From Desulfatibacillum alkenivorans DSM 16219 (GTDB taxonomy: Bacteria > Desulfobacterota > Desulfobacteria > Desulfobacterales > Desulfatibacillaceae): a stretch of 64,000 nucleotides of DNA. Position numbers and translations under genes: made by a program. The stretch covers positions 509 through 64,508 of the forward strand of contig NZ_FQZU01000018.1 in assembly GCF_900142135.1 (NCBI RefSeq), in the 5' to 3' direction. Below, piece after piece: positions 1 to 64,000 of this stretch (its first letter is position 1; each line of letters begins with the position of its first letter). Below the pieces are notes generated by a model, which saw nothing but the letters and a program-made list of their open reading frames with translations, was not told where the DNA came from and did no database searches.

Positions 1-420
1 TGACGGGCAAAAAGCATGGACAGGCACGGGGGCCTGTCGCTACAAAAGCCAGGGCGTTTGGAGATGACGGGTTTTCCGTGACTTCCGTGGTTCAAAACAA
101 ACGTACAAATTGGGTGTTCAATTTTCAATCAGCCGGTATAAAAATTGATAACCATTTGAATTTAAAATTTTTTTATATGCATTCCCACGCACAGCATGGG
201 AACGAGAGCAAAGGACGAAGACCTTGGATTCCCGACAAGGACATTCGGGAATGACGGCCCCCCATCCTGTCCTTCCCCCCGGAAATGGGGGGAAGGGATC
301 ATGATTCCCGGGCTCCGGTTTATAATTCAGATCTTAGCCCCAGGTTTAAGTAGCTGATATCAGATTGTTACTTCCAAACTCGAAGGTGGAATAGTTCCTT
401 GTTTCTAATCCAACCGGGCC
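1..420. other. Gene-free stretch with repeat remnants
   Basis: I see no convincing gene here. Positions 15-45 (catgg-caggcacgggggcctg type) resemble 9748-9775. The stretch around 74-100 (ccgtgacttccgtggtt) resembles the degenerate cgtg-ttttcgtggtt stretch near 3860-3890. Positions 182-202 hold a short hairpin (ttccca / tgggaa) of the kind found in dispersed extragenic repeats. Confidence 0.5.
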
Positions 421-1029
421 TTAGTCGAAAGCCTCGGAGGTCTTCCAAACCTCCCAGACCTTGCCCACCAGATCCGGGCCGGGCTTGAGTGTCTGTTTGC
501 CGGGCTTCCAGCCGGAAGGCGTGGCTTCCGTTCCCTTGCTCTGGCGCACGGTCTGGAAAGCCTGAACCTGGCGAAAGGATTCCGACACGTTCCTGCCCAC
601 GGGCGGAGTCAGCACCTCGTAGCCCTGGACCACGCCGTCGGGATCGATGATAAAACGGCCGCGGGTTTCCACTCCGCCGTCCTCGTCGTAAATGCCGTAC
701 ATGGTTCCCACTTTTCCGCCGGCGTCCGACAGCATGGGGAAGGGAACCCCGCCCTCCACCATCTTGGAAAGCTCGTGATCATCCCACATTTTGTGCACAA
801 ACACGCTGTCCACGCTCATGGAAAGAATCTGCACGCCCAGCTTTTCAAATTCCGCATTCTTCTCGGCGACCGCCGAGATTTCAGTCGCTCAGACAAAGGT
901 GAAATCGCCCGGATAAAAGCACAACAGCACCCATTTGCCCAAATATTCGGATAATTGCACCGTAACAAACTCACCCTTTAAATAAGCCGGAGCCGTAAAA
1001 TCCGGAGCTTTTTTGCCTACCTTGATCAT
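421..1029 (-). CDS. Selenocysteine-containing peroxiredoxin (AhpC/TSA family)
   Basis: Thiol (here selenol) peroxidase that reduces hydroperoxides in the cytoplasm. Two apparent minus-strand ORFs join into one protein of about 202 residues if the in-frame TGA at 889-891 is read as selenocysteine. That codon falls in the peroxidatic motif, giving FTFV-U-ATE where AhpC-type enzymes have FTFVCPTE, at residue 47. A GC-rich hairpin with a GG-starting loop lies 11 nt after the TGA. Both halves are full family sequence (KAPDF near the N-terminus, PFPMLSD and [10 protein letters not shown] after the Sec), so a chance stop is unlikely. The usual C-terminal resolving Cys (VCPA-type motif) is missing; the region reads [13 protein letters not shown], so this looks like a 1-Sec enzyme. 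I chose the ATG at 1029 because AAGGAGG lies just upstream. An in-frame ATG at 1146 also has a perfect AGGAGG and would add 39 residues of non-family sequence. Confidence 0.85.
862..891 (-). promoter_or_regulatory. Putative bacterial SECIS element with its UGA codon
   Basis: On the minus strand the TGA (891-889) is followed after 11 nt by CTCGGC-GGTC-GCCGAG (877-862). This is a perfect 6-bp stem (7 bp if the loop is reduced to GT) whose loop begins with GG. Distance and loop fit the known bacterial SECIS pattern: a stem-loop just 3' of the UGA with a G among the first loop bases. The hairpin is also coding sequence. Confidence 0.75.
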
Positions 1030-1211
1030 GCCTGCCTCCTTGCTTTTTGCCTGGATTGTTGGTTGCGGTGACGCCGTTTCCTTCGCCTCTTCCCCCACGG
1101 GCCCTCCTGTGGGGCGGGCGCAACCGGGGCTGAATTCCTTGGGCATAGGTTCCTCCTATGGTTTATATTGGTATTTATGATTCTTTGCGCGCTCTTGCCA
1201 AGATTTTGTCT

Positions 1212-1241
1212 ATGATACGCCGCCTCTCCTTTTCAAGGCAA
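1212..1241 (-). promoter_or_regulatory. Possible promoter of the peroxiredoxin gene
   Basis: On the minus strand TTGCCT (1241-1236) and TATCAT (1217-1212) are separated by 18 bp. The -10 is good and the -35 is weak. It lies upstream of the RBS-bearing ATG at 1146, so the mRNA would include both candidate starts. Confidence 0.35.
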
Positions 1242-1281
1242 GAAAAAATGACACTCATTCCTAATTAGTTATGGGACTTTC

Positions 1282-1310
1282 TTGACCTGAGCCTGATGGG
1301 TTCATATACT
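1282..1310 (+). promoter_or_regulatory. Sigma-70 promoter for the VOC-cupin-transporter genes
   Basis: TTGACC (1282-1287), a 17-bp spacer, and TATACT (1305-1310) lie 40 bp before the VOC start codon. Match to consensus is 5/6 in each box. Confidence 0.65.
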
Positions 1311-1349
1311 TGCTGAAAAGGAACAATTTAGAGGGTTGGCGAGGACTCT

Positions 1350-1955
1350 ATGACTAAATTTACCGGCATCAATCATTTGGCAATGGCCACAGGCGATATG
1401 GAAAAAACCATACGCTTTTGGAGAGACCTGTTGGGGATGCGTCTTGTGGCAGGCTTGGGCAGGCCCGGCTTACGGCATTATTTTTTTGAAATCAGCGAGA
1501 ATGACTGCATCGCTTTTTTTGAATGGGACGGCGTGGAGCCGGTCGAGAAAAAGGACCACGGCTATCCGGTTCGCGGGCCGTATGTTTTTGATCATGTTTC
1601 CATCGGCGTGGAAACGGAAAAGGAGTTGTACGACCTGAAAGACAAGCTGGAGGCGGCCGGGTTTCCCGTTACCGACGCCATGGATCATGGCTTCATCCAT
1701 TCCATATACGCCTTTGACCCCAACGGAATTCCCATCGAGTTTTCCTGGCCGGTTCCGGGCAGGGATATTAGAAAAACTCCGGTGTTGGTGGATAGGGGCC
1801 CTTCGGAAACCGCCCTGGAAGGGCCGGACCCGCAGCCCGGGCAATGGCCTGAGGTCTCCAAACCCACGCCGCAGGATTGGCGGGTCGCTTTCGCCGGCGC
1901 GGGCATGGATCTTTTTGAAAAGCCCAACCATTTTGAAAAAAAGGGAGAAAATTGA
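1350..1955 (+). CDS. VOC (glyoxalase/dioxygenase-fold) family protein
   Basis: 201-residue protein of the vicinal-oxygen-chelate superfamily, whose metal enzymes act on small organic substrates. The N-terminus (GINHLAMATGDMEKTIRFW) is the classic first beta-alpha-beta module with the metal-ligand His. A second module has FDHVSIGV, and the C-terminal Glu ligand is likely in the PNGIPIEFSW stretch (residues about 125-135). A C-terminal tail of about 60 residues rich in Pro and Trp is not part of the fold. Substrate cannot be told from the sequence. A good promoter lies 40 bp upstream; a cupin gene follows 97 bp downstream. Confidence 0.8.
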   Translation: MTKFTGINHLAMATGDMEKTIRFWRDLLGMRLVAGLGRPGLRHYFFEISENDCIAFFEWDGVEPVEKKDHGYPVRGPYVFDHVSIGVETEKELYDLKDKLEAAGFPVTDAMDHGFIHSIYAFDPNGIPIEFSWPVPGRDIRKTPVLVDRGPSETALEGPDPQPGQWPEVSKPTPQDWRVAFAGAGMDLFEKPNHFEKKGEN

Positions 1956-2052
1956 GTTTTTTGACTTGAATCAAGGACAGCCAGGGCTATCAGGTGTAGA
2001 TTTCACCCGTCAAGGCATTGAAAACGGCTTTTTAAATGAGGAGGTTCGCAAC

Positions 2053-2370
2053 ATGAAGCACCTGAACATTATTGAAGTGAACGACTTCAACGACCTGAGC
2101 CTGAGCAAATACTTGGTTCACGATTCACCGTACTTCAAGATCCTCAACTTCAATTTCAGAGCCGGGCAAAAGCTGCCCATTCACTCCCATCAGATCGACG
2201 GCCAGCTTTCCATATTGGTTCTGGAAGGGGAGGGCGAGTTCCTGGGAGGCGAAGGCGCAGCCATTCCCGCCAAGCCGGGAGACATCCTCATCTCCGAGAT
2301 TTCGGAACCCCACGGCATTAACGCCCTTACGGACATGCGCGTGCTTGTGACCATAGCGCCCCCTATCTGA
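2053..2370 (+). CDS. Small cupin-domain protein
   Basis: 105-residue single-domain cupin. Motif 1 is seen as LPIHSHQIDGQLSILVLEGEG (His-X-His and downstream residues) and motif 2 as KPGDILISEISEPHGI with its His, a plausible metal site. No catalytic role can be assigned; such proteins often act as small dioxygenases, isomerases or sensors. I chose the ATG at 2053 because GAGGAGG lies 7 bp before it; the longer reading frame upstream overlaps the VOC gene and has no family similarity. Confidence 0.8.
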   Translation: MKHLNIIEVNDFNDLSLSKYLVHDSPYFKILNFNFRAGQKLPIHSHQIDGQLSILVLEGEGEFLGGEGAAIPAKPGDILISEISEPHGINALTDMRVLVTIAPPI

Positions 2371-2439
2371 GTCGCCCGTCAGGAAAGGACTGGGTGCGGG
2401 TTGACAATCGGGCCTGTTTTGTGACGCCGGTACGCTGTT

Positions 2440-3768
2440 ATGAATAAGAATTCCTCCAATCACACCCCCAGAGAAACCTGGGGAAGTAAAATCGGTTTCA
2501 TCGCCGCCTGCATGGGCGCTGCCATCGGCCTGGGCAATATCTGGCTTTTTCCCTGGCGGTTGGGGCGCTACGGCGGCGCCGCTTTTTTAATCCCCTACCT
2601 GTTGTTCGTCTTCGGACTGGTGCGGTTCGGCTTGGCCGCGGAACTCGCCCTGGGCCGCAGGGAGCAGCGGGGGCCCATGGGCGCCCTGTCCCAGGTTTTC
2701 GGACGCTTGCATCCCGGTCTTGGCAAGCTGTTGGGGCTGGTTCCCGTGCTGGCCGTATCGGGCATCCTGGTGTTTTATTCCATCGTGTTGGGATGGATCA
2801 TCCGGTACTTCTGGCTTTTTATCAGCCACGACCTTTCCGGCTCCGATTTTTCCGCCTTGTTCGGGAGTTTTGCAGGCAACACAGCTTCCATGCCCTGGCA
2901 CGTCCTGGCCATAGGCCTAACCGCGTTTATCGCCGCCCAGGGGGTGCAATCCGGCCTGGAGCGCATCAACAAGGCGGCCATGCCTTTATTGTTCGGAATA
3001 CTCGCCATTCTCCTGGTGCGCAGCCTGACCCTGCCCGGGGCTCTGGAGGGCCTTGCGTTTTTAACCAAACCGGACTGGAAATGCCTGTGGGACATCCAAA
3101 CCTGGATCATGGCCCTGGGCCAGAGCTTTTTCACGGTCAGCCTGGGAGGCATGCTCATCTACGGCAGCTATTTGGACGAAGGCATGGACATCCCCAGCGC
3201 CTCGCTGGCCACCGCCGTCATGAACAGCCTGGCTTCCTTTCTGGCCGCCTTTGTGATCATCCCCGCAACCTTTGCCTTTGGCGTGGACGCCGCAGCCGGG
3301 CCGGACCTGATGTTCGTAACCATGCCCCGGATTTTCGACGTCATGCCCGGAGGACGGGTGTACGGCGCCTTGTTTTTCTTCAGCGTGATTCTGGCGGGAT
3401 TGTCGTCGGCCTTGAATCTGGTGGAAGTTCCCGTGGAAGCGTTGATGGATCAGCTAAAGCTGCCGCGCAAAAAAGCGGCGGTTTTGGTCGCGTGCATCGC
3501 CTTGGGGATCGGATTGTACCTGGATCTCAATATGGGCGTATTTGAAAAATGGGTGGATCTTTTTACCATTTACATGCTTCCCGCCGGAGCGTTGATCATC
3601 GCCGTGGGCCTGTTTTGGATTCTGGGAGCCGACGCCGCCCTCAAGGCCATAAACACCGGATGCAAAAAGCCCTGGACCCGCGGCCTGATCAAGTACCTTT
3701 CCTGGGTTTTCGTGCCCGTCTGCCTTATTGTCTGGATCCTCGGCATGGCCTTGGGAGGGATAGGGTAA
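2440..3768 (+). CDS. Sodium-dependent transporter of the NSS/SNF family
   Basis: 442-residue inner-membrane Na+:solute symporter, probably for an amino acid or related compound. The N-terminus has the family hallmark GFIAACMGAAIGLGNIWLFPW (TM1, residues 14-34) that forms the sodium and substrate site. About 11 further hydrophobic segments follow, as expected for LeuT-fold proteins. Length is usual for bacterial members. It follows the VOC and cupin genes on the same strand with 69 bp between, so it may be co-transcribed and import the substrate of those enzymes; this is inference. Confidence 0.88.
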   Translation: MNKNSSNHTPRETWGSKIGFIAACMGAAIGLGNIWLFPWRLGRYGGAAFLIPYLLFVFGLVRFGLAAELALGRREQRGPMGALSQVFGRLHPGLGKLLGLVPVLAVSGILVFYSIVLGWIIRYFWLFISHDLSGSDFSALFGSFAGNTASMPWHVLAIGLTAFIAAQGVQSGLERINKAAMPLLFGILAILLVRSLTLPGALEGLAFLTKPDWKCLWDIQTWIMALGQSFFTVSLGGMLIYGSYLDEGMDIPSASLATAVMNSLASFLAAFVIIPATFAFGVDAAAGPDLMFVTMPRIFDVMPGGRVYGALFFFSVILAGLSSALNLVEVPVEALMDQLKLPRKKAAVLVACIALGIGLYLDLNMGVFEKWVDLFTIYMLPAGALIIAVGLFWILGADAALKAINTGCKKPWTRGLIKYLSWVFVPVCLIVWILGMALGGIG

Positions 3769-3937
3769 GGCTCCGTTAAGACAGACATGCCATTCAGCCT
3801 GAGCAAAGGCTTCTTTCCATTCACACCACGAAAAGTTTTGATATCCGGTAGTTTTCAATTTCGTGTTTTCGGTGTTTTTCGTGGTTAAAATGCTGACTTT
3901 CAGGCTTGGAATAAATCTTCGGGGGCTGAAAATAACA

Positions 3938-3967
3938 AACGCCGCATGATCGAAATCATGCGGCGTT
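3938..3967 (-). terminator. Terminator of the tRNA-Phe transcript
   Basis: Perfect 13-bp inverted repeat (3938-3950 / 3955-3967) with a 4-base loop, 9 bp beyond the tRNA 3' end. On the minus strand it is followed by a T-rich stretch. It could also act on the plus strand after the transporter gene, where it ends in TTTT. Confidence 0.7.
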
Positions 3968-3976
3968 TTGTTAGGC

Positions 3977-4052
<76 letters not shown>

Positions 4053-4099
4053 TTGGCCTTATGTCTTTGCCGGTTTGCGTTACCGCCAAAGTGGGACCG

Positions 4100-4128
4100 T
4101 ATATAGGAGTTTGAGCCGAAGATGTCAA
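4100..4128 (-). promoter_or_regulatory. Promoter of tRNA-Phe
   Basis: On the minus strand a perfect TTGACA (4128-4123), a 17-bp spacer and TATATA (4105-4100) lie about 50 bp upstream of the mature tRNA 5' end. Confidence 0.8.
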
Positions 4129-4487
4129 GGAGAAAATCCGCTCTGGTTAAGAATTTGTTTGATCTTTTATCTGCTGGCCGGGATTGGCCGTTTTACGCCT
4201 GAAAGCGACGCACGGCAATTGGTTTGGAGCCGATCCCTCTCTCACGATCAAATCCTTCTTTTGCTCTTGTATTATTTAATAATTCCAGGTTCTAACGCGA
4301 AAATAAGCCGCTTTTTGCGGGCGGGGCCGGTTTCGCCGCCGCCGCCCGCCAGTCAAGGACATTTTCAGGAAATCCCGAAAAAAATTTTCCCTTCCCAAAG
4401 GCCGATCCAGACATTTTTTGAAAAAAAGTTCAGTCTTTTGCTTACGAAGCGCCCGGCAAGAATTTTCCCGGACCCGGGTCCAAGCAA
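4129..4487. other. Intergenic stretch without a recognised gene
   Basis: An open frame across 4075-4626 on the plus strand runs into the Fe-S protein gene on the other strand and has no protein-like composition. I see no RNA gene or clear terminator here. Confidence 0.5.
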
Positions 4488-5510
4488 TCAGGTATTGCGG
4501 ATAAAATCCCTGGGCCGGAATTCCTCCAGCGTCAAGGCCTCGCCTGGGCAGGTGGACACGCAATTGCCGCAGCCGAAGCAGCTTTCCAGGTCGATGACGG
4601 CCACGTCCTGGCACTCGATGGCGTGAAACTGGCAACGGTCCACGCAGGTTCCGCAGCCCAGGCACGCATCCTCGTCCAGCTTCACCCGGAATCGGGACGG
4701 CGCAAAGGCTTCATACTTCACCTGATTGACGGCAAAGAGCCCCGTGCAGCAGCACGAGCAGCAATTGCACAAAGCCACGTCCGATTTGACGTTATTGCGG
4801 GTCATATGCACCAGCCCTGCGTCCTCGGCGGCCTTGAGCTTGGCTAAGGCGTCCTTTGTGGTGATTTCCGCGCCGATCCCGCGCTCCAGGGCTTCCTGGC
4901 CGAATTTGTTGATCAGCATGCAAATGTGGGCGTCCTCGGGCGCCGGGCAATCCGGGCTTTTGTTCAGACGATGCCGCGTGGCCCGGCAAACGCACGGAAT
5001 GGCCACGATCTGCCGGGCGTTTTCTATGATGTTTCGCGCTGAGTCCTCGTCCAAAACCGTGGAGCGCGTATCCACCGCAGCCTCCACCGGGATGGTCCGC
5101 ATCATGGGCGGCACGTTCAGTTTTTTCCATGTGGGGAAGATTTCCGGCATTTCCCGGCGGATCATGTGGTCCCACAACTCCACCATATCCATGTTGATTC
5201 CCGGAGTGAGCAGCACCGCGTCCCGCAATTCGATCAGACCGGGATACAGTACGTAAACTTCTTCTTCCGCTTGCACTTTCTGGTTTTTACAAATCGCCCC
5301 AAAATGGCGAAGGACCTTAAGGATGTTTCTCACGTCCTCCACCGGAACGCCGGTTTTTTCGGACAACTGCGGGGCGTCGCCCGGAAGGGCGGCGGCCACC
5401 TTTTGTTTTTCTTCGGTGTCAAACAAGGTGGAAAGGATGGTCCCAAGGGTTTCCGATTTGGGATAACCCAATTTTTTTGCATAAAACTTTAAGGGTTCCG
5501 GTGTTTGCAT
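4488..5510 (-). CDS. Large [4Fe-4S] protein with winged-helix-like N-terminus (family copy 1)
   Basis: 340 residues, first of three homologous proteins in this window (others at 59593 and 62529). The N-terminal third has alternating helices and a strand pair that look like a winged-helix domain (for example KTGVPVEDVRNILKVLRHFG). The middle has PCVCRATRH and a Cys cluster CNCCSCCC. The C-terminus holds two ferredoxin motifs, CLGCGTCVDRC and CFGCGNCVSTCP. The protein is therefore likely a multi-cluster electron carrier, with no signal peptide. RBS AGGAG lies 6 bp before the ATG. It follows the QueG-like gene by 18 bp in one operon, which suggests electron transfer to or from that protein. Exact function is unknown. 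Confidence 0.8.
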   Translation of the reverse strand: MQTPEPLKFYAKKLGYPKSETLGTILSTLFDTEEKQKVAAALPGDAPQLSEKTGVPVEDVRNILKVLRHFGAICKNQKVQAEEEVYVLYPGLIELRDAVLLTPGINMDMVELWDHMIRREMPEIFPTWKKLNVPPMMRTIPVEAAVDTRSTVLDEDSARNIIENARQIVAIPCVCRATRHRLNKSPDCPAPEDAHICMLINKFGQEALERGIGAEITTKDALAKLKAAEDAGLVHMTRNNVKSDVALCNCCSCCCTGLFAVNQVKYEAFAPSRFRVKLDEDACLGCGTCVDRCQFHAIECQDVAVIDLESCFGCGNCVSTCPGEALTLEEFRPRDFIRNT

Positions 5511-5528
5511 TTGTTCTCCTGATTTGTA

Positions 5529-6650
5529 TTAATCGAACATGTCCAGGGCGTGCCTGATTTCTCCAAGCACGGGCTCCTGAGCTTTTGGGGCGAATCCTTC
5601 CAGAGCCTGTTTGGCCTTTTCTCCGCCGATCCTGCCCAGGGCCCAGGCGATCATGCCTAAAACCCGCTCGTCGTCATGCTCGCCAAAGGCTGTGACCAGG
5701 TCGTCCACGTACATCGGGTCCAGGGTGTTGCCCATGACCCGGGCCACGTTCATCTTCCAGCGCCAGATATGCTCGTAGCCCATATAAAACATGTGGGGCC
5801 AGATTTTGGTCTCAAAATACTCCTTGTCCATGTGCAGGAGCTTGGGCAGTTCAAAGTCTCCGGCTTTGGCGACGACTTTTGGATTGACGGGCAGGTCTTT
5901 GGCCAGCCAGGGGGCGTTGCGCGGGCACACATTCTGACAGCGGTCGCAGCCGTATACGAAAAGCCCCATGGCTTCCCGAATTTCCATTGGCGTGATGCCC
6001 CTTCCGTAATAGCTGAGAAAGGAGATGCACTTGCGCGGATCCAGCCTGCCGTTGCCTTTTAAGGCTTTGGTGGGGCAGGCGGCGATGCAGGCGTTGCGGC
6101 ACCAGTCCGGGCACCCGAATCGCATGGTCGGCTCGTCCGCTTCAAATTCCTGGTCCACCACCACGGCGATGGGAAAATTAAAGGAGCTGCGCGCCTCGGC
6201 CTTGCGGGAGTAAAACAGGCAGTTCTTGCCAAGGGTTCCCAGACCGGCCCGGGTGGCGGCGCCCCGATGGGGGAGGTTAAAAGGAACCTTGGAGTTGATT
6301 CCGGCGTCCCGCAGGAAGCTCCTGAAAGCCTTGATGCGCAGGGCCAGGCCGTCCTTGGTCACCCGGTCGTCATCCAGATAGCAGCGTCCGAAATGGCGCT
6401 CCATGGAAGGGGGGAAGGCCTTTTGGAAATACCCCTCCAGCAGCACGATGATGGACTTGCCTTCCGGCATGACGGAGGCGGGATCCGTACCCTTTAACAA
6501 GGATAGGCCCATTTTTTCAGCCCAGCCGTATTCCTCCTGGTGGGCCTCCAGGTATTCTTTGGAATTGTCGAAAGGCTCCATGGTGGTGATTCCCACGTCC
6601 ACGAATCCATTGTCATAGGCGGCTTGCATCACGTCTTGTTTGGTGATCAC
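5529..6650 (-). CDS. QueG-like double-[4Fe-4S] reductase with HEAT-like C-terminus
   Basis: 373 residues related to epoxyqueuosine reductase (QueG) and the iron-sulfur half of reductive dehalogenases. Residues about 125-150 carry PHRGAATRAGLGTLGKNCL, matching the QueG active-site region. Two ferredoxin-type motifs follow: CPDWCRNACIAACP and CDRCQNVCP. The C-terminal 60 residues look like HEAT/PBS repeats. The protein lacks obvious tRNA-modification neighbours and its partner gene is an Fe-S protein, so a redox enzyme other than queuosine synthesis is quite possible. Function in this operon is uncertain. Confidence 0.75.
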   Translation of the reverse strand: MITKQDVMQAAYDNGFVDVGITTMEPFDNSKEYLEAHQEEYGWAEKMGLSLLKGTDPASVMPEGKSIIVLLEGYFQKAFPPSMERHFGRCYLDDDRVTKDGLALRIKAFRSFLRDAGINSKVPFNLPHRGAATRAGLGTLGKNCLFYSRKAEARSSFNFPIAVVVDQEFEADEPTMRFGCPDWCRNACIAACPTKALKGNGRLDPRKCISFLSYYGRGITPMEIREAMGLFVYGCDRCQNVCPRNAPWLAKDLPVNPKVVAKAGDFELPKLLHMDKEYFETKIWPHMFYMGYEHIWRWKMNVARVMGNTLDPMYVDDLVTAFGEHDDERVLGMIAWALGRIGGEKAKQALEGFAPKAQEPVLGEIRHALDMFD

Positions 6651-7182
6651 GTTTGTCTCCTTGGCGAAAAAATTAGGGATGTCTTGGGCGGATTATTCCA
6701 CCATCGCCGACCCGTTTTGGTTGAAGATGCGGCGGGAAATTTTCAGCGCTTGAGGAAACTCCCGAACCCCGGACGAAAGGCTTGAGACCGCTCCTTCTCC
6801 CTTTCGATCCATGCGTTTTAATTATACATGCTTCCTGCTCTAAAATAAAGAGCGCTCGTTAGAATTTTTTGTATAACCTTTTATTTCCCCGCTTAATTTA
6901 AACCTGCAATTAAATATACCGCTTGGTATAGTATCCGAAAAATCCCCTTGATTGTCAACGCAAATTCAAGCCTCAACCGGGCGCGCGCAGACGCCCCTGC
7001 AAGCCAGGCGTTGCTAATTTTTCGGGGCTGTTTTTTCGGCTTGGCGTTTTTTCTTCTGATTTTCAAGATGAAATCTTGTGGTTTGATACGATCATTCTTG
7101 TAAAATGGCGTCGACATCTGATATGAACCGAAAAATTGATATTCGGTTCCCAGCATCTTAAACAGGAAAGGATCATGAGTCC
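6651..7182. other. Long divergent intergenic region
   Basis: No gene recognised. It holds the minus-strand promoter and palindrome at 6915-6958 described separately, leaving a 5' leader of roughly 260 nt before the QueG-like gene. The part near 6830-6910 is AT-rich. Confidence 0.5.
6915..6958 (-). promoter_or_regulatory. Promoter with TetR-type palindromic operator
   Basis: On the minus strand a perfect TTGACA (6958-6953), a 17-bp spacer and GATACT (6935-6930) are followed at the start-site position by TATACC-GCTT-GGTATA (6930-6915), a perfect 6-bp inverted repeat. Position and form fit a repressor operator, most likely of the TetR family. It should drive the QueG-like / Fe-S operon. Confidence 0.6.
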
Positions 7183-7692
7183 ATGAAATCCGATAAAGCC
7201 ACTCCTTTGCTTATTGTCATCGCTGTTTTGCTGATCGCCAACCTGGCCGCCACGGCCTGGGTGGCGGTTAAAGTCTCCTCGCCATCCACACACGTCAGCG
7301 GGGAGCAGCCTGGGGAAGTCCTGCCTGATTTCATCACCAAGGACGTTAAGAAAAAGATCTTCAATGATTTTCAGGCTGCTTATAATAGCGGGAGCCATGA
7401 CGCCTTTTATAATTTATTCAGTGATTTGGCCAAAGCGCAAATTGACGAGGAGGCGTTGGGAGGAACCCACGATCAACTGTTGTCCTCGCTCGGAAAAGTG
7501 GAGGACGGTGTGTATTCCCACTATAATTATGTGCAAAGGCAAGGAAATTTAAAAGTCTTTGTTTTATATTACGCTGTCAAACTGCCGGATTCTCTCTTAG
7601 GCAATGCGGGCGAGGTGAAAATCACCATTTCCGTTGATGACGAAGAATACGGCATTTTGGGCGCCCACTTGTTTTCCAACTCCCAAGGATGA
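7183..7692 (+). CDS. Membrane-anchored hypothetical protein
   Basis: 169 residues. An N-terminal hydrophobic segment (residues about 8-30, ATPLLIVIAVLLIANLAATA) gives a single anchor or uncleaved signal. The remaining 130 residues are soluble, mixed alpha/beta, and probably periplasmic. The FNDFQAAYNSGSHDAFYNLF region resembles small NTF2-like or DUF3887-type domains, but I do not recognise the family firmly. A ribosome site AGGAAAGG sits 5 bp before a three-codon mini-frame at 7175 (ATG-AGT-CCA-TGA) whose stop overlaps this ATG, so translational coupling is possible. Confidence 0.6.
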   Translation: MKSDKATPLLIVIAVLLIANLAATAWVAVKVSSPSTHVSGEQPGEVLPDFITKDVKKKIFNDFQAAYNSGSHDAFYNLFSDLAKAQIDEEALGGTHDQLLSSLGKVEDGVYSHYNYVQRQGNLKVFVLYYAVKLPDSLLGNAGEVKITISVDDEEYGILGAHLFSNSQG

Positions 7693-8029
7693 TACGTCTC
7701 TTTTTCAGAGCGCGGGAACCGGAAAGACTCCGTTCCGGATTTCTTAACGCCTGCAAAACAGCCATGCATTATTTTTTCGCATCTAAACAGAATCGTTCAT
7801 TTTTTCGGCGCTGATTGCTGCGGCTTTCAGCGCCGCTGCAGCATGGATCCAGGACGGCGTTAAAACCGTTGTTGATTCTCCCTGCTTGTGCTAAATTTTG
7901 CCATTAAATGAAAATGCAGGCGCGGGGCTCGTATTGCGTTTTGAAAGACGCAAGGCCGCCCGCGGCCCTGTGTTTGTTTTCCGGTCGTTCTTCCAGGAAA
8001 AAAATCCACTTCCACACAAGAAGGATGCA
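7693..8029. other. Spacer before the TIR-SIR2 gene
   Basis: Contains a 9-bp inverted repeat (7806-7814 / 7827-7835, cggcgctga / tcagcgccg) that may end the upstream transcript, although no T-run follows. The open frame extends upstream of the chosen TIR-SIR2 start here, but without family sequence. Confidence 0.4.
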
Positions 8030-9349
8030 ATGAAAGTTTTCATCAGCTACACCCAGCAGGATAAAAAGCACGCCGACCTCATTGCGGACAAACTGCGCGG
8101 CGCCGGGCATGAAGTCTGGTACGACGGATGGAAGATCAAGGCCGGGGACAACCTGCTGGAAAAAATCAATCAGGGTGTGAAGGAGGTTGACGCCTTCATC
8201 ATCATTATCAGCAAGGACTCCCTGAGCTCCAAGTGGTCCATGCACGAGTATTCGGCCCTGGCTTTCGGCGAGCTGTCCAGCCCCTCCACCCGGATCATCC
8301 CCGTCCTGGTGGATAAAAGCACGGTGCCCCAATATCTGGCCCGATACCAGTACGTGGACTTGTCCGAAAACCTGGACCGGGGCCTGAACGAGGTCCTGGG
8401 CTTTTTGTCAGACAAGCCGCCGGCCGCCAAAATAGGGGAGGGCAGGGAAAGGACCTACGCCCAGGCCATCGCCGCCCTGACCCGGGCGCTAAACGCCGGG
8501 AGGCTGTCTTTGTTTTGCGGCGCGGGGGCGTCCATAGGCGCGGGCATCCTATCATGGGACAATTTGCTGCTTATGCTGCTGGAGTCCATGATGATCCGCA
8601 TGTCCAGGAAGCATTCCCTGTCCGTGGAGGAAGTGGATCCCATGGAGTTCCAAAGAAGCTACAGCCCCTCCGCCCTGGTGGTTGGAAAATACCTCAAAAC
8701 CAACCTGGGCAACGACTTTCTGCCCCAGCTTCGCGACGCCCTGTACTCCAAGAATCCCAAGTCGTGCGCCATCATCGAAGCCATTGTGGATCTGGCCCGG
8801 CCTCAACGGGACGGCAAACCGCTGGACTCCATCGTGACCTTCAATTTCGACGGTCTGATCGAAGAGGCTTTGTCCGCCAATAACATCCGGCACATCGCCA
8901 TTTACGAAGAGGGCATGCGCTATAGTTGCAGCGAGCTGCCCATTTACCACGTCCACGGATACCTGCCGCGCAAAGGGAGAATCAAAAAGAACACGGACGT
9001 GGTGTTCTCGGAGGACGCCTATCACAACCAGTTCATCGATCCCTTTTCGTGGTCCAACCTGATTCAGTTGAACAAGCTGAGCCAAAACACCTGCCTGTTC
9101 ATCGGCCTGAGCTTGAACGATCCCAATTTGCGCAGGCTGCTCGACGTGGCCTACCGGAAAAACCCGTCCCGGGAGCTGAATCACTACGTCATCAAGAAGA
9201 TTCCCAGCCATTCCGAAGGAACCATCAACAGCCTGGCCCTTCTCCTGGAAGAGCAGGACGCCAACGAACTGGGCCTCAACGTGGTCTGGGTCAGGGAATA
9301 CTCCCACATCGCGCCGTTTCTCACGGAAATCGCCGGCGCCAAAGCCTAA
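8030..9349 (+). CDS. TIR-SIR2 fusion protein, probable antiphage NAD-consuming effector
   Basis: 439 residues with two NAD-processing domains. Residues 1-130 form a TIR domain: MKVFISYT strand A, then the conserved SKWSMHEY helix whose Glu73 sits at the usual catalytic position. Residues 145-430 form a SIR2-type domain: NAD-binding GAGAS (164-168), TFNFD (270-274, Asn272 and Asp274) and HVHG with the catalytic-position His309, then a family-typical FIGLSLNDPNLRRLL. Such domains deplete NAD+ or make signalling products during phage infection (Thoeris, DSR, SIR2-Argonaute and related systems). I chose the ATG at 8030 because the fold begins there and AAGG lies 5 bp upstream. No partner gene is seen; it stands alone between repeats, which fits a mobile defence gene. 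Confidence 0.85.
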   Translation: MKVFISYTQQDKKHADLIADKLRGAGHEVWYDGWKIKAGDNLLEKINQGVKEVDAFIIIISKDSLSSKWSMHEYSALAFGELSSPSTRIIPVLVDKSTVPQYLARYQYVDLSENLDRGLNEVLGFLSDKPPAAKIGEGRERTYAQAIAALTRALNAGRLSLFCGAGASIGAGILSWDNLLLMLLESMMIRMSRKHSLSVEEVDPMEFQRSYSPSALVVGKYLKTNLGNDFLPQLRDALYSKNPKSCAIIEAIVDLARPQRDGKPLDSIVTFNFDGLIEEALSANNIRHIAIYEEGMRYSCSELPIYHVHGYLPRKGRIKKNTDVVFSEDAYHNQFIDPFSWSNLIQLNKLSQNTCLFIGLSLNDPNLRRLLDVAYRKNPSRELNHYVIKKIPSHSEGTINSLALLLEEQDANELGLNVVWVREYSHIAPFLTEIAGAKA

Positions 9350-9400
9350 CTGCGGAACTGCATAACTGCATAACTGCATAGCAGCATAACTACATAACTA
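9350..9400. repeat. Short tandem repeat (aactgcat-type units)
   Basis: About six imperfect copies of an 8-9-bp unit (aactgcat, later aactacat) directly after the stop codon of the TIR-SIR2 gene. Confidence 0.7.
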
Positions 9401-9401
9401 C

Positions 9402-9464
9402 GCGCCTCCGGCGGCAAACTTTTGAAAAAGTTTGATCAAAACTTTTTAAATGGCGCTGCGCGCA
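9402..9464 (+). repeat. Dispersed extragenic repeat, copy 1 (gcgcctccggcggc type)
   Basis: About 63 bp nearly identical to 31987-32050. It begins gcgcctccggcggc, contains a small hairpin aactttt / aaaagtt, and ends tggcgct-cgcgca. Both copies follow the 3' end of a gene in the same orientation. Confidence 0.75.
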
Positions 9465-9563
9465 GGGCGTATGCCAAAAATTGGGGATCGGGTAGGCCAG
9501 CAGCGGCAGAGCAGTATTCTGCCGGGGTGCGGAGCGCAATAAGAGCGGCCGTCAATAAAAACA

Positions 9564-9758
9564 GGATTCAAGCAATGCCTCCCGTCCGCCTGACACCGAA
9601 ATTTCAAAATACGTTTTAGGCCGCACCTTATGTTGCTAAAGCAACCCTGGCAGCAAACAACGCTGCCAGGGCCACCCAAAAGAAGGGGCCGCCCGGTTGC
9701 ATTGCAGCCTGCCCCCCCCGTGGGCGCCAGTTTGACGCGCAAGCGCGTCCATGGCAGG
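9564..9758 (+). repeat. 195-bp direct repeat, copy 1
   Basis: Matches 10027-10221 at a constant offset of 463 bp without indels and with few mismatches. It contains a 10-bp perfect stem (9645-9654 / 9662-9671, ccctggcagc / gctgccaggg). Small cysteine-rich open frames on the minus strand here are by-products of the repeat. Confidence 0.85.
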
Positions 9759-9900
9759 CACGGGGGCCTGCACTACATTGTCGTGAGGAGCGGCGTTGGG
9801 CGTTCTGCGCAGGGCAAGCCTTAGAACTTACACTGTTTTAGGGAAATATTGCCCTGAATTATTCTCCGGTGCGTTCCGGCCAGCCTCGGCGACCCAACCC

Positions 9901-9936
9901 GGGTGGCCCAGGCAAGGCAGTTTTTGCCTGGGTCCG
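9901..9936 (+). repeat. Extragenic palindrome (gggtggcccaggcaa family)
   Basis: Perfect 9-bp stem 9907-9915 / 9924-9932 (cccaggcaa / ttgcctggg) preceded by gggtgg. Related hairpins lie at 34106-34140 and 45294-45327. In the opposite orientation they lie inside both copies of the 195-bp repeat. Confidence 0.7.
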
Positions 9937-10026
9937 ACAGGACAAAAGGAACGGCCTAGGGGGTGGTAGAAATCCCTGAATTTACGGCGAGCGGACGATT
10001 TATCCAAAACCATGAAACAAAATCAG

Positions 10027-10221
10027 GGATTCAAGCAATGCCTCCCGTCCGCCTGACACCGAAATTTCAAAATATGTTTTAGGCCGCACCTTATGTTGCT
10101 AAAGCAACCCTGGCAGCAAACAACGCTGCCAGGGCCACCCAAAAGAAGGGGCCGCCCGGTTGCATTGCAGCCTGCCCCTTCTGTGGGCGCCTTATTGACG
10201 CGCAAGCGCGTCCATGGCAGG
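10027..10221 (+). repeat. 195-bp direct repeat, copy 2
   Basis: Second copy of 9564-9758, including the same hairpin at 10108-10117 / 10125-10134. The two copies are separated by about 270 bp of other repeat-like sequence. No gene is seen between 9350 and 10317. Confidence 0.85.
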
Positions 10222-10317
10222 GCAAGCCCTGAAACTACGCTGCATTGGAAAATTTTTTGCCTTAGTCCTTCTCCGTCGCGTTTTGGCTAACTGCGGTATG
10301 TCATGATAGGGCGGTGT

Positions 10318-10815
10318 TTACTCGATTTCTTCCCCTTTACGCAGAATTTCAATAATCATTTTTTTTTGTTTTATCGCTTCAGACCAAAAAGAATATAAAA
10401 CTAAAGCACAGATTGGGAGCAACATTCCGAGTGAAAAAATCAGGGCGGGAAGCGCCTGTGCTGCACCACTAAAAAGACCGGAGCACACACCCCTTATAAA
10501 ATAGTAAAAGACGCAATACCAGATGCATAAGAATGCAATGGCGACTGGAGGAAGCGTCATACGAACTTCCACTTGACCGCCCGTGTTTCCGGTCGGAAAT
10601 TTTCCGGAAACATTCGGCTGAAAGGAGTTTAAGTAGGAAAGGATTCGCTTGATTCTAAAACCCTCTTGAGAAACCTTTCCTTCAAAGGGTTTGTTTTCTT
10701 TGAAATATACATGGAAAAATGTTCTGGCTTCGACTTGGGATTTAAATAGGGCGACCAGTTCGTCGCGAGATAATTTTGTATCAATATGGAATTTGTCGTA
10801 AGGCCATAACTTCAC
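10318..10815 (-). CDS. Small two-segment membrane protein of unknown function
   Basis: 165 residues. Residues 1-85 are soluble and mixed (MKLWPYDKFHIDTKLSRDEL start, then FEGKVSQEGFRIKRIL). Two hydrophobic segments follow at about 88-108 (PPVAIAFLCIWYCVFYYFI) and 122-143, then a basic-acidic tail. The layout suggests an inner-membrane protein with a cytoplasmic N-terminal domain. I do not recognise the family. Base composition is more AT-rich than its neighbours and it lies beside the repeat array and TIR-SIR2 gene, so it may be accessory DNA. Confidence 0.6.
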   Translation of the reverse strand: MKLWPYDKFHIDTKLSRDELVALFKSQVEARTFFHVYFKENKPFEGKVSQEGFRIKRILSYLNSFQPNVSGKFPTGNTGGQVEVRMTLPPVAIAFLCIWYCVFYYFIRGVCSGLFSGAAQALPALIFSLGMLLPICALVLYSFWSEAIKQKKMIIEILRKGEEIE

Positions 10816-10991
10816 GGATCACTCCTATATTTTTTAGCAAATTATTCGGATTGGATTAAATAAGAAAACAATAAATGGTTCCGATCAAGACTGTCCAACC
10901 GCCTAACTCATTGATTTCAATATGCTTTCACGGACGCATCTACTGTTGCTTCGCAACCCCATTAGGGCGCATGTACGTCCTGAATTCGCCA

Positions 10992-11714
10992 TTAATACAG
11001 CCTTCTGGCGTTGATTTCCGGAAAGCCGGCCTTCATGATTTTATCGGCGGCTTTTTGGATGTTGTAGGGGACGTAGCAGATGGTCAGGGCGTTCATTTTG
11101 GTGTCCCAGATCACGTATTTGGCGTTGTTGTCGCCGTCCCGGGGCTGGCCCACGCTGCCTACGTTGACGATGGTCTTGCGGTTGTCCAGAAGCCAGCCGC
11201 CTTCCAGCAGGGGGTAAGTAATGACGTTGTGGCCGTCAAAGGCGACCAGGTCCAGGCTGTGGGTGTGGCCCACAAAACACAGCTTGTAAGGGACCGAATC
11301 CCACATGCGGGATATGGCGCCCTGGTCCGCTTCAAACAGATATTTGTGGATGGAGTCGGGCGGAAAGCCGTGCACGCCCAAAGCGCCGTGAAACTCGATG
11401 TTCACGGGCCATTTTCTGATGCGCTCCACGCTTTCGGGCTTGAGCATTTTACGGGTGAGCAGGGCGGTTTTCTTGGCCTGAGGGTTGAAATAATGTAAAA
11501 TGTCGTCGTCGTATACGGCTTCTTCGTGGTTTCCCAGGATGGAGGGGATTTTATTCTCCCACAGAAGCTGAAGGACGGGTTCGGGGTCGGCGCCGTACCC
11601 CACCACGTCGCCCAGGCACACGCAGGCGTGTACATTGCGGATTTGCATATTTTCCAGGACAGCCGTAAATGCTTCCAGATTGGCGTGAATATCAGAAATA
11701 ACAGCAATTCGCAC
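10992..11714 (-). CDS. Metallophosphoesterase (calcineurin-like, YfcE/MJ0936 type)
   Basis: 240-residue cytoplasmic phosphoesterase with a two-metal centre. Motifs in order: SDIHAN (Asp8, His10), LGDVVGYGADP, LGNHE (about 60-64), a His in GVHGFPPDS, and GHTH (about 148-151). All metal ligands are present. The family includes phosphodiesterases and Ap4A-type hydrolases, and the substrate cannot be predicted. It reads divergently from rpsT, with 183 bp between. Confidence 0.88.
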   Translation of the reverse strand: MRIAVISDIHANLEAFTAVLENMQIRNVHACVCLGDVVGYGADPEPVLQLLWENKIPSILGNHEEAVYDDDILHYFNPQAKKTALLTRKMLKPESVERIRKWPVNIEFHGALGVHGFPPDSIHKYLFEADQGAISRMWDSVPYKLCFVGHTHSLDLVAFDGHNVITYPLLEGGWLLDNRKTIVNVGSVGQPRDGDNNAKYVIWDTKMNALTICYVPYNIQKAADKIMKAGFPEINARRLY

Positions 11715-11756
11715 AGTCGCCCGCCCTTGAAAAATTATGGTTGAATGATTTAGGCC

Positions 11757-11785
11757 TTGACAAGAAAGGCTATTTTCCTTACATA
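11757..11785 (+). promoter_or_regulatory. Likely promoter of rpsT
   Basis: Perfect TTGACA (11757-11762), 17-bp spacer and a weaker TACATA (11780-11785), about 110 bp upstream of the rpsT start. The leader could carry the known S20 autoregulation, but no structure was recognised. Confidence 0.5.
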
Positions 11786-11897
11786 CCGCTTTTTATGTTG
11801 TGGTGTCTACCGAATATAGGCCCGCACCAGCTAACGAAAGTGAAAAATAAATAAATCGGCGATTGAAAAAACAACGCCGGCCAAGGAGGATGCAACA

Positions 11898-12164
11898 TTG
11901 GCGAATCATAAGTCCGCTTTGAAAAGAGCAAAACAGAACACCATCAAGCAAATACGCAACCGTTCCTACAAGACCCGTCTCAGGAATATGGTCAAGAAGG
12001 TCAACCAGGCTGTGGAAGCCCAGTCCGCCGATGAAGCCAAAGCTATTTTGGTGGAAACTCAGTCGATCATCGATAAGTGCGCTAGCAAGGGCGTTATCCA
12101 CAAAAACACCGCTTCCAGGAAGATTTCCCGCCTTGCCAAAAAGGTAGAGGCCCTGGCCGGTTAG
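11898..12164 (+). CDS. rpsT: 30S ribosomal protein S20
   Basis: 88-residue basic primary binder of 16S rRNA. The N-terminus ANHKSALKRAKQN and the C-terminal HKNTASRKISRLAKKV are S20 signatures. Translation begins at TTG (11898) behind a full AAGGAGGA seven bases away. A non-ATG start also occurs in E. coli rpsT, where it takes part in autogenous control. Length is normal. Confidence 0.97.
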   Translation: MANHKSALKRAKQNTIKQIRNRSYKTRLRNMVKKVNQAVEAQSADEAKAILVETQSIIDKCASKGVIHKNTASRKISRLAKKVEALAG

Positions 12165-12259
12165 GTTACCGAACTTGTAGTGAATGGGTGCGGCGGCTGC
12201 GCTGCATGGCCAGGCTTCAAACCCTTGGCCGACATGGCAGCGCGCCGACCGATACCCCA

Positions 12260-12787
12260 TTAAAATCCTTCAAAATATGCTTCCATCCGATGGCGGATCT
12301 TCATAGCCAGGCGCGTGGTCAACACCGACAACGCCTGGTTTTTGTTTGCCTGGGTGGCCGCCAGGTTTCCGCTCACCACCTGATAGGTCTCGTGTTCCGA
12401 AATCTTGTCGTCCGCCCACAACACCCGGCCGTCTTCATCAAGCAGTTCCAGAGACAAAATCATTCTCACCCTGCGCAGGGCTGAATCCCCGGACGACCTG
12501 CGCGCTGCATTTTCATCCAACAAAGACTCGATGGACCCCGCCAAAAGCACGTTGGCCTCGGCGCGGCTGTGGGCCAGGGTGAATTTTTGCTCCCGGGTGA
12601 ACTCCCTTATCAGGCCGTTTGTTATCATGGTTTCCAGGCCGGTTTCGGCTGTTTCGTTATCCAAAACCGGTATGAAAACCGTCCGCACGGGGTCGCCGGG
12701 CCTGGCGCCTCCGGAAAAATGATATCCGCAGGCGCACAGGCTTAATATCAATACGGGTAAAACCAATCGCAAAAGAGCCTTTTGCAT
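12260..12787 (-). CDS. lptE: LPS-assembly lipoprotein LptE
   Basis: 175-residue outer-membrane lipoprotein that plugs the LptD pore and helps place LPS on the cell surface. A signal peptide ends in the lipobox LCAC (acylated Cys near residue 19), followed by GYHFSGG, the usual start of mature LptE. The body contains FIPVLDNETAETGLE and long amphipathic helices. It follows leuS on the same strand by 30 bp, the gene order also found in E. coli (leuS-lptE). Its presence shows that the organism has a Gram-negative outer membrane. Confidence 0.88.
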   Translation of the reverse strand: MQKALLRLVLPVLILSLCACGYHFSGGARPGDPVRTVFIPVLDNETAETGLETMITNGLIREFTREQKFTLAHSRAEANVLLAGSIESLLDENAARRSSGDSALRRVRMILSLELLDEDGRVLWADDKISEHETYQVVSGNLAATQANKNQALSVLTTRLAMKIRHRMEAYFEGF

Positions 12788-12817
12788 GGGCCGGTCCCTG
12801 AACCTTTCCTGCAGCGG

Positions 12818-15409
12818 CTAAACCACTACATTGACCAGTTTGTTCTTGACCACAATCACCTTGCGAATGGGCTTGCCGCCCATGAACTTCCGGACCTTTT
12901 CATCGGCCAGAGCCATTTCCTTGATCTTTTCGTCCTCCGTGTCCAGGGGCACATTCAGCTTGCTGCGCAGCTTGCCGTTGACCTGAAGCACCACAACCAC
13001 CTCATCGGCGGTCAGGGCGTCTTCCCGCCACGCGGGCCATGGGGTTTCCAAAACGCACTGGGTTTTTCCGAACATGCTCCACAGCTCTTCGGTAAAATGG
13101 GGCGTCATGGGCGAAATCAGCAGGATGACCGCTTCCACGGCGGCGCGAAGCACGCCGGCCCGTTTTTCGTCCTGCAGGTCGTCGTCCAGGCCGTAGACCA
13201 TGTTCACCAGTTCCATGACCGCGGCAATGGCCGTGTTAAAATGGAACCTGCCGTCAATGTCTTCGGTGACCTTTTTAATGGTCTGGTGGGTTTTTTTGTA
13301 CAGGTCCTTTAAGTAGCCGTCCAGGTCGTCCGGGCTTCCCTCGTAGGGCTGCACGTCCTTGACCTCGTCCATATGGGCGGCGAACATGCGCCAGACCCTT
13401 TGGAGGAACCTGTAAGACCCTTCCACCCCTTCCTCGCTCCAGTCCAGGTCCCGTTCCGGAGGAGCGGCGAACAGGCAGAACAGGCGGATGGTGTCCGCGC
13501 CGTATTTCGCCAGCAGTTCTTCCGGGTCCACCACGTTCAATTTGGATTTGGACATTTTTTCCACACGGCCGGCTTCAACAATCTTGCCGCACTTGGTGCA
13601 GGTTCGTTCCTCGCCGTTTCCTTCCACTTCGTGGGGGAACAGCCAGCCGTGTTCGGGGCACTTGAGGGTTTCCTTGCAGACCATGCCCTGGGTCAGGAGC
13701 CGGGTAAAGGGCTCTTTAAAGTCCACCAGGCCGAAGTCGTTCAGCACCCGGGTGAAGTAGCGGGAGTAGAGCAAGTGCATGACCGCGTGCTCCACCCCTC
13801 CGATGTATTGATCCACGGGCATCCAGTATTTGACCGCATCCACGTCGAACATTGCGTCGTCGCATTTGGGGCTGCAGTAGCGTTCCGGATACCAGCTTGA
13901 CTCCACAAAGGTGTCCATGGTGTCGGTTTCGCGCCGGGCGTTTTCGTTTCCGCACTGGGGGCAGGTGGTCTTTACGAACGAATCCAGTTCGGACAAGGGC
14001 GACTTGCCGCCTTCCAGCAGGTTGGCGTCCTCGGGCAGAATCACGGGCAGCTGGTCTTCGGGCACGGGCGCAATGCCGCAGTCCGGGCAGTGGATCATGG
14101 GAATGGGAGCGCCCCAGTAGCGCTGCCGGGAGATGCCCCAGTCGCGAATGCGGTACTGGACCGTCTTTTTGCCCATGTCGTTTTCGTCCAGGTATTGGGC
14201 GATGGCCTCCATGGCGTCGGTGTTTTTCATGCCGTCAAATTGGCCGGAATTCACCAGCACGCCCGGGTCCGTATAGGCTTCGGTCATGGTTTCGGGCGAA
14301 AGCGCCTCGCCTTCGGGCTGGATGACCACGATTTTTTCCAGGCCGTATTTGGTTGCAAACTCAAAGTCCCTCTGGTCGTGCGTGGGAACCGACATGACCG
14401 CGCCGGTGCCGTATTCCATGAGGGCGAAGTTGGCCGTATAGATTTCCATGGTCTTGCCGGTCAGGGGATTGATGCATTGGGCGCCAATGGGCACGCCTTC
14501 CTTTTCCTTGTCGTCCGCGGTGCGTTTGGCCTTGTCCTGCTTGGCCATGCGGGAGACGAATTCCTGGACGACGGCCTCCTGGGCCGTGCCTTTGCTCAAC
14601 TCCTCAACCAGAGGATGCTCGGGCGCCAGGCACATAAAGGTGGCGCCGCACAAGGTGTCGGGCCGGGTGGTGAAGACCTTGATTTTTACGTCGCTGTCCT
14701 TGACGGAAAAGAGGATTTCGGCGCCGTGGCTTTTGCCGATCCAGTTTTTCTGCATGGTGACGACCTTTTCGGGCCATCCGGGCAGTTTGTCGCAGTGCTC
14801 CAGCAGATCGTCGGCGTAGTCCGTAATCCGGAAGAACCACTGCTTCAGCTTTTTCTGCTCCACCTCGTCTCCGCAGCGCCAGCACATGTTCTGCTCCACC
14901 TGCTCGTTGGCCAGAACGGTCTGGCAGGTATGGCACCAGTTGACGTTGGCTTCCTTGCGGTAGGCCATGCCTTTTTTGAACATCTGCACAAAGAGCCATT
15001 GCTCCCAGCGGTAATAGTCGGGCTTGCAGGTGGCGATTTCGCGGTCCCAGTCGTAGGAAAAGCCCATGGCTTTCAACTGGGCGCCCATGGCTGCTATGTT
15101 TTCGTAAGTCCACTTGGCAGGATGGGTGTTGTTTTTGATGGCCGCGTTTTCGGCGGGCATGCCGAAAGCGTCCCAGCCCATGGGGTGAAGGACGTTAAAG
15201 CCCTGCATCCTCTTAAAACGGGCCACCACGTCGCCGATGGAGTAGTTGCGAACATGCCCCATATGGATTTTTCCGGACGGATAGGGAAACATTTCCATAA
15301 GAAAATACTTCTCTTTGGAGGGGTCTTCCTTCACTTTGAACAGTCCGGCGGCGTCCCAATGGGCTTGCCATTTGCCTTCTATTTTTTTGGGGTCGTAGCG
15401 TTCATCCAT
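12818..15409 (-). CDS. leuS: Leucyl-tRNA synthetase
   Basis: 863-residue class I aminoacyl-tRNA synthetase that charges tRNA-Leu. The HIGH-type motif is seen in [15 protein letters not shown] (residues about 42-56) and KMSKSK near residue 615. The CP1 editing domain lies between, with [19 protein letters not shown]. Zinc-binding Cys pairs are seen ([27 protein letters not shown]). Length is standard for bacteria. A possible promoter lies at 15424-15452; lptE is in the same operon. Confidence 0.97.
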
Positions 15410-15423
15410 GCCAAAATGCCTTT

Positions 15424-15452
15424 CACATACAGGGGCTTAAGAGAGTTGTCAG
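15424..15452 (-). promoter_or_regulatory. Possible promoter of leuS
   Basis: On the minus strand CTGACA (15452-15447), 17-bp spacer, TATGTG (15429-15424). The -35 is good, the -10 weak. Confidence 0.4.
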
Positions 15453-15589
15453 CAATATAAACCGGGTTGGTCCCTCCCGGCGTTCCATAGTCAGGGGGCA
15501 ATGCTATCACCTTTCATCCATGCCACAACTCAGGGCGTTTGGCAAGGAGCAGGCTTTTATTTCGTCATGTTATAACCCCCAGAATTCCG

Positions 15590-15618
15590 TTGACTTCATT
15601 GCGTTTTATTTCTATCTA
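15590..15618 (+). promoter_or_regulatory. Likely promoter of the RNase G gene
   Basis: TTGACT (15590-15595), 17-bp spacer, TATCTA (15613-15618), about 48 bp before the start codon. Confidence 0.5.
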
Positions 15619-15665
15619 ATAGGCAAGCAAGAAAGAACCTTAACCATAATGAAAGTTTAACGCCA

Positions 15666-17129
15666 ATGACAACAAGGATTCTTGTAAATGCGGTAGACCC
15701 GGAGGAGTGCCGCATCGCGATTGTCAAAGACAACAATCTTGAAGGATTTCATATAGAAACCGCCGCCCGGGAAATCACCCGCGGCAATATATACAAGGGC
15801 GTCATCGCCCGGGTGGAGCCTAGCCTTCAGGCCGTGTTTGTGGACTACGGAGCAGAGCGTCACGGATTTTTGCAGAAAAACGAAATTCACAGCGACTATT
15901 TTATGGACACCAATTCCGGGGACACGGCCATTAAAAACCTGCTTAAGCCGGGCATGGAGCTTTTGGTTCAGATCACCAAAGACCCTGTGGATAAAAAAGG
16001 GGCCATGCTCACTACCTTCATCTCCCTGGCCGGCCGCTATGTGGTGCTCATGCCGGGCAGCAAGACCCGGGGCGTGTCCCGGAAGATCGAGGAGGAGGAG
16101 GAACGGGTCCGCCTGAAAAAGATCCTGGATTCCTGCAAGATTCCCGAGGGATTCGGGGTGATTGTCCGCACCGTGGGCAAAAAGGGCACCAAGTCCGTCA
16201 TTTCCCAGGACATCAAGCACCTGCTCAGGCTTTGGAAGACCATCAACAAAAAGGGCATTGAAGAAAAGGCCCCGGCTCTGCTCAATAAGGAGCAAAGCCT
16301 CGCCATTCGCTCTTTGCGGGACAACTTCAATGCGGACATAAGCAGCATCCTGGTGGACGATCCCAACGCCTACGAGGAAATCAAGGAGTTTATGTCCGTC
16401 ATCGCGCCCCGCAGAAAAAAAGTGGTGCGCTTGCACAAAGAGGAGCGGCCCATATTTTCCAAGTATCAACTGGAAATGCAGATCGCCTCCATTTTTGAGA
16501 GCAAAGTCAACCTGAAATCCGGCGGAAGCATTGTAATCCATCCCACGGAGGCCCTGGTATCCATTGATGTGAACTCAGGCAAGTCCACCAAGGAAGCGTC
16601 GGTGGAGAAAACCGCCCTCAAGACCGATCTGGAAGCGGCCGAGGAAATCGCACGGCAACTGCGCTTGCGCGACCTGGGGGGCTTGATTGTGGTGGATTTT
16701 ATCGATATGCGGGACGCAAAGAATCGTACGGCCGTTGAAAAGGCCATGCGCCAGCACGCCAAACTGGACAAGGCGCGCATGAAAATCGGCCGCATTTCCC
16801 AGTTTGGGCTTATGGAAATGTCTCGCCAACGCATAAGTCCTTCTATTGATTACGGAAGCTACCTTACATGCCCCCAATGCCGCGGCAAGGGCAGGGTGCC
16901 GTCCCTGGAAACCATGGCCCTGGATTTTCTGCGTAAGCTAAGGTCTCAGATCATCAAAGAAGGCGTTAAAAGCATGGAAGGCATGGTTCCGGCCAATGTG
17001 GCGGAGTACCTGTTGAACAAGAAGCGCCGGGAATTGAATGACCTGGAATTACGGCATGATGTGACCATAGTCATTAGGCCGGACAAAGGTCTTGTCCCAG
17101 GCGAATCCCATATTCACGCCGAAAAATAG
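15666..17129 (+). CDS. rng: Ribonuclease G (RNase E/G family)
   Basis: 487-residue single-strand-specific endoribonuclease for rRNA maturation and mRNA decay. The S1 domain is in the N-terminal 120 residues (GNIYKGVIARVEPSLQAVFV). The catalytic DNase I-like part has SIDVNSGKST (Asp of the Mg2+ site) and VVDFIDMRD. The Zn-link is at CPQCRGKGRV (CPxC). It lacks the long C-terminal scaffold of RNase E, so the RNase G name is preferred. Confidence 0.93.
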   Translation: MTTRILVNAVDPEECRIAIVKDNNLEGFHIETAAREITRGNIYKGVIARVEPSLQAVFVDYGAERHGFLQKNEIHSDYFMDTNSGDTAIKNLLKPGMELLVQITKDPVDKKGAMLTTFISLAGRYVVLMPGSKTRGVSRKIEEEEERVRLKKILDSCKIPEGFGVIVRTVGKKGTKSVISQDIKHLLRLWKTINKKGIEEKAPALLNKEQSLAIRSLRDNFNADISSILVDDPNAYEEIKEFMSVIAPRRKKVVRLHKEERPIFSKYQLEMQIASIFESKVNLKSGGSIVIHPTEALVSIDVNSGKSTKEASVEKTALKTDLEAAEEIARQLRLRDLGGLIVVDFIDMRDAKNRTAVEKAMRQHAKLDKARMKIGRISQFGLMEMSRQRISPSIDYGSYLTCPQCRGKGRVPSLETMALDFLRKLRSQIIKEGVKSMEGMVPANVAEYLLNKKRRELNDLELRHDVTIVIRPDKGLVPGESHIHAEK

Positions 17130-17245
17130 GCTTGACGGTCTCTCCTTTTTTTTCTACTACTTCTCGACTTAAGCTCCAAAAGCCGTGTTCGTATTGGCGG
17201 GGGGACGCCATATGGTGAAAAACAGACTTTCAGAGAGGGAGACAA

Positions 17246-18394
17246 ATGAGTTGGCATGATTTTATCGATGTGTTGATGCAGATCCTCACAACACAGACCG
17301 GATTATTCGCCTTGGACATCAAAATGGTGGCCATGTGGGCCATCGGGTTCTTTTTCATTTATCTGGCGGTGGCGAAGAAATATGAGCCGCTGCTGCTTTT
17401 ACCCATTGGGTTCGGAATCGTGGCGGTGAACTTTCCCCATGTGCCGCTGATGGGTTTCAATGAAGCTGGCCATCGCCATCTTTTTGAAATATTCTATCAC
17501 TACGGGGTGGAATGGGAAGTCATCCCCTGCGTGATCTTTTTGGGCCTTGGCGCCATGACCGACTTCGGGCCTCTGATCGCCAATCCGCGGACCATGGTAA
17601 TCGGCGCCGGAGCGCAGCTCGGGGTTTTTATCACCTTCCTGGGCGTTTTATTCTTTGATTTTTCCTTGAGAGAAGCCGCTTCGGTCGGCATTATCGGAGG
17701 CGCGGACGGTCCCACCACCATTTACTTGACGGCCAAGCTGGCGCCGGACCTACTAGGGGCAAACGCCCTGGCGGCCTACTCGTATATGGCCATGGTGCCG
17801 CTGATTCAGCCGCCGATTGTCAGGCTCTTCACCACTAAAAAGCAACGCCTTATCCGCATGAAGCAGCTTCGGCCGGTTTCCAAGCTGGAAAAGACCATGT
17901 TCCCCTTGTCCGTATTCATGGTCATCTCCATCCTGATTCCGGCGGTCACCCCCCTGATGGGTATGTTGATGCTGGGCAATTTCATGCGTGAGTCCGGGGT
18001 TGTGGACAGGCTCTCCGAGACGGCGCAGAATTCGCTCATGAACATCGTAACCATTTTCCTGGGCATTTCGGTGGGCGCCACCATGTCAGGCGACAAGTTC
18101 CTCAGCGCCAAGCCTTTGATGATTTTCGGCTTCGGTCTGTTGGACTTCATGATCTGCACCATGGGCGGGGTGTTGACGGTCCACATCATGAACCTGTTTT
18201 TGAAAGACAAGATCAATCCCATCATCGGAGCGGCGGGCGTTTCGGCCGTGCCCATGGCGGCTCGCGTGGCCCAGGTCACGGGCCAGCAGGAAGACAAGCA
18301 GAACTTCCTGCTTATGCACGCCATCGGCCCCAACCTGGCCGGGGTTATCGGCAGCGCTGCTGCGGCCGGTATGTTCATCGCCATGTTCGGCTAA
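17246..18394 (+). CDS. Na+-translocating decarboxylase, beta subunit
   Basis: 382-residue polytopic inner-membrane protein that couples decarboxylation of a biotin-bound carboxyl group to Na+ export (oxaloacetate, methylmalonyl-CoA or glutaconyl-CoA decarboxylase type). Family signatures are GAMTDFGPLIANP, SVGIIGGADGPTTIYL (with the coupling Asp) and a C-terminal stretch with NPIIGAAGVSAVPMAARV. About nine to ten membrane segments are visible. A clear AGAGAGGGAGAC ribosome site precedes the ATG. No alpha or biotin-carrier gene is adjacent, so the substrate cannot be fixed here. Confidence 0.93.
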   Translation: MSWHDFIDVLMQILTTQTGLFALDIKMVAMWAIGFFFIYLAVAKKYEPLLLLPIGFGIVAVNFPHVPLMGFNEAGHRHLFEIFYHYGVEWEVIPCVIFLGLGAMTDFGPLIANPRTMVIGAGAQLGVFITFLGVLFFDFSLREAASVGIIGGADGPTTIYLTAKLAPDLLGANALAAYSYMAMVPLIQPPIVRLFTTKKQRLIRMKQLRPVSKLEKTMFPLSVFMVISILIPAVTPLMGMLMLGNFMRESGVVDRLSETAQNSLMNIVTIFLGISVGATMSGDKFLSAKPLMIFGFGLLDFMICTMGGVLTVHIMNLFLKDKINPIIGAAGVSAVPMAARVAQVTGQQEDKQNFLLMHAIGPNLAGVIGSAAAAGMFIAMFG

Positions 18395-18413
18395 TCAAAG
18401 GAGGGAATTTACA

Positions 18414-18749
18414 ATGTTTGCAAATAAGAAGTATTCCGCTGGCAAGGCCCTCCTGGTTTTGGGGCTTTGTCTGGCAATAACCCTGGGCGGCTTCATGGCG
18501 CTGACCCCTGCAGCCGCTCACGCAAGCGGCCAGGCTGTGGAAAAGGCCGCTGACGCCGGAAATAAGCTCATTGACGGAAACAGCCGTCCCAGCGATCCGG
18601 ATTTTGATTGGGGCATCGCCATTTACACCCTCATTATCCGGTTTGTGGGCATCTTTATTGTGTTGGGCGTCATCCAGGTGATCATGCAGGTCTCCGGGCG
18701 CATTTTTACGAACATAGACGCCAAGAAGAAGGCCCAGGCGTCAAAATAG
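18414..18749 (+). CDS. Small membrane protein, probable decarboxylase gamma-like subunit
   Basis: 111 residues, 19 bp after the beta subunit and preceded by AAGGAGG. Residues 10-38 look like a signal peptide or first membrane segment ending in AAAHASG. A second hydrophobic segment (about 67-92, IAIYTLIIRFVGIFIVLGVIQ) is followed by a basic tail. Gamma subunits of Na+ decarboxylases are similarly short and hydrophobic and join the alpha subunit to the membrane; the position supports that role. The sequence itself is too short to prove it. Confidence 0.6.
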   Translation: MFANKKYSAGKALLVLGLCLAITLGGFMALTPAAAHASGQAVEKAADAGNKLIDGNSRPSDPDFDWGIAIYTLIIRFVGIFIVLGVIQVIMQVSGRIFTNIDAKKKAQASK

Positions 18750-18855
18750 CAGTGCGTTAAAACAGGCGCATCCCCTTGACAAACCAAGGCCTCCATGGCA
18801 AGACCCGCTCAGCGATAGTGCGGACAAGCCTGGAGAGCCGGTTTTGATAAACCAT

Positions 18856-18885
18856 CCTGAGACCGGGGCGATTCCCGGTCTCAGG
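18856..18885 (+). terminator. Strong hairpin after the decarboxylase genes
   Basis: Perfect 12-bp stem (18856-18867 / 18874-18885) with a 6-base loop. No T-run follows, so it may be a weak terminator or an RNA-stabilising hairpin. Confidence 0.5.
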
Positions 18886-18959
18886 AAACCATAAAACCCC
18901 TAACTGAACACTCAAATCCCGCATTGAATACTAATCCAGCACCGGGGGGAAAGCGATTC

Positions 18960-19997
18960 ATGGCCAAAACAGCATCCTCAGGGCAAAGGGTTTCGAAGAG
19001 CGGCGTTTTAGCTTTGATTTTGGTTATTATAGCCGCCGGCGTCATTGTCTTGCTCGTTTATCAAGGCGGCGAGGACGCCAAAAAACCGCAGACGGCGCCA
19101 GCTCCCGCCGCCCAAGAACCCGTCCCGGCGGCCCGGCAAGGCGCCGCACAGGAAAAAGAGTCTGTCGTCATTGATTATAATAAGGTAGACGGGCAGGGGG
19201 ATCAGGACCAGGACATGGCCAACCTCATGGATGAGCGCAAAGCCAAGTATGGAGTGGATCAAAGCCTGGACATGATCGTGAACGAGGATGAGTCCATCAA
19301 GGTGGGCGAATACACGGTGTCCATGAAAGAGATTATGGACGACGTCAAGCTGAGCCGCGGTGAAATTGTCGTGGATGAAATCAATCCGGACGGAAAAGGC
19401 GGCCTCAGGATGGCGCAAAACAAGCCTGTTGCTGACGGCGCCGGTCAAGGCAGGGCTGAAAGCGCAACCACTGCAGACGGCGCCGGTCAAGACAGGGCTC
19501 AAAACGCAACCGCTGCGGAAGCCCAAGAAGCAAATCTACGGCAGGGAGGGACGGCTTCCAAAGAGGCCGGCGGCGCCCGCGCTTCCACCGGATCGGGCAG
19601 CCCTGCCAAGCCCGCCGCCGCTCCTAAAGGCCGCGCCGAGTTCGGCGTCTACGTCGTCCAGCCCGGAGACAACATTTGGAACATTCATTTTAAACTTTTG
19701 GACGAATTTTTCGCCCATCAGGGCGTCAGGCTTTCGCCTCTGGCGGACGAGCCTTCAAATAACGGATTCAGTTCCGGCGTCGGTAAAATCTTGAAATTTT
19801 CCGAAAATATGGTAGCCATCTATAATTTGAAGACCCGGCAGGTGGATCAGGACCTGAATATGATCCAGCCCTTGAGCAAGGTGGTTGTTTATAATATGAC
19901 CCATGTGTTCGACCTGTTGCGCCAGATCGACTACAGCCAGGTCAATATGATTCAGTTTGACGGAGATACGCTTTGGCTGCCGGTCAGCGGCAAATAA
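18960..19997 (+). CDS. Membrane-anchored protein with C-terminal LysM-like domain
   Basis: 345 residues. One membrane segment lies at about 14-36 (SGVLALILVIIAAGVIVLLVY), then a Pro/Ala/Gln-rich linker, a charged middle region, and a C-terminal 115 residues starting YVVQPGDNIWNIHFKLL, which is LysM-like. The protein probably faces the periplasm and touches peptidoglycan. Residues about 160-185 contain a tandem duplication (ADGAGQGRAESATT / ADGAGQDRAQNATA) coded by a 42-bp DNA repeat at 19434-19517. Start chosen at the ATG 18960 behind GGGGGGA; a TTG at 18924 is in frame but less likely. I do not recognise a named family. Confidence 0.65.
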   Translation: MAKTASSGQRVSKSGVLALILVIIAAGVIVLLVYQGGEDAKKPQTAPAPAAQEPVPAARQGAAQEKESVVIDYNKVDGQGDQDQDMANLMDERKAKYGVDQSLDMIVNEDESIKVGEYTVSMKEIMDDVKLSRGEIVVDEINPDGKGGLRMAQNKPVADGAGQGRAESATTADGAGQDRAQNATAAEAQEANLRQGGTASKEAGGARASTGSGSPAKPAAAPKGRAEFGVYVVQPGDNIWNIHFKLLDEFFAHQGVRLSPLADEPSNNGFSSGVGKILKFSENMVAIYNLKTRQVDQDLNMIQPLSKVVVYNMTHVFDLLRQIDYSQVNMIQFDGDTLWLPVSGK

Positions 19998-20015
19998 TGA
20001 AAAATTGAGGAAAAC

Positions 20016-21311
20016 ATGATCAAACGTTACACCCGGGAAGAAATGGGAGCTCTTTGGAACGACGAAAATCGTTTCAGGGCTTGGCTTAAGGTGGAAGTCG
20101 CCGCCTGTGAAGCCATGGCGGAATTGGGGATCATCCCCAAGGAAGCGGCCAAAAATATAGCGGAAAAAGCGGACTTTAACGTCGAGCGCATTTTGGAGAT
20201 TGAGAAAGAAACCAAGCACGACGTCATCGCTTTTTTGACCAACGTGGCCGAGTACGTGGGACCGGACTCCCGTTTCGTCCATAAGGGCATGACCTCTTCG
20301 GACGTGCTGGACACCAGTTTCGCCTGGCTTTTGAAGAAAGCCGGCGAGATGATCCTCGAAGGCGTGGACAAGCTCCTGGCCGCCATCAAAAAGCAGGCCA
20401 TGGAGCATAAATTCACCCCCATGGTGGGGCGCTCCCACGGCATTCACGCCGAGCCCATCACATTCGGCCTGAAAATGGCCGTATTGTACGATGAAGTCAA
20501 ACGCAACCGGGTGCGCATCGAGCATGCCATTGAGACTATCAGCTACGGCCAGGTTTCCGGCGCGGTGGGCACCTTCGCCAACACCCCGCCCGAGGTGGAG
20601 GCCCTGGTATGCAAGAAGCTGGGCCTCAAGCCGGCGCCTGCATCCACCCAGATCATCCAGCGGGACAGGCATGCGGAGTACTTTTCCGCCCTGGCCATCA
20701 TGGCTTGCACCATCGACAAAATCGCCGTGGAAATCAGGCATCTTCAAAGGACCGAAGTCCTGGAAGCCCAGGAATACTTTTCCAAGGGCCAAAAAGGCTC
20801 TTCGGCCATGCCCCACAAACGCAACCCCATCGGATCGGAAAACATGTCCGGCCTGGCCCGGGTTGTGCGCGCCAACGCCATTGCGGCCATGGAAAATGTG
20901 GCCCTGTGGCACGAAAGGGACATCAGCCATTCCTCGGTGGAACGGGTTATCGGCCCGGACAGCACCATCCTTATCGACTATATGCTCCACCGCGTTTCCG
21001 GCCTGGTGGGCAACCTGGTGGTCAACAAAGACCGCATGATGGAAAACCTGAACCTCATGAAGGGCCTTATTTTCAGCCAGCAGATTCTTTTGGCTCTGGC
21101 CGAGGCCGGAGTGAGCAGGGAGGACGCTTATAAGATGGTGCAGACCCAGGCCATGCGCGTTTGGGACGAAGGCGCTGATTTTAAGACCTTGGTCCTGGCC
21201 TGCCCGAACATTGGGGCGCACCTGAGCAAAGAAGCTATTGAGGAAATTTTCGACCTGGATTATCATTTCAAACACGTGGACACGATTTTCAAAAGGGTCT
21301 TCGGCGAATAA
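20016..21311 (+). CDS. purB: Adenylosuccinate lyase
   Basis: 431-residue homotetrameric enzyme of purine synthesis that releases fumarate from SAICAR and from adenylosuccinate. The family signature GSSAMPHKRNPIGSEN (about 263-278) is intact, as are the catalytic-His region GRSHGIHAEP (about 140) and the TSSDVLDT loop. Length is typical of the Bacillus/Thermotoga-type enzyme. It starts 18 bp after the LysM-like gene. Confidence 0.96.
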   Translation: MIKRYTREEMGALWNDENRFRAWLKVEVAACEAMAELGIIPKEAAKNIAEKADFNVERILEIEKETKHDVIAFLTNVAEYVGPDSRFVHKGMTSSDVLDTSFAWLLKKAGEMILEGVDKLLAAIKKQAMEHKFTPMVGRSHGIHAEPITFGLKMAVLYDEVKRNRVRIEHAIETISYGQVSGAVGTFANTPPEVEALVCKKLGLKPAPASTQIIQRDRHAEYFSALAIMACTIDKIAVEIRHLQRTEVLEAQEYFSKGQKGSSAMPHKRNPIGSENMSGLARVVRANAIAAMENVALWHERDISHSSVERVIGPDSTILIDYMLHRVSGLVGNLVVNKDRMMENLNLMKGLIFSQQILLALAEAGVSREDAYKMVQTQAMRVWDEGADFKTLVLACPNIGAHLSKEAIEEIFDLDYHFKHVDTIFKRVFGE

Positions 21312-21388
21312 TCAATCCGGGTTTTGAAAAAATTCGACGCCCGAGGGAAAAGCCTTAGCCCGTAGGCGGATATTAAAAGGAGGCAGTT

Positions 21389-21706
21389 TTGATCGATTCA
21401 TTGTTAAGCACCATGGTAATTGGACAGGCGGCGGGCCAGCAGAACAATCTTGCCTTTTTCGGCATGATGGGCATGATGATTTTAATTTTTTATTTTCTTA
21501 TCATGAGGCCCCAGCAGAAAAAGCAAAAAGAGCACCAGCAAATGCTGGACGCTTTGAAAAAGGGAGACAAGATTATCACCAACGGCGGTTTTTACGGAAA
21601 AATCACTGGGTTGGATGAAAGCACCGTCACCTTGGAGCTTGCGGATCGCGTACGCGTGAAGATCGCCCGGAGCGGCATCGCAGGACTGGCTCAACCCGGA
21701 AAATAG
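21389..21706 (+). CDS. yajC: Preprotein translocase subunit YajC
   Basis: 105-residue single-span inner-membrane partner of SecDF. The membrane helix is FFGMMGMMILIFYFLIM, directly followed by the family motif RPQQKKQKEHQQML; then GDKIITNGGFYGKI. Start is TTG (21389) behind AAAAGGAGG. It is followed by secD and secF in the usual order. Confidence 0.94.
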   Translation: MIDSLLSTMVIGQAAGQQNNLAFFGMMGMMILIFYFLIMRPQQKKQKEHQQMLDALKKGDKIITNGGFYGKITGLDESTVTLELADRVRVKIARSGIAGLAQPGK

Positions 21707-21858
21707 GCGGCCCAGTCAGGCGTTTACAAAAACAGCGGACGGGCGATTCGCCTATTCGTTGCTCCAAGGATCAGCCCAGGGGGTTCGGCCTGATAATTGG
21801 GGGGAATTTTGGAGTCGCCGCCTTTGGAGGCGACCGGTCATAAAGGGAGTTCACCGTT

Positions 21859-23460
21859 TTGAAAAACTTCACATTCCGTTTAACTTTGGTTGCAATTGTG
21901 CTGGCTCTGGCGCTTTTATTCTTGTGGCCGACCGTAAATCAATGGTTCGTCGATAAAGATAAAGATCATACAGCCTGGCCTCACAAGGTCATCAATCTGG
22001 GGCTGGACTTGCAAGGCGGCATGCATCTGGTTTTGGAGGTGCAGACTCAAGAGGCGGTTGTCAGCACCATGGACCGTTACTCCGACGACCTGAAGGAGGG
22101 ATTGCGGCGGGAGCATATCCGCAGCAAGGATCAGGACTTGATCAATGGAGACACTCTGACCGTCACCATCATTGGCAGCGAAGCTCTGGATAAGTTCAAG
22201 AAATGGGCCGGCGAGGAGATGAGCGAACTGGTTCCCGACTACGACACCCAGGGGGAAAACACGGTTTGCACATTCACCCTGCCCGAAAGCGACCAAAAGG
22301 CCATCATGGATTCCTCCCGGGATCAGGCCCTGGAGACCATTCGCAACAGGATTGACAAGCTGGGCGTGTCCGAACCTGACATCCGCAAGCAAGGCGAGAA
22401 GCGCATCCTGGTTCAGCTCCCCGGCGTCACCGACACCCAGCGCGCCAAGGATATTTTGGTGAGCACGGCCCAGCTTCAGTTCCGGCTTCTGGACGACAGG
22501 CAAGACCAGGTGCGGGACTACATCAACCGGAGGCCCCCTCCGGGCACGGAAATTCTGTACTCCAAGAACGTGGACGCCGAAGGCCGGGTGTCTTCCAGGC
22601 CTTATCTTGTGAAGAAAAAGGTCCTCCTGACCGGTGAATACCTGGAAAAGGCTTACGCCAACATGCAAGGCCAGTTTTCCGAACCCGTGGTCTCGATTGA
22701 ATTCAATAAAAAAGGCGGATTCAAGTTCGCCCGGATTACCGGAGAGAATGTGGGCAAGCCCCTGGCCATCGTCCTGGACGGCAGGGTATTCTCCGCGCCG
22801 GTTATTCAGGAGAAGATCAGCGGCGGACAGGCCGTGATCACCGGAATCGGGAACATGCAGGAAGCCAGCGACCTGGCCATCATCCTCCAGGCCGGCGCCT
22901 TGCCGGTTTCCCTCAAGATTCTGGAAGAGCGCACCGTGGGCGCATCCTTGGGTAAGGACTCCATCAAGACCAGCACCAACGCCATGCTCATCGGATTTGT
23001 CCTGGTGGTGATCTTTATGGCGGTCTATTACATGGGTGCAGGCCTTATCGCCAATGTGGCGCTTGTATTAAACGTCGTATTGATTTTGGCCTCCCTTGCC
23101 TTGCTGGACGCCACCCTGACCCTGCCGGGCATCGCAGGCATCATCCTGACCATTGGTATGGCGGTGGACGCCAACGTGCTCATTTTCGAGCGCATCCGGG
23201 AAGAGATACGGACAGGCAAGGCCCCGGCCTTCGCCGTGGACTCCGGGTTCTCCAAAGCCACCATCACCATTCTGGACGCCAACGTGACCACCTTTGTGGC
23301 GGCATTCGTTCTGCTGCAGTTCGGAACCGGTCCGGTCAAGGGCTTCGCGGTCACATTATGCTTCGGCATAGCAGCCAGTATGTTCACGGCCATTGTGGTG
23401 TCCCGGTTGATTTTCGACTATTTCCTGTACTATCGCAACGTGCGGAAACTGAGCATATAA
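21859..23460 (+). CDS. secD: Protein translocase subunit SecD
   Basis: 533-residue inner-membrane protein with a large periplasmic domain that uses the proton (or sodium) gradient to finish export of proteins through SecYEG. First membrane span at about 5-25, then LGLDLQGGMHLVLEV (the D1 motif), the P1 domain, and five C-terminal spans with GMAVDANVLIFERIREE and GFSKATITILDANVTT. Start is TTG (21859) behind AAAGGGAG. Confidence 0.97.
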   Translation: MKNFTFRLTLVAIVLALALLFLWPTVNQWFVDKDKDHTAWPHKVINLGLDLQGGMHLVLEVQTQEAVVSTMDRYSDDLKEGLRREHIRSKDQDLINGDTLTVTIIGSEALDKFKKWAGEEMSELVPDYDTQGENTVCTFTLPESDQKAIMDSSRDQALETIRNRIDKLGVSEPDIRKQGEKRILVQLPGVTDTQRAKDILVSTAQLQFRLLDDRQDQVRDYINRRPPPGTEILYSKNVDAEGRVSSRPYLVKKKVLLTGEYLEKAYANMQGQFSEPVVSIEFNKKGGFKFARITGENVGKPLAIVLDGRVFSAPVIQEKISGGQAVITGIGNMQEASDLAIILQAGALPVSLKILEERTVGASLGKDSIKTSTNAMLIGFVLVVIFMAVYYMGAGLIANVALVLNVVLILASLALLDATLTLPGIAGIILTIGMAVDANVLIFERIREEIRTGKAPAFAVDSGFSKATITILDANVTTFVAAFVLLQFGTGPVKGFAVTLCFGIAASMFTAIVVSRLIFDYFLYYRNVRKLSI

Positions 23461-23473
23461 GGAAGGCGTAATT

Positions 23474-24520
23474 ATGGAGTGGATTAAACCCGGCATAAAC
23501 ATTGACATCATCGGCAAACGTTTTATCGCCTATGTGTTTTCAGCAATTCTGATCGCCGTATCCTTGGTTTCTCTGGTCATGCACGGCGGCCCCAAGATGG
23601 GCGTTGACTTCGCCGGCGGCGCGGAAATGATTTTTAAATTCGAGCAACTGCCCACGGCGCAGGAGGTGCGCAGCGCTTTAGGCGCCATCGGGCTTGAGAA
23701 GGCCACGGTTCAGGAAACCCATGTGGAAGGCCAGACCGAGTTCCTGATCCGGACGGATGTGGAAGAAGGAAAAGGCTCGGATATTGCCGAACAAATTGAA
23801 GCCGTCCTGGAACAGGCTTTGGGAACCGGTGTGGAGCTCGGCAAGGTGGACATGGTCGGCCCGCAGGTGGGCAAGGACTTGAAGGAACAAGCCCTCATGG
23901 CCATGTTTTATGCGCTTTTGTTCATCACGGTTTACATTTCCGGCCGGTTCGAACTCAAATGGATTCCGCCCCTGGTCATGGCTTTGGCCATTATCGGCGT
24001 GGCCTATTTTATGGATAAGTTCGACCTGGGCATTCCGGCGCAAATCGCCGTGGCCCTGGTGATCGCCGTGGCGGGGTTCTGGGCGCTTAAGCTGCAATAC
24101 GCCATGGGCGCCATTGTGGCCCTGATTCACGACGTGATCATCACAGTAGGCGTGTTCTCCCTGGTGGGCAAGGAGTTCAACCTGCCTATTATTGCGGCTC
24201 TGCTCACCATTGTTGGGTACTCGCTGAACGACACCATCATTGTGTTCGACCGGATTCGCGAAAACAAGACCAGGCATACACGCAGGGCGCTTGATTTCAT
24301 CATCAACAGAAGCATCAACGAAACCTTCAGCCGCACCTTGCTGACCTCCCTGACCACGCTGGTCGTGGTAATATGCCTGTATGTGTTCGGCGGCAGCATT
24401 ATTGCGGATTTCGCCTTTGCTTTGCTTATCGGCGTGCTCATTGGAACGTACTCATCCATTTTTGTCGCCAGTCCCATTTTGTTGGCTTGGCAGAAAGCAT
24501 CCGGGGAGGCGGCGCAATAA
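23474..24520 (+). CDS. secF: Protein translocase subunit SecF
   Basis: 348-residue partner of SecD, 13 bp downstream. Motifs: GVDFAGGAEMIFKF, then LIHDVIITVGVFSL and GYSLNDTIIVFDRIREN in the C-terminal membrane part. Six predicted spans. Residues about 165-200 (IIGVAYFMDKFDLGIPAQIAVALVIA region) form an insertion in the usual first helical hairpin that seems a little longer than in E. coli SecF. Confidence 0.96.
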   Translation: MEWIKPGINIDIIGKRFIAYVFSAILIAVSLVSLVMHGGPKMGVDFAGGAEMIFKFEQLPTAQEVRSALGAIGLEKATVQETHVEGQTEFLIRTDVEEGKGSDIAEQIEAVLEQALGTGVELGKVDMVGPQVGKDLKEQALMAMFYALLFITVYISGRFELKWIPPLVMALAIIGVAYFMDKFDLGIPAQIAVALVIAVAGFWALKLQYAMGAIVALIHDVIITVGVFSLVGKEFNLPIIAALLTIVGYSLNDTIIVFDRIRENKTRHTRRALDFIINRSINETFSRTLLTSLTTLVVVICLYVFGGSIIADFAFALLIGVLIGTYSSIFVASPILLAWQKASGEAAQ

Positions 24521-24538
24521 ATAACTGAACGAGGGCGC

Positions 24539-25666
24539 ATGGACCAATACTATCCATGGTTCTTTCTGAAAAGCGTTCCTGGAATCGGAAACCTCCTGTT
24601 TCGCCGTTTACTGGAGCGCTTTTCGCATCCTGAGGAGGTCATTAAAGCCTCCCAGTCAAGGCTGACGGCCGTCCAGGGGATATCCCCCAGGCTGGCCCGG
24701 GCCATTTTGAACCATAAGATGCCCGGCCATGTGCTGGACGACATGAAAGCCGCCCGGCAAAGCGGCTTTGCAATCGTCACCTTTGCGGATGAGGGATATC
24801 CTCCTCTGCTCCGCCACATTCCCGACCCGCCTCCATTGCTGTACGTTTACGGCGAATTGCCGAAGGGGGAGCGGAACGTGGCGGTTGTCGGCTCCCGCAG
24901 CGCGACGTATTACGGCCTGGACGCCACCTTTAAAATTTGCCGCGATCTTGCCGATCAGGGGGTTGTTGTGGTGTCCGGCATGGCAAGGGGGATAGACACC
25001 CGAGCTCATCAGGGCGCTATGGAGGGAGGCGGAAAAACCGTGGCGGTCCTGGGTTGCGGCCTAGGCAAGGTGTATCCCCGGGGAAGTGAGGATCTCTATC
25101 AGAAGATCGCCCAAAACGGGGCGGTGATTTCGGAGTTTCCTGTGGGCTCGGAGCCCGAAGCCCGCCATTTTCCCATAAGAAACAGGATTATCAGCGGCAT
25201 GTGTAAAGCCGTCCTGGTGGTGGAGGCCGCCCAAAAATCCGGATCCCTGATCACTGCCAATTTGGCCGCCGAGCAGGGGAGGGAGGTTTTCGCCGTACCA
25301 GGCAGCGTGGAGTCGCATAAAAGCGCTGGAACCAATCGGTTGATCAAGCAGGGCGCCGGCCTGGCGGAAAGCGCCCAGGACATTTTGGAAGCCCTGGCCC
25401 TTTCCAGCCATGAGCCCGCTGCGCGATCGGCCACGGCCCTGGAAGAACCATTGAATCCGGCGCCGGCGCCAGCCATGGGACTTGCGGAAGACGAGCAAAC
25501 CGTGTTAGAAGCGCTGGGGCCGTATCCCATTCACATCGACGTCCTGGTGCAGCGCCTGGGTATGCCGGTGGGGACTTTGTCCGCGTCATTACTTCAATTG
25601 GAACTTAAAGGGCTTGCCAGGCAGGAGCCCGGCAAGCTGTTTTCCCGAGGAACAAGTTTACAGTGA
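24539..25666 (+). CDS. dprA: DNA-processing protein DprA
   Basis: 375-residue cytoplasmic single-strand-DNA-binding protein that loads RecA in natural transformation. N-terminal SAM/HhH-like part (residues 1-70), then the Rossmann domain with VAVVGSRSATYYG, SGMARGIDTRAHQGAM, GCGLGKVYPRG and PIRNRIISGM. A C-terminal winged helix (about 315-372) reads LEALGPYPIHIDVLVQRLGMPVGTL. Complete and of usual length. Its stop overlaps the topA start by 4 bp (GTGA). Confidence 0.95.
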   Translation: MDQYYPWFFLKSVPGIGNLLFRRLLERFSHPEEVIKASQSRLTAVQGISPRLARAILNHKMPGHVLDDMKAARQSGFAIVTFADEGYPPLLRHIPDPPPLLYVYGELPKGERNVAVVGSRSATYYGLDATFKICRDLADQGVVVVSGMARGIDTRAHQGAMEGGGKTVAVLGCGLGKVYPRGSEDLYQKIAQNGAVISEFPVGSEPEARHFPIRNRIISGMCKAVLVVEAAQKSGSLITANLAAEQGREVFAVPGSVESHKSAGTNRLIKQGAGLAESAQDILEALALSSHEPAARSATALEEPLNPAPAPAMGLAEDEQTVLEALGPYPIHIDVLVQRLGMPVGTLSASLLQLELKGLARQEPGKLFSRGTSLQ

Positions 25667-27933
25667 GCAAGCCTTTAGTCATTGTGGAATCACCCACAAA
25701 AGTTCGTACCGTAAAAAAGTATTTGGGAAACGATTATAATGTGGCCGCCACCGTGGGCCACGTGAGGGATCTGCCTCAGAAGAATATCGGTATTGATATT
25801 GATAATAATTTCGAGCCTCAATACGAAGTCATTCCCGGTAAGCAAAAAGTCATCTCCAACCTGAAAAAGCTCGCAAAGGATGCGGCTGAAATATTTCTGG
25901 CCCCTGACCCGGACCGTGAAGGGGAGGCCATCGCCTGGCACACGGCCCAACTGCTGCAAGGGAAAAACCGGCGCTTCCACCGGGTGCTTTTTCATGAGCT
26001 GACCAAGAACGCCATCCTCAAATCCATGCAAAACCCTCTGGAACTGGACAAAAGCAAGTTCGAAGCCCAGCAAATTCGCCGCATCCTGGACAGACTGGTG
26101 GGCTATCAGGTGTCGCCGCTCTTGTGGAAGAAGGTGCAGCGGGGATTGTCCGCAGGCAGGGTGCAAACCGTGGCCGTGCGCATGATTTGCGAGCGGGAGC
26201 GGGAGATCCAGGCCTTCGATCCGGAGGAATACTGGAGCATCACCGCCCATCTGCAAAAGGACGAACCTCCGGTCTTTCCGGCCAAGCTCCTGAAGATCGA
26301 CGACAAAAAAGCCAAGGTGTCCAATCAGGAGGAAGCCGACGCCGTCCTTAAGGAGTTGGAAGGCGAAACCTATGTGGTGGACCGGGTTATCAAGAAAACG
26401 GTCAGAAGAAATCCTCTGCCGCCGTTCACCACCAGCAAGCTCCAGCAGGACTCCATCCATAAGCTGCGTTTTTCCGCCAAAAAGACCATGCTTTTGGCGC
26501 AGCAGCTTTATGAGGGCATCGACTTGGGACCGGGAGAGCCCGTGGGCCTCATCACCTACATGCGTACGGACTCCACCCGCGTTTCCAACGAGGCGGCCAT
26601 GGAAGCTCTGGGCTACATCGGCAAGGTGTACGGGCCCGAATACCGGCCGGACAAACCCCGGTTTTTTCAGAACAAGAAAAAGGTCCAGGACGCCCACGAA
26701 GCCATTCGCCCCACCAACGTGCTCCGCACTCCTAATCAGGTGTCGGACGTCTTGTCCAAGGATCAACTGGCCTTGTACACGTTGATCTGGCAGCGCTTTG
26801 TCGCCTCCCAGATGAATCCGGCCCTGTTTGATCAGACTTCCGTTTCCGTCAAGGCGGGGCGCTACATGTTTCACGCCACAGGGAGCACCTTGAAGTTCAA
26901 GGGATATCTCATGGTGTACGATTCCGGCGATGGGGACAAGGACGCCAACAAGATCATGCTGCCCGTGCTGGAGGAAAAAATGATCCTTCAGTGCACCAAG
27001 CTGGAGCCCAAACAGCACTTCACTCAGCCGCCTCCGCGCTTTTCAGAGGCCAGCCTGGTCAAAGAGCTGGAGGAAAACGGGATCGGCCGCCCCAGCACCT
27101 ATGCGGCCATTTTATCCACCATTCGGGATAAAGGCTACGTGGAACTGGTCAAGCGCTATTTCCGGCCCAGCGAGTTGGGGTTCATTGTCAACGATCTTTT
27201 GGTTTCCAGCTTTGGGGACATCTTTGAAGTGCCTTTCACCGCCCAGATGGAGGACAACCTGGACAAGGTGGAAACCTCCCAGGCCAATTCCCTGGAAATT
27301 CTGAACGCTTTCTATAATTCCTTTAAACAGGACCTGGAAAACGCCGGCGACACAATGGTCAGCGTCAAGGGCGTGGGCGTGCCCACCGGCATCAAGTGCC
27401 CCCAGTGCGAAAAGGAATTGCACATCAAAATTGGAAAAAACGGCCCCTTCCTGGCCTGCTCGGGATATCCCGACTGCCGCTTTACACGGAATTACGAACG
27501 GGACGAAAAGGGCGGCATTGTCATGGAAACGCCCCCCGAGACCGAGGAGACCGACGAGGTCTGCGACAAGTGCGGCAAGCCCATGCTGGTCAAAAGCGGC
27601 CCGTATGGAACCTTTCTCGGGTGCTCGGGATATCCTGATTGCAAAAACACCAAAACCATGAACGGCGGCGCCCAGCAGAATCAGGCCACGGGCATCAAAT
27701 GCCCGGTGGAGGGCTGCGACGGCGAAATTCATGAAAGACGGTCCAAGCGGGGCAAGGTTTTTTACGGGTGCAGCAGATATCCCAAATGCGATTTTGCAAC
27801 CTGGGACAAGCCCGTGGACAAACCCTGCCCGGTCTGCCAATCTCCCTTTCTTGTGGAAAAATCCACCAAGAAAAGCGGCGTATATTTAAAGTGCCCGACC
27901 CGCGGCTGTAAATACAGGGAGGACCACCAATAG
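25663..27933 (+). CDS. topA: DNA topoisomerase I
   Basis: 756-residue type IA topoisomerase that relaxes negative supercoils. Toprim motifs VIVESPTKVRTVKKYLG (residues 6-22) and DPDREGEAIAWH are intact. The active-site Tyr is in TYMRTDSTR (about 303). After residue 565 come three to four C4 zinc-finger repeats (CPQCEKELHIK, CDKCGKPMLVK, CPVEGCDGEI, CPVCQSPFLVEK). GTG start, translationally coupled to dprA. Confidence 0.97.
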   Translation: MSKPLVIVESPTKVRTVKKYLGNDYNVAATVGHVRDLPQKNIGIDIDNNFEPQYEVIPGKQKVISNLKKLAKDAAEIFLAPDPDREGEAIAWHTAQLLQGKNRRFHRVLFHELTKNAILKSMQNPLELDKSKFEAQQIRRILDRLVGYQVSPLLWKKVQRGLSAGRVQTVAVRMICEREREIQAFDPEEYWSITAHLQKDEPPVFPAKLLKIDDKKAKVSNQEEADAVLKELEGETYVVDRVIKKTVRRNPLPPFTTSKLQQDSIHKLRFSAKKTMLLAQQLYEGIDLGPGEPVGLITYMRTDSTRVSNEAAMEALGYIGKVYGPEYRPDKPRFFQNKKKVQDAHEAIRPTNVLRTPNQVSDVLSKDQLALYTLIWQRFVASQMNPALFDQTSVSVKAGRYMFHATGSTLKFKGYLMVYDSGDGDKDANKIMLPVLEEKMILQCTKLEPKQHFTQPPPRFSEASLVKELEENGIGRPSTYAAILSTIRDKGYVELVKRYFRPSELGFIVNDLLVSSFGDIFEVPFTAQMEDNLDKVETSQANSLEILNAFYNSFKQDLENAGDTMVSVKGVGVPTGIKCPQCEKELHIKIGKNGPFLACSGYPDCRFTRNYERDEKGGIVMETPPETEETDEVCDKCGKPMLVKSGPYGTFLGCSGYPDCKNTKTMNGGAQQNQATGIKCPVEGCDGEIHERRSKRGKVFYGCSRYPKCDFATWDKPVDKPCPVCQSPFLVEKSTKKSGVYLKCPTRGCKYREDHQ

Positions 27934-28355
27934 CCGCCTTGGGAAAATGGCTTAGCCTTATTTGAATTGTTTTCATGCTTAGCAACGCCTTGGAGCGTCC
28001 CCTGCTTCAAGGCGTTTTTTGTTTTTGATGGGGCGATTCAGCTTCTTGTATATCCATCTGTTTATTAGCAAAGAATTTGAAAAAGAAAGATGTTATTCGG
28101 GGGCAGTGCGAATGAATATAGCCTAATAGTGGGATAATTATGTAGACAATCCCTTTTGTTTGTGACACTATAGGCGACTTTATTTCAGCAACTTTCAAAT
28201 TGGCTGAAATTTTGTGGTAATGCCTGGGTCGGGTTAAACACTGCGGCGGTCTTGCCGCCCTAAAACGAAAAGAGGGGGATGCAAGGCTTCCAAGCAGCAA
28301 AGCGGAGCCTGATCGTACATCAAAACATAATCATTTTATCAGCTCGGAGGAAAAT
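27934..28355. other. Spacer between topA and the outer-membrane protein gene
   Basis: Holds the topA terminator near its start; the rest is AT-rich with no gene that I can support. The minus-strand open frame 28007-28300 has no protein-like sequence. Confidence 0.5.
27984..28026 (+). terminator. Rho-independent terminator of topA
   Basis: Stem aacgccttg / caaggcgtt (27984-27992 / 28008-28016) followed by a run of T interrupted by one G. Confidence 0.85.
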
Positions 28356-28997
28356 ATGAAAAAGATTTATTGGATTGTTGCAACAGTTATTATCATGGCT
28401 GCATTTTTCAGCGCGCCCGCCATGGCGGACGATGCAACCGGCACGTGGGCTGTGGGCGTTAAGGCGGGATACAATAACATATTGGATGATACCAAGCTGG
28501 AAACCCAGTCCGGCGATATTGACTACGTATACGACGAAACAGCCGTGTTCGGGATTTACGGAACCTATTATTTCAACAAATATTGCTCCCTGGCTTTCGG
28601 CGTTGATTATTCCGAATACACATTTACAGAGGAAACGGCCGGAGTTGCCCTCGAGGCCGGCGATATTCAGCAAATCCCGGTGTACTTCACCGTGCGGGGG
28701 CATTGGGCCAACGACTCCATTTGCACGCCTTACGCAGGCATAGGCATGGGCTACTACTTCAACGAATTTGATCAAAAAGTCACGGGTCCCTCTGTCGAGC
28801 TTAAGAATGATTTTGGCTTTCACGCAGTGGGCGGCGTGGAAACCCGTTTTACGGAGAATTTCGGAGTGGATGTGGAATTGAAATATACGGATCACTCTTC
28901 GGAATATGAGTTTGATTACGGAGTCTTAACCTTGCATGAAAGCACAGATCTGGATGCTTTCTCGGTCACTCTCGGGTTCAAATACTACTTCAAATAG
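28356..28997 (+). CDS. Outer-membrane beta-barrel protein (OmpW/OmpA-barrel-like)
   Basis: 213 residues with a signal peptide cut after AMA (about residue 24). The mature part alternates aromatic and polar residues in eight-strand-like fashion (VGVKAGYNN, FGIYGTYYF, YAGIGMGYYF, AVGGVETRF) and ends in FKYYFK with a C-terminal aromatic, as outer-membrane barrels do. It is acidic and Tyr-rich. Ligand unknown. GGAGG lies 6 bp before the ATG and a strong terminator follows. Confidence 0.8.
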   Translation: MKKIYWIVATVIIMAAFFSAPAMADDATGTWAVGVKAGYNNILDDTKLETQSGDIDYVYDETAVFGIYGTYYFNKYCSLAFGVDYSEYTFTEETAGVALEAGDIQQIPVYFTVRGHWANDSICTPYAGIGMGYYFNEFDQKVTGPSVELKNDFGFHAVGGVETRFTENFGVDVELKYTDHSSEYEFDYGVLTLHESTDLDAFSVTLGFKYYFK

Positions 28998-29016
28998 AGT
29001 TTTTCTCCTTTAGATC

Positions 29017-29053
29017 AAACGCCCCGGCCGCCGAGCGGTCCGGGGCGTTTTGC
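29017..29053 (+). terminator. Terminator of the outer-membrane protein gene
   Basis: 11-bp stem (29017-29027 / 29040-29050, aaacgccccgg / ccggggcgttt) with a short inner stem. The plus-strand T-run is brief. The palindrome is nearly symmetric and may also serve the converging minus-strand gene. Confidence 0.8.
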
Positions 29054-29056
29054 GTC

Positions 29057-29311
29057 CTATTCTTCAAGAGCCTTTCCCTTTTCCTCGATGGCGTTTCTTG
29101 CGTCATAGTCGCTTTTCAGCATGATGTATGTGGAACTTCCCGGATAGTAATAAGCCAGCGCCTGGGATTCGATTAGCGACTGCACCTCGGGTTTGATGGC
29201 CCGGAACCTCATCCCCACCTTTTTGGCCAGGTCTTTCGGATATAACATGGGCTTTCCCCGTTTGGAGCTGTCTTTCAGAGCGGCCAGAATTTTTTCCTGT
29301 ATCTCGTTCAT
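29057..29311 (-). CDS. Small winged-helix-like protein, possible autorepressor
   Basis: 84 residues. Start chosen at the second ATG (29311) because AAGGAG stands at proper distance. The helices (EIQEKILAALKDSS, YPKDLAKKVGM, RAIKPEVQSLIES) followed by a strand pair (ALAYYYPGSSTYIML) fit a small winged helix. Its own promoter carries a 9-2-9 palindrome, so self-regulation is plausible. No named family recognised. Confidence 0.6.
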   Translation of the reverse strand: MNEIQEKILAALKDSSKRGKPMLYPKDLAKKVGMRFRAIKPEVQSLIESQALAYYYPGSSTYIMLKSDYDARNAIEEKGKALEE

Positions 29312-29369
29312 ATGCATCTCCTTTGTTTTTGAGTGGAAAGAGGCAAGTTCCGCCTCTCTTGGGAGAAAG

Positions 29370-29397
29370 TATGTACTTAAGTAAGTACATTTGTCAA
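29370..29397 (-). promoter_or_regulatory. Promoter with embedded palindromic operator
   Basis: On the minus strand a perfect TTGACA (29397-29392), 16-bp spacer and TACATA (29375-29370). A perfect 9-bp inverted repeat with a 2-bp centre (29371-29390, atgtactta / taagtacat on the plus strand) covers the spacer and the -10. A repressor bound there would block RNA polymerase. Confidence 0.6.
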
Positions 29398-29417
29398 TAA
29401 AAAATTTTGCGCCTTAA

Positions 29418-29834
29418 CTAACCCATCCGTTTTTTAAACTCCAATTGGAACGAATCAGGCAGCAATTCAAAGAGGTTATTGCGGGAGATGTATTTGTAAA
29501 ATGATTGTCCGCCTTTGACGTTGGAAAAGTAGCTGCGGGAGACTGGATAGTTTTTCCAAAAGGTTTCCAAATAGTGTGCGGCCTTTTGCTTAGGCGGCCA
29601 ATCCTTTGGGTAGTCGGTCGCTTTCCACTTTTTGTGCTCAGGAATTTCCGGCGGGAGTTTTTCGGTGATTTCCCCCAGATCGACAAGGCTGGAAAGTCCC
29701 GATTTCAGCGTGTAGAAGCCTTCTTTCCCGGACTTTAGTTTTTCAATACGGTCTTTGAGCCTTTTGTTTTCGGCTTCAAGGGAGGCGATGCGGGCTTTTA
29801 ATGCTTCAATTTCATCAAGTTGAGCTTCTTCCAT
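29418..29834 (-). CDS. Coiled-coil hypothetical protein
   Basis: 138 residues from the ATG at 29834, which has AGGAG upstream; a TTG at 29867 would add 11. Residues 1-35 form a strong heptad coiled coil (EALKARIASLEAENKRLKDR). The rest is soluble, with an aromatic-rich segment (KAAHYLETFWKNYPVSRSYFSN, about 85-106). No signal peptide. Not recognised. Confidence 0.55.
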   Translation of the reverse strand: MEEAQLDEIEALKARIASLEAENKRLKDRIEKLKSGKEGFYTLKSGLSSLVDLGEITEKLPPEIPEHKKWKATDYPKDWPPKQKAAHYLETFWKNYPVSRSYFSNVKGGQSFYKYISRNNLFELLPDSFQLEFKKRMG

Positions 29835-30094
29835 GGAATCAAGCTCTCCTTCCTGATTAAATTCCAAGTTAAGAAAGGCTGCATGGATTTTATACCTTGA
29901 AACCGTATATCTATCAAGTCTTCATGGGTAAACGCAATCCAAACAAAATAGGGGTTGCAAAATTTCGTCAATTGTTGCACAACCGCTCCGGAAGTTGATT
30001 CACGCGTTTGGGGCAGGGACGCCTGGAAATGGGAGGCGGCATCTGTCCGAGGCGCGTTTTTATTTTTATTCAAAAGAGGCTGGAAAAATTAGCC

Positions 30095-31945
30095 ATGGCA
30101 AATAAAGAGCAAAACAGCGGCATCCGCAATGTGGCGATCATCGCCCACGTCGACCACGGAAAAACCACCCTGGTGGACGCTATGTTCCGTCAATCCGGCA
30201 TGTTCCGGGAAGGAGCGGTGGTCCAGGACCGCCTGATGGACAATCTGGAACTGGAGCGGGAGCGCGGCATCACCATTGCGGCCAAGAACTGCTCCGTGAA
30301 ATACAAAGACATCAAGATCAACATCATCGACACCCCCGGCCACGCCGACTTTGGCGGAGAGGTGGAGCGCGCCCTGACCATGGCCGACGGCGCCCTGCTT
30401 TTGGTGGACGCGTCGGAAGGCCCGCTGCCCCAGACCCGTTTCGTCTTGCAGAAAACCCTGCAGGCGGGCCTGCCGGTTCTGGTGGTCATCAATAAGATCG
30501 ACCGCAAAGACGCCCGCCCGGACGAAGTCCTGGACGAAATATACGACCTGTTCATTGACCTGGACGCCACGGACGAGCAGCTTGATTTTCCCTATCTTTA
30601 CGCTATCGGCCGGGACGGGGTCGCCATGGAATCCCCTGAGGATAAAGGCGAAGACCTGCGCCTGCTGTTCGACGCCATTTTAGAAAAGGTTCCGCCTCCG
30701 TCCTATGATCCTGATGAACCTTTTCAGATGCTGGTGGCCGACCTCAGCTATTCCGACTACGTGGGCAGGCTGGCCGTGGGCCGCGTCTTTAACGGGCGCG
30801 TGAAACAGCGCCAGGAACTGGTTTGCCTGTCTGAAAAGGACAAGCACATCCCCCTGAAGGTGACCAAGCTCCAGTCTTACGAAGGAAACTCCCTGGCGGA
30901 AATCACCGGCGCCGAACCCGGCGATATCGTGGTGTTGGCCGGCATCGAAAACGTGACCATCGGCGACACCATTTGCACCCTGGACGCCCCCAAGGCTTTG
31001 CCGCGCGTACGGGTGGACGAGCCCACCGTGTCCATGCGTTTCGGCCCCAACACCTCGCCCCTGGCCGGCAAGGAAGGCAAGCTGGTGCAGTCCTCCAAGA
31101 TCGAGGAGCGGCTTTTCAAGGAAACCCTGCTGAACGTGGGCATCCAGGTGGAGTTGGCCGAAGACAGGGAAAGCTATATTGTCAAGGGCCGGGGCGAGTT
31201 CCAGATGGCCATCCTGGTGGAAACCATGCGCCGGGAGGGCTTTGAACTCACGGTGGGCAGGCCCCAGGTCATCCTCCGGAAGAAAGAAGGCGTGCTCATG
31301 GAGCCCATCGAGCACTTGTTCATCGACTGCAGCGAGGAGTTCATGGGCGTAGTCACGGAAAAAATTTCCATGCGCAAAGGCAAAATGACCAACATGGTCA
31401 ACAAGGGCACCGGCCGGGTCCGCATGGAGTTTTCCACGCCGTCTCGCGGCCTTATCGGCTATAGGGACGAGTTTCTCACCGACACCAAGGGCACGGGCAT
31501 CATGAACTCCATCCTGGAGGGATACGGCGAATACCGCGGCGACTTCCCCTCCCGGTTTTCCGGCTCCATCGTCTCCGACCGGGCCGGCTCTGCCGTGGCG
31601 TACGCCTTGTTTAACCTGGAGCCCAGAGGCCGCCTGTTCCTGGTTCCCAACGATCCCGTCTACGAGGGAATGATCGTGGGCGAGCACAATCGCGAAAACG
31701 ACATCAACGTCAATCCCTGCAAGGAGAAAAAGCTGACCAACATCCGGGCCTCCGGCAAGGACGACGCCGTCACCCTTACTCCTGTGAAAAAAATGACTTT
31801 GGAGCAGGCCCTGCACTTTATCAAGGAAGACGAGCTGGTGGAGGTCACGCCGAAATCCCTGCGTTTGCGTAAAGCCGTGCTTTCCGCCCAGGCCCGCTAC
31901 CAGATGCGCAACGCCAAAGCCAAAGCCTTGAATAAGGAACAGTAA
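30095..31945 (+). CDS. typA: Translational GTPase TypA/BipA
   Basis: 616-residue ribosome-associated GTPase involved in stress and low-temperature ribosome assembly. G1 AHVDHGKTTL, G3 DTPGHADFGGEVE, G4 NKIDR are intact. The C-terminal half has the BipA-specific region (RGRLFLVPNDPVYEGMIVGE, NVNPCKEKKLTNIRASG). ATG at 30095 chosen because the fold starts there; the 29-residue upstream frame has no family sequence. Confidence 0.96.
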   Translation: MANKEQNSGIRNVAIIAHVDHGKTTLVDAMFRQSGMFREGAVVQDRLMDNLELERERGITIAAKNCSVKYKDIKINIIDTPGHADFGGEVERALTMADGALLLVDASEGPLPQTRFVLQKTLQAGLPVLVVINKIDRKDARPDEVLDEIYDLFIDLDATDEQLDFPYLYAIGRDGVAMESPEDKGEDLRLLFDAILEKVPPPSYDPDEPFQMLVADLSYSDYVGRLAVGRVFNGRVKQRQELVCLSEKDKHIPLKVTKLQSYEGNSLAEITGAEPGDIVVLAGIENVTIGDTICTLDAPKALPRVRVDEPTVSMRFGPNTSPLAGKEGKLVQSSKIEERLFKETLLNVGIQVELAEDRESYIVKGRGEFQMAILVETMRREGFELTVGRPQVILRKKEGVLMEPIEHLFIDCSEEFMGVVTEKISMRKGKMTNMVNKGTGRVRMEFSTPSRGLIGYRDEFLTDTKGTGIMNSILEGYGEYRGDFPSRFSGSIVSDRAGSAVAYALFNLEPRGRLFLVPNDPVYEGMIVGEHNRENDINVNPCKEKKLTNIRASGKDDAVTLTPVKKMTLEQALHFIKEDELVEVTPKSLRLRKAVLSAQARYQMRNAKAKALNKEQ

Positions 31946-31986
31946 CAAAGAGAACGACGGAAAAGCGAAAATATAAAAGATTAGCT

Positions 31987-32050
31987 GCGCCTCCGGCGGC
32001 GAACTTTTTGTAAAAAGTTCGACAAAAACTTTTCCATGGCGCTTCGCGCA
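31987..32050 (+). repeat. Dispersed extragenic repeat, copy 2 (gcgcctccggcggc type)
   Basis: Near-identical to 9402-9464, again just after the 3' end of a plus-strand gene (typA). Confidence 0.75.
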
Positions 32051-32102
32051 AGAGAATGTCAGGCGGAAGCGGGCGCATACATCGAACCGACAAAACTGGA
32101 TG

Positions 32103-32330
32103 GAGTTCCTTTTGTTGGGTTTCGTTTGAATCTTTCCTGGGTTCGGGCGTCCTCACTAACGGATTTAACCGTTAGGCCTTTTTAAAACCGAACATACTCT
32201 ACCCAACCTGCCGTCTTTATAAATAAAACGTAGGTTGGGCAGAGCCCCGCGAAACCCAACAAATGAGGACGTACAAAGCGTCCAGGCGCCTCGGTTTTCA
32301 GAGCACAGCTCCTCACCCCGGCCAGCCCTG
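32103..32330 (+). repeat. MITE-like palindromic repeat, copy A
   Basis: Begins ttttgttgggtttcg and later carries the inverse gcgaaacccaacaaa (32249-32263), so the two ends of the first about 165 bp are inverted. It matches 34211-34440 at a constant offset of about 2108 bp with moderate identity. Lies downstream of the CoA-transferase gene. Confidence 0.7.
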
Positions 32331-32394
32331 GCAAGATGTTGCTTTACCAGGGCTGATTAACCAATTCCGCACTCCAAGCACTTAAGCATAACAC

Positions 32395-33705
32395 CTATAA
32401 CAATCCGTACTGCACGGCGTCCCTTTCCAACTGCCCGCGGAAGTCGGGATGGGCGATGGAGATCATGGCCTGCACCCGCTGGGACGTGGTTTTTTGCCAT
32501 AAATAGGCGATGCCGAACTCTGTCACAATGTACATGACGTCGGCCCGGACGCTGGTGACGGCGGTGCCCGGAGCAAAGACGGAGACGATCCGGGACTGCA
32601 GGCCGCCGTTTCTGTCCTTGTAAGTGGACTTGAGGGCGATGAAGGATTTGCCGCCCTTGGACTGGGTTGCGCCCCGGACGAAGTCAGCCTGGCCGCCGGT
32701 TCCGCTGTACATGGAAAAGCCTATGGACTCGGAGGCCACCTGACCGGTCAGATCCACTGACAGAGCGTTGTTGATGGAGATGAAGTTGTCGTTCCGGGCG
32801 ATGTTTTGGCGGTTGTTCACGTAAAATACCGGGGCGAAAGTCAATGTGGGGTTCCGGTCGATGAACTCATAGGTGGCTTTGGAGCCGATGCATAATCCGC
32901 CGATAAGCCCTTTGCCGTGGTGGAAGTTCTTGGCCCGGTTGGTGATGACTCCCCGCTCGGCCAGGTCCACCATGGAATCCGTTAGCAATTCCGTGTGTAT
33001 GCCAAGGTCCTTTTTGTGGTCCAAAAAGTGTCCCACGGCGTTGGCCACCCCGCCGATTCCAATCTGGATTGTGGCCCGGTCCGGAACCTGCTCGGCGATC
33101 AACTGGCCTATTTTCATTTCCGCTTCCCCGATTTTTATCTCGGGCATTTCGGGAATAGGATGGCTGCTTTCCACAATGGCGTCCACCTCGCTCACGTGGA
33201 TGACGTTTTCCACGCCGTTTACGTATGGGCATTGATCGTTCACCTGGACGACCACCTTTTTCACGAGGTCGCGCATGAACCCGTTGTGGTAGATGCCCGT
33301 AGGGCCGAAGCTCATGTAACCCTTGGCGTCCGGCGGAGATACTTCACACATGAGATAATCCCAGTCCGCCACGCCGTAGCAGGCTTTATCCGCATTGGAG
33401 AAATGAAAGGAAAAATTCTCCGTGTTTTTTTCCGCAGCGAACATTCTTTCCACGGGCCCGTAAAAAGTAGTGATGTAGTTCAAATGCCCCTTGTACTCCC
33501 TTTTCAGAAATTCAAAAGGATACATCAACAGCCCGGACCACAAAGTGACGTTCTCCAGTTCCTGATAGCGTTTGCACAAGGCGTTGACCAAGTCCGGAGG
33601 AGCGCTGTTGGCGCCTGAAAAGGTGATGTTCTCTCCTGATTTGATGTGGGACATGGCTTCTTCCGCAGTGGTCAGCTTCTGCTTGTAAAGACTCATCCAT
33701 TCCAT
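32395..33705 (-). CDS. Acetyl-CoA hydrolase/transferase family protein
   Basis: 436-residue family I CoA-transferase (Cat1 / 4-hydroxybutyrate CoA-transferase / acetyl-CoA hydrolase relatives). It moves CoA between short-chain acids, the usual partner being acetate. Features: MSHIKSGENITFSGANSAP near the start, the glycine-rich IQIGIGGVANAVG (about 227-239), and a C-terminal GTAVTSVRADVMYIVTEFGIAYL. Start chosen at the ATG 33705 with AAGGAGAG upstream; the upstream ATG at 33723 has no RBS. It sits alone between two related repeats. A role in fermentation or beta-oxidation products is likely, substrate unproven. Confidence 0.88.
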   Translation of the reverse strand: MEWMSLYKQKLTTAEEAMSHIKSGENITFSGANSAPPDLVNALCKRYQELENVTLWSGLLMYPFEFLKREYKGHLNYITTFYGPVERMFAAEKNTENFSFHFSNADKACYGVADWDYLMCEVSPPDAKGYMSFGPTGIYHNGFMRDLVKKVVVQVNDQCPYVNGVENVIHVSEVDAIVESSHPIPEMPEIKIGEAEMKIGQLIAEQVPDRATIQIGIGGVANAVGHFLDHKKDLGIHTELLTDSMVDLAERGVITNRAKNFHHGKGLIGGLCIGSKATYEFIDRNPTLTFAPVFYVNNRQNIARNDNFISINNALSVDLTGQVASESIGFSMYSGTGGQADFVRGATQSKGGKSFIALKSTYKDRNGGLQSRIVSVFAPGTAVTSVRADVMYIVTEFGIAYLWQKTTSQRVQAMISIAHPDFRGQLERDAVQYGLL

Positions 33706-34105
33706 GGCGGCTCTCCTTTTCATATGAGTTTGAACGCTGCGCCCGGTTTTGGATAAGCAAAACTGTCGCCGGGCTTTGCCGAACTAGTTAACCACTCGTT
33801 GAGCAACGCTTGTGCCAGGAAGAGCCTGTGAACACTTATGAGTTTAATGCTTTGATATTAAGATAAAAAATGCCATTAATGCGCGGTCGTGCGTACGCAG
33901 GTGAAGCATGTGGAATGTTGAAAGAATTTACAATATGTAAAATCAAAAGAGGAGACGGCCTAAAAAATTGGGGACTAATACCTTGGTGCGCATTGTTTTA
34001 TACGAAGTACTCACGCCACGGCTTGCAATGCCAGGGGCATAAGCGCGGCCGGGAAAGGCTCCAACGCGAATGGACTGGCGGGAACCGAGGTTGATTTTTG
34101 GAAAG

Positions 34106-34140
34106 GGTGGCCCTGGCAAGGTTTTTATTTGCCTGGGGCC
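34106..34140 (+). repeat. Extragenic palindrome (gggtggccctggcaa type)
   Basis: gggtggccctggcaa followed by tttgcctggg, a stem with one T-T mismatch. Same family as 9901-9936 and 45294-45327. Confidence 0.6.
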
Positions 34141-34210
34141 GGAGGCCAAAAGGTGCGGCTGATTAAGCATCTTGGAATTGGAGACGATGAGCGGACGGAC
34201 GGCCCGGGTC

Positions 34211-34440
34211 GAGTTCCTTTTGTTGGGTTTCGTTTGAAGCACCCCAGGCTTCGAGCGTCCTTAATAACAGATTCAACCGAAGGCCCTTTCTAATGCGGTG
34301 CTTATTCTATACAAACTACTGTTTTTATGAATAAAAAGCAGGTTGGGTGGAGACCCGTGAAACCCAATAAACAGGGGAGGCAGAGGGTTCCAAGCGTTTT
34401 GCTCCGCACCGGCGCGCTCCCCCGTCTTGGCCAGCCCTGT
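34211..34440 (+). repeat. MITE-like palindromic repeat, copy B
   Basis: Second copy of 32103-32330. It starts gagttccttttgttggg and contains gaaacccaataa at 34359-34370. It lies on the other side of the CoA-transferase gene in the same orientation. Confidence 0.7.
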
Positions 34441-34456
34441 TTTTGGCAGAGTATCT

Positions 34457-35776
34457 TCAATACAAAGCCGGCTGCCAAATGGTTTTGGCGAACTTGGCCA
34501 TTTTGATGTAATTGGGCGCTTCCCGTCCGTTAAAGTATCCGCAGGCGCGGTAGTATGCCAGGTCCTTGACCCAGTTTTTCAGGGAGGTGGTGTTTTCCAT
34601 CCACCGGCCTGCCAGGGTGAAAGGATGCCGGGCCATTTGCATGAAGGGCCAGAAAAGTTCGGAGGGGTCCCGGAAGCATTCCCAGTCGCACAATCTGCAT
34701 GCGGCGTTGCGGTCGATGGTTTTCATATCCAGGTCGTAGTATTTGCCCATATTATCCTTGCCGCGGAAACCGCAGGGATAGGTGTTGCCGCCTTCCGCAT
34801 CCACAAAAAAGTAGTCGATGCCGCCCAGGCAGGGGCGGGATTCCTTATGGCCGTTGGAATAGTCTCCCTGGAGGGCCATGAGGGATGTCACCGGCGAGAA
34901 GATGCGGATGACCGGCCTGTATTTGCCGATGGTTTCGGCCAGGGCCTTGAACAACAGGGATTTTTCCAGGGGGGTGAATCCCGTGATGTTTTCGGTGGAC
35001 GTGGCGGCGTACACTGCGCTCAGGCCTTCGCTTTCCTCTTCGTTGATGCTCATGGGATAGCATGTGTTGACCATGGTGAACCCCAGGTCGTTCACGAAAT
35101 GGTAGAAGTTATCAAAGGCCTTTTTAAATCCGGTGTAAAACAGGACGGTTTCGCTGGTTTGTCCGTCCGTGATTCCGGGCGGGATGAAGAGCTTGGCCGT
35201 GGAGTCGCCGCCCGTATTCCTGTTTATGCCCAGGTTGGCAGAAGGATAAATCCCGCGCTCCTGAAAAATCGGGATGGCCTTTTCCATGCCTTCCACCAGG
35301 CCGGGGAAGCCGCGCATTTTCTCGTGGTATTCCGGAGCGTGGGAATCCACGCTCACCCAGAAGTTTCGCAAGGGCGTGTCAGCCAGGGCGTCGGCGACTT
35401 TTTTTACCCTGTCCTCAAAATTCGGGCTGCCGGGATTGGCGAAAAAGAAGCCGTTGGTGCCCGTGCGCGTGTATTCGATTCCCGCCTGCCCGGCGTGCTT
35501 CAGCAGCTCCGCGATTTCGTCCAGGTACAGGAGAGGCTCGCCGCCGGTGAGCGAAAGCGCTTTGACGCCCTTGACCGCGGCCGCGTCGATGATGCGTTTG
35601 CACTCGTCCATATTTAGTGTGGAGCGTGAGAACTTGTTTCCCTTGTTCATGCCGCACTGAGGACAGGTAGCATTGCATTTATTGGTGAACTGGATGATCA
35701 ATTGTCCGGGGCTGATTCCCTTGAACACGCCCGCAGCGGTTTTGATTCCTCCGAAAATATTCTTTGCAGTCGCCAT
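34457..35776 (-). CDS. Radical SAM protein with SPASM-like C-terminus
   Basis: 439 residues. CNATCPQCG (about 33-41) is the CxxxCxxC motif for the SAM [4Fe-4S] cluster, followed by LTGGEPLL. The C-terminal part has clustered Cys (PCLGG, YPCGF, CRLCDWEC), suggesting auxiliary clusters as in SPASM proteins. It begins 2 bp after the PHP-glycosyltransferase gene ends, so the two are co-translated. The product may modify a lipid, peptide or sugar made with that enzyme; no substrate can be named. Confidence 0.8.
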   Translation of the reverse strand: MATAKNIFGGIKTAAGVFKGISPGQLIIQFTNKCNATCPQCGMNKGNKFSRSTLNMDECKRIIDAAAVKGVKALSLTGGEPLLYLDEIAELLKHAGQAGIEYTRTGTNGFFFANPGSPNFEDRVKKVADALADTPLRNFWVSVDSHAPEYHEKMRGFPGLVEGMEKAIPIFQERGIYPSANLGINRNTGGDSTAKLFIPPGITDGQTSETVLFYTGFKKAFDNFYHFVNDLGFTMVNTCYPMSINEEESEGLSAVYAATSTENITGFTPLEKSLLFKALAETIGKYRPVIRIFSPVTSLMALQGDYSNGHKESRPCLGGIDYFFVDAEGGNTYPCGFRGKDNMGKYYDLDMKTIDRNAACRLCDWECFRDPSELFWPFMQMARHPFTLAGRWMENTTSLKNWVKDLAYYRACGYFNGREAPNYIKMAKFAKTIWQPALY

Positions 35777-35778
35777 AA

Positions 35779-38217
35779 TCAGGCAGCCCTCCCGTAGCTT
35801 TCCCAGAGTTCCATGTACTTGGATTCAAAGGAATGCCTTTGCATGTAGTCCCTGGCGTCCAGGCCCATTTGCTTTCTGAGCTCCGGGTCCGAGGCCAGCT
35901 TGAGCACTACCTCCTTGAAGGCCGCCGCGTCGTGGGAAGGCACGATAAACCCTGTTTTGCCGGACACGCAGTTTTCCCTGGGGCCGCCTTCGTCCGAGAC
36001 GACAACGGGCACGCCCGATGCCTGGGCTTCCAGGATGGCGTTGCCGAAGGTGTCGGTGGTGGAGGGGAACACAAAGACGTCGGCCGAGGCGTAGGCCTGC
36101 TCCAGGTCATTGCCCTGTAAGTAGCCGGTGAAGGTGGCGTTTTCTCCCTGCAGGACTTGTTTCATCTCCTTGAGATAAGGACCGTCGCCCACCACAATAA
36201 GGTGCAGCTTGTCGTTTTCGCGGCGCATTTCCTTGAATGTTTCGGCCAGGAACGGCAGGTTCTTTTCCTTGGAAACCCGGCCCACGTACAGGAGCTTGGT
36301 GACTGAGTCGTCCAGGTTGAAATGGGAGTTGTAAAAGCCGTTGCGGTTTCTGGGATGAAACCGGTCGATGTCGATGCCGCGTTCATAGAATTTGATTTTG
36401 TTTTTGGAAATGCCTTTTTCCGCCAGCTCCGCGCCCGTGGCCCTGGAAGGCACGTAGATTTTGTCCATCTGGTCGTAGTACCAGACGATGTATTTCCAGC
36501 CCAGGTCCTCCATATTGGGATCGCCGGTGATAAGGCTGGCGTACTGGGGCAGGGCGGTATGATAGGTGCCGTAGATGGGCAGCTTGAGCACCCTTGCAAT
36601 GGCCAGGGCGGCCAGGCCGATGGGGCCTGGAGTGGCCGAGTGGATATGGGTGAAGTTATTTTCGTAGCAGTAATCGATCATTTCCATAAGGGGCGGATAG
36701 TACAGTTTGATTTCCTGGTATTCAGGCAGGCCGAACTCGCCCACCGCCTTGAAGTGCTTGACGCCGGGCTTGCCGTTTTCAGGGCCGCAGGTGATCATGG
36801 TCAGGGGGATTTCGTTTTTCCTGGCGATGTCTATCTGCATGTTCAGGGTCAGGGCCACGCCGTTGATCTCGTGCAGGGTGTCCGTAAAATGGCCCATGCG
36901 GACCTCCGGCTTGGACACGCTTTTATTGTCCGGCGCAAAATGGAGCTTGCAGTTGCGGACCATGTTTCTGCCGTTTGCGAAGACCGCCCAGGCCACCAAA
37001 TAAGGGGAGAGCATGGTGTAAAGCGATCCCGCCGAGCCCAGCATGTGGAAGAGGTCGAAGAAGTTGCCCGTGGAGAGTTTGTCCAGGGCCTTGTCCGCCG
37101 AGGCCTTGAGCACGGTTTCGCTCATTTTGTTGACGAAGCGGAACCACACCTCGGGCTTCTGAATGGGCGGTGGGGACGGATCCTTGACCAGCCGGTACAT
37201 GGCCGAGTTGTTCAGGATGACCTTCCTGGCTTCCATTTGAAGCATTTCCTGAAGGTTTTGAGGCTCGGCCTTAAAAAAACGGCCTTTTCGCGAATTATGG
37301 AAAAGGCCTTTGAGTCGATCCACAAACCCTGCGTCCGGTTCTACGCCGGCGGGGCAGGGGCTCATGACCTGGTCAATGAACTTGGTCAGCACCTCGCCTT
37401 CCACAAAGCGGTCCAGGCTGAATTTTTGTTTATAGTACTGAAAGGCGATGCTGTAGATGTTGTGGGCCAGGGTTTTGGGCTCGGAGGCCTCGCCGCCGGG
37501 CACGGCCCTTCCCGCCGCAATCTCACGGAGAAAGGAGTTTTTGTCGTCCAGGTCGCACTCCACCTGGGTATAGGTTGTGGCGATGGTCAGGGAGGAATGG
37601 TCGTCGGAGCCGGAAATAAGCTGCTTTTTCCAGGGCGCTTTTCCGCAGGGCTCCAGATTGTGCATGTCCGCCAGTTCCTCCAGTTTTTCCTTGGTCAGCC
37701 CTTTCACCAGATTCGTGATGAATTGGTTCTGGAGTACGTCCCGGGCGCCGTTGGCTTCCAGGATATTGAAGAGCACCAGAAATTTTTCCACGTGCTGGGG
37801 CGTGAGCCGGTCGTTGATGGGAAACAGAGGATGGGCGATGGCGTGCAGCAAATCCTGATCCCGGAGGTATTTGACCAGATCGTAGATGTTCTTGCGGATG
37901 AGGCTGATTTCCTGGTGCTGGCTTTCCGTTATATCGTACACCAGCACATGGGCTTTGCATCCGTCTTCGGGAAAATAGGATGTCACTTCCTCGCTGATGA
38001 AGGTTCCCGGCAGATGGGCGATTTCAAGGGCGCCGCCGATGGAATTGTGATCCGTAATGGTCACCAGGTTCATGCCTCGATCCCTGGCGATGCGGTAGAG
38101 TTCCGTGGGTTCGGTGTAGCTTTCCGCCGCGCCCAGTTTCCTCAAGACCCATTCGGAAGGCCTTTTGGAATACTTGGAGTGCACGTGCATGTCTGTCTTA
38201 AGCATCATGGTTTTCAT
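35779..38217 (-). CDS. PHP-domain / glycosyltransferase family 4 fusion
   Basis: 812 residues in two parts. The N-terminal 200 form a PHP metal-dependent phosphoesterase-like domain (DMHVHSKYS with His11 and His13, VTITDHNS, a His in AHPLFP, and GSDDHSS). Residues about 420-812 form a GT-B glycosyltransferase (VGRVSKEKN, VVGDGPYLKEM, FPSTTDTFGNAILEAQASG). Between lies a helical linker of about 200 residues. It probably transfers a sugar from a nucleotide sugar in the cytoplasm, with the PHP part removing a phosphate or pyrophosphate. This combination on one chain is uncommon. It forms an operon with the radical SAM gene. Confidence 0.82.
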   Translation of the reverse strand: MKTMMLKTDMHVHSKYSKRPSEWVLRKLGAAESYTEPTELYRIARDRGMNLVTITDHNSIGGALEIAHLPGTFISEEVTSYFPEDGCKAHVLVYDITESQHQEISLIRKNIYDLVKYLRDQDLLHAIAHPLFPINDRLTPQHVEKFLVLFNILEANGARDVLQNQFITNLVKGLTKEKLEELADMHNLEPCGKAPWKKQLISGSDDHSSLTIATTYTQVECDLDDKNSFLREIAAGRAVPGGEASEPKTLAHNIYSIAFQYYKQKFSLDRFVEGEVLTKFIDQVMSPCPAGVEPDAGFVDRLKGLFHNSRKGRFFKAEPQNLQEMLQMEARKVILNNSAMYRLVKDPSPPPIQKPEVWFRFVNKMSETVLKASADKALDKLSTGNFFDLFHMLGSAGSLYTMLSPYLVAWAVFANGRNMVRNCKLHFAPDNKSVSKPEVRMGHFTDTLHEINGVALTLNMQIDIARKNEIPLTMITCGPENGKPGVKHFKAVGEFGLPEYQEIKLYYPPLMEMIDYCYENNFTHIHSATPGPIGLAALAIARVLKLPIYGTYHTALPQYASLITGDPNMEDLGWKYIVWYYDQMDKIYVPSRATGAELAEKGISKNKIKFYERGIDIDRFHPRNRNGFYNSHFNLDDSVTKLLYVGRVSKEKNLPFLAETFKEMRRENDKLHLIVVGDGPYLKEMKQVLQGENATFTGYLQGNDLEQAYASADVFVFPSTTDTFGNAILEAQASGVPVVVSDEGGPRENCVSGKTGFIVPSHDAAAFKEVVLKLASDPELRKQMGLDARDYMQRHSFESKYMELWESYGRAA

Positions 38218-38307
38218 GGCGTTTTCCTCAATTTTTATTTTAGAGTGGGTGGATGCTCCTTGGCGTGCCGCGCTTTTTTATTGAGACGCCCCACTGCTTG
38301 CTAAGCC

Positions 38308-40131
38308 TTATTGACGGCGTTGGTCGATGTAGTACGAATTGCCCTGGATGGTTTTGGCTTTTTTCTTTACTTCCGAAGCCAGGGACGCCAAGCGCCCGTA
38401 TGATTCTATCACCCGGTTCTGGGTGGTGATTATTGCGATGGACAAGGAAAGAAGGGGGAAATCCCTTTGCTCTCCCTTGCGGTCCTTGCTGGTATAAGAT
38501 CCTTTTTCCAGGACCTCTTCCGGGTAAAACTTACGGCTTTCCACGGTAAAGCGATGGAGGACGGCCTCGCAAAAGCGCTCGATGCCTCCGGCCCGGCAGA
38601 TCACCACGAAATCGTCTCCGCCTATGTGGCCCACAAACCCCAAAGGGTCCCACTCCTGGGTCATGTCCCTCAGGATGTTTCCCACCAGGCGGATGACCTG
38701 GTCTCCCTGGTCGAACCCGAAATTGTCGTTAAAAGGCTTGAAGTCGTCCAGGTCAAAGTACATGACCGCAAAAATGTTTTTTGCGTTCAGCCTGTCTGCG
38801 ATTTCCGTTTTGATCAGGTTGTTGCCCGGAAGGCCGGTGAGCGGATTGGCCTGTTTGGCCATGTTGATCTTTTGCTGGGTGATGGCTTCCAGCAAATCAT
38901 GAATCTGGACGACGCCCATGTACGATCCGTTAAGGACGATGATCAGGGCGTCGTATACAGAGGTCGAGTCCCGCGTGATAATGGTCCGGGCCACGTCGTC
39001 CAGGGGCGTGGAGGCTTCGAAGATCATGCCCGTTTCCATGATATTTTCCACGTTTTTCCGGGCGAACAGATCGTAGCCGTACTTATGGCCCAGTTTGTAG
39101 AAAATTTTGGTCTTGTGGATGATGCCTACAGGGCGATTGTCTTTGACTACAGGGACCGAGGAAAGATCTTTCTCAAGGTCAAATCGCTTGAGGATGCCTT
39201 CCACTTTGTGGTCATTGTTTACAGGAGCAATGTATTTGGCTAGGGAGCCGATAAAATTGCCCACTTCCAAGCCGTTAACCGCGGGTTGATTTATTCTGAG
39301 GATTTCGCTTTTGGCTTCGGAGCTGCAGGACACCGGCTTTTTATTGGGCCTTGCCAAAAAATACCCCTGACCAAGGTCCACTTTCAGGGCCGCCACGGTT
39401 TCCAATTCTTCCTTGGTTTCAATTCCTTCGGCGACTACCAGGGCGTTTATTTTGTGGCAGAAAGAGACAAAGGCGGAAAGAAGCATTTGCTTTTTGGTGG
39501 ATTTATCGATGCCGGCAATCAAAAAACGATCCATCTTGACGATAAACGGTTCGATTTGGGCGAGCATTTTCAGCCCGGCGTATCCTGAGCCCAGATCGTC
39601 AATGGCGATCCGGAATCCCTGCTGGCGATAAGAATCGATGGTTCTTTTAAAAAGCTCGTCGTCCCGGATGCAAAAGCGCTCGGTGAGTTCAATGATGATC
39701 TTGTCCCGAATGCCGAACAACTCGTCCAGCATGCAGGTTACGTCGCCGTGACGGCACTCCGGCGTGCGAAAAACGGAGGGGCATAGGTTGATGCAAACCG
39801 GACGCGTCAGGCCCAGATCCTCGGCCTTTTTCATGGCGCTTCTTTGGCAGACGCGCTCCAGTTGCAGCGTTTTTTGAAAAAACTGGCTGGCCTGGAACAG
39901 AGATTCCGTATTGGGAAAACTGGACTCGCCCTTGATGCGGCTCAGGGCCTCGTATGCGAAAACATCCCCTTTGTGCAAATCGACGATGGGCTGAAAAACC
40001 GTTTCTATGCTTTGGTTTTCAATGATGTCCACCAAACTTTGGTAGCAGCCTGTTTCGTATACTTTCAAATTGTCACTGACTTGTTTGAAGTCCAGAATTT
40101 CCTGTTCCCATGTGGTTAGAGCTTGAAACAT
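38308..40131 (-). CDS. EAL-CBS-GGDEF cyclic-di-GMP protein
   Basis: 607 residues. Residues about 30-270 form an EAL phosphodiesterase domain with its key residues present (YEALSRI, INLCPS, ELTER, IDDLGSGY, KMDR, EGIET, GQGYFLARP). Residues about 290-410 form a CBS pair that may bind an adenine nucleotide. The C-terminal about 180 residues form a GGDEF domain in which the signature reads GGDDF (in HIGGDDFVVI). The EAL part is probably active; the cyclase part may be weak or regulatory. No membrane span. Confidence 0.88.
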   Translation of the reverse strand: MFQALTTWEQEILDFKQVSDNLKVYETGCYQSLVDIIENQSIETVFQPIVDLHKGDVFAYEALSRIKGESSFPNTESLFQASQFFQKTLQLERVCQRSAMKKAEDLGLTRPVCINLCPSVFRTPECRHGDVTCMLDELFGIRDKIIIELTERFCIRDDELFKRTIDSYRQQGFRIAIDDLGSGYAGLKMLAQIEPFIVKMDRFLIAGIDKSTKKQMLLSAFVSFCHKINALVVAEGIETKEELETVAALKVDLGQGYFLARPNKKPVSCSSEAKSEILRINQPAVNGLEVGNFIGSLAKYIAPVNNDHKVEGILKRFDLEKDLSSVPVVKDNRPVGIIHKTKIFYKLGHKYGYDLFARKNVENIMETGMIFEASTPLDDVARTIITRDSTSVYDALIIVLNGSYMGVVQIHDLLEAITQQKINMAKQANPLTGLPGNNLIKTEIADRLNAKNIFAVMYFDLDDFKPFNDNFGFDQGDQVIRLVGNILRDMTQEWDPLGFVGHIGGDDFVVICRAGGIERFCEAVLHRFTVESRKFYPEEVLEKGSYTSKDRKGEQRDFPLLSLSIAIITTQNRVIESYGRLASLASEVKKKAKTIQGNSYYIDQRRQ

Positions 40132-40525
40132 AGCGCGCCCATCATCCCCTTGATTGTTCGCGATCCTTTTTTCTCAAGGGCACTGTGCGCCCAAGGTGTT
40201 AGGGAAGCATTAGGGGCGAAATAATATTCCGTTAACCGGATTATTCACTCGATAAAGGGACTTGGGACGAAGGGAGCTTTTACAAATAAAATACGTTTTC
40301 GGCGTTTACATTCCTCTTTTCGGTGTGATGATTTACCCGTAATAATCTGCCTTCTTGACATTAGTGCTTTGTGGTGTTATTTTTGCAATAAAAAAGATTT
40401 GAACAGAAAATAAATTGTTCGAAAGAGCTGTTCGCAAAAGCAAGGCTTGTTGCGGACTGAGGGAGACGCCGTAGAAAGCGCCTGAAAAAACAGTAAAAAG
40501 CGCCATCAAGGAAGTAAAGGAGACA
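40132..40525. other. Divergent region between the EAL-CBS-GGDEF gene and ectA
   Basis: Carries the ect promoter and a leader of roughly 140 nt before ectA. No gene seen. Confidence 0.5.
40355..40383 (+). promoter_or_regulatory. Promoter of the ectoine operon
   Basis: Perfect TTGACA (40355-40360), a 17-bp spacer, and TATTTT (40378-40383), with an AT-rich region upstream. The ectoine genes are expected to be salt-induced from such a promoter. Confidence 0.6.
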
Positions 40526-41023
40526 ATGGAAACCGACAACCAACCGCCACTTATGAGGCCCCCCAAGCCCGGGGAAGGCCTCGTAGTGCATGAACTCATC
40601 CGCAATTGCGCGCCGCTGGATCTGAATTCGGAATATGCATATCACTTGCTATGCCGTCATTTTGCGTCTACGTGCGTTATCGCCGAGTTGGAATCCCGCA
40701 TAGCCGGGTTTATTTCGGGATACATCAAGCCAAGCGACGATCAGACCTTTTTTGTCTGGCAGGTGGCAGTTTCGCCTGATTTCCGCAAGAGAGGGCTGGG
40801 CCTCTCCATGCTTCACTGGCTTGCGGATCAAACCGATTGCAAGCAATTCGAAACTACGATCAGTCCATCCAACAAGGCCAGCCAAAGCCTGTTTTTGCGA
40901 TTCGCCGAGGACAGGAGTCTGGATGTTCGGCGAGAGACGTTTATCGAAGCTTATGAAACGGAAAAGGGGCTCCATGAGGAAGAGATTCTTTTCCGGTTTG
41001 TTCCAAGCCAAAAACTTAAATAA
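40526..41023 (+). CDS. ectA: Diaminobutyrate acetyltransferase (ectoine synthesis)
   Basis: 165-residue GNAT acetyltransferase that makes N-gamma-acetyl-diaminobutyrate from acetyl-CoA and diaminobutyrate. The acetyl-CoA loop VAVSPDFRKRGLGLSML (residues about 83-99) and NKASQSLFLRFA are family hallmarks. AGGAGA lies just before the ATG. First gene of the ectABC-ask operon. Confidence 0.94.
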   Translation: METDNQPPLMRPPKPGEGLVVHELIRNCAPLDLNSEYAYHLLCRHFASTCVIAELESRIAGFISGYIKPSDDQTFFVWQVAVSPDFRKRGLGLSMLHWLADQTDCKQFETTISPSNKASQSLFLRFAEDRSLDVRRETFIEAYETEKGLHEEEILFRFVPSQKLK

Positions 41024-41038
41024 AAAGAGGATATTACA

Positions 41039-42319
41039 ATGCGTATATTTGAAAACTACGAGTCCCGCGTCAGGGGCTACATTCGCGCTTTTCCGGTAAT
41101 TTTTGAAAAATCTTACGGTTCCATACTCACGGACACCATGGGTAAGGAGTACATTGATTTTTTCGCCGGAGCGGGAACCCTTAACTACGGCCACAACAAC
41201 GACAACGTTTCCAACGCCATGATCGAGTATTTGAAAAGCCAGGGCGTAGTCCACGGATTGGACATGGCCACCAAGGCCAAGGAGCGTTTTTTGGAGAGCC
41301 TGGTTTACGGAATTTTGGAGCCTCGCAACCTGCAATACAAGGTGCAGTTTACAGGCCCCACCGGCACCAATGCGGTGGAAAGCGCCCTCAAGCTGGCTCG
41401 TATGGTCAAGGGGCGTTCCAACGTAGTGGCGTTTACCAACGGATACCATGGACTTTCCATGGGCTCCCTTGGAGTGACGGGTAACACCTTTTATCGCGAC
41501 GAAGCGCACATCAGCCGAAGCAACGTGAGCTTTCTGCCTTTTGACGGCTACATGGGGCCGGATATCAATACCTTGGATTTGTTCAGAAAGCTCCTGAACG
41601 ATAACTCCAGCGGACTGGATCTTCCGGCAGCCGTGATTCTGGAAACCATCCAGGCGGAGGGCGGCGTGAACGTAGCCCGTCCCGAATGGCTGGCCGAATT
41701 GGCGGAAATTTGCCACGAATGGGACATCCTGCTGATCGTGGATGACATCCAGGTGGGCAACGGCCGTTCAGGGGATTATTTCAGCTTTGAAGAATCCGGA
41801 ATCAAGCCGGACCTGGTCACCTTGTCCAAGGCCATTGGCGGAGGCCTGCCTTTGGCCCTCATGCTCATGCGGCCGGACCTGGACCAGTGGAAGCCCGGCG
41901 AGCATACGGGGACGTTCCGGGGCAACAACCTGGCCTTTGTGGCTGCGGCGGAAAACTTCAAGTACTGGGAGACCAACGATCTAAGCGAGGCTGTCAAGTA
42001 CAAGGGCGGCGTCATGAAGGAAGAGTTGGAAAAAATCGCCGCCAAATACCCGGAATTGGAAGCCAACGTCCGCGGTCGGGGCATGATCTGGGGCCTGGAG
42101 ATCCCTGAAAAGGGCTTTACCAGCGAAGTGTCCAGCCTGTGCTTTGAAAAAGGCCTGGTGATCGAGCTGGCCGGCGCCGACGATCAGGTTCTGAAATTCC
42201 TGCCTCCGCTGATTATTGATGAAGAAACTCTGCGCAAAGGCATCGGGATTGTGGACGAAGCCATCGGCGAGATTTTGGAACAAAAAGAAGAACGTTTGAA
42301 GGGAGAGTTTGTATGTTAG
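41039..42319 (+). CDS. ectB: Diaminobutyrate-2-oxoglutarate transaminase (EctB)
   Basis: 426-residue PLP-dependent class III transaminase that makes diaminobutyrate from aspartate semialdehyde. GPTGTNAVESALKLAR forms the cofactor phosphate region and the Schiff-base Lys is in LSKAIGGGLP (about 265). Substrate glutamate as donor is inferred from the family. 15 bp after ectA; its end overlaps ectC by 7 bp. Confidence 0.95.
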   Translation: MRIFENYESRVRGYIRAFPVIFEKSYGSILTDTMGKEYIDFFAGAGTLNYGHNNDNVSNAMIEYLKSQGVVHGLDMATKAKERFLESLVYGILEPRNLQYKVQFTGPTGTNAVESALKLARMVKGRSNVVAFTNGYHGLSMGSLGVTGNTFYRDEAHISRSNVSFLPFDGYMGPDINTLDLFRKLLNDNSSGLDLPAAVILETIQAEGGVNVARPEWLAELAEICHEWDILLIVDDIQVGNGRSGDYFSFEESGIKPDLVTLSKAIGGGLPLALMLMRPDLDQWKPGEHTGTFRGNNLAFVAAAENFKYWETNDLSEAVKYKGGVMKEELEKIAAKYPELEANVRGRGMIWGLEIPEKGFTSEVSSLCFEKGLVIELAGADDQVLKFLPPLIIDEETLRKGIGIVDEAIGEILEQKEERLKGEFVC

Positions 42320-42705
42320 TCAGGCAGTTGGATGATATTTTAGGAACCGATGCAGACGTTAAAGGCGAAACCGGAACCTGGGCCAGCCGCCGTCTTTTGC
42401 TGAAAAAGGACGGCATGGGCTTTTCGCTGCACGACACCATCATATATCCGGGAACGGAAACGCACCTTTGGTACAAAAATCATTTGGAAGCCGTGTACTG
42501 CATTCACGGAAAGGGCGAGATAGAACTGGTCCCCTCCGGAGAATTGATTCCCATAAAGCCCGGAACCATGTATGCCTTGGACAAGCACGACGAACATTTG
42601 CTCAGGGCCAGCGAAGAGTTGAGATTGGTATGCGTGTTCAACCCTCCGCTTACGGGCCGGGAGGACCATGACGAGGATGGGGCCTATCCCGTTCTGGACG
42701 ATTAA
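42313..42705 (+). CDS. ectC: Ectoine synthase
   Basis: 130-residue cupin that closes the ring of acetyl-diaminobutyrate to ectoine. VRQLDDILGTDADV at the N-terminus, metal-site and motif region HLWYKNHLEAVYCIHGKGE, and AKPG-like IPIKPGTMYALDKHDEH are diagnostic. Overlaps the ectB stop. Confidence 0.95.
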   Translation: MLVRQLDDILGTDADVKGETGTWASRRLLLKKDGMGFSLHDTIIYPGTETHLWYKNHLEAVYCIHGKGEIELVPSGELIPIKPGTMYALDKHDEHLLRASEELRLVCVFNPPLTGREDHDEDGAYPVLDD

Positions 42706-42740
42706 CCGCAGGCAAAGCACAGGAAGGCGAAAAAAATACC

Positions 42741-44159
42741 ATGAGATCCCATACCGTGGAAAAAATCGGCGGAACCTCTATGTCCCGATTCAAGGACGTG
42801 CTGGACAACGTTCTTGTAGGAAACCGTAAGGAATCGGAATTGTACCAGCGGATTATCGTCGTATCGGCTTACGCGGGCCTGACGGACTTGCTGTTGGAGC
42901 ATAAAAAGACCCGCGAACCCGGGGTGTACGGGCTGTTTGTGGATGACAACGCCTCCTCCTGGGCCTGGGGCGACGCCATCACCAAAGTCGGCGAAAAAAT
43001 GCTTTCCATCAACGCGGAGCTGGAGCCGCTGGGGTTGGACCTGGATCAGGCGGACCTCTTTGTCAAGGAGCGCATAGAAGGCGTAAGAAGCTGCCTGCTG
43101 GATCTGCATCGTTTATGTTCCTACGGGCATTTTCAGCTTTCTGAACACTTGCTGACCATTCGGGAGCTTCTTTCCGCAATCGGCGAGGCTCATAGCGCCT
43201 ATAACACCACGATGATCCTGCAGGATAAAGGCGTCAACGCCCGCTTTATGGACCTTACCGGGTGGCGCGAAGAAGAGAACCTGGGGTTCACCGAGAAGAT
43301 CAAAAAGTTCTTTGACGGGACCAATTACGACGAGGAATTGCCCATTGTCACTGGATACACCCAGTGCAAGGAAGGCCTTATGCACACCTACGACCGCGGG
43401 TACAGCGAGATCACCTTCAGCAAGGTGGCCGTCGTAACTCAGGCGCGGGAAGCAATCATCCACAAGGAATTCCACCTTTCCAGCGCCGATCCCAAAATGG
43501 TGGGCGAGGACAAGGTGCAGACCATCGGACATACCAATTACGACGTGGCCGATCAACTGGCGGATCTTGGCATGGAAGCCATTCATCCCGGGGCCGCCAA
43601 AGGGCTCAGGAACTCGGGCATAGACCTTCGCATCAAAAACACCTTTGAACCGGACCATCCCGGAACGCTCATCACCAATGACTATGTGAGCGAGTCCCCC
43701 TGCGTGGAAATCATTGCAGGAAGGACCGGCTTGACCGAAGTCCGGTTTATGGATCAGGACATGGTGGGCCTCACGGGATACGATCAGAAATTGTGCAAGG
43801 ATCTGGATGACAAGGACTTGCGCTATGTGGCGAAAACCACCAGCGCCAACACCATCGTGCATTATCTTCCCGTGTCCATGAAACGGGCCGGAGAGCTGGT
43901 GCGAAGCTGGAAAAGGCAATTTCCTGAGGCTGATATCGACATGGGACCGGTGGCCATGGTTTCGCCCATCGGCAGCAATATGGCCACTCCGGGCCTGATG
44001 GCCAGCGCCACCAGGGCTCTGGACGAGGCCGGCGTTTACGTCATTGCCATGCAAAAGGACCGGCGCAATGTGGAAGCCAAATTCATTGTGCCGGAAAGCG
44101 ACTTGCAGCAAACGGTCAAGGTCCTGCATCAGGTTCTGGTGGAGGAATGCGCCATATAA
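42741..44159 (+). CDS. ask: Ectoine-type aspartate kinase
   Basis: 472-residue kinase that makes aspartyl phosphate, the first step toward aspartate semialdehyde. VEKIGGTSMSRFKDV (residues 5-19) is the catalytic motif (KxGGTSM). The C-terminal part carries ACT domains. A dedicated, feedback-resistant copy is known in ectoine clusters, and this one lies last in the ectABC-ask operon, which supports that role. Followed by a strong terminator. Confidence 0.93.
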   Translation: MRSHTVEKIGGTSMSRFKDVLDNVLVGNRKESELYQRIIVVSAYAGLTDLLLEHKKTREPGVYGLFVDDNASSWAWGDAITKVGEKMLSINAELEPLGLDLDQADLFVKERIEGVRSCLLDLHRLCSYGHFQLSEHLLTIRELLSAIGEAHSAYNTTMILQDKGVNARFMDLTGWREEENLGFTEKIKKFFDGTNYDEELPIVTGYTQCKEGLMHTYDRGYSEITFSKVAVVTQAREAIIHKEFHLSSADPKMVGEDKVQTIGHTNYDVADQLADLGMEAIHPGAAKGLRNSGIDLRIKNTFEPDHPGTLITNDYVSESPCVEIIAGRTGLTEVRFMDQDMVGLTGYDQKLCKDLDDKDLRYVAKTTSANTIVHYLPVSMKRAGELVRSWKRQFPEADIDMGPVAMVSPIGSNMATPGLMASATRALDEAGVYVIAMQKDRRNVEAKFIVPESDLQQTVKVLHQVLVEECAI

Positions 44160-44182
44160 ACAAAAAATTACGAATTACAGAG

Positions 44183-44214
44183 AAGCCGCGGCCTGTTGCA
44201 GACCGCGGCTTTTT
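44183..44214 (+). terminator. Terminator of the ectoine operon
   Basis: Perfect 9-bp stem (44183-44191 / 44203-44211, aagccgcgg / ccgcggctt) with an 11-base loop, then TTTT. Confidence 0.85.
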
Positions 44215-44243
44215 GCTTGGGAGCAATGGAGAGGAAGATATAT

Positions 44244-45125
44244 ATGGTGAGCGAAACTTGCTCTGATAATTCAAGCCGGGGCATTGCCTATTCCCCGGCT
44301 TGGAACATGTTTTTGATTTTTGCCGGCTCTTTGATCGCCGTGGCCGCGCTCAAGGGCATTGCAGTGCATCAGCATTTGGTCCCCGGCGGCGCGTTCGGCC
44401 TGGCCCTGCTGATTCATTACGCCGGAGTGGGGATCAGCGCCGGCATTCTATTCATGCTGCTGAACATCCCCCTGGCCATCCTGGGTTATTTGAATATTAG
44501 CAAACGATTTATCCTGTACAGCATATGGGCCATGGCCGTGTCCACCATAGCCTATGAAGTCATGGATTTGAATTTCGGAATAGAAAACCCCATTTACGCC
44601 AGCATCGCATGCGGCGGGATTATGGGTTTTGGCATGGGCGTTGTGCTCAGGACCTTAGGCTCCAACGGGGGGATGGATATCGCCGCGATTATCCTGAATC
44701 GCAAATACAACATCGGTATCGGCAAGACCTATTTTGTGTTTAATTTGCTTTTGTTTTGCGCCAGCGCTGCGGTGATAGACCAGGACCTGGTCATCGGCTC
44801 CATATTAACGGTGTTCGTGGCCTCCGTGACGATTGACTACGTCCTGTCCATGTTTTCCAACAGAAAGATGGTGATGATCATCTCCCAGGAAGCCCAATGC
44901 ATTGTGGACGACATCATGACCCATCTGAATCAAGGCGCCACCATGCTTCAGGGGCAAGGATGCTATTCCCGCACGCCCCGTCCGGTGATCATGACCATCA
45001 CCAACAACGTGCAATTAAGGAGGCTGGAGGAGATCGTCTTTACTAAAGACCCCCAGGCCATTTTCATCGTGGAAAACACCTTCGCCGTCCTTGGCAGCAG
45101 CTTTACAAAAAGGAAGTTGTACTAA
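44244..45125 (+). CDS. YitT/DUF161-family membrane protein
   Basis: 293 residues. About five to six membrane spans in residues 20-185 (NMFLIFAGSLIAVAALKGIA, LAILGYLNISK, GGIMGFGMGVVLRTLGSNGGMDI) and a C-terminal soluble domain (about 195-290) of the DUF2179 type. Start chosen at ATG 44244 behind GAGAGGAAG. Function in the family is unknown; it may be a transporter. It follows the ect terminator and may be separate. Confidence 0.8.
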   Translation: MVSETCSDNSSRGIAYSPAWNMFLIFAGSLIAVAALKGIAVHQHLVPGGAFGLALLIHYAGVGISAGILFMLLNIPLAILGYLNISKRFILYSIWAMAVSTIAYEVMDLNFGIENPIYASIACGGIMGFGMGVVLRTLGSNGGMDIAAIILNRKYNIGIGKTYFVFNLLLFCASAAVIDQDLVIGSILTVFVASVTIDYVLSMFSNRKMVMIISQEAQCIVDDIMTHLNQGATMLQGQGCYSRTPRPVIMTITNNVQLRRLEEIVFTKDPQAIFIVENTFAVLGSSFTKRKLY

Positions 45126-45444
45126 AGAGTGCAAAGTGCTTCGTGGGTTTTATTGTCGATGAAGCCGTAACGACATTAATGCCAGGTTTCATTTAAGTAA
45201 CTGCCATATTCTATGGCATGCTCAACAGGAAGCTGGGTTCCGGCTATCGGCCCAATCGTGATAGGCGGTTCGCCTTGTCCGCCGCCAATAATGGGTGGCC
45301 CAGGCAAAGCAGTACCTTGCCTGGGCGCGGAGCGCAGGAGTGTGGAGAACTTGAAAAAGTAATTGAATTTGCCATTTAAGTATCATACCTAATATTGGAG
45401 TTCAATATTCATGTCTGGGATAGTTCTGCAACGAGGGGAAATAG
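45126..45444. other. Spacer with extragenic repeat
   Basis: Contains the palindrome at 45294-45327; no gene seen. Confidence 0.5.
45294..45327 (+). repeat. Extragenic palindrome (gggtggcccaggcaa family)
   Basis: Perfect 10-bp stem 45298-45307 / 45317-45326 (gcccaggcaa / ttgcctgggc). Same family as 9901-9936. Confidence 0.7.
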
Positions 45445-45786
45445 ATGAGAAGCGTTAATCGATCAGCCGTTATAGTGAAACCCAACGAGCCCTTTTTGAA
45501 TTGGCTTAAAAAACTCTATCCGGAGGAAGCTTATTCTCTGGAGGATATTCGCAATGAATGCACTGTCTTCCTGATTCCCGAATACGACATGGTTGAGGAG
45601 GCGCAGGGATTTATCAAGAGGAATTTTAAGACTATTTTCAGGCTTGAGCTTGGGGGTTGGAGTACTGACCCCAAAAATTTTCCTGGAAAGCTGACTTATA
45701 AAATGTTCTGTGAATGGTTTGCATGTGAAATCAATTCCGAAGTTTACGACCTGTCCGCGAAAAAGATTACCGTTGAAGACGCTTAA
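45445..45786 (+). CDS. Conserved hypothetical protein
   Basis: 113 residues, soluble, acidic. It contains LEDIRNECTVFLIPEYD and ends with a KMFCEWFACEINSEVYDL segment. The pattern looks like a conserved family of short bacterial proteins that I cannot name. A GAGGGGAAA ribosome site lies 6-7 bp before the ATG. No obvious operon partners. Confidence 0.6.
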   Translation: MRSVNRSAVIVKPNEPFLNWLKKLYPEEAYSLEDIRNECTVFLIPEYDMVEEAQGFIKRNFKTIFRLELGGWSTDPKNFPGKLTYKMFCEWFACEINSEVYDLSAKKITVEDA

Positions 45787-45828
45787 AGAACCCTCCATCA
45801 GGGCGGAACTCCCCTCCTCAAGTTTCGC

Positions 45829-47082
45829 TCACCAAGGTTTGCTAAATAGAAATCTTGCCTGTTTGGGGGCGTTGAACAGGGCCATGGCGGCCTGGGATTG
45901 GAGTGAAAACCAGGGGCGGCGGAGCGGGTCCGGAAGCAGATTGGGCCTGGCGCCCAAGCGGTCCTGAACCACGTTGACGGAGCAATAGGCGGCGTTCAGT
46001 TTTTTCGCCATGGTCAGGCAGTCCATGGCGGCCAGGGGCGGGTCCTCTTCAAACCCGATTATAAAATGGGCGCCCGCCTCAATCCCTTGTTCCTGAAGCA
46101 GCCTGAAAGCCTGGTGAAAAACCTCGTCGCTAACATTTTTTCCCAGCGCTTGCCGCGTTAAAGCAGAAGGGCTTTCCACGCCGATCTGAACCATTAGGAA
46201 CCCGCCTTTTTTCAGGACTTTGGCGAACGCCGGGGTGATTTGGTCGGCCCGCAGATAGCCTCGCAGGGCGAAGGAATAGCGGGACAGCAAATCCAGCACT
46301 TCCATGCCCCTGCTCAGTTCCGCCCCAAAGGTCATGTCCCTCAGGTATATTTGGCGGGCTTCCAGGGTTTTCAGAAGATTCAGCTCCTTTTCGATTTCCG
46401 CAAGATTTCTGGTTTTGTATCCCAGGCCGTCCAGCCCGGAGTTGCAAAAGGAGCATTTATAAGGGCATCCGAAATCGGTCAGCAGCGAATGGAAGACTCC
46501 CTTCCATAAAGGCAGCTTGTATAAGGCGTTGTCCACCAGGTTGTGGGGGGTGACTCCCATGGAATATTCCCCGCCTTTAGGCGGAGGGTCGGGCGCCCGG
46601 TCCCTGGTCCGCAAACGTCCTGAGGCCTTTCCCTTCAGGATAAACTCGGGCAATTCCGGAGCGGTGAAGTCCAGGGCCAGAGCATCGATAAAAGGATAAT
46701 CCTCAAAGGGAAAATCCGGATCAAGGGCGGCTTCCCCCCCTAAAATCACGCGGGTTTTTTCATTCGCTATTTTCTTAAGAAAGACCATGTCTTCTTGAAA
46801 GGACAGGGTGGAAGCCAGGCAATAGATTGCCTCCGGCTGGTACGCCTGGACGATTTTCCGCGCCTGTTTGGCGGGCGTCTGTTGGGCCGCGGCGTCCAGG
46901 ATCATGAACCGGGCGCGGCCTCCAAGTTGGGCCGCCTGGCATAAAAGGTCAATAGGCTGCCAGTAATAATTGGCCTTGGGGCGGGTGGAGCAGTAATAAT
47001 CCCGTAAGACCGGGGAGGACGCCGGCGGGTTGAGCAGCAGCACCCTGGGCAGGGAGCTTATGGCCAAGGCTCCGGCGTTCAT
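45829..47082 (-). CDS. Radical SAM protein (third of three)
   Basis: 417 residues. The N-terminal part (LLLNPPASSPVLRDYYC, ILDAAAQQ, VILGGEAALDPDF) resembles B12-binding Rossmann domains of the radical SAM B12 class. CPYKCSFC (about 210) binds the SAM cluster. The rest of the TIM barrel follows (AGAHFIIGFEEDPP). Its start overlaps the stop of the preceding gene by 4 bp (ATGA), so the two are coupled. Substrate unknown. Confidence 0.8.
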   Translation of the reverse strand: MNAGALAISSLPRVLLLNPPASSPVLRDYYCSTRPKANYYWQPIDLLCQAAQLGGRARFMILDAAAQQTPAKQARKIVQAYQPEAIYCLASTLSFQEDMVFLKKIANEKTRVILGGEAALDPDFPFEDYPFIDALALDFTAPELPEFILKGKASGRLRTRDRAPDPPPKGGEYSMGVTPHNLVDNALYKLPLWKGVFHSLLTDFGCPYKCSFCNSGLDGLGYKTRNLAEIEKELNLLKTLEARQIYLRDMTFGAELSRGMEVLDLLSRYSFALRGYLRADQITPAFAKVLKKGGFLMVQIGVESPSALTRQALGKNVSDEVFHQAFRLLQEQGIEAGAHFIIGFEEDPPLAAMDCLTMAKKLNAAYCSVNVVQDRLGARPNLLPDPLRRPWFSLQSQAAMALFNAPKQARFLFSKPW

Positions 47083-48494
47083 GAGGCTCCCATCCAGTGC
47101 CAGGCCCGGCGGGCGAAGTAATAGAGCGCCTCCCTGGAGCGTAAGGAGGCCAGGAGCCTTTTTGCATTCCGCCGTTGCAGGTAAAAGCCAATAAATGCCT
47201 TTCTTTGCTGCCGCTTAAGGCTGGAGCGGGAGAATCCCTTGGGCACGTATCCCACCTGGGAAAAGGTGGTGCTCAAACCTTCCATGGCGGCCGGATCGGC
47301 GGACAGCCTTTCCCATTCCGGGCAGCCGGGCAGGGGGGTGAACAGGGAGAAATTGGCCCGGGTCAGGGGCAGGCTTTTGGCGAAATCCAGGGTGGCTTTC
47401 ATATCCTGCCGGGTTTCTTCGGGGTATCCCAGGATAAAGAACCCGTTGACCTCCAGCCCCGCTTTTGCCAGCAACTCGACCTTTTCCCCGGCATGATCCA
47501 GGGAAAGGCCCTTTTTCATCCTGTTTAGAACCTTGGCGCTGCCGGACTCCAAGCCCAGGGAGACGGAATAGCAGCCGGCGCCTTTCATGGCCTGGATCAG
47601 TTCTTCATCCAGGTTTTCCATGCGAACCCCGTTGGGGCAGGTCCATGGGAGATTGACGCCCGAGTTGACAATAGCTTTGCAGACAGCAAGGGCGTGGGCT
47701 TTGTTGGCCGTAAAATTGTCGTCGATGATTTGGGCCTCTTGTACGCCGAATCGGGTTTTCAGCGTCAGCAACTCCTCTGCGACCAGTTGGGGGGCGCGAA
47801 ACCGGATCTTACCCCCGGTCAGGGCCGGGACGCTGCAAAAGCCGCAGCCGTAGGAGCATCCCCGGCTGGTGAGCGCGGGCGCCACGGGAAACCGCCGGAA
47901 AAAGGCGCCGTGGGGGGCTTTGGGGTATTGGCCGGGCGGCATCAGGTCCCAGGCCGGCATGGCCGGGTCGTTTATATCCTCCCGCACCGCCGGCGGGCTG
48001 CAAATGAGCGTATCTTTGCAAATGGCGGCCATTCCTGGAATTTTATTCAGAGCGTCAGACGAGATGTCCCGAACCCCTTGGGCCGGAAGCTCCCGGCACA
48101 AGATGCGCAGGCCTTCCTCAGCCTCCCCCCGCAGGACAAAGTCCAGATGCGGCGCGTTTTCCTCCAAAAACTCCGTGGGCATGGCGGTAGGATGGGGGCC
48201 GCCGGCCAGGATGACCGCCTTGGGCAGGGCCTTTCGGACGGCGTCAATGCATTGAACGGCCGGGTCTTTGGCCGCGGAAACCACGGAAAATCCGACCATG
48301 TCAGGGGTGAGTGACTTGGCTATGCTGTAGAGCTTTTCAGGCGTCAGGCCCAGCCGCACGCCGTCCAGCAGGCTTATCCGGGCGGAGTCGCGCACGGCGG
48401 CCGCCAAATAGCCCAGCCCAAGGGGCGGCGCTATGACGTCGCTGTAACTGGGAACCTTGACGAGTAAAAGATGCGGTTTCTGGCTCATATTCAT
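47079..48494 (-). CDS. Radical SAM protein with B12-binding-like domain (second of three)
   Basis: 471 residues. The N-terminus has PPLGLGYLAAAVRDSA and ILAGGPHPTAMP, typical of B12-binding radical SAM proteins. CSYGCGFC (about 217) is the SAM cluster. IDDNFTANK and SLGLESGSAKVLNRM continue the barrel, then a basic C-terminal tail (RRNAKRLLASLRS). Overlaps the gene after it and follows the gene before by 9 bp. Confidence 0.83.
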   Translation of the reverse strand: MNMSQKPHLLLVKVPSYSDVIAPPLGLGYLAAAVRDSARISLLDGVRLGLTPEKLYSIAKSLTPDMVGFSVVSAAKDPAVQCIDAVRKALPKAVILAGGPHPTAMPTEFLEENAPHLDFVLRGEAEEGLRILCRELPAQGVRDISSDALNKIPGMAAICKDTLICSPPAVREDINDPAMPAWDLMPPGQYPKAPHGAFFRRFPVAPALTSRGCSYGCGFCSVPALTGGKIRFRAPQLVAEELLTLKTRFGVQEAQIIDDNFTANKAHALAVCKAIVNSGVNLPWTCPNGVRMENLDEELIQAMKGAGCYSVSLGLESGSAKVLNRMKKGLSLDHAGEKVELLAKAGLEVNGFFILGYPEETRQDMKATLDFAKSLPLTRANFSLFTPLPGCPEWERLSADPAAMEGLSTTFSQVGYVPKGFSRSSLKRQQRKAFIGFYLQRRNAKRLLASLRSREALYYFARRAWHWMGAS

Positions 48495-48503
48495 GGCGTC
48501 AAA

Positions 48504-49997
48504 TTAGAGCGTCCAGGGAGTTTTCATCCGGACGCCGGCAACCAGGATTTTTTCCGCAATGGAGGCTGCAACCCTTTCGGCCGGGAATCCGGCGAACAGG
48601 GTCTTCATTCTGGCTTTGGCCACGGGCCTGTATAGCTTGACTCCCAGGCGAAGCCACCAGGGAGCGGGGAAATCCTCGAATTTGCGATCCAGGCACAGGC
48701 TTGGAAAATACAGGTTGTCCAACGTGCGCTTTAAAGCCGGGTCAAGATAGGCGACGTTGACGCGGCTCCAGTCGTAATTTCCCCATTCCTGCAGGCTTTC
48801 AGGCGGCTTGAATCCGTAGTTGTCAATGACCTCATCCCACATGGAGGTTCCGGGAAAAGGCAGAAAATTGTAAATGGGAGACAGCCTGGCGTTGGGATTG
48901 TCCTCCATGATTCGAAACATCACCTTGACCGTTTTTTTCAGGTCCGCCAGGGTTTCTCCGGGCAATCCGGAAAGCCAGGAGTAAAAAATATAGATGCCAA
49001 ACCCGCTCCATAACTTATTGGCCTTCAGCAGCATGGGCACGGTATGGGGCTTGTTGACATAGTTGAGAATTTTAGGGCTGCCTGACTCCGCTCCCACGGA
49101 AACCCGCTGGAGACCGCTTTTCTCCAGATCCTGCAAGCCCGCTTGGTCGAACTTCAGCATGCTGGGCACGTCCACGCCCTGGATTTGCCAATAAAACTGG
49201 CGGGACTGATTTTTCAAGGCGTCGACCACGGCGGCGCTTCGTTTTCTATTCAGGAAAAAATTGTCGTCAACCAGGTACACGCCGTCCAGGTTCATGGAAT
49301 CCCGGGCCCAGAACATGCGCTCCAGGGTTTTTTCCGCGTTCATGGCGCGGAAGCGATGATTTCCCGACTGGCCCGTGTGATAGCAGTACCTGCACCGGTG
49401 CGCGCACCCCCTGGAGCTTTCCAGGTTGATCATGCGCTTGCCCCGATAGACCTGCACGTAGTCTTCCACATTCACCAGGTGGTAAGGGGGCAGGGGCAGG
49501 GAGTCCAGGTCCACGGGCGGACGCAATTCGTTTTGTACAATTTTTCCGTCCTGTTTGAACCACATCCCCCGGACGCCTTTCAGGGATTTTCCCGCGGACA
49601 ATCTGTCCATGGCTTCCAAAAGGGTTTCCTCGCCGTCTCCTATGACCGCCATGTCTATGTGGGGGTCCTGGAGGGTTTCCTGAGGGCTTAAACTGGGGTG
49701 ATTGCCTCCCCATAGGACCGGAATATCACTGTGTTCCTTGATAAAACGGGATACGGCCCAGGCCCTGGCCACCGGCTGCCCGCTCATGACCGACAGGCCC
49801 GCGAACAAGGGGCCCCCCGCCAGCTCCCTTTTTAATCTGGCCTGCCAATCGGATTCGATCCGAAGGTCAATGATGGAAAATGAATAATGCTTCGCCGCCA
49901 GAGAGGCTGTTTGGATCAGCCCCAAGGGAAGATGGGGTTTGTCGCGAACCACATCCATGTCCCCTATGTAAGGATAAATCAATACTGCATCTGCCAT
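48504..49997 (-). CDS. Radical SAM protein with B12-binding-like domain (first of three)
   Basis: 497 residues. The N-terminus has HLPLGLIQTASLAAKHY and LWGGNHPSLSPQE (Rossmann part). CAHRCRYC (about 203) binds the SAM cluster. VDDNFFLNRKRS and VSVGAESGSPKILNYV are typical barrel motifs. No strong ribosome site is seen before the ATG at 49997. First gene of a three-gene radical SAM operon. Product unknown; lipid or small-molecule methylation or ring formation is possible. Confidence 0.83.
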   Translation of the reverse strand: MADAVLIYPYIGDMDVVRDKPHLPLGLIQTASLAAKHYSFSIIDLRIESDWQARLKRELAGGPLFAGLSVMSGQPVARAWAVSRFIKEHSDIPVLWGGNHPSLSPQETLQDPHIDMAVIGDGEETLLEAMDRLSAGKSLKGVRGMWFKQDGKIVQNELRPPVDLDSLPLPPYHLVNVEDYVQVYRGKRMINLESSRGCAHRCRYCYHTGQSGNHRFRAMNAEKTLERMFWARDSMNLDGVYLVDDNFFLNRKRSAAVVDALKNQSRQFYWQIQGVDVPSMLKFDQAGLQDLEKSGLQRVSVGAESGSPKILNYVNKPHTVPMLLKANKLWSGFGIYIFYSWLSGLPGETLADLKKTVKVMFRIMEDNPNARLSPIYNFLPFPGTSMWDEVIDNYGFKPPESLQEWGNYDWSRVNVAYLDPALKRTLDNLYFPSLCLDRKFEDFPAPWWLRLGVKLYRPVAKARMKTLFAGFPAERVAASIAEKILVAGVRMKTPWTL

Positions 49998-50443
49998 TGG
50001 TTTCCCGAATCCCCCCTCCAGGTGAGTCTTGGATTAGTTTTAGGTCCATGGCCGTTGAAAGTCAATCGTGGAATTGGACAGGTCACAATTTTGGCGGATT
50101 CGACAAGAAATTGGCATGGTTTTGGGTGTTTTGTCTTTGTAACCGTCTTATTTTTTATCAACTATTGATAAGCAAGCGGGCTTGCGCGGTATTTTTTAAA
50201 TTGGCCTGAATATTGCTTCTACAGTGTTCACATGAAATTTTTATTTCGGACATAGCGGCGATTTTGTGAAATCTTGTCCGGCTTTTCAGGGTATTGCGGG
50301 AAGACGCGGCCAAATCGCCAATGGGGCCGGGAATGGATTTTCCCATGTTTATAATGCGTTGTGAGGCCAAATACTTGACAATGCAACCTTTGAATCCGGA
50401 TGCAGGATGGTCGAAAAAAAACTAATGATGATTGGAGCCTAAA
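49998..50443. other. Divergent region between the radical SAM genes and the chemoreceptor gene
   Basis: Holds a sigma-54 site at 50202-50217 and a long AT-rich leader. Plus-strand open frames here have no protein-like sequence. Confidence 0.5.
50202..50217 (+). promoter_or_regulatory. Sigma-54-type promoter for the chemoreceptor gene
   Basis: TGGCCTGAATATTGCT matches TGGCAYRN4TTGCW with one mismatch. GG (50203-50204) and GC (50215-50216) are separated by exactly 10 bp. About 230 bp upstream of the receptor ATG. Confidence 0.6.
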
Positions 50444-52738
50444 ATGGAGAGTAATTCCTTCTGGCAACGAATGACTGTAGGCAAACGAATTGCATTTGGC
50501 TTTGCCGTGGTTTTGGTTTTGCTTACGGCCGTAGGGCTGCTGAGTTTCACCGGGGTAGGCGGTATAGTACGCAACGCCGGCATGGTGATAGACGGCAACA
50601 AGCTGGACGGCGTTTTGGCTCAACGCGAGGTGGATCACCTGAACTGGGCCGGATCCGTCAACGCGTTGCTTACGGACGAAAATATCACGGAACTGCATGT
50701 GGAGACCGACCCCCACCAATGCGGTTTCGGCAAATGGCTTTATGGGGAAGGGCGTAAAAATGCCGAAGCTCTGGTTCCCTCCCTGGCGCCGATTATCAAG
50801 CGGATTGAAGAGCCCCATGCCAAACTGCACGAATCAGCCATCTCCATTGGCAAGGCGTATCAGCCTGCGGATCCGAATTTGCCCGCCTATTTGCAGGCTC
50901 GCCAGATAGATCATCTTAAGTGGATGGAAACCATTGATGATTTATTCCTGGAAAACCATGCAAAGTTGGATGTGATCACCGATGATCATCAGTGCGCTCT
51001 GGGCAAGTGGCTTTACGGAGAGGAAGCCAAGCAGGCGGTGGCGAGAAATCCTTCTTTAGCGCCCCTGCTTAAGGCGTTGGAGGAGCCTCACAGGCAGCTT
51101 CATGAATCCGCAAAGCTGATTCAATCCGAGTACCGGCAAATCCATCCCGGGCTGATGGTCATGTTGCAGCAAAGGCTGGACGACCACAGGGTTTGGGCCG
51201 CAACAGTGTCTCAGGCCATTCTGGAGCGTAAAAATTCGTTGGATGTACAGACCGATCCCGCCAAATGCGCCTTTGGCAAGTTTTTGCAGTCCAAAGAAGC
51301 TCAGGAGTACATGGCTTCGTTTCCGGCTTTAAAACAGGCTTTGGACGCCTGCAAAGCGCCCCATGAAGCCTTGCACAGATCAGCCATGGACATCGATGCT
51401 TCTTTAAAAGCCGGAGACGCCTTCTCCGCCCGGGATGTATACACCATGGTGACTTTGCCGGCCTTGGAAGAGGTGGGAAAATACTTTAAACAGGCCATCG
51501 ACGCGGAAGCCGTATTGATGGACGGGCGCGATAAGGCTTTGCAAGCCTATCGTACACAAACCCTGCCCGCTTTGGAAAAAACCGAGGCGGCCATGGAGGT
51601 TTTGCACCATGAAGCGGCGGCCCTGCTGGATGGCCAGCGGGAAGCCAATAAAATATACGCATCCCAGACCATGCCCAGCCTGAGGACGGTTCAGGAGCTG
51701 CTGGGGGAAATCCGTCAGGAGGCCAAGAAAAACATCATGACGGACGTAGTCATGCTGGACGCCGCCCAGGGCACGCAAAGAAACGTCAGCATCGTGGGGC
51801 TTGCAGCGATCATTGCCGGACTATTTCTGGCGATAGTCATTGCACGTGGCATTGTCAATGTGCTTACAAGAATCAGCCAAAATTTGGGTGAAGGCGCCGA
51901 TCAGGTGGCTTCGGCTTCCAATCAGGTGGCCGGCTCCAGCCAGTCTTTGGCCGAAGGCGCCTCCAAGCAGGCTGCGTCCCTGGAGGAAACCTCCTCCTCC
52001 ATGGAGGAAATGGCCTCCATGACCGTGCGCAACTCGGAAAACGCCAATCAAGCCGATGTGCTTATGCAACGAACCAAGAGCGTGGTGGAGAAGGCCAGCC
52101 AGACCATGGAGGATCTCACCGGCGCCATGGAGGGAATTTCCAACGCCAGCGCTGAAACCTCAAAGATTATCAAGACGATTGACGAGATAGCCTTTCAGAC
52201 GAATTTGCTGGCTTTGAACGCCGCCGTGGAAGCGGCCAGGGCGGGGGAGGCAGGGGCCGGATTTGCGGTCGTTGCGGACGAAGTGCGCAATCTGGCCGTC
52301 AGGGCCGCCGAGGCCGCCAAAAACACAACGGAACTGATCCAAGGCACGGTCAAGCGCGTGGAAGACGGCGCCCAATTGCTTGACTCCACAACCGAGGCCT
52401 TTGGCGAAGTGGCCGAAACCACCATCAAGGTCGGGGAGATCGTAGGCGAGATCGCCGCCGCCTCCAATGAGCAGACGCAGGGCTATGAGCAAATACGCAA
52501 GGCCGTGTCTGAAATGGACAAGGTTACGCAGAGTACGGCTGCCAATTCCGAGGAATCCGCCAGCGCAGCCGAAGAATTAAACGCCCAGGCCGAGCAGATG
52601 AAACAAATCGTTGAGGAACTGATGGTTTTGGTGGGGGGAAACTCCTCCGGCAAAGCCGTTTCCAGGAGGGCGCTCAAGGGGCAGGAAAGAAAAATGCTGG
52701 AAGCGCCGGAAAGCCGCCCTGCTTTAGGCACGGCCTGA
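50444..52738 (+). CDS. Methyl-accepting chemotaxis protein with three CZB-type zinc-binding domains
   Basis: 764 residues. One membrane span at 16-38 and a second at about 448-472 enclose a sensor region made of three repeats of about 92 residues. Each repeat has the CZB pattern of one Cys and three His: H65/C93/H125/H129, H157/C184/H216/H220, H248/C275/H307/H311. Spacing is nearly constant (27-28, 32, 4). The signalling domain is classic (EIAFQTNLLALNAAVEAARAGE near residue 590). No clear HAMP domain follows TM2. CZB domains usually lie in the cytoplasm and sense zinc or hypochlorous acid; here they would be periplasmic. A TTG at 50432 is in frame, but ATG 50444 has GGAG upstream. Confidence 0.88.
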   Translation: MESNSFWQRMTVGKRIAFGFAVVLVLLTAVGLLSFTGVGGIVRNAGMVIDGNKLDGVLAQREVDHLNWAGSVNALLTDENITELHVETDPHQCGFGKWLYGEGRKNAEALVPSLAPIIKRIEEPHAKLHESAISIGKAYQPADPNLPAYLQARQIDHLKWMETIDDLFLENHAKLDVITDDHQCALGKWLYGEEAKQAVARNPSLAPLLKALEEPHRQLHESAKLIQSEYRQIHPGLMVMLQQRLDDHRVWAATVSQAILERKNSLDVQTDPAKCAFGKFLQSKEAQEYMASFPALKQALDACKAPHEALHRSAMDIDASLKAGDAFSARDVYTMVTLPALEEVGKYFKQAIDAEAVLMDGRDKALQAYRTQTLPALEKTEAAMEVLHHEAAALLDGQREANKIYASQTMPSLRTVQELLGEIRQEAKKNIMTDVVMLDAAQGTQRNVSIVGLAAIIAGLFLAIVIARGIVNVLTRISQNLGEGADQVASASNQVAGSSQSLAEGASKQAASLEETSSSMEEMASMTVRNSENANQADVLMQRTKSVVEKASQTMEDLTGAMEGISNASAETSKIIKTIDEIAFQTNLLALNAAVEAARAGEAGAGFAVVADEVRNLAVRAAEAAKNTTELIQGTVKRVEDGAQLLDSTTEAFGEVAETTIKVGEIVGEIAAASNEQTQGYEQIRKAVSEMDKVTQSTAANSEESASAAEELNAQAEQMKQIVEELMVLVGGNSSGKAVSRRALKGQERKMLEAPESRPALGTA

Positions 52739-52784
52739 TCCCCCAACAATGACATAAACGGCGTTCCATTATATGAGGGAATAT

Positions 52785-52823
52785 ACCGCGGCCGGGCTGA
52801 CCGGCCGCGGTTTTCATGTTTTT
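52785..52823 (+). terminator. Terminator of the chemoreceptor gene
   Basis: Perfect 11-bp stem (52785-52795 / 52801-52811, accgcggccgg / ccggccgcggt), 5-base loop, then a T-rich tail. Confidence 0.85.
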
Positions 52824-53044
52824 AGGTCCTTATTTTATCTGAAATATCAGTGATTATATTGCATTGTGATTAGGCCTTTCATAACGAGATCCTCCGCAAT
52901 CAAAAGCCATGCCTCCAGCCTTGCAGAACGCAGCTTGAGCCAAGATGGTGTTTAAAAACATCCGGAAAGCTGAATGGTTGCTTTGCCTTCCCGCTAAAAG
53001 ATGATATGAAGTACTATAACGATCAGTTATTATGAGGTAATATA
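52824..53044. other. Leader of the hybrid kinase gene
   Basis: No gene seen. A 5-bp inverted repeat with a 5-bp centre (53016-53030, ataac / gttat) lies just before the ribosome site and could be an operator, but is short. Confidence 0.35.
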
Positions 53045-55042
53045 GTGGAAAGCCATCCAACCCAAGATTCATATCAGGACATCCTCAAGCAGTTGGAGGA
53101 GGAGAAGAAGCTCCGCCTGGAAGCCGAGGAGACTGCCGCCGATTTGGAGGAAAGGCTGGACCATGTGTTTGATATGATTCCCGCCGGGATCTATGAAATC
53201 GACTTCAGAACAGGCGGAATCTCCAATGTGAATGACGTCATGTGCGCCTATTCAGGATATACCAGGGAGGAGTTTTTAAACCTTAAACCATGGGACTTGC
53301 TGACTCCTGAAAGCAGGGAACTGTATGAGCAAAGAATGGAGGATTTTTTATCCGGAAAAGAGATTTCCGCCGAAGTGCACTATACCATCCGCACGCGAAG
53401 CGGCGAGGAATTACGATGCCTGTTGAACAACCGCTTCGTTTATAAAGACGGCCAGCCTGTGGGAGCCGTGGTCATTGTCAGGGACGTAACGACCGAGTGG
53501 CGGGCGCAGGAAACCTTGCGATCTCAAGCAATGGCTTTGGAGCAGAGTTTTGATGGAATCGGCATCTTTACTTTGGAGGGCGAGGTCATTTTCGTCAATC
53601 AGGCCTGGGCGGACATGCACGGTTATGAAACCGCTCAGGAACTGACCGGCAAAAATCTCCGAACATTTCATTCGCCCGATCAGTATGAATCGCAGATCCG
53701 GTTTAATCTGACGGACCCTGTATACGACGGCGCCAATGACGCCCAGGTGACTCATCTTAAAAAGGACGGCGCTGAGTTTCCCACCCGCATGAGCACCTCT
53801 ATTATTAAGGACGACTCCGGCAAGCATGTGGCCCTGTTGGCCATCGCCAAGGATATTACCCATTCTCTGCGAATGGAGGAACGGCTTCGCCATGCGCAAA
53901 AGATGGAGGCCATAGGGGTTCTTGCAGGTGGGATAGCACATGATTTCAATAATATACTTCATCCATTGATGGGGTATGCGGAGTTGGCTTTGGAAGACAT
54001 CCCTTCCGGAAATCCGGCAAGCGAATGCGTCCGGGAGATCGTCCGCGCCACAGGGCGGGCCAAAAGCCTGGTCTCTCAGATTCTCAGCTTCAGCCGATTC
54101 GAAAAGGAGGAGCAAAAGCCCATTAATCTGAGCAACGTCGTCAAAGAAGTCCTGGCTCTGATTCGCGCAAGCCTTCCGGCGGCCATCCGGATTCAGGAGG
54201 AATTTGAGTCGGCGCCCTTTCTGATAATGGGCAATCCGACCCAGGTTCATCAAGTGGTGATGAACTTGTGCACCAACGCTTATCAGGCCATGAAGGAAAG
54301 CGGGGGCTTGCTCAAGGTTTCCCTGAAAATGGAATCCCGCGTTCCCGGCGACATGGCTTCTTTACCCTCCGTTACACTAAGAGAGTACGCCAAACTGGAG
54401 ATCCAGGATACCGGAGGCGGCATGGAGCCTCATGTGGCGTCCAGGATTTTTGAGCCTTATTTCACCACAAAGCCCAAGGGGAAAGGAACCGGCTTGGGCT
54501 TGGCCATGGTGCACACCATCATGACTCAGCATAAGGGAGAGGTTTGTGTGGATACCCTTCCCGGATACGGCAGCACTTTCACCCTGTATTTTCCCGTATT
54601 GCACATGGAGGGCCTTTCCGAAGGGCCACGGGAAACAGTCCAGGCGCAGGGAGGCGAGGAAAAAATCCTGCTGGTTGACGACGAAGATTCCATAACCATG
54701 CTGCTGGAAAGGGCCCTGGGACGCCTGGGATACCGGATTGACGCCTACACCAGCAGCGCCGCCGCTCTTGAATCATTTTCCGCCGATCCCGATGGATTCG
54801 ACCTGGCTATTTTGGACGTTTCCATGCCGGAAATGACCGGGGACGCCTTGCTGAAAAAAATCAAGGAAATCAGACCGGATTTTCCGTGCATCCTGTTCAC
54901 CGGCAACGACCATTTTATGAGCAAGGACCGTGCGTTGGAATTGGGAGCGTGCCAACTCCTTGCCAAGCCCCTGCGCACCCAAGCCATGGCCGCCGCCATT
55001 CGCCAGGCCTTGGACAGCGGAGATGCGCAACCTTCTGAATAA
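53045..55042 (+). CDS. PAS-type hybrid sensor histidine kinase with C-terminal receiver
   Basis: 665 residues, GTG start behind TGAGGT. An N-terminal coiled coil, then two PAS domains (about 35-150 and 160-275) with GAVVIVRDVTTEW and ALLAIAKDITHSL ends. HisKA phospho-His in GGIAHDFNNILHPLMGYAEL (about residue 298), HATPase boxes (NLCTNAYQAM, DTGGGM, GKGTGLGLAMVH), and a receiver with phospho-Asp in LAILDVSMPEMTG. No membrane spans, so a cytoplasmic sensor. No output gene is adjacent on this strand. Confidence 0.92.
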   Translation: MESHPTQDSYQDILKQLEEEKKLRLEAEETAADLEERLDHVFDMIPAGIYEIDFRTGGISNVNDVMCAYSGYTREEFLNLKPWDLLTPESRELYEQRMEDFLSGKEISAEVHYTIRTRSGEELRCLLNNRFVYKDGQPVGAVVIVRDVTTEWRAQETLRSQAMALEQSFDGIGIFTLEGEVIFVNQAWADMHGYETAQELTGKNLRTFHSPDQYESQIRFNLTDPVYDGANDAQVTHLKKDGAEFPTRMSTSIIKDDSGKHVALLAIAKDITHSLRMEERLRHAQKMEAIGVLAGGIAHDFNNILHPLMGYAELALEDIPSGNPASECVREIVRATGRAKSLVSQILSFSRFEKEEQKPINLSNVVKEVLALIRASLPAAIRIQEEFESAPFLIMGNPTQVHQVVMNLCTNAYQAMKESGGLLKVSLKMESRVPGDMASLPSVTLREYAKLEIQDTGGGMEPHVASRIFEPYFTTKPKGKGTGLGLAMVHTIMTQHKGEVCVDTLPGYGSTFTLYFPVLHMEGLSEGPRETVQAQGGEEKILLVDDEDSITMLLERALGRLGYRIDAYTSSAAALESFSADPDGFDLAILDVSMPEMTGDALLKKIKEIRPDFPCILFTGNDHFMSKDRALELGACQLLAKPLRTQAMAAAIRQALDSGDAQPSE

Positions 55043-55058
55043 CCCATAGTTTTCCTTC

Positions 55059-56291
55059 TTAAATCAATGACCTCTTATTGTTAACCTCCGGATCGTAGCA
55101 GTCCACGGGCAGGCGGCCGGCCCGGGCGATGCAGGCGTTGCAGAAGGAGCATTTGGGGCCGCTCCCGCCGTTCAATACATTCCTGAACAAATACGGGTCC
55201 GCAATCATGGCGCGGCCTACGGACACGGCGTCGCAGGCGCCGCCGTCAATGGCCTGTTCCATATGCTCCCGGGTTAAAAAGCCTCCCACGCAGATGACCG
55301 GAATGCGCAACTTTTTCTTGAACTCCCGGGCGTAATGCAGGTTGAATCCTTCCTGGGCGGGCCATATCCGGTCGAAGATAAAGGCCAGGGGATGGCGAAA
55401 CCAAGTCACGCCAAAACGCCGGAACCAGGGCAGTTGATCTCCTATCCCTTCCTCCATCAATCCTTTGAAGAAAGGCCCGAAATTCCCCCGGATCATGGGA
55501 AATCCGGATTCATAATGCCCCACGGTGACCTCCACGGCGTCCAATCCCTCATCTTGCAGGATGCGGGCGACTTCCGTCAGTTGAGCCGTGGAAAGGCCTT
55601 GCCGGCCTGGGAGGTAGTCGGCTCCGTTGATTTTCATGATGACGGTCAGGTTGGTGCGCTCCCGGATTCCCCAGTAGATTTCCAAAAGCAGGCGCATGCG
55701 TTTGACAAAACTGCCCCCGTATTGGTCGTCCCGGCGATTGGTATAAGGCGTGAGAAACTGATTGATAAGATAACCGTGGCCTGCATGTATCTGCACGCCG
55801 TCAAATCCGGCCTGCTCGCAGATTTCGGCGGAGTGCACGTAGGCTTCCACCGCCTGTTTGATTTCCTGCCGGGTGAGGGGTCTTGGTTTGACGCCCATGA
55901 CCTTTTCCCCCACGCCGGAGGCGGAGACGGCCGAGTCCAGGCCCATGGCTTTGGCCATAACCTGCCTGCCGCAATGATTGATCTGCCCGAACAGCAGGCC
56001 GCCCTGGCTGTGGACAAGCTCCGCCCATTGGCTCAGGCCTTCAATCTTATCCACATGATCGGCGCCGCACATGCGGTAGGTGGATTTGCCTTCCTCGGTC
56101 ACGTACAGATTGCCGGTGATGATGAGGGGCGTGCCGGCTTGGGCGATGGGCTTGTAAAAGCCCAGCAGTTCGTCGGAGACGAATCCGTCCTCGGTGGCGC
56201 GGGTTTCGGACGTGGCCGTCTTGAATACCCGGCCGTTCGCAGTCAGTTTTCCAATTATTAAAGGTTGAGCCAGGATGGAGGATGATTGCAT
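55059..56291 (-). CDS. NADH:flavin oxidoreductase / Old Yellow Enzyme family
   Basis: 410-residue FMN-dependent TIM-barrel reductase that likely reduces activated C=C bonds with NAD(P)H. ATSETRATEDGFVSDELLGFY (substrate/FMN region), GQINHCGRQ, and the conserved HAGHGYLINQFLTPYTNRRDDQYGGS stretch (catalytic His, Tyr) are intact. CSFCNACI plus a later Cys near the C-terminus may hold an Fe-S cluster as in 2,4-dienoyl-CoA reductase. Start chosen at ATG 56291 with AAGGA upstream. It is the third gene of the LuxE/LuxC-like operon, 22 bp after the LuxC-like stop. Confidence 0.85.
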   Translation of the reverse strand: MQSSSILAQPLIIGKLTANGRVFKTATSETRATEDGFVSDELLGFYKPIAQAGTPLIITGNLYVTEEGKSTYRMCGADHVDKIEGLSQWAELVHSQGGLLFGQINHCGRQVMAKAMGLDSAVSASGVGEKVMGVKPRPLTRQEIKQAVEAYVHSAEICEQAGFDGVQIHAGHGYLINQFLTPYTNRRDDQYGGSFVKRMRLLLEIYWGIRERTNLTVIMKINGADYLPGRQGLSTAQLTEVARILQDEGLDAVEVTVGHYESGFPMIRGNFGPFFKGLMEEGIGDQLPWFRRFGVTWFRHPLAFIFDRIWPAQEGFNLHYAREFKKKLRIPVICVGGFLTREHMEQAIDGGACDAVSVGRAMIADPYLFRNVLNGGSGPKCSFCNACIARAGRLPVDCYDPEVNNKRSLI

Positions 56292-56313
56292 GGTTGGAGT
56301 CCTTTCCGGCGGT

Positions 56314-57984
56314 TCAGCCGTTTTTCCAGTCCACAAGTTCGCTTAATGCCATCATGCCGTCGTGGCTCATACCCGGAAACATGGTCCCGCTATGGCCCAG
56401 ATCCACAATGTTGCTGACTCCCCGGGCGGCGATTTCGTCCCGCAGCCGCTCCTTTACGGAAAGGGGCGACATGCTGACGGTGGAAACGCCGGAATGCAAA
56501 TAGGGCAGGGCGCTTTCCAGTCTATCCAGCCTTCGGACAATGATCATGCGCTGCATGGTGACGGCGGACAAGGGAATTTCCCTGTCCACCAAAACGACCC
56601 CGGAGCAAAAGCGGCCCTCCTCGCTGTTGACGAACCAGTCTCCGTCGATAAGCACGCCGCGCATGACCCGTTTGATCTCTCCGACGAAAAACGGGTCCAC
56701 ATAATTGGGAGACGCCCGGTCAAAGGCGGCCAGCGCCCTTTGCAGGGCCTGGGCGTAGGATTTGGCCTGATCTTCCTCGGCTTCTATGTAATGAATCTGG
56801 GAGGCGATGCAGGCTTTTTGATTGGCGACCAGGGAATCCGCGGCGGCCGCGGCCGCCAGGTCTTCCAGGCTTTCAGCAAAGGCTTCCCGGCCGATCATGG
56901 AGACGCCATAGCGGGGGTTGAAGGTGAGCACCTTGGTGAATAAGGCCCGCTTTTTGACCGATTCCACGGCGTCAGGCGCTCCCCACACCACAATCCTGTC
57001 AAACGCGTTGGGCGCAAAAAAGGCGTCTTCCACGGCGGCCTCTCCTCCCGGCCAGTAGACGATGGACAAATGCCTAGTTACGGGATGATCCGGGGCCGCC
57101 GCCAGAAGCCCCAGAGACAATAATGCGCCGGGCAGGGTCGCCCCGCAAGGGGATTTGATCACCGCCGCCGATTTGGTGAGGATAGCCCGCAAAGCCGAAA
57201 TAAAGGGGATCTGGGGCGCATTGCCGGCCGTGATATGCAGTTGCCGGGTTGGCATGGCCCGCATGGACGGCTTGCGCTTCTCCCAGGCAGGGGCCTTTGC
57301 CCCCAGGGCCTGGGCTGCAATCAAATGCACGGGCGCAGGCAGGGGCGCGGCGCCGGGCAATTCCACCCAGCCGTCCAAAAAGCGTGAACCCGCCTGTCCC
57401 CATACGCCAAGGTCCTTATCCACCATGACTTTCGCGGAATGAGGATCGATCAGCATGCCCAGGGCGTCGAAGCCCAGGTTATGCCATTGGTCAGGAAGTT
57501 GGGCCGTGTGGATCGTGAGGTCCCGGAGGGAGTTCAGGAGTGCTTGTTCCTGGACGAACACGGCGCCAAGGCTTTTTAAAAGCTCCAGGATCTCCTGAAA
57601 GGGCGTGTTGTATAACTCGCAAATGGCGGAAAAGTCGTTTTCCAATACCTCCCCGGGCGAGAAAACAGGCATGACTGAGTATTGATAGGCGCCGGCCGGG
57701 CGCATGGTTTTGCGGTTGATGACAGGTTCCCGCAATACCTGAACCTTTTCCAGACGCACATGACTGGGAAACGCTCCCGCCGGAGCAACTCTTTCCGCCG
57801 CGTCAAAGGCCTGGAGTATGTCGTCAAAATTTACCCGTGAGGGCGCGCGAAGGCTCCCCTTTATTAAAAAGGGGAGCCGCATGACGTTGTTTTCGCCGGA
57901 ATGCAAAAGGTCATATTTGGTGCAAAGATCCTGCATGTTCGAATCGATAAGGCGCCAGCCTTCTTCCCTTAAGTCGTCTTTCAT
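56314..57984 (-). CDS. LuxC-like acyl reductase
   Basis: 556 residues of the LuxC / fatty acyl-CoA reductase family (aldehyde dehydrogenase fold). The likely cofactor region has LHITAGNAPQIPFISALRAIL (about 249-269). The catalytic-position Cys392 is in NQKACIASQ, matching QQACSSPQ of LuxC. A non-LuxC N-terminal extension of roughly 130 residues is present. The known reaction of LuxC is NADPH-dependent reduction of an acyl group taken from LuxE to fatty aldehyde. ATG 57984 has GGAGGGG upstream. It sits 21 bp after the LuxE-like gene in one operon. No luxA, luxB or luxD is seen. Confidence 0.82.
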   Translation of the reverse strand: MKDDLREEGWRLIDSNMQDLCTKYDLLHSGENNVMRLPFLIKGSLRAPSRVNFDDILQAFDAAERVAPAGAFPSHVRLEKVQVLREPVINRKTMRPAGAYQYSVMPVFSPGEVLENDFSAICELYNTPFQEILELLKSLGAVFVQEQALLNSLRDLTIHTAQLPDQWHNLGFDALGMLIDPHSAKVMVDKDLGVWGQAGSRFLDGWVELPGAAPLPAPVHLIAAQALGAKAPAWEKRKPSMRAMPTRQLHITAGNAPQIPFISALRAILTKSAAVIKSPCGATLPGALLSLGLLAAAPDHPVTRHLSIVYWPGGEAAVEDAFFAPNAFDRIVVWGAPDAVESVKKRALFTKVLTFNPRYGVSMIGREAFAESLEDLAAAAAADSLVANQKACIASQIHYIEAEEDQAKSYAQALQRALAAFDRASPNYVDPFFVGEIKRVMRGVLIDGDWFVNSEEGRFCSGVVLVDREIPLSAVTMQRMIIVRRLDRLESALPYLHSGVSTVSMSPLSVKERLRDEIAARGVSNIVDLGHSGTMFPGMSHDGMMALSELVDWKNG

Positions 57985-58005
57985 GATCCCCTCCACGGTC
58001 GTTCA

Positions 58006-59433
58006 TCAGGCGTTGATTTTGGCCATAATGCCCCCGCATCCTTTGATCTCCCGTCCCGGGCTTCTGGCAATGGAAATGATGGCCGGTCCGCTCCGGCCGC
58101 ACGGGCACCCCTCATTTACGCGCCGTACATGGTCCCCGGTAATCAAAAAGCCGGGATAGCTTTCGGCGAAGGGGTCGATAATTCCCAAAGTCCCTGTCAC
58201 ATCGTCTCCGTCCATAGGCCTAAGCTCAGGATCCAGGATGACGGTTTCAAAATGGGGCGGTACGTGGTATCGCCCCTCCGGGCAACGCAGCATAAGCCCC
58301 TGGATTTCCGTCATGGAATACCCTTCGGCGATGAAATTGCGCTCTATGCCCAGGCTTTCGCCGATGAGTCCTACCAATTCCTCTTCGGGAATACGATTGC
58401 CGTCAAAGGATTTCCAGCCTCCCCCGAAAAATACGGCGCTGCCCTTTTTTAGTCGTAAATTCAGCTTATGGGCCTTGACCTCCTGACAAATTTCCAGCAA
58501 TAAATAGGGAGTTCCAAAAATAATGGCCTTCCGCCCCCGTTTGGAGGATTTTTCCAAGGCGCTCAGCATGCGATGATAATTGGCTTTTTTGTCGTGGACC
58601 GTGGTGTTTAAAAAGGCGTCGATGACCGCCTGCTCCTCCGGAGCGGCCGCCCCCCGGATGACGCCCCGGACAGCCATGGGAGATAAGGGCGCATCATAAA
58701 GAAAAAAGGCGTTGCGGCAATACTTGGCCAGTTCCTGGCCCACAAGCTGAATGCCCTGGGCGCCGCCTGAAAAATTGCAGAAGTATCCGTCGAAATCCCT
58801 AAAAATTAAGCGGCCGTAACGATCGGCCAGGCTCAGCAGGGAGTCTGGTTCGATATTTTGGCAGAGCAGCTTCAAAGCCAGTTTTTTCCAGGAGGGAATC
58901 ACCCCCTGATCCGCGGCCGCCATAGGCGTATACAGCAGCGAATTTTTTAAAAAATGCCGCCAGGTGCTTTCATCCCTGGGGACGAAAGACATATTCCCGG
59001 ACGTGCCCGAGGAAAAAACCAGATGGATTCCTTCTTTTTCCAGAAGATCCAGCCACTGGTCCATGTTCCGGGCCTCTCCTGAAGCCTTAGAGGGCCGGAC
59101 GTCGCCCACCCTGGCGAGCCAACGATTCATGCCCCGGAAGTCCCTGTCGTCCAAGAAGCCCTGGGGATAGGATTTGAAGATGTCGTCGGGAATCATGCAG
59201 TGTTCGATGATTTGGTCCAGGCCGGGATTGTCGCCGTTCATGCCGGCCATACTGCAGACCTTGGCGAAATAGGGGATGTTGCGCCGATACCTGAGATAAT
59301 TGGCCGACGCCGCCTGCTCCCTGAGTTTTAGGGCTTTGTCCTGGTCGCAGGTTTTGGTTGCCGCCCATTGGACCATGATTTTTTTCAGGCCGTCCTGGGC
59401 TTGCTTAAGGGCTTGATCCGGATGTGCAGTCAT
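58006..59433 (-). CDS. LuxE-like acyl-protein synthetase
   Basis: 475 residues of the LuxE / acyl-adenylating family (ANL superfamily). The P-loop-like SSGTSG (141-146) binds ATP/AMP; later motifs GTPYLLLEI, IAEGYSMTEIQG and FLITGDHV are ANL-like. A C-terminal CPCGRSGP resembles that of phenylacetate-CoA ligases. LuxE activates a fatty acid and passes it to LuxC. Start chosen at ATG 59433 (AGGAG 8 bp upstream). First gene of the minus-strand operon. Confidence 0.8.
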   Translation of the reverse strand: MTAHPDQALKQAQDGLKKIMVQWAATKTCDQDKALKLREQAASANYLRYRRNIPYFAKVCSMAGMNGDNPGLDQIIEHCMIPDDIFKSYPQGFLDDRDFRGMNRWLARVGDVRPSKASGEARNMDQWLDLLEKEGIHLVFSSGTSGNMSFVPRDESTWRHFLKNSLLYTPMAAADQGVIPSWKKLALKLLCQNIEPDSLLSLADRYGRLIFRDFDGYFCNFSGGAQGIQLVGQELAKYCRNAFFLYDAPLSPMAVRGVIRGAAAPEEQAVIDAFLNTTVHDKKANYHRMLSALEKSSKRGRKAIIFGTPYLLLEICQEVKAHKLNLRLKKGSAVFFGGGWKSFDGNRIPEEELVGLIGESLGIERNFIAEGYSMTEIQGLMLRCPEGRYHVPPHFETVILDPELRPMDGDDVTGTLGIIDPFAESYPGFLITGDHVRRVNEGCPCGRSGPAIISIARSPGREIKGCGGIMAKINA

Positions 59434-59473
59434 AGGCGGTCTCCTGGGGCGGGAAAAAGGGTTGAAATTCTTT

Positions 59474-59514
59474 TGAACATGGTCCATGATAATGAACATG
59501 GTTCATGCTGTCAA
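59474..59514 (-). promoter_or_regulatory. Promoter with double TetR-type operator between the divergent operons
   Basis: On the minus strand a perfect TTGACA (59514-59509), 17-bp spacer and TATCAT (59491-59486). Two operator copies are seen: TGAAC-ATG-GTTCA (59493-59505, perfect) within the spacer and TGAAC-ATG-GTCCA (59474-59486, one change) just after the -10, 19 bp apart. The TetR gene at 60709 is the natural candidate regulator. No convincing plus-strand promoter was seen. Confidence 0.75.
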
Positions 59515-59592
59515 CGAAATTGTGCGTGATTTCCAATACCGAGCTGTTTTTTTCAATCATCCAACAGCCCACAGCAGGCGCTAAGGGGGAGT

Positions 59593-60666
59593 ATGAAAGA
59601 GGACGTGTACACCAGGCTGGGAGAAAGGCTGAATAAAAATCCTACAAGAATGCCTCTGGTTCCGGAGGTTTTGGAGTTTCTTCAATCGATTTTCAGTGAG
59701 GAGGAGGCCCAGGTGGGCGCCGATTTTCCGTTGGGCTCCCATCCGGTGGAGGTTTTGGCGGAAGCTATGGCGCGCGACCCCGGGGAGTTGCAGGACATGC
59801 TGGAATCCATGGCGGATAAGGGCCTGGTTTTTTCCAAGGACAGGGATTCTGGCGTGCGGGAGTATTCTTTGCCTCCCTTTATGCCCGGCTTGATTGAGCT
59901 GCAACTCATGCGCGGCAGGGAGGATTATTTCGAGATTCGCCAGGCCAAAATGATTAAGAAGATGCTGGACGGGGTGGAGGAAGCGGTCAAGGGGCTTTTC
60001 ATGATGCCGGAAAAGGCCCGCCGTGTGATCAAGCCGGCCTTGCGCACCTTGACCGTTGAGCAGGAGTTGCCTTTGGAGTCCGGGGTTCAACCTTACGAAC
60101 GGGTGGCCGAGGTTATCAAGGCCGAAAGCTCGTTCGCCGCCGCGGTCTGTCATTGCCGGCAGCAGGCCAAGTTGACGGGGGATCCCTGCAAGGTGAAGGA
60201 CGCGCCTTCCCACACCTGTTTATACTTCGGAAGCGCGGCGGATTATGTGGTGGATCGCGGATTCGCCTCCAGGGCCACCCGGGAGGAGTGCATGGAAATC
60301 CTGGAAGCCAGCGAAAAAGCCGGGCTGGTGCATAATGTGAGCAATTTTGACGGCGATAACATCGTGCTTTGCAATTGCTGCGGATGCTGCTGCGACTTCA
60401 TGATCAAGATGAAAAAATACCGGGGCGTACGCATGGTGTATCCTTCCAATTTCGCCGCCAGAATAGACGATGATCTTTGCATTGGATGCGGCGAATGCCT
60501 GGATCGGTGCCAGGTGGCGGCCATCTCCCTGGACGGGGACGCCGCCGTAATCGCCGGGGAATATTGCATTGGATGCGGCAACTGCGCTACGGTGTGCCCC
60601 AGAAAGCCATTAGCATGGTTCGGTGTGCGGAAAAAGCGCCTCCGCCCCGGCCGGATTTCATCGTAG
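59593..60666 (+). CDS. Large [4Fe-4S] protein with winged-helix-like N-terminus (family copy 2)
   Basis: 357 residues, homologous to the proteins at 4488-5510 and 62529-63740. N-terminal helical/winged-helix part (EVLAEAMARDPGELQDMLES), middle VCHCRQQAKL and CNCCGCCC cluster, then CIGCGECLDRC and CIGCGNCATVCP ferredoxin motifs. It lacks membrane spans and a signal. GGGGGAG lies before the ATG. First gene of the plus-strand operon facing the LuxE/LuxC-like operon; probably an electron carrier for its redox steps. Confidence 0.8.
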   Translation: MKEDVYTRLGERLNKNPTRMPLVPEVLEFLQSIFSEEEAQVGADFPLGSHPVEVLAEAMARDPGELQDMLESMADKGLVFSKDRDSGVREYSLPPFMPGLIELQLMRGREDYFEIRQAKMIKKMLDGVEEAVKGLFMMPEKARRVIKPALRTLTVEQELPLESGVQPYERVAEVIKAESSFAAAVCHCRQQAKLTGDPCKVKDAPSHTCLYFGSAADYVVDRGFASRATREECMEILEASEKAGLVHNVSNFDGDNIVLCNCCGCCCDFMIKMKKYRGVRMVYPSNFAARIDDDLCIGCGECLDRCQVAAISLDGDAAVIAGEYCIGCGNCATVCPRKPLAWFGVRKKRLRPGRISS

Positions 60667-60708
60667 GGCTTGGGGTTTAGGGTATATTTCAATTTTTGGA
60701 GATTTTTT

Positions 60709-61347
60709 GTGACCATCAAACGATTCAGGGAATTGCGTAAATCGCAAAAAGAAGACCGCAGACAAGCCATTACGGACACGGCGGAGGAAATTCTCACGGC
60801 CAAGGGGATCGATGGGGTGGCCATTCGCAGTGTGGCCAAGGCCGCTGGTCTTTCCGTGGGCTCGATCTACGTGTATTTCAAGAATAAGGAAGAGCTGCTT
60901 TTAAGCATTCTTCTCAGGCATCTTGCGGCCTTGGACGCGGCTTTTGAGGAAAGAATCCAGGAGCAGGATCCGGTAAAAGCCTTCAAAGCCATGGCTCATG
61001 ATTACAAGGACTATTATCTGCAATGTGGACGGTACATCAGCGCCATGGGGTATTTTTACGAGCAGGGCGATAAGACAAAGGATATCAACCCGGATCTGAT
61101 GGAGGAGCTAAACGCCCTGCTGAACCGGATTCTGGAAAAGATCCATCTTATTCTGGCGCGTCCGGCCATGGCGCCCATGCTGAATGGGCTGGAGCCCGCC
61201 AGGGGCATACCCATTATTTGGAGCATGATTACCGGCGTGGCGGAGCTGACCCTGGCTTCGGCCCGTAGCGCCCAGTCGGGCTTTGACTTTGAACAGGTAT
61301 TGAACGACGCCATCCATGTTTTGACGGGGAGGGGAAACGCCTCCTGA
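60709..61347 (+). CDS. TetR-family transcriptional regulator
   Basis: 212 residues from the GTG at 60709 (GGAG upstream). The N-terminal HTH is clear: AIRSVAKAAGLSVGSIYVYFKNKEELL (residues about 42-68). The C-terminal all-helical ligand domain has a hydrophobic pocket region, and fatty or acyl ligands are common in the family. It is placed to bind the double palindrome at 59474-59505 and repress both operons. Its longer reading frame upstream to 60670 has no HTH similarity. Confidence 0.9.
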   Translation: MTIKRFRELRKSQKEDRRQAITDTAEEILTAKGIDGVAIRSVAKAAGLSVGSIYVYFKNKEELLLSILLRHLAALDAAFEERIQEQDPVKAFKAMAHDYKDYYLQCGRYISAMGYFYEQGDKTKDINPDLMEELNALLNRILEKIHLILARPAMAPMLNGLEPARGIPIIWSMITGVAELTLASARSAQSGFDFEQVLNDAIHVLTGRGNAS

Positions 61348-61364
61348 CAAAGGAGAACAGCTTG

Positions 61365-62519
61365 ATGACTCAAGTGGCCTTGATGCGGTGCAAGGAGTAT
61401 GATTTCGAAGTCTTGAAGGACGTCGTCGCCAGGGGGATGACGGCGGCCGGATTCGATCTTTCTTCATTGAATGGTTTGAGGGTCGCCCTGAAGCCCAATT
61501 TGTTGATGCCCAGCAACCCGGACAAGTGCATTGTCACTCATCCCGTGTTTTTTCAAACGGTTGCGTCCATTGTAAAGGATTACGGCGGCCATCCTGTTCT
61601 GATCGAGAATCCCAATTTTTTCTCCCTGGAAAACACGCTCAAAAAGGCGGGCTACGGCCCCATTGTGGAGGAGCTGGGCATCGAAGTCGCCGATCCCGTC
61701 CCCACCCGGCCCTTGCACTGGGAGCACGCCAAACTGTACCGGACCATTGATATTTCCGCCGTCTATTTTGAAGCGGACGTCATCCTGAGTCTGGTGAAGT
61801 TCAAGACCCATTCCTATTCCTACATAACCGGCGCAGTAAAGCACTGGTTCGGGACGATTCCCGGTTTGAAAAAGTCCCGGATGCACATGCGCGTGCCCGA
61901 CCAGATGGATTTCGCCGATTATTTGCTGGACCTTTACGGCGGCCTGAAGTACGGATTGGGGGACGGCAGGAAAATATTTCATATTGTAGACGGCGTGCGC
62001 TCCATGGAAGGGGAGGGTCCGGGTCCCACGGGCTCGCCCAGGGATTGGGGCGTGGTCATCGCCGGGGAGGACGCCATCGCCGTTGACTGGGTGGCGGTAA
62101 AGACTGCAGGCCTGGATGCCGATAAGGCGTATACCCTGGTGCAGGGATTTAAGAGGGATTTCGGCCCCAACTCGCCGGAGGACATCCAGGTGTTGGGGGA
62201 AAGCATACAGGATTTGGCATGCCGGTTTACACCGCCGAAAAACACCGTTTACGGCGGAGTGGTGTGGCCCCTGACGTCCAAAACGGTTAAAAACTGGCTG
62301 GTGGAAAAGCCGGCCCCGAACCCGGAAAAATGCGTTTTATGCTATCAATGCATGAAAACCTGTCCGGCGGAAGCCATCTCCAAGCCTCGGGAAGGCAAAA
62401 AAACGCCGGATTTTGACTATCGAAAATGCATCCGTTGCTTTTGCTGCATGGAGATTTGCCCGGAAGCCGCCATCGGCTTGAAAAAAGGGGCGCTGCAATG
62501 GTTGTTTTCATTTAAATAG
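61365..62519 (+). CDS. DUF362 domain protein with C-terminal ferredoxin domain
   Basis: 384 residues. DUF362 occupies about 1-300 (ALKPNLLMPSNPDKCIVTHP, HSYSYITGAVKHWFGTIPG). The C-terminus has two [4Fe-4S] motifs, CVLCYQCMKTCP and CIRCFCCMEICP. DUF362-ferredoxin proteins are redox proteins of unclear role in anaerobes. AAGGAG lies about 10 bp before the ATG at 61365 (a TTG at 61362 is also in frame). Third gene of the TetR operon. Confidence 0.85.
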   Translation: MTQVALMRCKEYDFEVLKDVVARGMTAAGFDLSSLNGLRVALKPNLLMPSNPDKCIVTHPVFFQTVASIVKDYGGHPVLIENPNFFSLENTLKKAGYGPIVEELGIEVADPVPTRPLHWEHAKLYRTIDISAVYFEADVILSLVKFKTHSYSYITGAVKHWFGTIPGLKKSRMHMRVPDQMDFADYLLDLYGGLKYGLGDGRKIFHIVDGVRSMEGEGPGPTGSPRDWGVVIAGEDAIAVDWVAVKTAGLDADKAYTLVQGFKRDFGPNSPEDIQVLGESIQDLACRFTPPKNTVYGGVVWPLTSKTVKNWLVEKPAPNPEKCVLCYQCMKTCPAEAISKPREGKKTPDFDYRKCIRCFCCMEICPEAAIGLKKGALQWLFSFK

Positions 62520-62528
62520 GAGATTGCG

Positions 62529-63740
62529 ATGAGCGGCTTGAAAATATACCGGTCCCTGGCCGAGAAATTTGTTTTTAAAAGCATGTTTCCCAACGTGCTT
62601 GTAACCGACTCCCTGCTGGCTTTGGTCAAGTTTTTGTTCGACGAGCAGGAGGCGAAGGTCCTAAACGCCCTTTCCTTTGCGCCCAAACCGGCCAAGACCG
62701 TGGCCCGCTACGCCAACCTGCCTTTGGAGACGGTGCGCCCCATCCTGGAGGACCTGGGAGACCGGTTTATGATCTTGCGCCTGACCATGGCCGGGGTTCC
62801 CGTATACAACCTCCTTCCCCTGGCGCCCGGCATCTTTGAGTCCCAGATGATCCGGAGCAAAAACGATGGGGAAAACGCCTCCTATTACAGGGAATTCGCG
62901 AGGCTGTTCGAGGACGTGTATCACGAATACATGCTCTATTTTAAGGATAAGGCCAAGGGCAAAGACCTGCGCTTCGGCCGGATCGTGCCCATTGAAAAAT
63001 CCCTGGAAGCCACCACAGGCATCATGCCCCTGGCTACGGACAGGTACTCTGAAATCGTAGAGCGGAACCGGAGCTTTTCCCTGGTGGATGTGTGCGCCTG
63101 CCGCACGCATCAGGAATACCTGGGGCAGGGCTGCGGACGGGCCATGCACGCGTGTTCGGCCATGGGCTGGCTGGCGGATTTGGCCATAGACAAGGGCATC
63201 GCCCGGAGGGTTTCCCGGGAGGAGTTCCTGGAAGCCAAAGCCGCCGCCGTAGAAGCCGGTCTGGTGAACATGGTGGACAACCTGGAAGACCCCATGCAGG
63301 TGTGCTCATGCTGCACCTGCTGCTGCGGCGTCATGCGCATCCTCAAGGAATACAACATCCCCACCATTATCGCCAAAAGCCATTTTGAGGCCAGCGTGGA
63401 CGCGGAAAAATGCATCGGCTGCAGCCAATGCGTGGAAATCTGCCCCATGGAGGCCGTCTCCCTGGCGGATAATAAAGCGGTCATCGACCACTCCCGGTGC
63501 ATCGGCTGCGGCCTGTGCGTCCCCAAATGCAGCAAGGCAAAAGCCATCAGCCTCAAGGAGCGCTACGGCCACAAACCGCCGTCCAAGGACGTCCTGGCCT
63601 ACGCGGCCGAGCGGATCGAGGAGCTGAAAGGCATCCAGAAATCCCTGCTGCCCAGGCTTACCTTGGGAGCGGGAAGCCTCTTGTATCAGCTCTCCCCCAA
63701 GCAATTGACCGGTCCTCGGTACAAACCGCCCAAGTCGTGA
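62529..63740 (+). CDS. Large [4Fe-4S] protein with winged-helix-like N-terminus (family copy 3)
   Basis: 403 residues, homologous to copies at 4488 and 59593, and the longest. Winged-helix-like segment near residues 45-90 (PAKTVARYANLPLETVRPIL), VCACRTHQ, Cys cluster CSCCTCCC, and ferredoxin motifs CIGCSQCVEICP and CIGCGLCVPKC. AGGAG precedes the ATG by 7 bp; 9 bp after the DUF362 gene. Last gene of the operon that I can see. Confidence 0.8.
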   Translation: MSGLKIYRSLAEKFVFKSMFPNVLVTDSLLALVKFLFDEQEAKVLNALSFAPKPAKTVARYANLPLETVRPILEDLGDRFMILRLTMAGVPVYNLLPLAPGIFESQMIRSKNDGENASYYREFARLFEDVYHEYMLYFKDKAKGKDLRFGRIVPIEKSLEATTGIMPLATDRYSEIVERNRSFSLVDVCACRTHQEYLGQGCGRAMHACSAMGWLADLAIDKGIARRVSREEFLEAKAAAVEAGLVNMVDNLEDPMQVCSCCTCCCGVMRILKEYNIPTIIAKSHFEASVDAEKCIGCSQCVEICPMEAVSLADNKAVIDHSRCIGCGLCVPKCSKAKAISLKERYGHKPPSKDVLAYAAERIEELKGIQKSLLPRLTLGAGSLLYQLSPKQLTGPRYKPPKS

Positions 63741-64000
63741 GTCAGGGCGTTTTTAGCGGGGATTATCGGTGAAGAGCGTTTGATATTCCATTTCATCAAA
63801 AAGAAATATCATTTAAAAACTTTTATTTTGGATATTAAACATCTTACATTCTATAAAGAGACATTCTCCAACCCCCTAACGGTCCATCTTATATGAGGCC
63901 TGGGCTATGCTTATATACTGAAATCCTTGCCAATATTAATTTGCTTCTTTACGGATGGGCCCCTTCGCTGTATTATTTCTACGCTTGTTCCGGCCGGTGC
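63741..64000. other. Window end without a supported gene
   Basis: AT-rich end of the window; no gene or RNA recognised. Confidence 0.4.

Follow-up and report, generated by a model that had tools for sequence, protein, structure and literature searches.

The window, a stretch of 64,000 nucleotides from Desulfatibacillum alkenivorans DSM 16219, contains three adjacent genes on one strand that encode a LuxE-like, a LuxC-like and an OYE-type protein, together with a divergently oriented set of genes for Fe-S proteins and a TetR-family regulator (Table 1). The three products score far above the curated Pfam cut-offs and far beyond chance: 75.3 bits against 24.9 for LuxE (PF04443), 138.9 against 21 for LuxC (PF05893) and 164 against 27 for OYE (PF00724, Oxidored_FMN). 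The genes are separated by gaps of only 21-22 nt. Visual inspection of ribosome-binding sites, together with the lengths of orthologues, points to the ATG codons at 59433 (LuxE), 57984 (LuxC) and 56291 (OYE) as the likely starts. The region 55059-59433 singled out in a preliminary description of this DNA is therefore exactly a three-gene block, and the gene identities and operon proposed there agree with the Pfam matches, the common strand and the short gaps. A terminator scan yielded 8 sites against 8.9 expected from shuffled sequences, and a PADLOC scan of LuxC and LuxE gave no match. Among the open-licence PMC papers listed in literature searches, none describes this operon, to go by title and abstract opening.

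Table 1. Features of the LuxE-LuxC-OYE locus and its flank (window coordinates).
Feature	Position	Strand	Remarks
OYE-type flavin reductase	55059..56291	-	410 aa, PF00724 7.3e-48
LuxC-like acyl reductase, long form	56314..57984	-	556 aa, PF05893 2.8e-40
LuxE-like acyl-adenylating/acyl-protein synthetase	58006..59433	-	475 aa, PF04443 5.6e-21
Second operator-like palindrome	59474..59486	.	one mismatch, touches -10 box
Predicted operon promoter TTGACA-17-TATCAT	59486..59514	-	11/12 consensus positions
Operator-like palindrome TGAACnnnGTTCA	59493..59505	.	perfect, within promoter spacer
Fe-S protein, two 4Fe-4S motifs	59593..60666	+	divergent, between operator and TetR
TetR-family regulator, probable repressor	60670..61347	+	PF00440 5.6e-14
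DUF362 + ferredoxin protein	61362..62519	+	downstream of TetR; association weak
Second Fe-S protein, family of the 59593..60666 protein	62529..63740	+	association weak

The PF04443 match of the LuxE-like protein spans its C-terminal part only (residues 309-493 of a 497-residue ORF that opens at 59499, upstream of the likely start), and Pfam detected neither a CoA-ligase C-terminal domain nor any further domain. The cysteine of its KGC motif, which we take to be the acylated residue, aligns with PDB 7xc6_E (LuxE of the solved LuxC-LuxE complex) and is invariant in 8/8 sequences, the window's own included; the protein ends only nine residues beyond it. Its structure model (mean pLDDT 80.1) matches PaaK-type adenylating enzymes; the 50 fold matches listed do not include the solved LuxE. 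In the LuxC-like protein, the N-terminal region of about 230 residues is divergent. Its active-site cysteine, presumably the catalytic residue, aligns with 7xc6_A and is likewise invariant in all eight sequences, again counting the window's own. PF04443 and PF05893 each have a single match in the whole genome. Because both catalytic cysteines are conserved, acyl reduction is the likely chemistry, as had been proposed. Long-chain specificity should not be assumed, since both proteins miss the NCBIfam long-chain equivalog cut-offs by far (LuxC, NF052251: 111.3 bits against 750; LuxE, NF052244: 70.3 against 550).

The OYE-type protein shares the flavin-barrel family and a C-terminal four-cysteine motif with the FadH/BaiCD/NCR class (PDB 1ps9, 6qkg), and the motifs were checked in orthologues. 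Three of the four cysteines align with those of full-length FadH-class enzymes and the fourth is offset, which makes the motif a candidate 4Fe-4S site. In contrast to that class, the protein ends after the cysteine cluster, without the FAD/NAD(P)H domain (Pfam and alignment), and carries an extra insert of about 40 residues that was seen only in the alignment, a regular expression for it giving no match. Its structure model (pLDDT 56.6) is too poor for use. Nine OYE matches are present in the genome at E <= 1e-20.

LuxC and LuxE are known mainly as suppliers for the light reaction. In the genome of the window itself, the one genome searched in full for luciferase, no gene matches the luciferase family PF00296 at E <= 0.001, whereas the identical search was positive in 10 of 14 control genomes, which bears out the absence of luciferase noted earlier. 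Neither was luxAB found beside the operon among the neighbours scanned in relatives. No luxD occurs in the operon or among the 13 window genes scanned (44196-63740), and these 13 genes include no sugar-acid or glycosyltransferase neighbours. The supposition of an anaerobic host fits as well, Desulfatibacillum being a genus of sulfate reducers (PMC5552659). Since relatives of LuxE and LuxC are present and luciferase is absent, aldehyde is probably made here from some organic acid for a purpose other than light.

The predicted promoter is the best of four consensus matches in 5.8 kb; shuffled sequences give 3.3 on average, and the argument for it is therefore its position and not the count. Two operator-like palindromes spaced 19 bp lie over it and form a candidate operator, with the TetR gene on the opposite strand. 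This gene probably starts with GTG at about 60709, by comparison with a sister locus, and related TetR genes are found at loci L009, L023 and L024. Over the stretch as a whole, neither promoter-like sequences nor one-mismatch palindromes exceed chance: TGAACnnnGTTCA with at most one mismatch occurs at three sites in the window, against a mean of 1.78 in shuffles, 27 of 100 of which reach three. Genome-wide, this search gave 130 sites against 68 for a control pattern. The perfect sequence occurs twice in the genome, the second site being, among the matches listed, C42:77547, and no clear wider TetR regulon emerged from the TGAACnnnGTTCA sites. The tandem palindrome was found at 4/4 family loci, while the four loci further away in relationship gave no clear case (2000 shuffles each, preserving base composition only): it was not found in G129, G463 or G089, where the stretch upstream of TetR, not that directly upstream of OYE, was scored, and it is marginal in G428 (p 0.044). 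Since the motif derives from the D. alkenivorans locus, the score of that locus is circular; G005 and G007 are freer tests. Taken with the TetR gene, the tandem palindromes over the promoter suggest a putative repressor switch, in which TetR would be the repressor.

The Fe-S protein encoded between operator and TetR is a possible, if weak, candidate for a redox partner. Its adjacency means little because it belongs to a large paralogous family, with 42 matches in the genome, of which 15 (self included) extend over at least 280 residues, and we rejected Fe-S proteins as dedicated partners on these grounds. The DUF362 + ferredoxin protein has relatives at L009 and L024.

LuxE adjoins LuxC at all eight loci identified, and OYE is linked to the pair at five of them in three arrangements: LuxE-LuxC-OYE (G000, G001 and G007), LuxE-LuxC-SDR-OYE (G005) and OYE-LuxE-LuxC (G089). 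The SDR gene is absent from the D. alkenivorans operon. The OYE proteins of the five linked loci are 69-81% identical. G129 has LuxE-LuxC and an SDR gene without a linked OYE, its best OYE match (34% identical) being located away from the pair, and in G428 and G463 the sole OYE at the locus is a divergent, full-length form at a distance from LuxE of some 2.8 kb (G428) and 6.3 kb (G463). Relatives of OYE also occur without detected LuxE-LuxC in G003, G004, G006 and G389. The C=C reduction attributed to OYE in the preliminary description is plausible, though unproven, and the enzyme is not strictly tied to LuxE-LuxC. The LuxE-LuxC subfamily itself is rare (6 of 389 genomes of the class; the search beyond the class covered three genomes only), and a contig search with LuxC alone gave one relative. 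Distances between the LuxE proteins track those between the LuxC proteins (r 0.88, 28 pairs), for which common descent alone would suffice.

From the gene identities, conserved cysteines, operon layout, promoter/palindrome arrangement and recurrent linkage, we infer the enzyme activities and the order of steps. We lean towards a TetR-controlled carboxylate reductase module that would convert an acid to an aldehyde at the expense of ATP and NAD(P)H and feed a C=C reductase. The LuxE-like protein would activate a carboxylic acid with ATP and pass the acyl group to its own C-terminal cysteine; the LuxC-like protein would accept it on its own cysteine and use NAD(P)H to reduce this thioester to the aldehyde. 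The product would next undergo C=C reduction by OYE, in the simplest case at the alpha,beta double bond of an enal, as enals are far more readily reduced by OYE-type enzymes than free enoates, and at some orthologous loci SDR would convert aldehyde to alcohol. More tentatively, this could be a relay: by converting an unsaturated acid to an enal, LuxE-LuxC would open its double bond to reduction by OYE, which would act as a free-standing FMN/4Fe-4S enzyme and receive electrons from Fe-S proteins, not from an NAD(P)H domain of its own.

It is rather doubtful that the module converts an unsaturated acid of external origin (aromatic, terpenoid or other) to an alcohol as a means of detoxification or of disposing of electrons, with induction when this acid or one of its derivatives releases TetR. 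The TetR gene, the operator-like sequences within the promoter and the patchy distribution are in keeping with such a role, and varied companions hint at varied substrates: alpha/beta hydrolase, S15-type hydrolase and SDR in G129, VAO-like and BaiCD-like enzymes in G463, a GGR-like protein in G428. However, these companions vary by locus and may be unrelated, and the operon lacks a transporter.

That the module provides saturated fatty aldehyde or alcohol from which envelope lipids (ether lipids or waxes) are built, the view of the preliminary description, appears improbable, although LuxC/LuxE chemistry is established on fatty acids. The module is rare, as noted above. PF09989, which we take as a marker for Ger/PlsA-type proteins, was detected in 18 of 21 genomes, eight of eight with LuxE-LuxC and ten of 13 without detected LuxE-LuxC. 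Against a wax sink, the wax ester synthase WS/DGAT (PF03007), the sole wax-synthase family tested and one positive in 0/14 control genomes, was found in two of 21 genomes (G043 and G064) and in none of the eight with LuxE-LuxC, among which G007 has a completeness of 86% and G428 of 85%. Two FAD-linked oxidases encoded beside orthologous loci were rejected as alkyl-DHAP (alkylglycerone-phosphate) synthases. That of L024 (FAD_binding_4, FAD-oxidase_C) resembles GlcD (470.6 bits, under the equivalog cut-off of 567.9), and its structure matches to glycolate oxidase (332 bits) and LctD (282) are far stronger than that to alkyl-DHAP synthase (121). That of L065 is of a VAO/GlcD-like type, and its 39 matches include no alkyl-DHAP synthase. 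Desulfatibacillum membranes are reported to consist mostly of ether lipids (PMC5552659), and the authors of the work on Ger, a PlsA homologue of D. alkenivorans, expect further enzymes in diether synthesis; Ger alone nevertheless produced mono- and diether alkyl lipids in E. coli, and in their proposal Ger turns the ester bonds of phospholipids into ether bonds (PMC11150832). According to the same paper, gene inactivation in D. alkenivorans is precluded by a lack of genetic tools. Because of this activity, and because Ger/PlsA-type genes occur with or without LuxE-LuxC, ether lipids are an unlikely product of the operon.

That OYE is an unrelated enone-stress enzyme on a shared promoter, with LuxE-LuxC acting alone, is very unlikely given its conserved linkage at five loci in three arrangements, even if OYE relatives without detected LuxE-LuxC, and the G129 pair without this OYE, would fit.

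The favoured carboxylate reductase module has the LuxE and LuxC families, both catalytic cysteines and gene adjacency in common with luxCDABE of Vibrio/Photobacterium (PDB 7xc6), but differs in the lack of luciferase in the genome and of luxD in the operon, the addition of OYE and TetR, the anaerobic host, the order E-C and the protein lengths (LuxE/LuxC of 475/556 aa versus 373/477). Like carboxylic acid reductase (CAR), it is predicted to form aldehyde overall from acid + ATP + NADPH, but CAR is one fused polypeptide, whereas two Lux-type proteins are present here. Ger, the glycerol ester reductase of the same genus, is alike in reductive acyl-group chemistry but belongs to a family unrelated to LuxE-LuxC, with phospholipid esters as proposed substrate. 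A luciferase-free luxE-luxC pair has been described in Aeromonas flagellar glycosylation islands, together with pse genes, glycosyltransferases and ACP (PMC7874193), glycan neighbours that are not found among the 13 window genes scanned. LuxC proteins of three loci that appear glycan-type by eye (L027-L029) score only 59.6-69.1 bits against the LuxC profile used here. Luciferase-free LuxE/LuxC is thus a theme already known, and what is new here is the variant with OYE and TetR.

This variant represents a distinct, rare long-form branch, repeatedly linked in anaerobes with an FMN/Fe-S ene-reductase-like enzyme and a TetR gene. It separates the LuxE-LuxC question from ether-lipid synthesis, for which the genus has a tested enzyme. 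With this branch, the fatty acid reductase would emerge as a module for carboxylate reduction in general, and a new aldehyde-forming enzyme made of two proteins would become available for anaerobic hosts. If true, the relay would be a natural, Lux-derived counterpart, in an anaerobe, of CAR + ene-reductase cascades.

The preliminary description of a LuxE-like and a LuxC-like gene next to an old-yellow-enzyme-type flavin reductase (OYE, PF00724) gene and without luciferase was borne out: region 55059-59433 is filled by these three genes on one strand, with intergenic gaps of 21 and 22 nt (likeliest starts), and all three proteins score far above the Pfam cut-offs. Genome-wide searches of the assembly (6.47 Mb, 102 contigs) detected a single LuxC, a single LuxE and no match to the luciferase family PF00296. 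Three consecutive radical SAM genes, two with B12-binding domains, lie on the minus strand about 5 kb from the OYE gene (45829-49997). A chemoreceptor (50432-52738) combines an MCP signalling domain with three CZB zinc-binding stretches, a repetition that looks unusual.

Genes of the LuxE/LuxC/OYE operon
Gene	Position	Strand	Basis
LuxE-like	58006-59433	-	Pfam match, likeliest start
LuxC-like	56314-57984	-	Pfam match, likeliest start
OYE-type	55059-56291	-	Pfam match, likeliest start

The chains of the LuxC-LuxE complex 7xc6 are the only solved structures matched by the LuxE-like and LuxC-like proteins (E <= 0.001). In the alignments, the cysteine of the LuxC-like ACIASQ motif pairs with that of QQACFSTQ, and the cysteine of the LuxE-like KGCGGIM motif with that of KGCSLSM; both cysteines, which we take to be the acyl-carrying residues, are kept in all eight sequences, window included. 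The LuxE-like protein also contains a SSGTSG motif (SSGTTG in genome G129) and stops nine residues past its cysteine, hence lacks the C-terminal domain of CoA ligases. Its structural model (pLDDT 80.1) matches PaaK-type adenylating enzymes; since TM-scores range from about 0.3 to 0.56 among the 50 matches listed, and the solved LuxE is absent among them, the model supports a common fold class and not a close relation. Pfam matches leave the N-terminal ~230 aa of the LuxC-like and ~300 aa of the LuxE-like protein uncovered. Membership of the LuxC and LuxE families holds, but a long-chain substrate does not follow from it, since neither protein reaches the NCBIfam long-chain LuxC and LuxE cut-offs.

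All 12 OYE sequences, including that of the window, carry a C-terminal C-x2-C-x2-C-x10-C motif, and all except that of G004 a HA[GA]HGYL motif (11/12). Cysteines 1-3 align with those of two full-length enzymes, which are related to the solved structures of NCR (6qkg) and 2,4-dienoyl-CoA reductase (1ps9). Unlike these two enzymes, the window OYE has no FAD/NAD(P)H domain, so that a separate electron donor is likely. The alignment also reveals an insert of ~40 residues in the barrel; the AlphaFold model was of too low quality for use.

Luciferase-free LuxE/LuxC are already known from glycan islands, for instance in a flagellar glycan context in Aeromonas (PMC7874193). The long-form branch associated with OYE and a TetR gene was not recognisable in the titles and abstract beginnings of the papers listed by searches of open-licence PMC. 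Long-form LuxC (score > 690 bits) was detected in 6 of 389 genomes of the class (G000, the window's own genome, G001, of the same genus and most likely the sister Desulfatibacillum sp. MAG7, G005, G007, G089 and G129) and in 4 of 395 genomes of the overlapping phylum sample (G000, G001, G428 and G463). All remaining matches score below 100 bits with partial model coverage (seven more class genomes, best 69.1 bits; 16 phylum genomes, best 91.6 bits), some in loci that by eye resemble sugar or flagellar glycan clusters (L027-L029). In other Desulfobacterota, LuxC lies within far longer frames (869 and 898 aa) directly after LuxE (L031:9330-11939 and L067:9560-12256, local coordinates). The window LuxC shares 68% identity with the one encoded on a contig of Desulfatibacillum sp. 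MAG7. The LuxC of G089, from another family, is closer to the window protein (60% identity) than those of the same-family G007 (54%) and G005 (49%), which suggests, from sequence identity, horizontal transfer.

LuxE adjoins LuxC at all eight loci, and a TetR-family gene is located nearby in every case (detected by Pfam in G000, G089, G129 and G463, by similarity in the other four). The gene order is LuxE-LuxC-OYE in G000, G001 and G007, LuxE-LuxC-SDR-OYE in G005 (SDR being a companion gene proposed to convert aldehyde to alcohol) and OYE-LuxE-LuxC in G089. In G129, where no close OYE relative was found, the pair is followed by a gene of no known kind, an S15-type hydrolase and an SDR. G428 and G463 exhibit TetR, a Fe-S nitroreductase-like gene (domain-scanned in G463 only) and LuxE-LuxC, with a divergent SDR and a full-length BaiCD-like OYE, scoring below the BaiCD family cut-off, the distance to LuxE being ~2.8 kb in G428 and ~6.3 kb in G463. 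The probability that a single OYE lies by chance on the same strand and no more than 3 kb away is p ~0.0005-0.0008 per genome (four genomes computed), bearing in mind that the loci share descent and that G007 has two OYE copies. OYE relatives also occur without detected LuxCE in G003, G004 and G006 (60-71% identical) and G389 (51%). The contig of G008 (83% complete) stops inside an SDR adjoining the OYE, so its LuxCE could have been cut off.

Several other genes were observed at these loci. A ~295-aa protein without Pfam match is encoded between TetR and OYE in G089 (L025:4924-5805), and another near the same OYE in G008 (L097:6030-6932), its start resembling the former by eye. The sister MAG operon is followed by TetR and by FadD-like ligase, HadA-like dehydratase, acyl-CoA dehydrogenase-like and thiolase-like genes (L009:11061-16989), an arrangement absent from the corresponding place in the window. 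In G463, genes for a corrinoid (B12-binding) protein and for a member of the URO-D family lie near an SDR-OYE pair (L101:5865-7657).

A promoter-like TTGACA-17-TATCAT site (11 of 12 positions) points into LuxE, the best of four such sites in 5.8 kb (shuffles give 3.3). Its spacer contains a perfect TGAACnnnGTTCA palindrome, a motif not rare singly in the window, and a second palindrome, at a distance of 19 bp, reaches the -10 box. This 19-bp tandem is present upstream of LuxE at all four loci of the Desulfatibacillaceae, with 1 (G000), 1 (G001), 3 (G005) and 2 (G007) mismatches out of 20, and at each of them none of 2000 shuffles matches as well; as the motif was derived from the window, G005 and G007 offer the least biased tests. 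The tandem is marginal in G428 and was not found in G129, G089 (stretch upstream of TetR) and G463. All four Desulfatibacillaceae loci have an opposite-strand TetR gene, adjoining the operator-like site in G005 and G007; in G000 and G001 the Fe-S gene lies between the two. The Fe-S protein of the window (59593-60666) belongs to a large family, with 42 matches in G000, 15 of them over at least 280 residues, itself counted. A genome scan of G000 made no wider regulon of the palindrome evident.

The PF09989 domain, presumably that of the Ger (glycerol ester reductase) and PlsA proteins, was detected in 18 of 21 genomes (8/8 with LuxCE, 10/13 without) and twice in the window genome; wax ester synthase (WS/DGAT) was found in none of the eight LuxCE genomes. 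Ether lipids, proposed initially as products alongside waxes, are tempting because they predominate in Desulfatibacillum membranes (PMC5552659). D. alkenivorans Ger produces mono- and dialkyl ethers in E. coli; its authors propose that ester bonds of formed phospholipids are reduced, adding that additional enzymes may take part, and the word "aldehyde" is absent from the text of their paper (PMC11150832). Ger and PlsA are reported to be indistinguishable from sequence alone (PMC13274423). Ether formation by Ger in E. coli, the occurrence of PF09989 with or without LuxCE and the lack of WS/DGAT matches in the eight LuxCE genomes disfavour both ether lipids and waxes, and we therefore favour a carboxylate-to-aldehyde module whose substrate acid is possibly unsaturated. 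In such a module, the LuxE/LuxC-like pair would convert the acid to an aldehyde, and this step would come first and render a double bond accessible to reduction by the OYE, which would receive its electrons from a separate donor.
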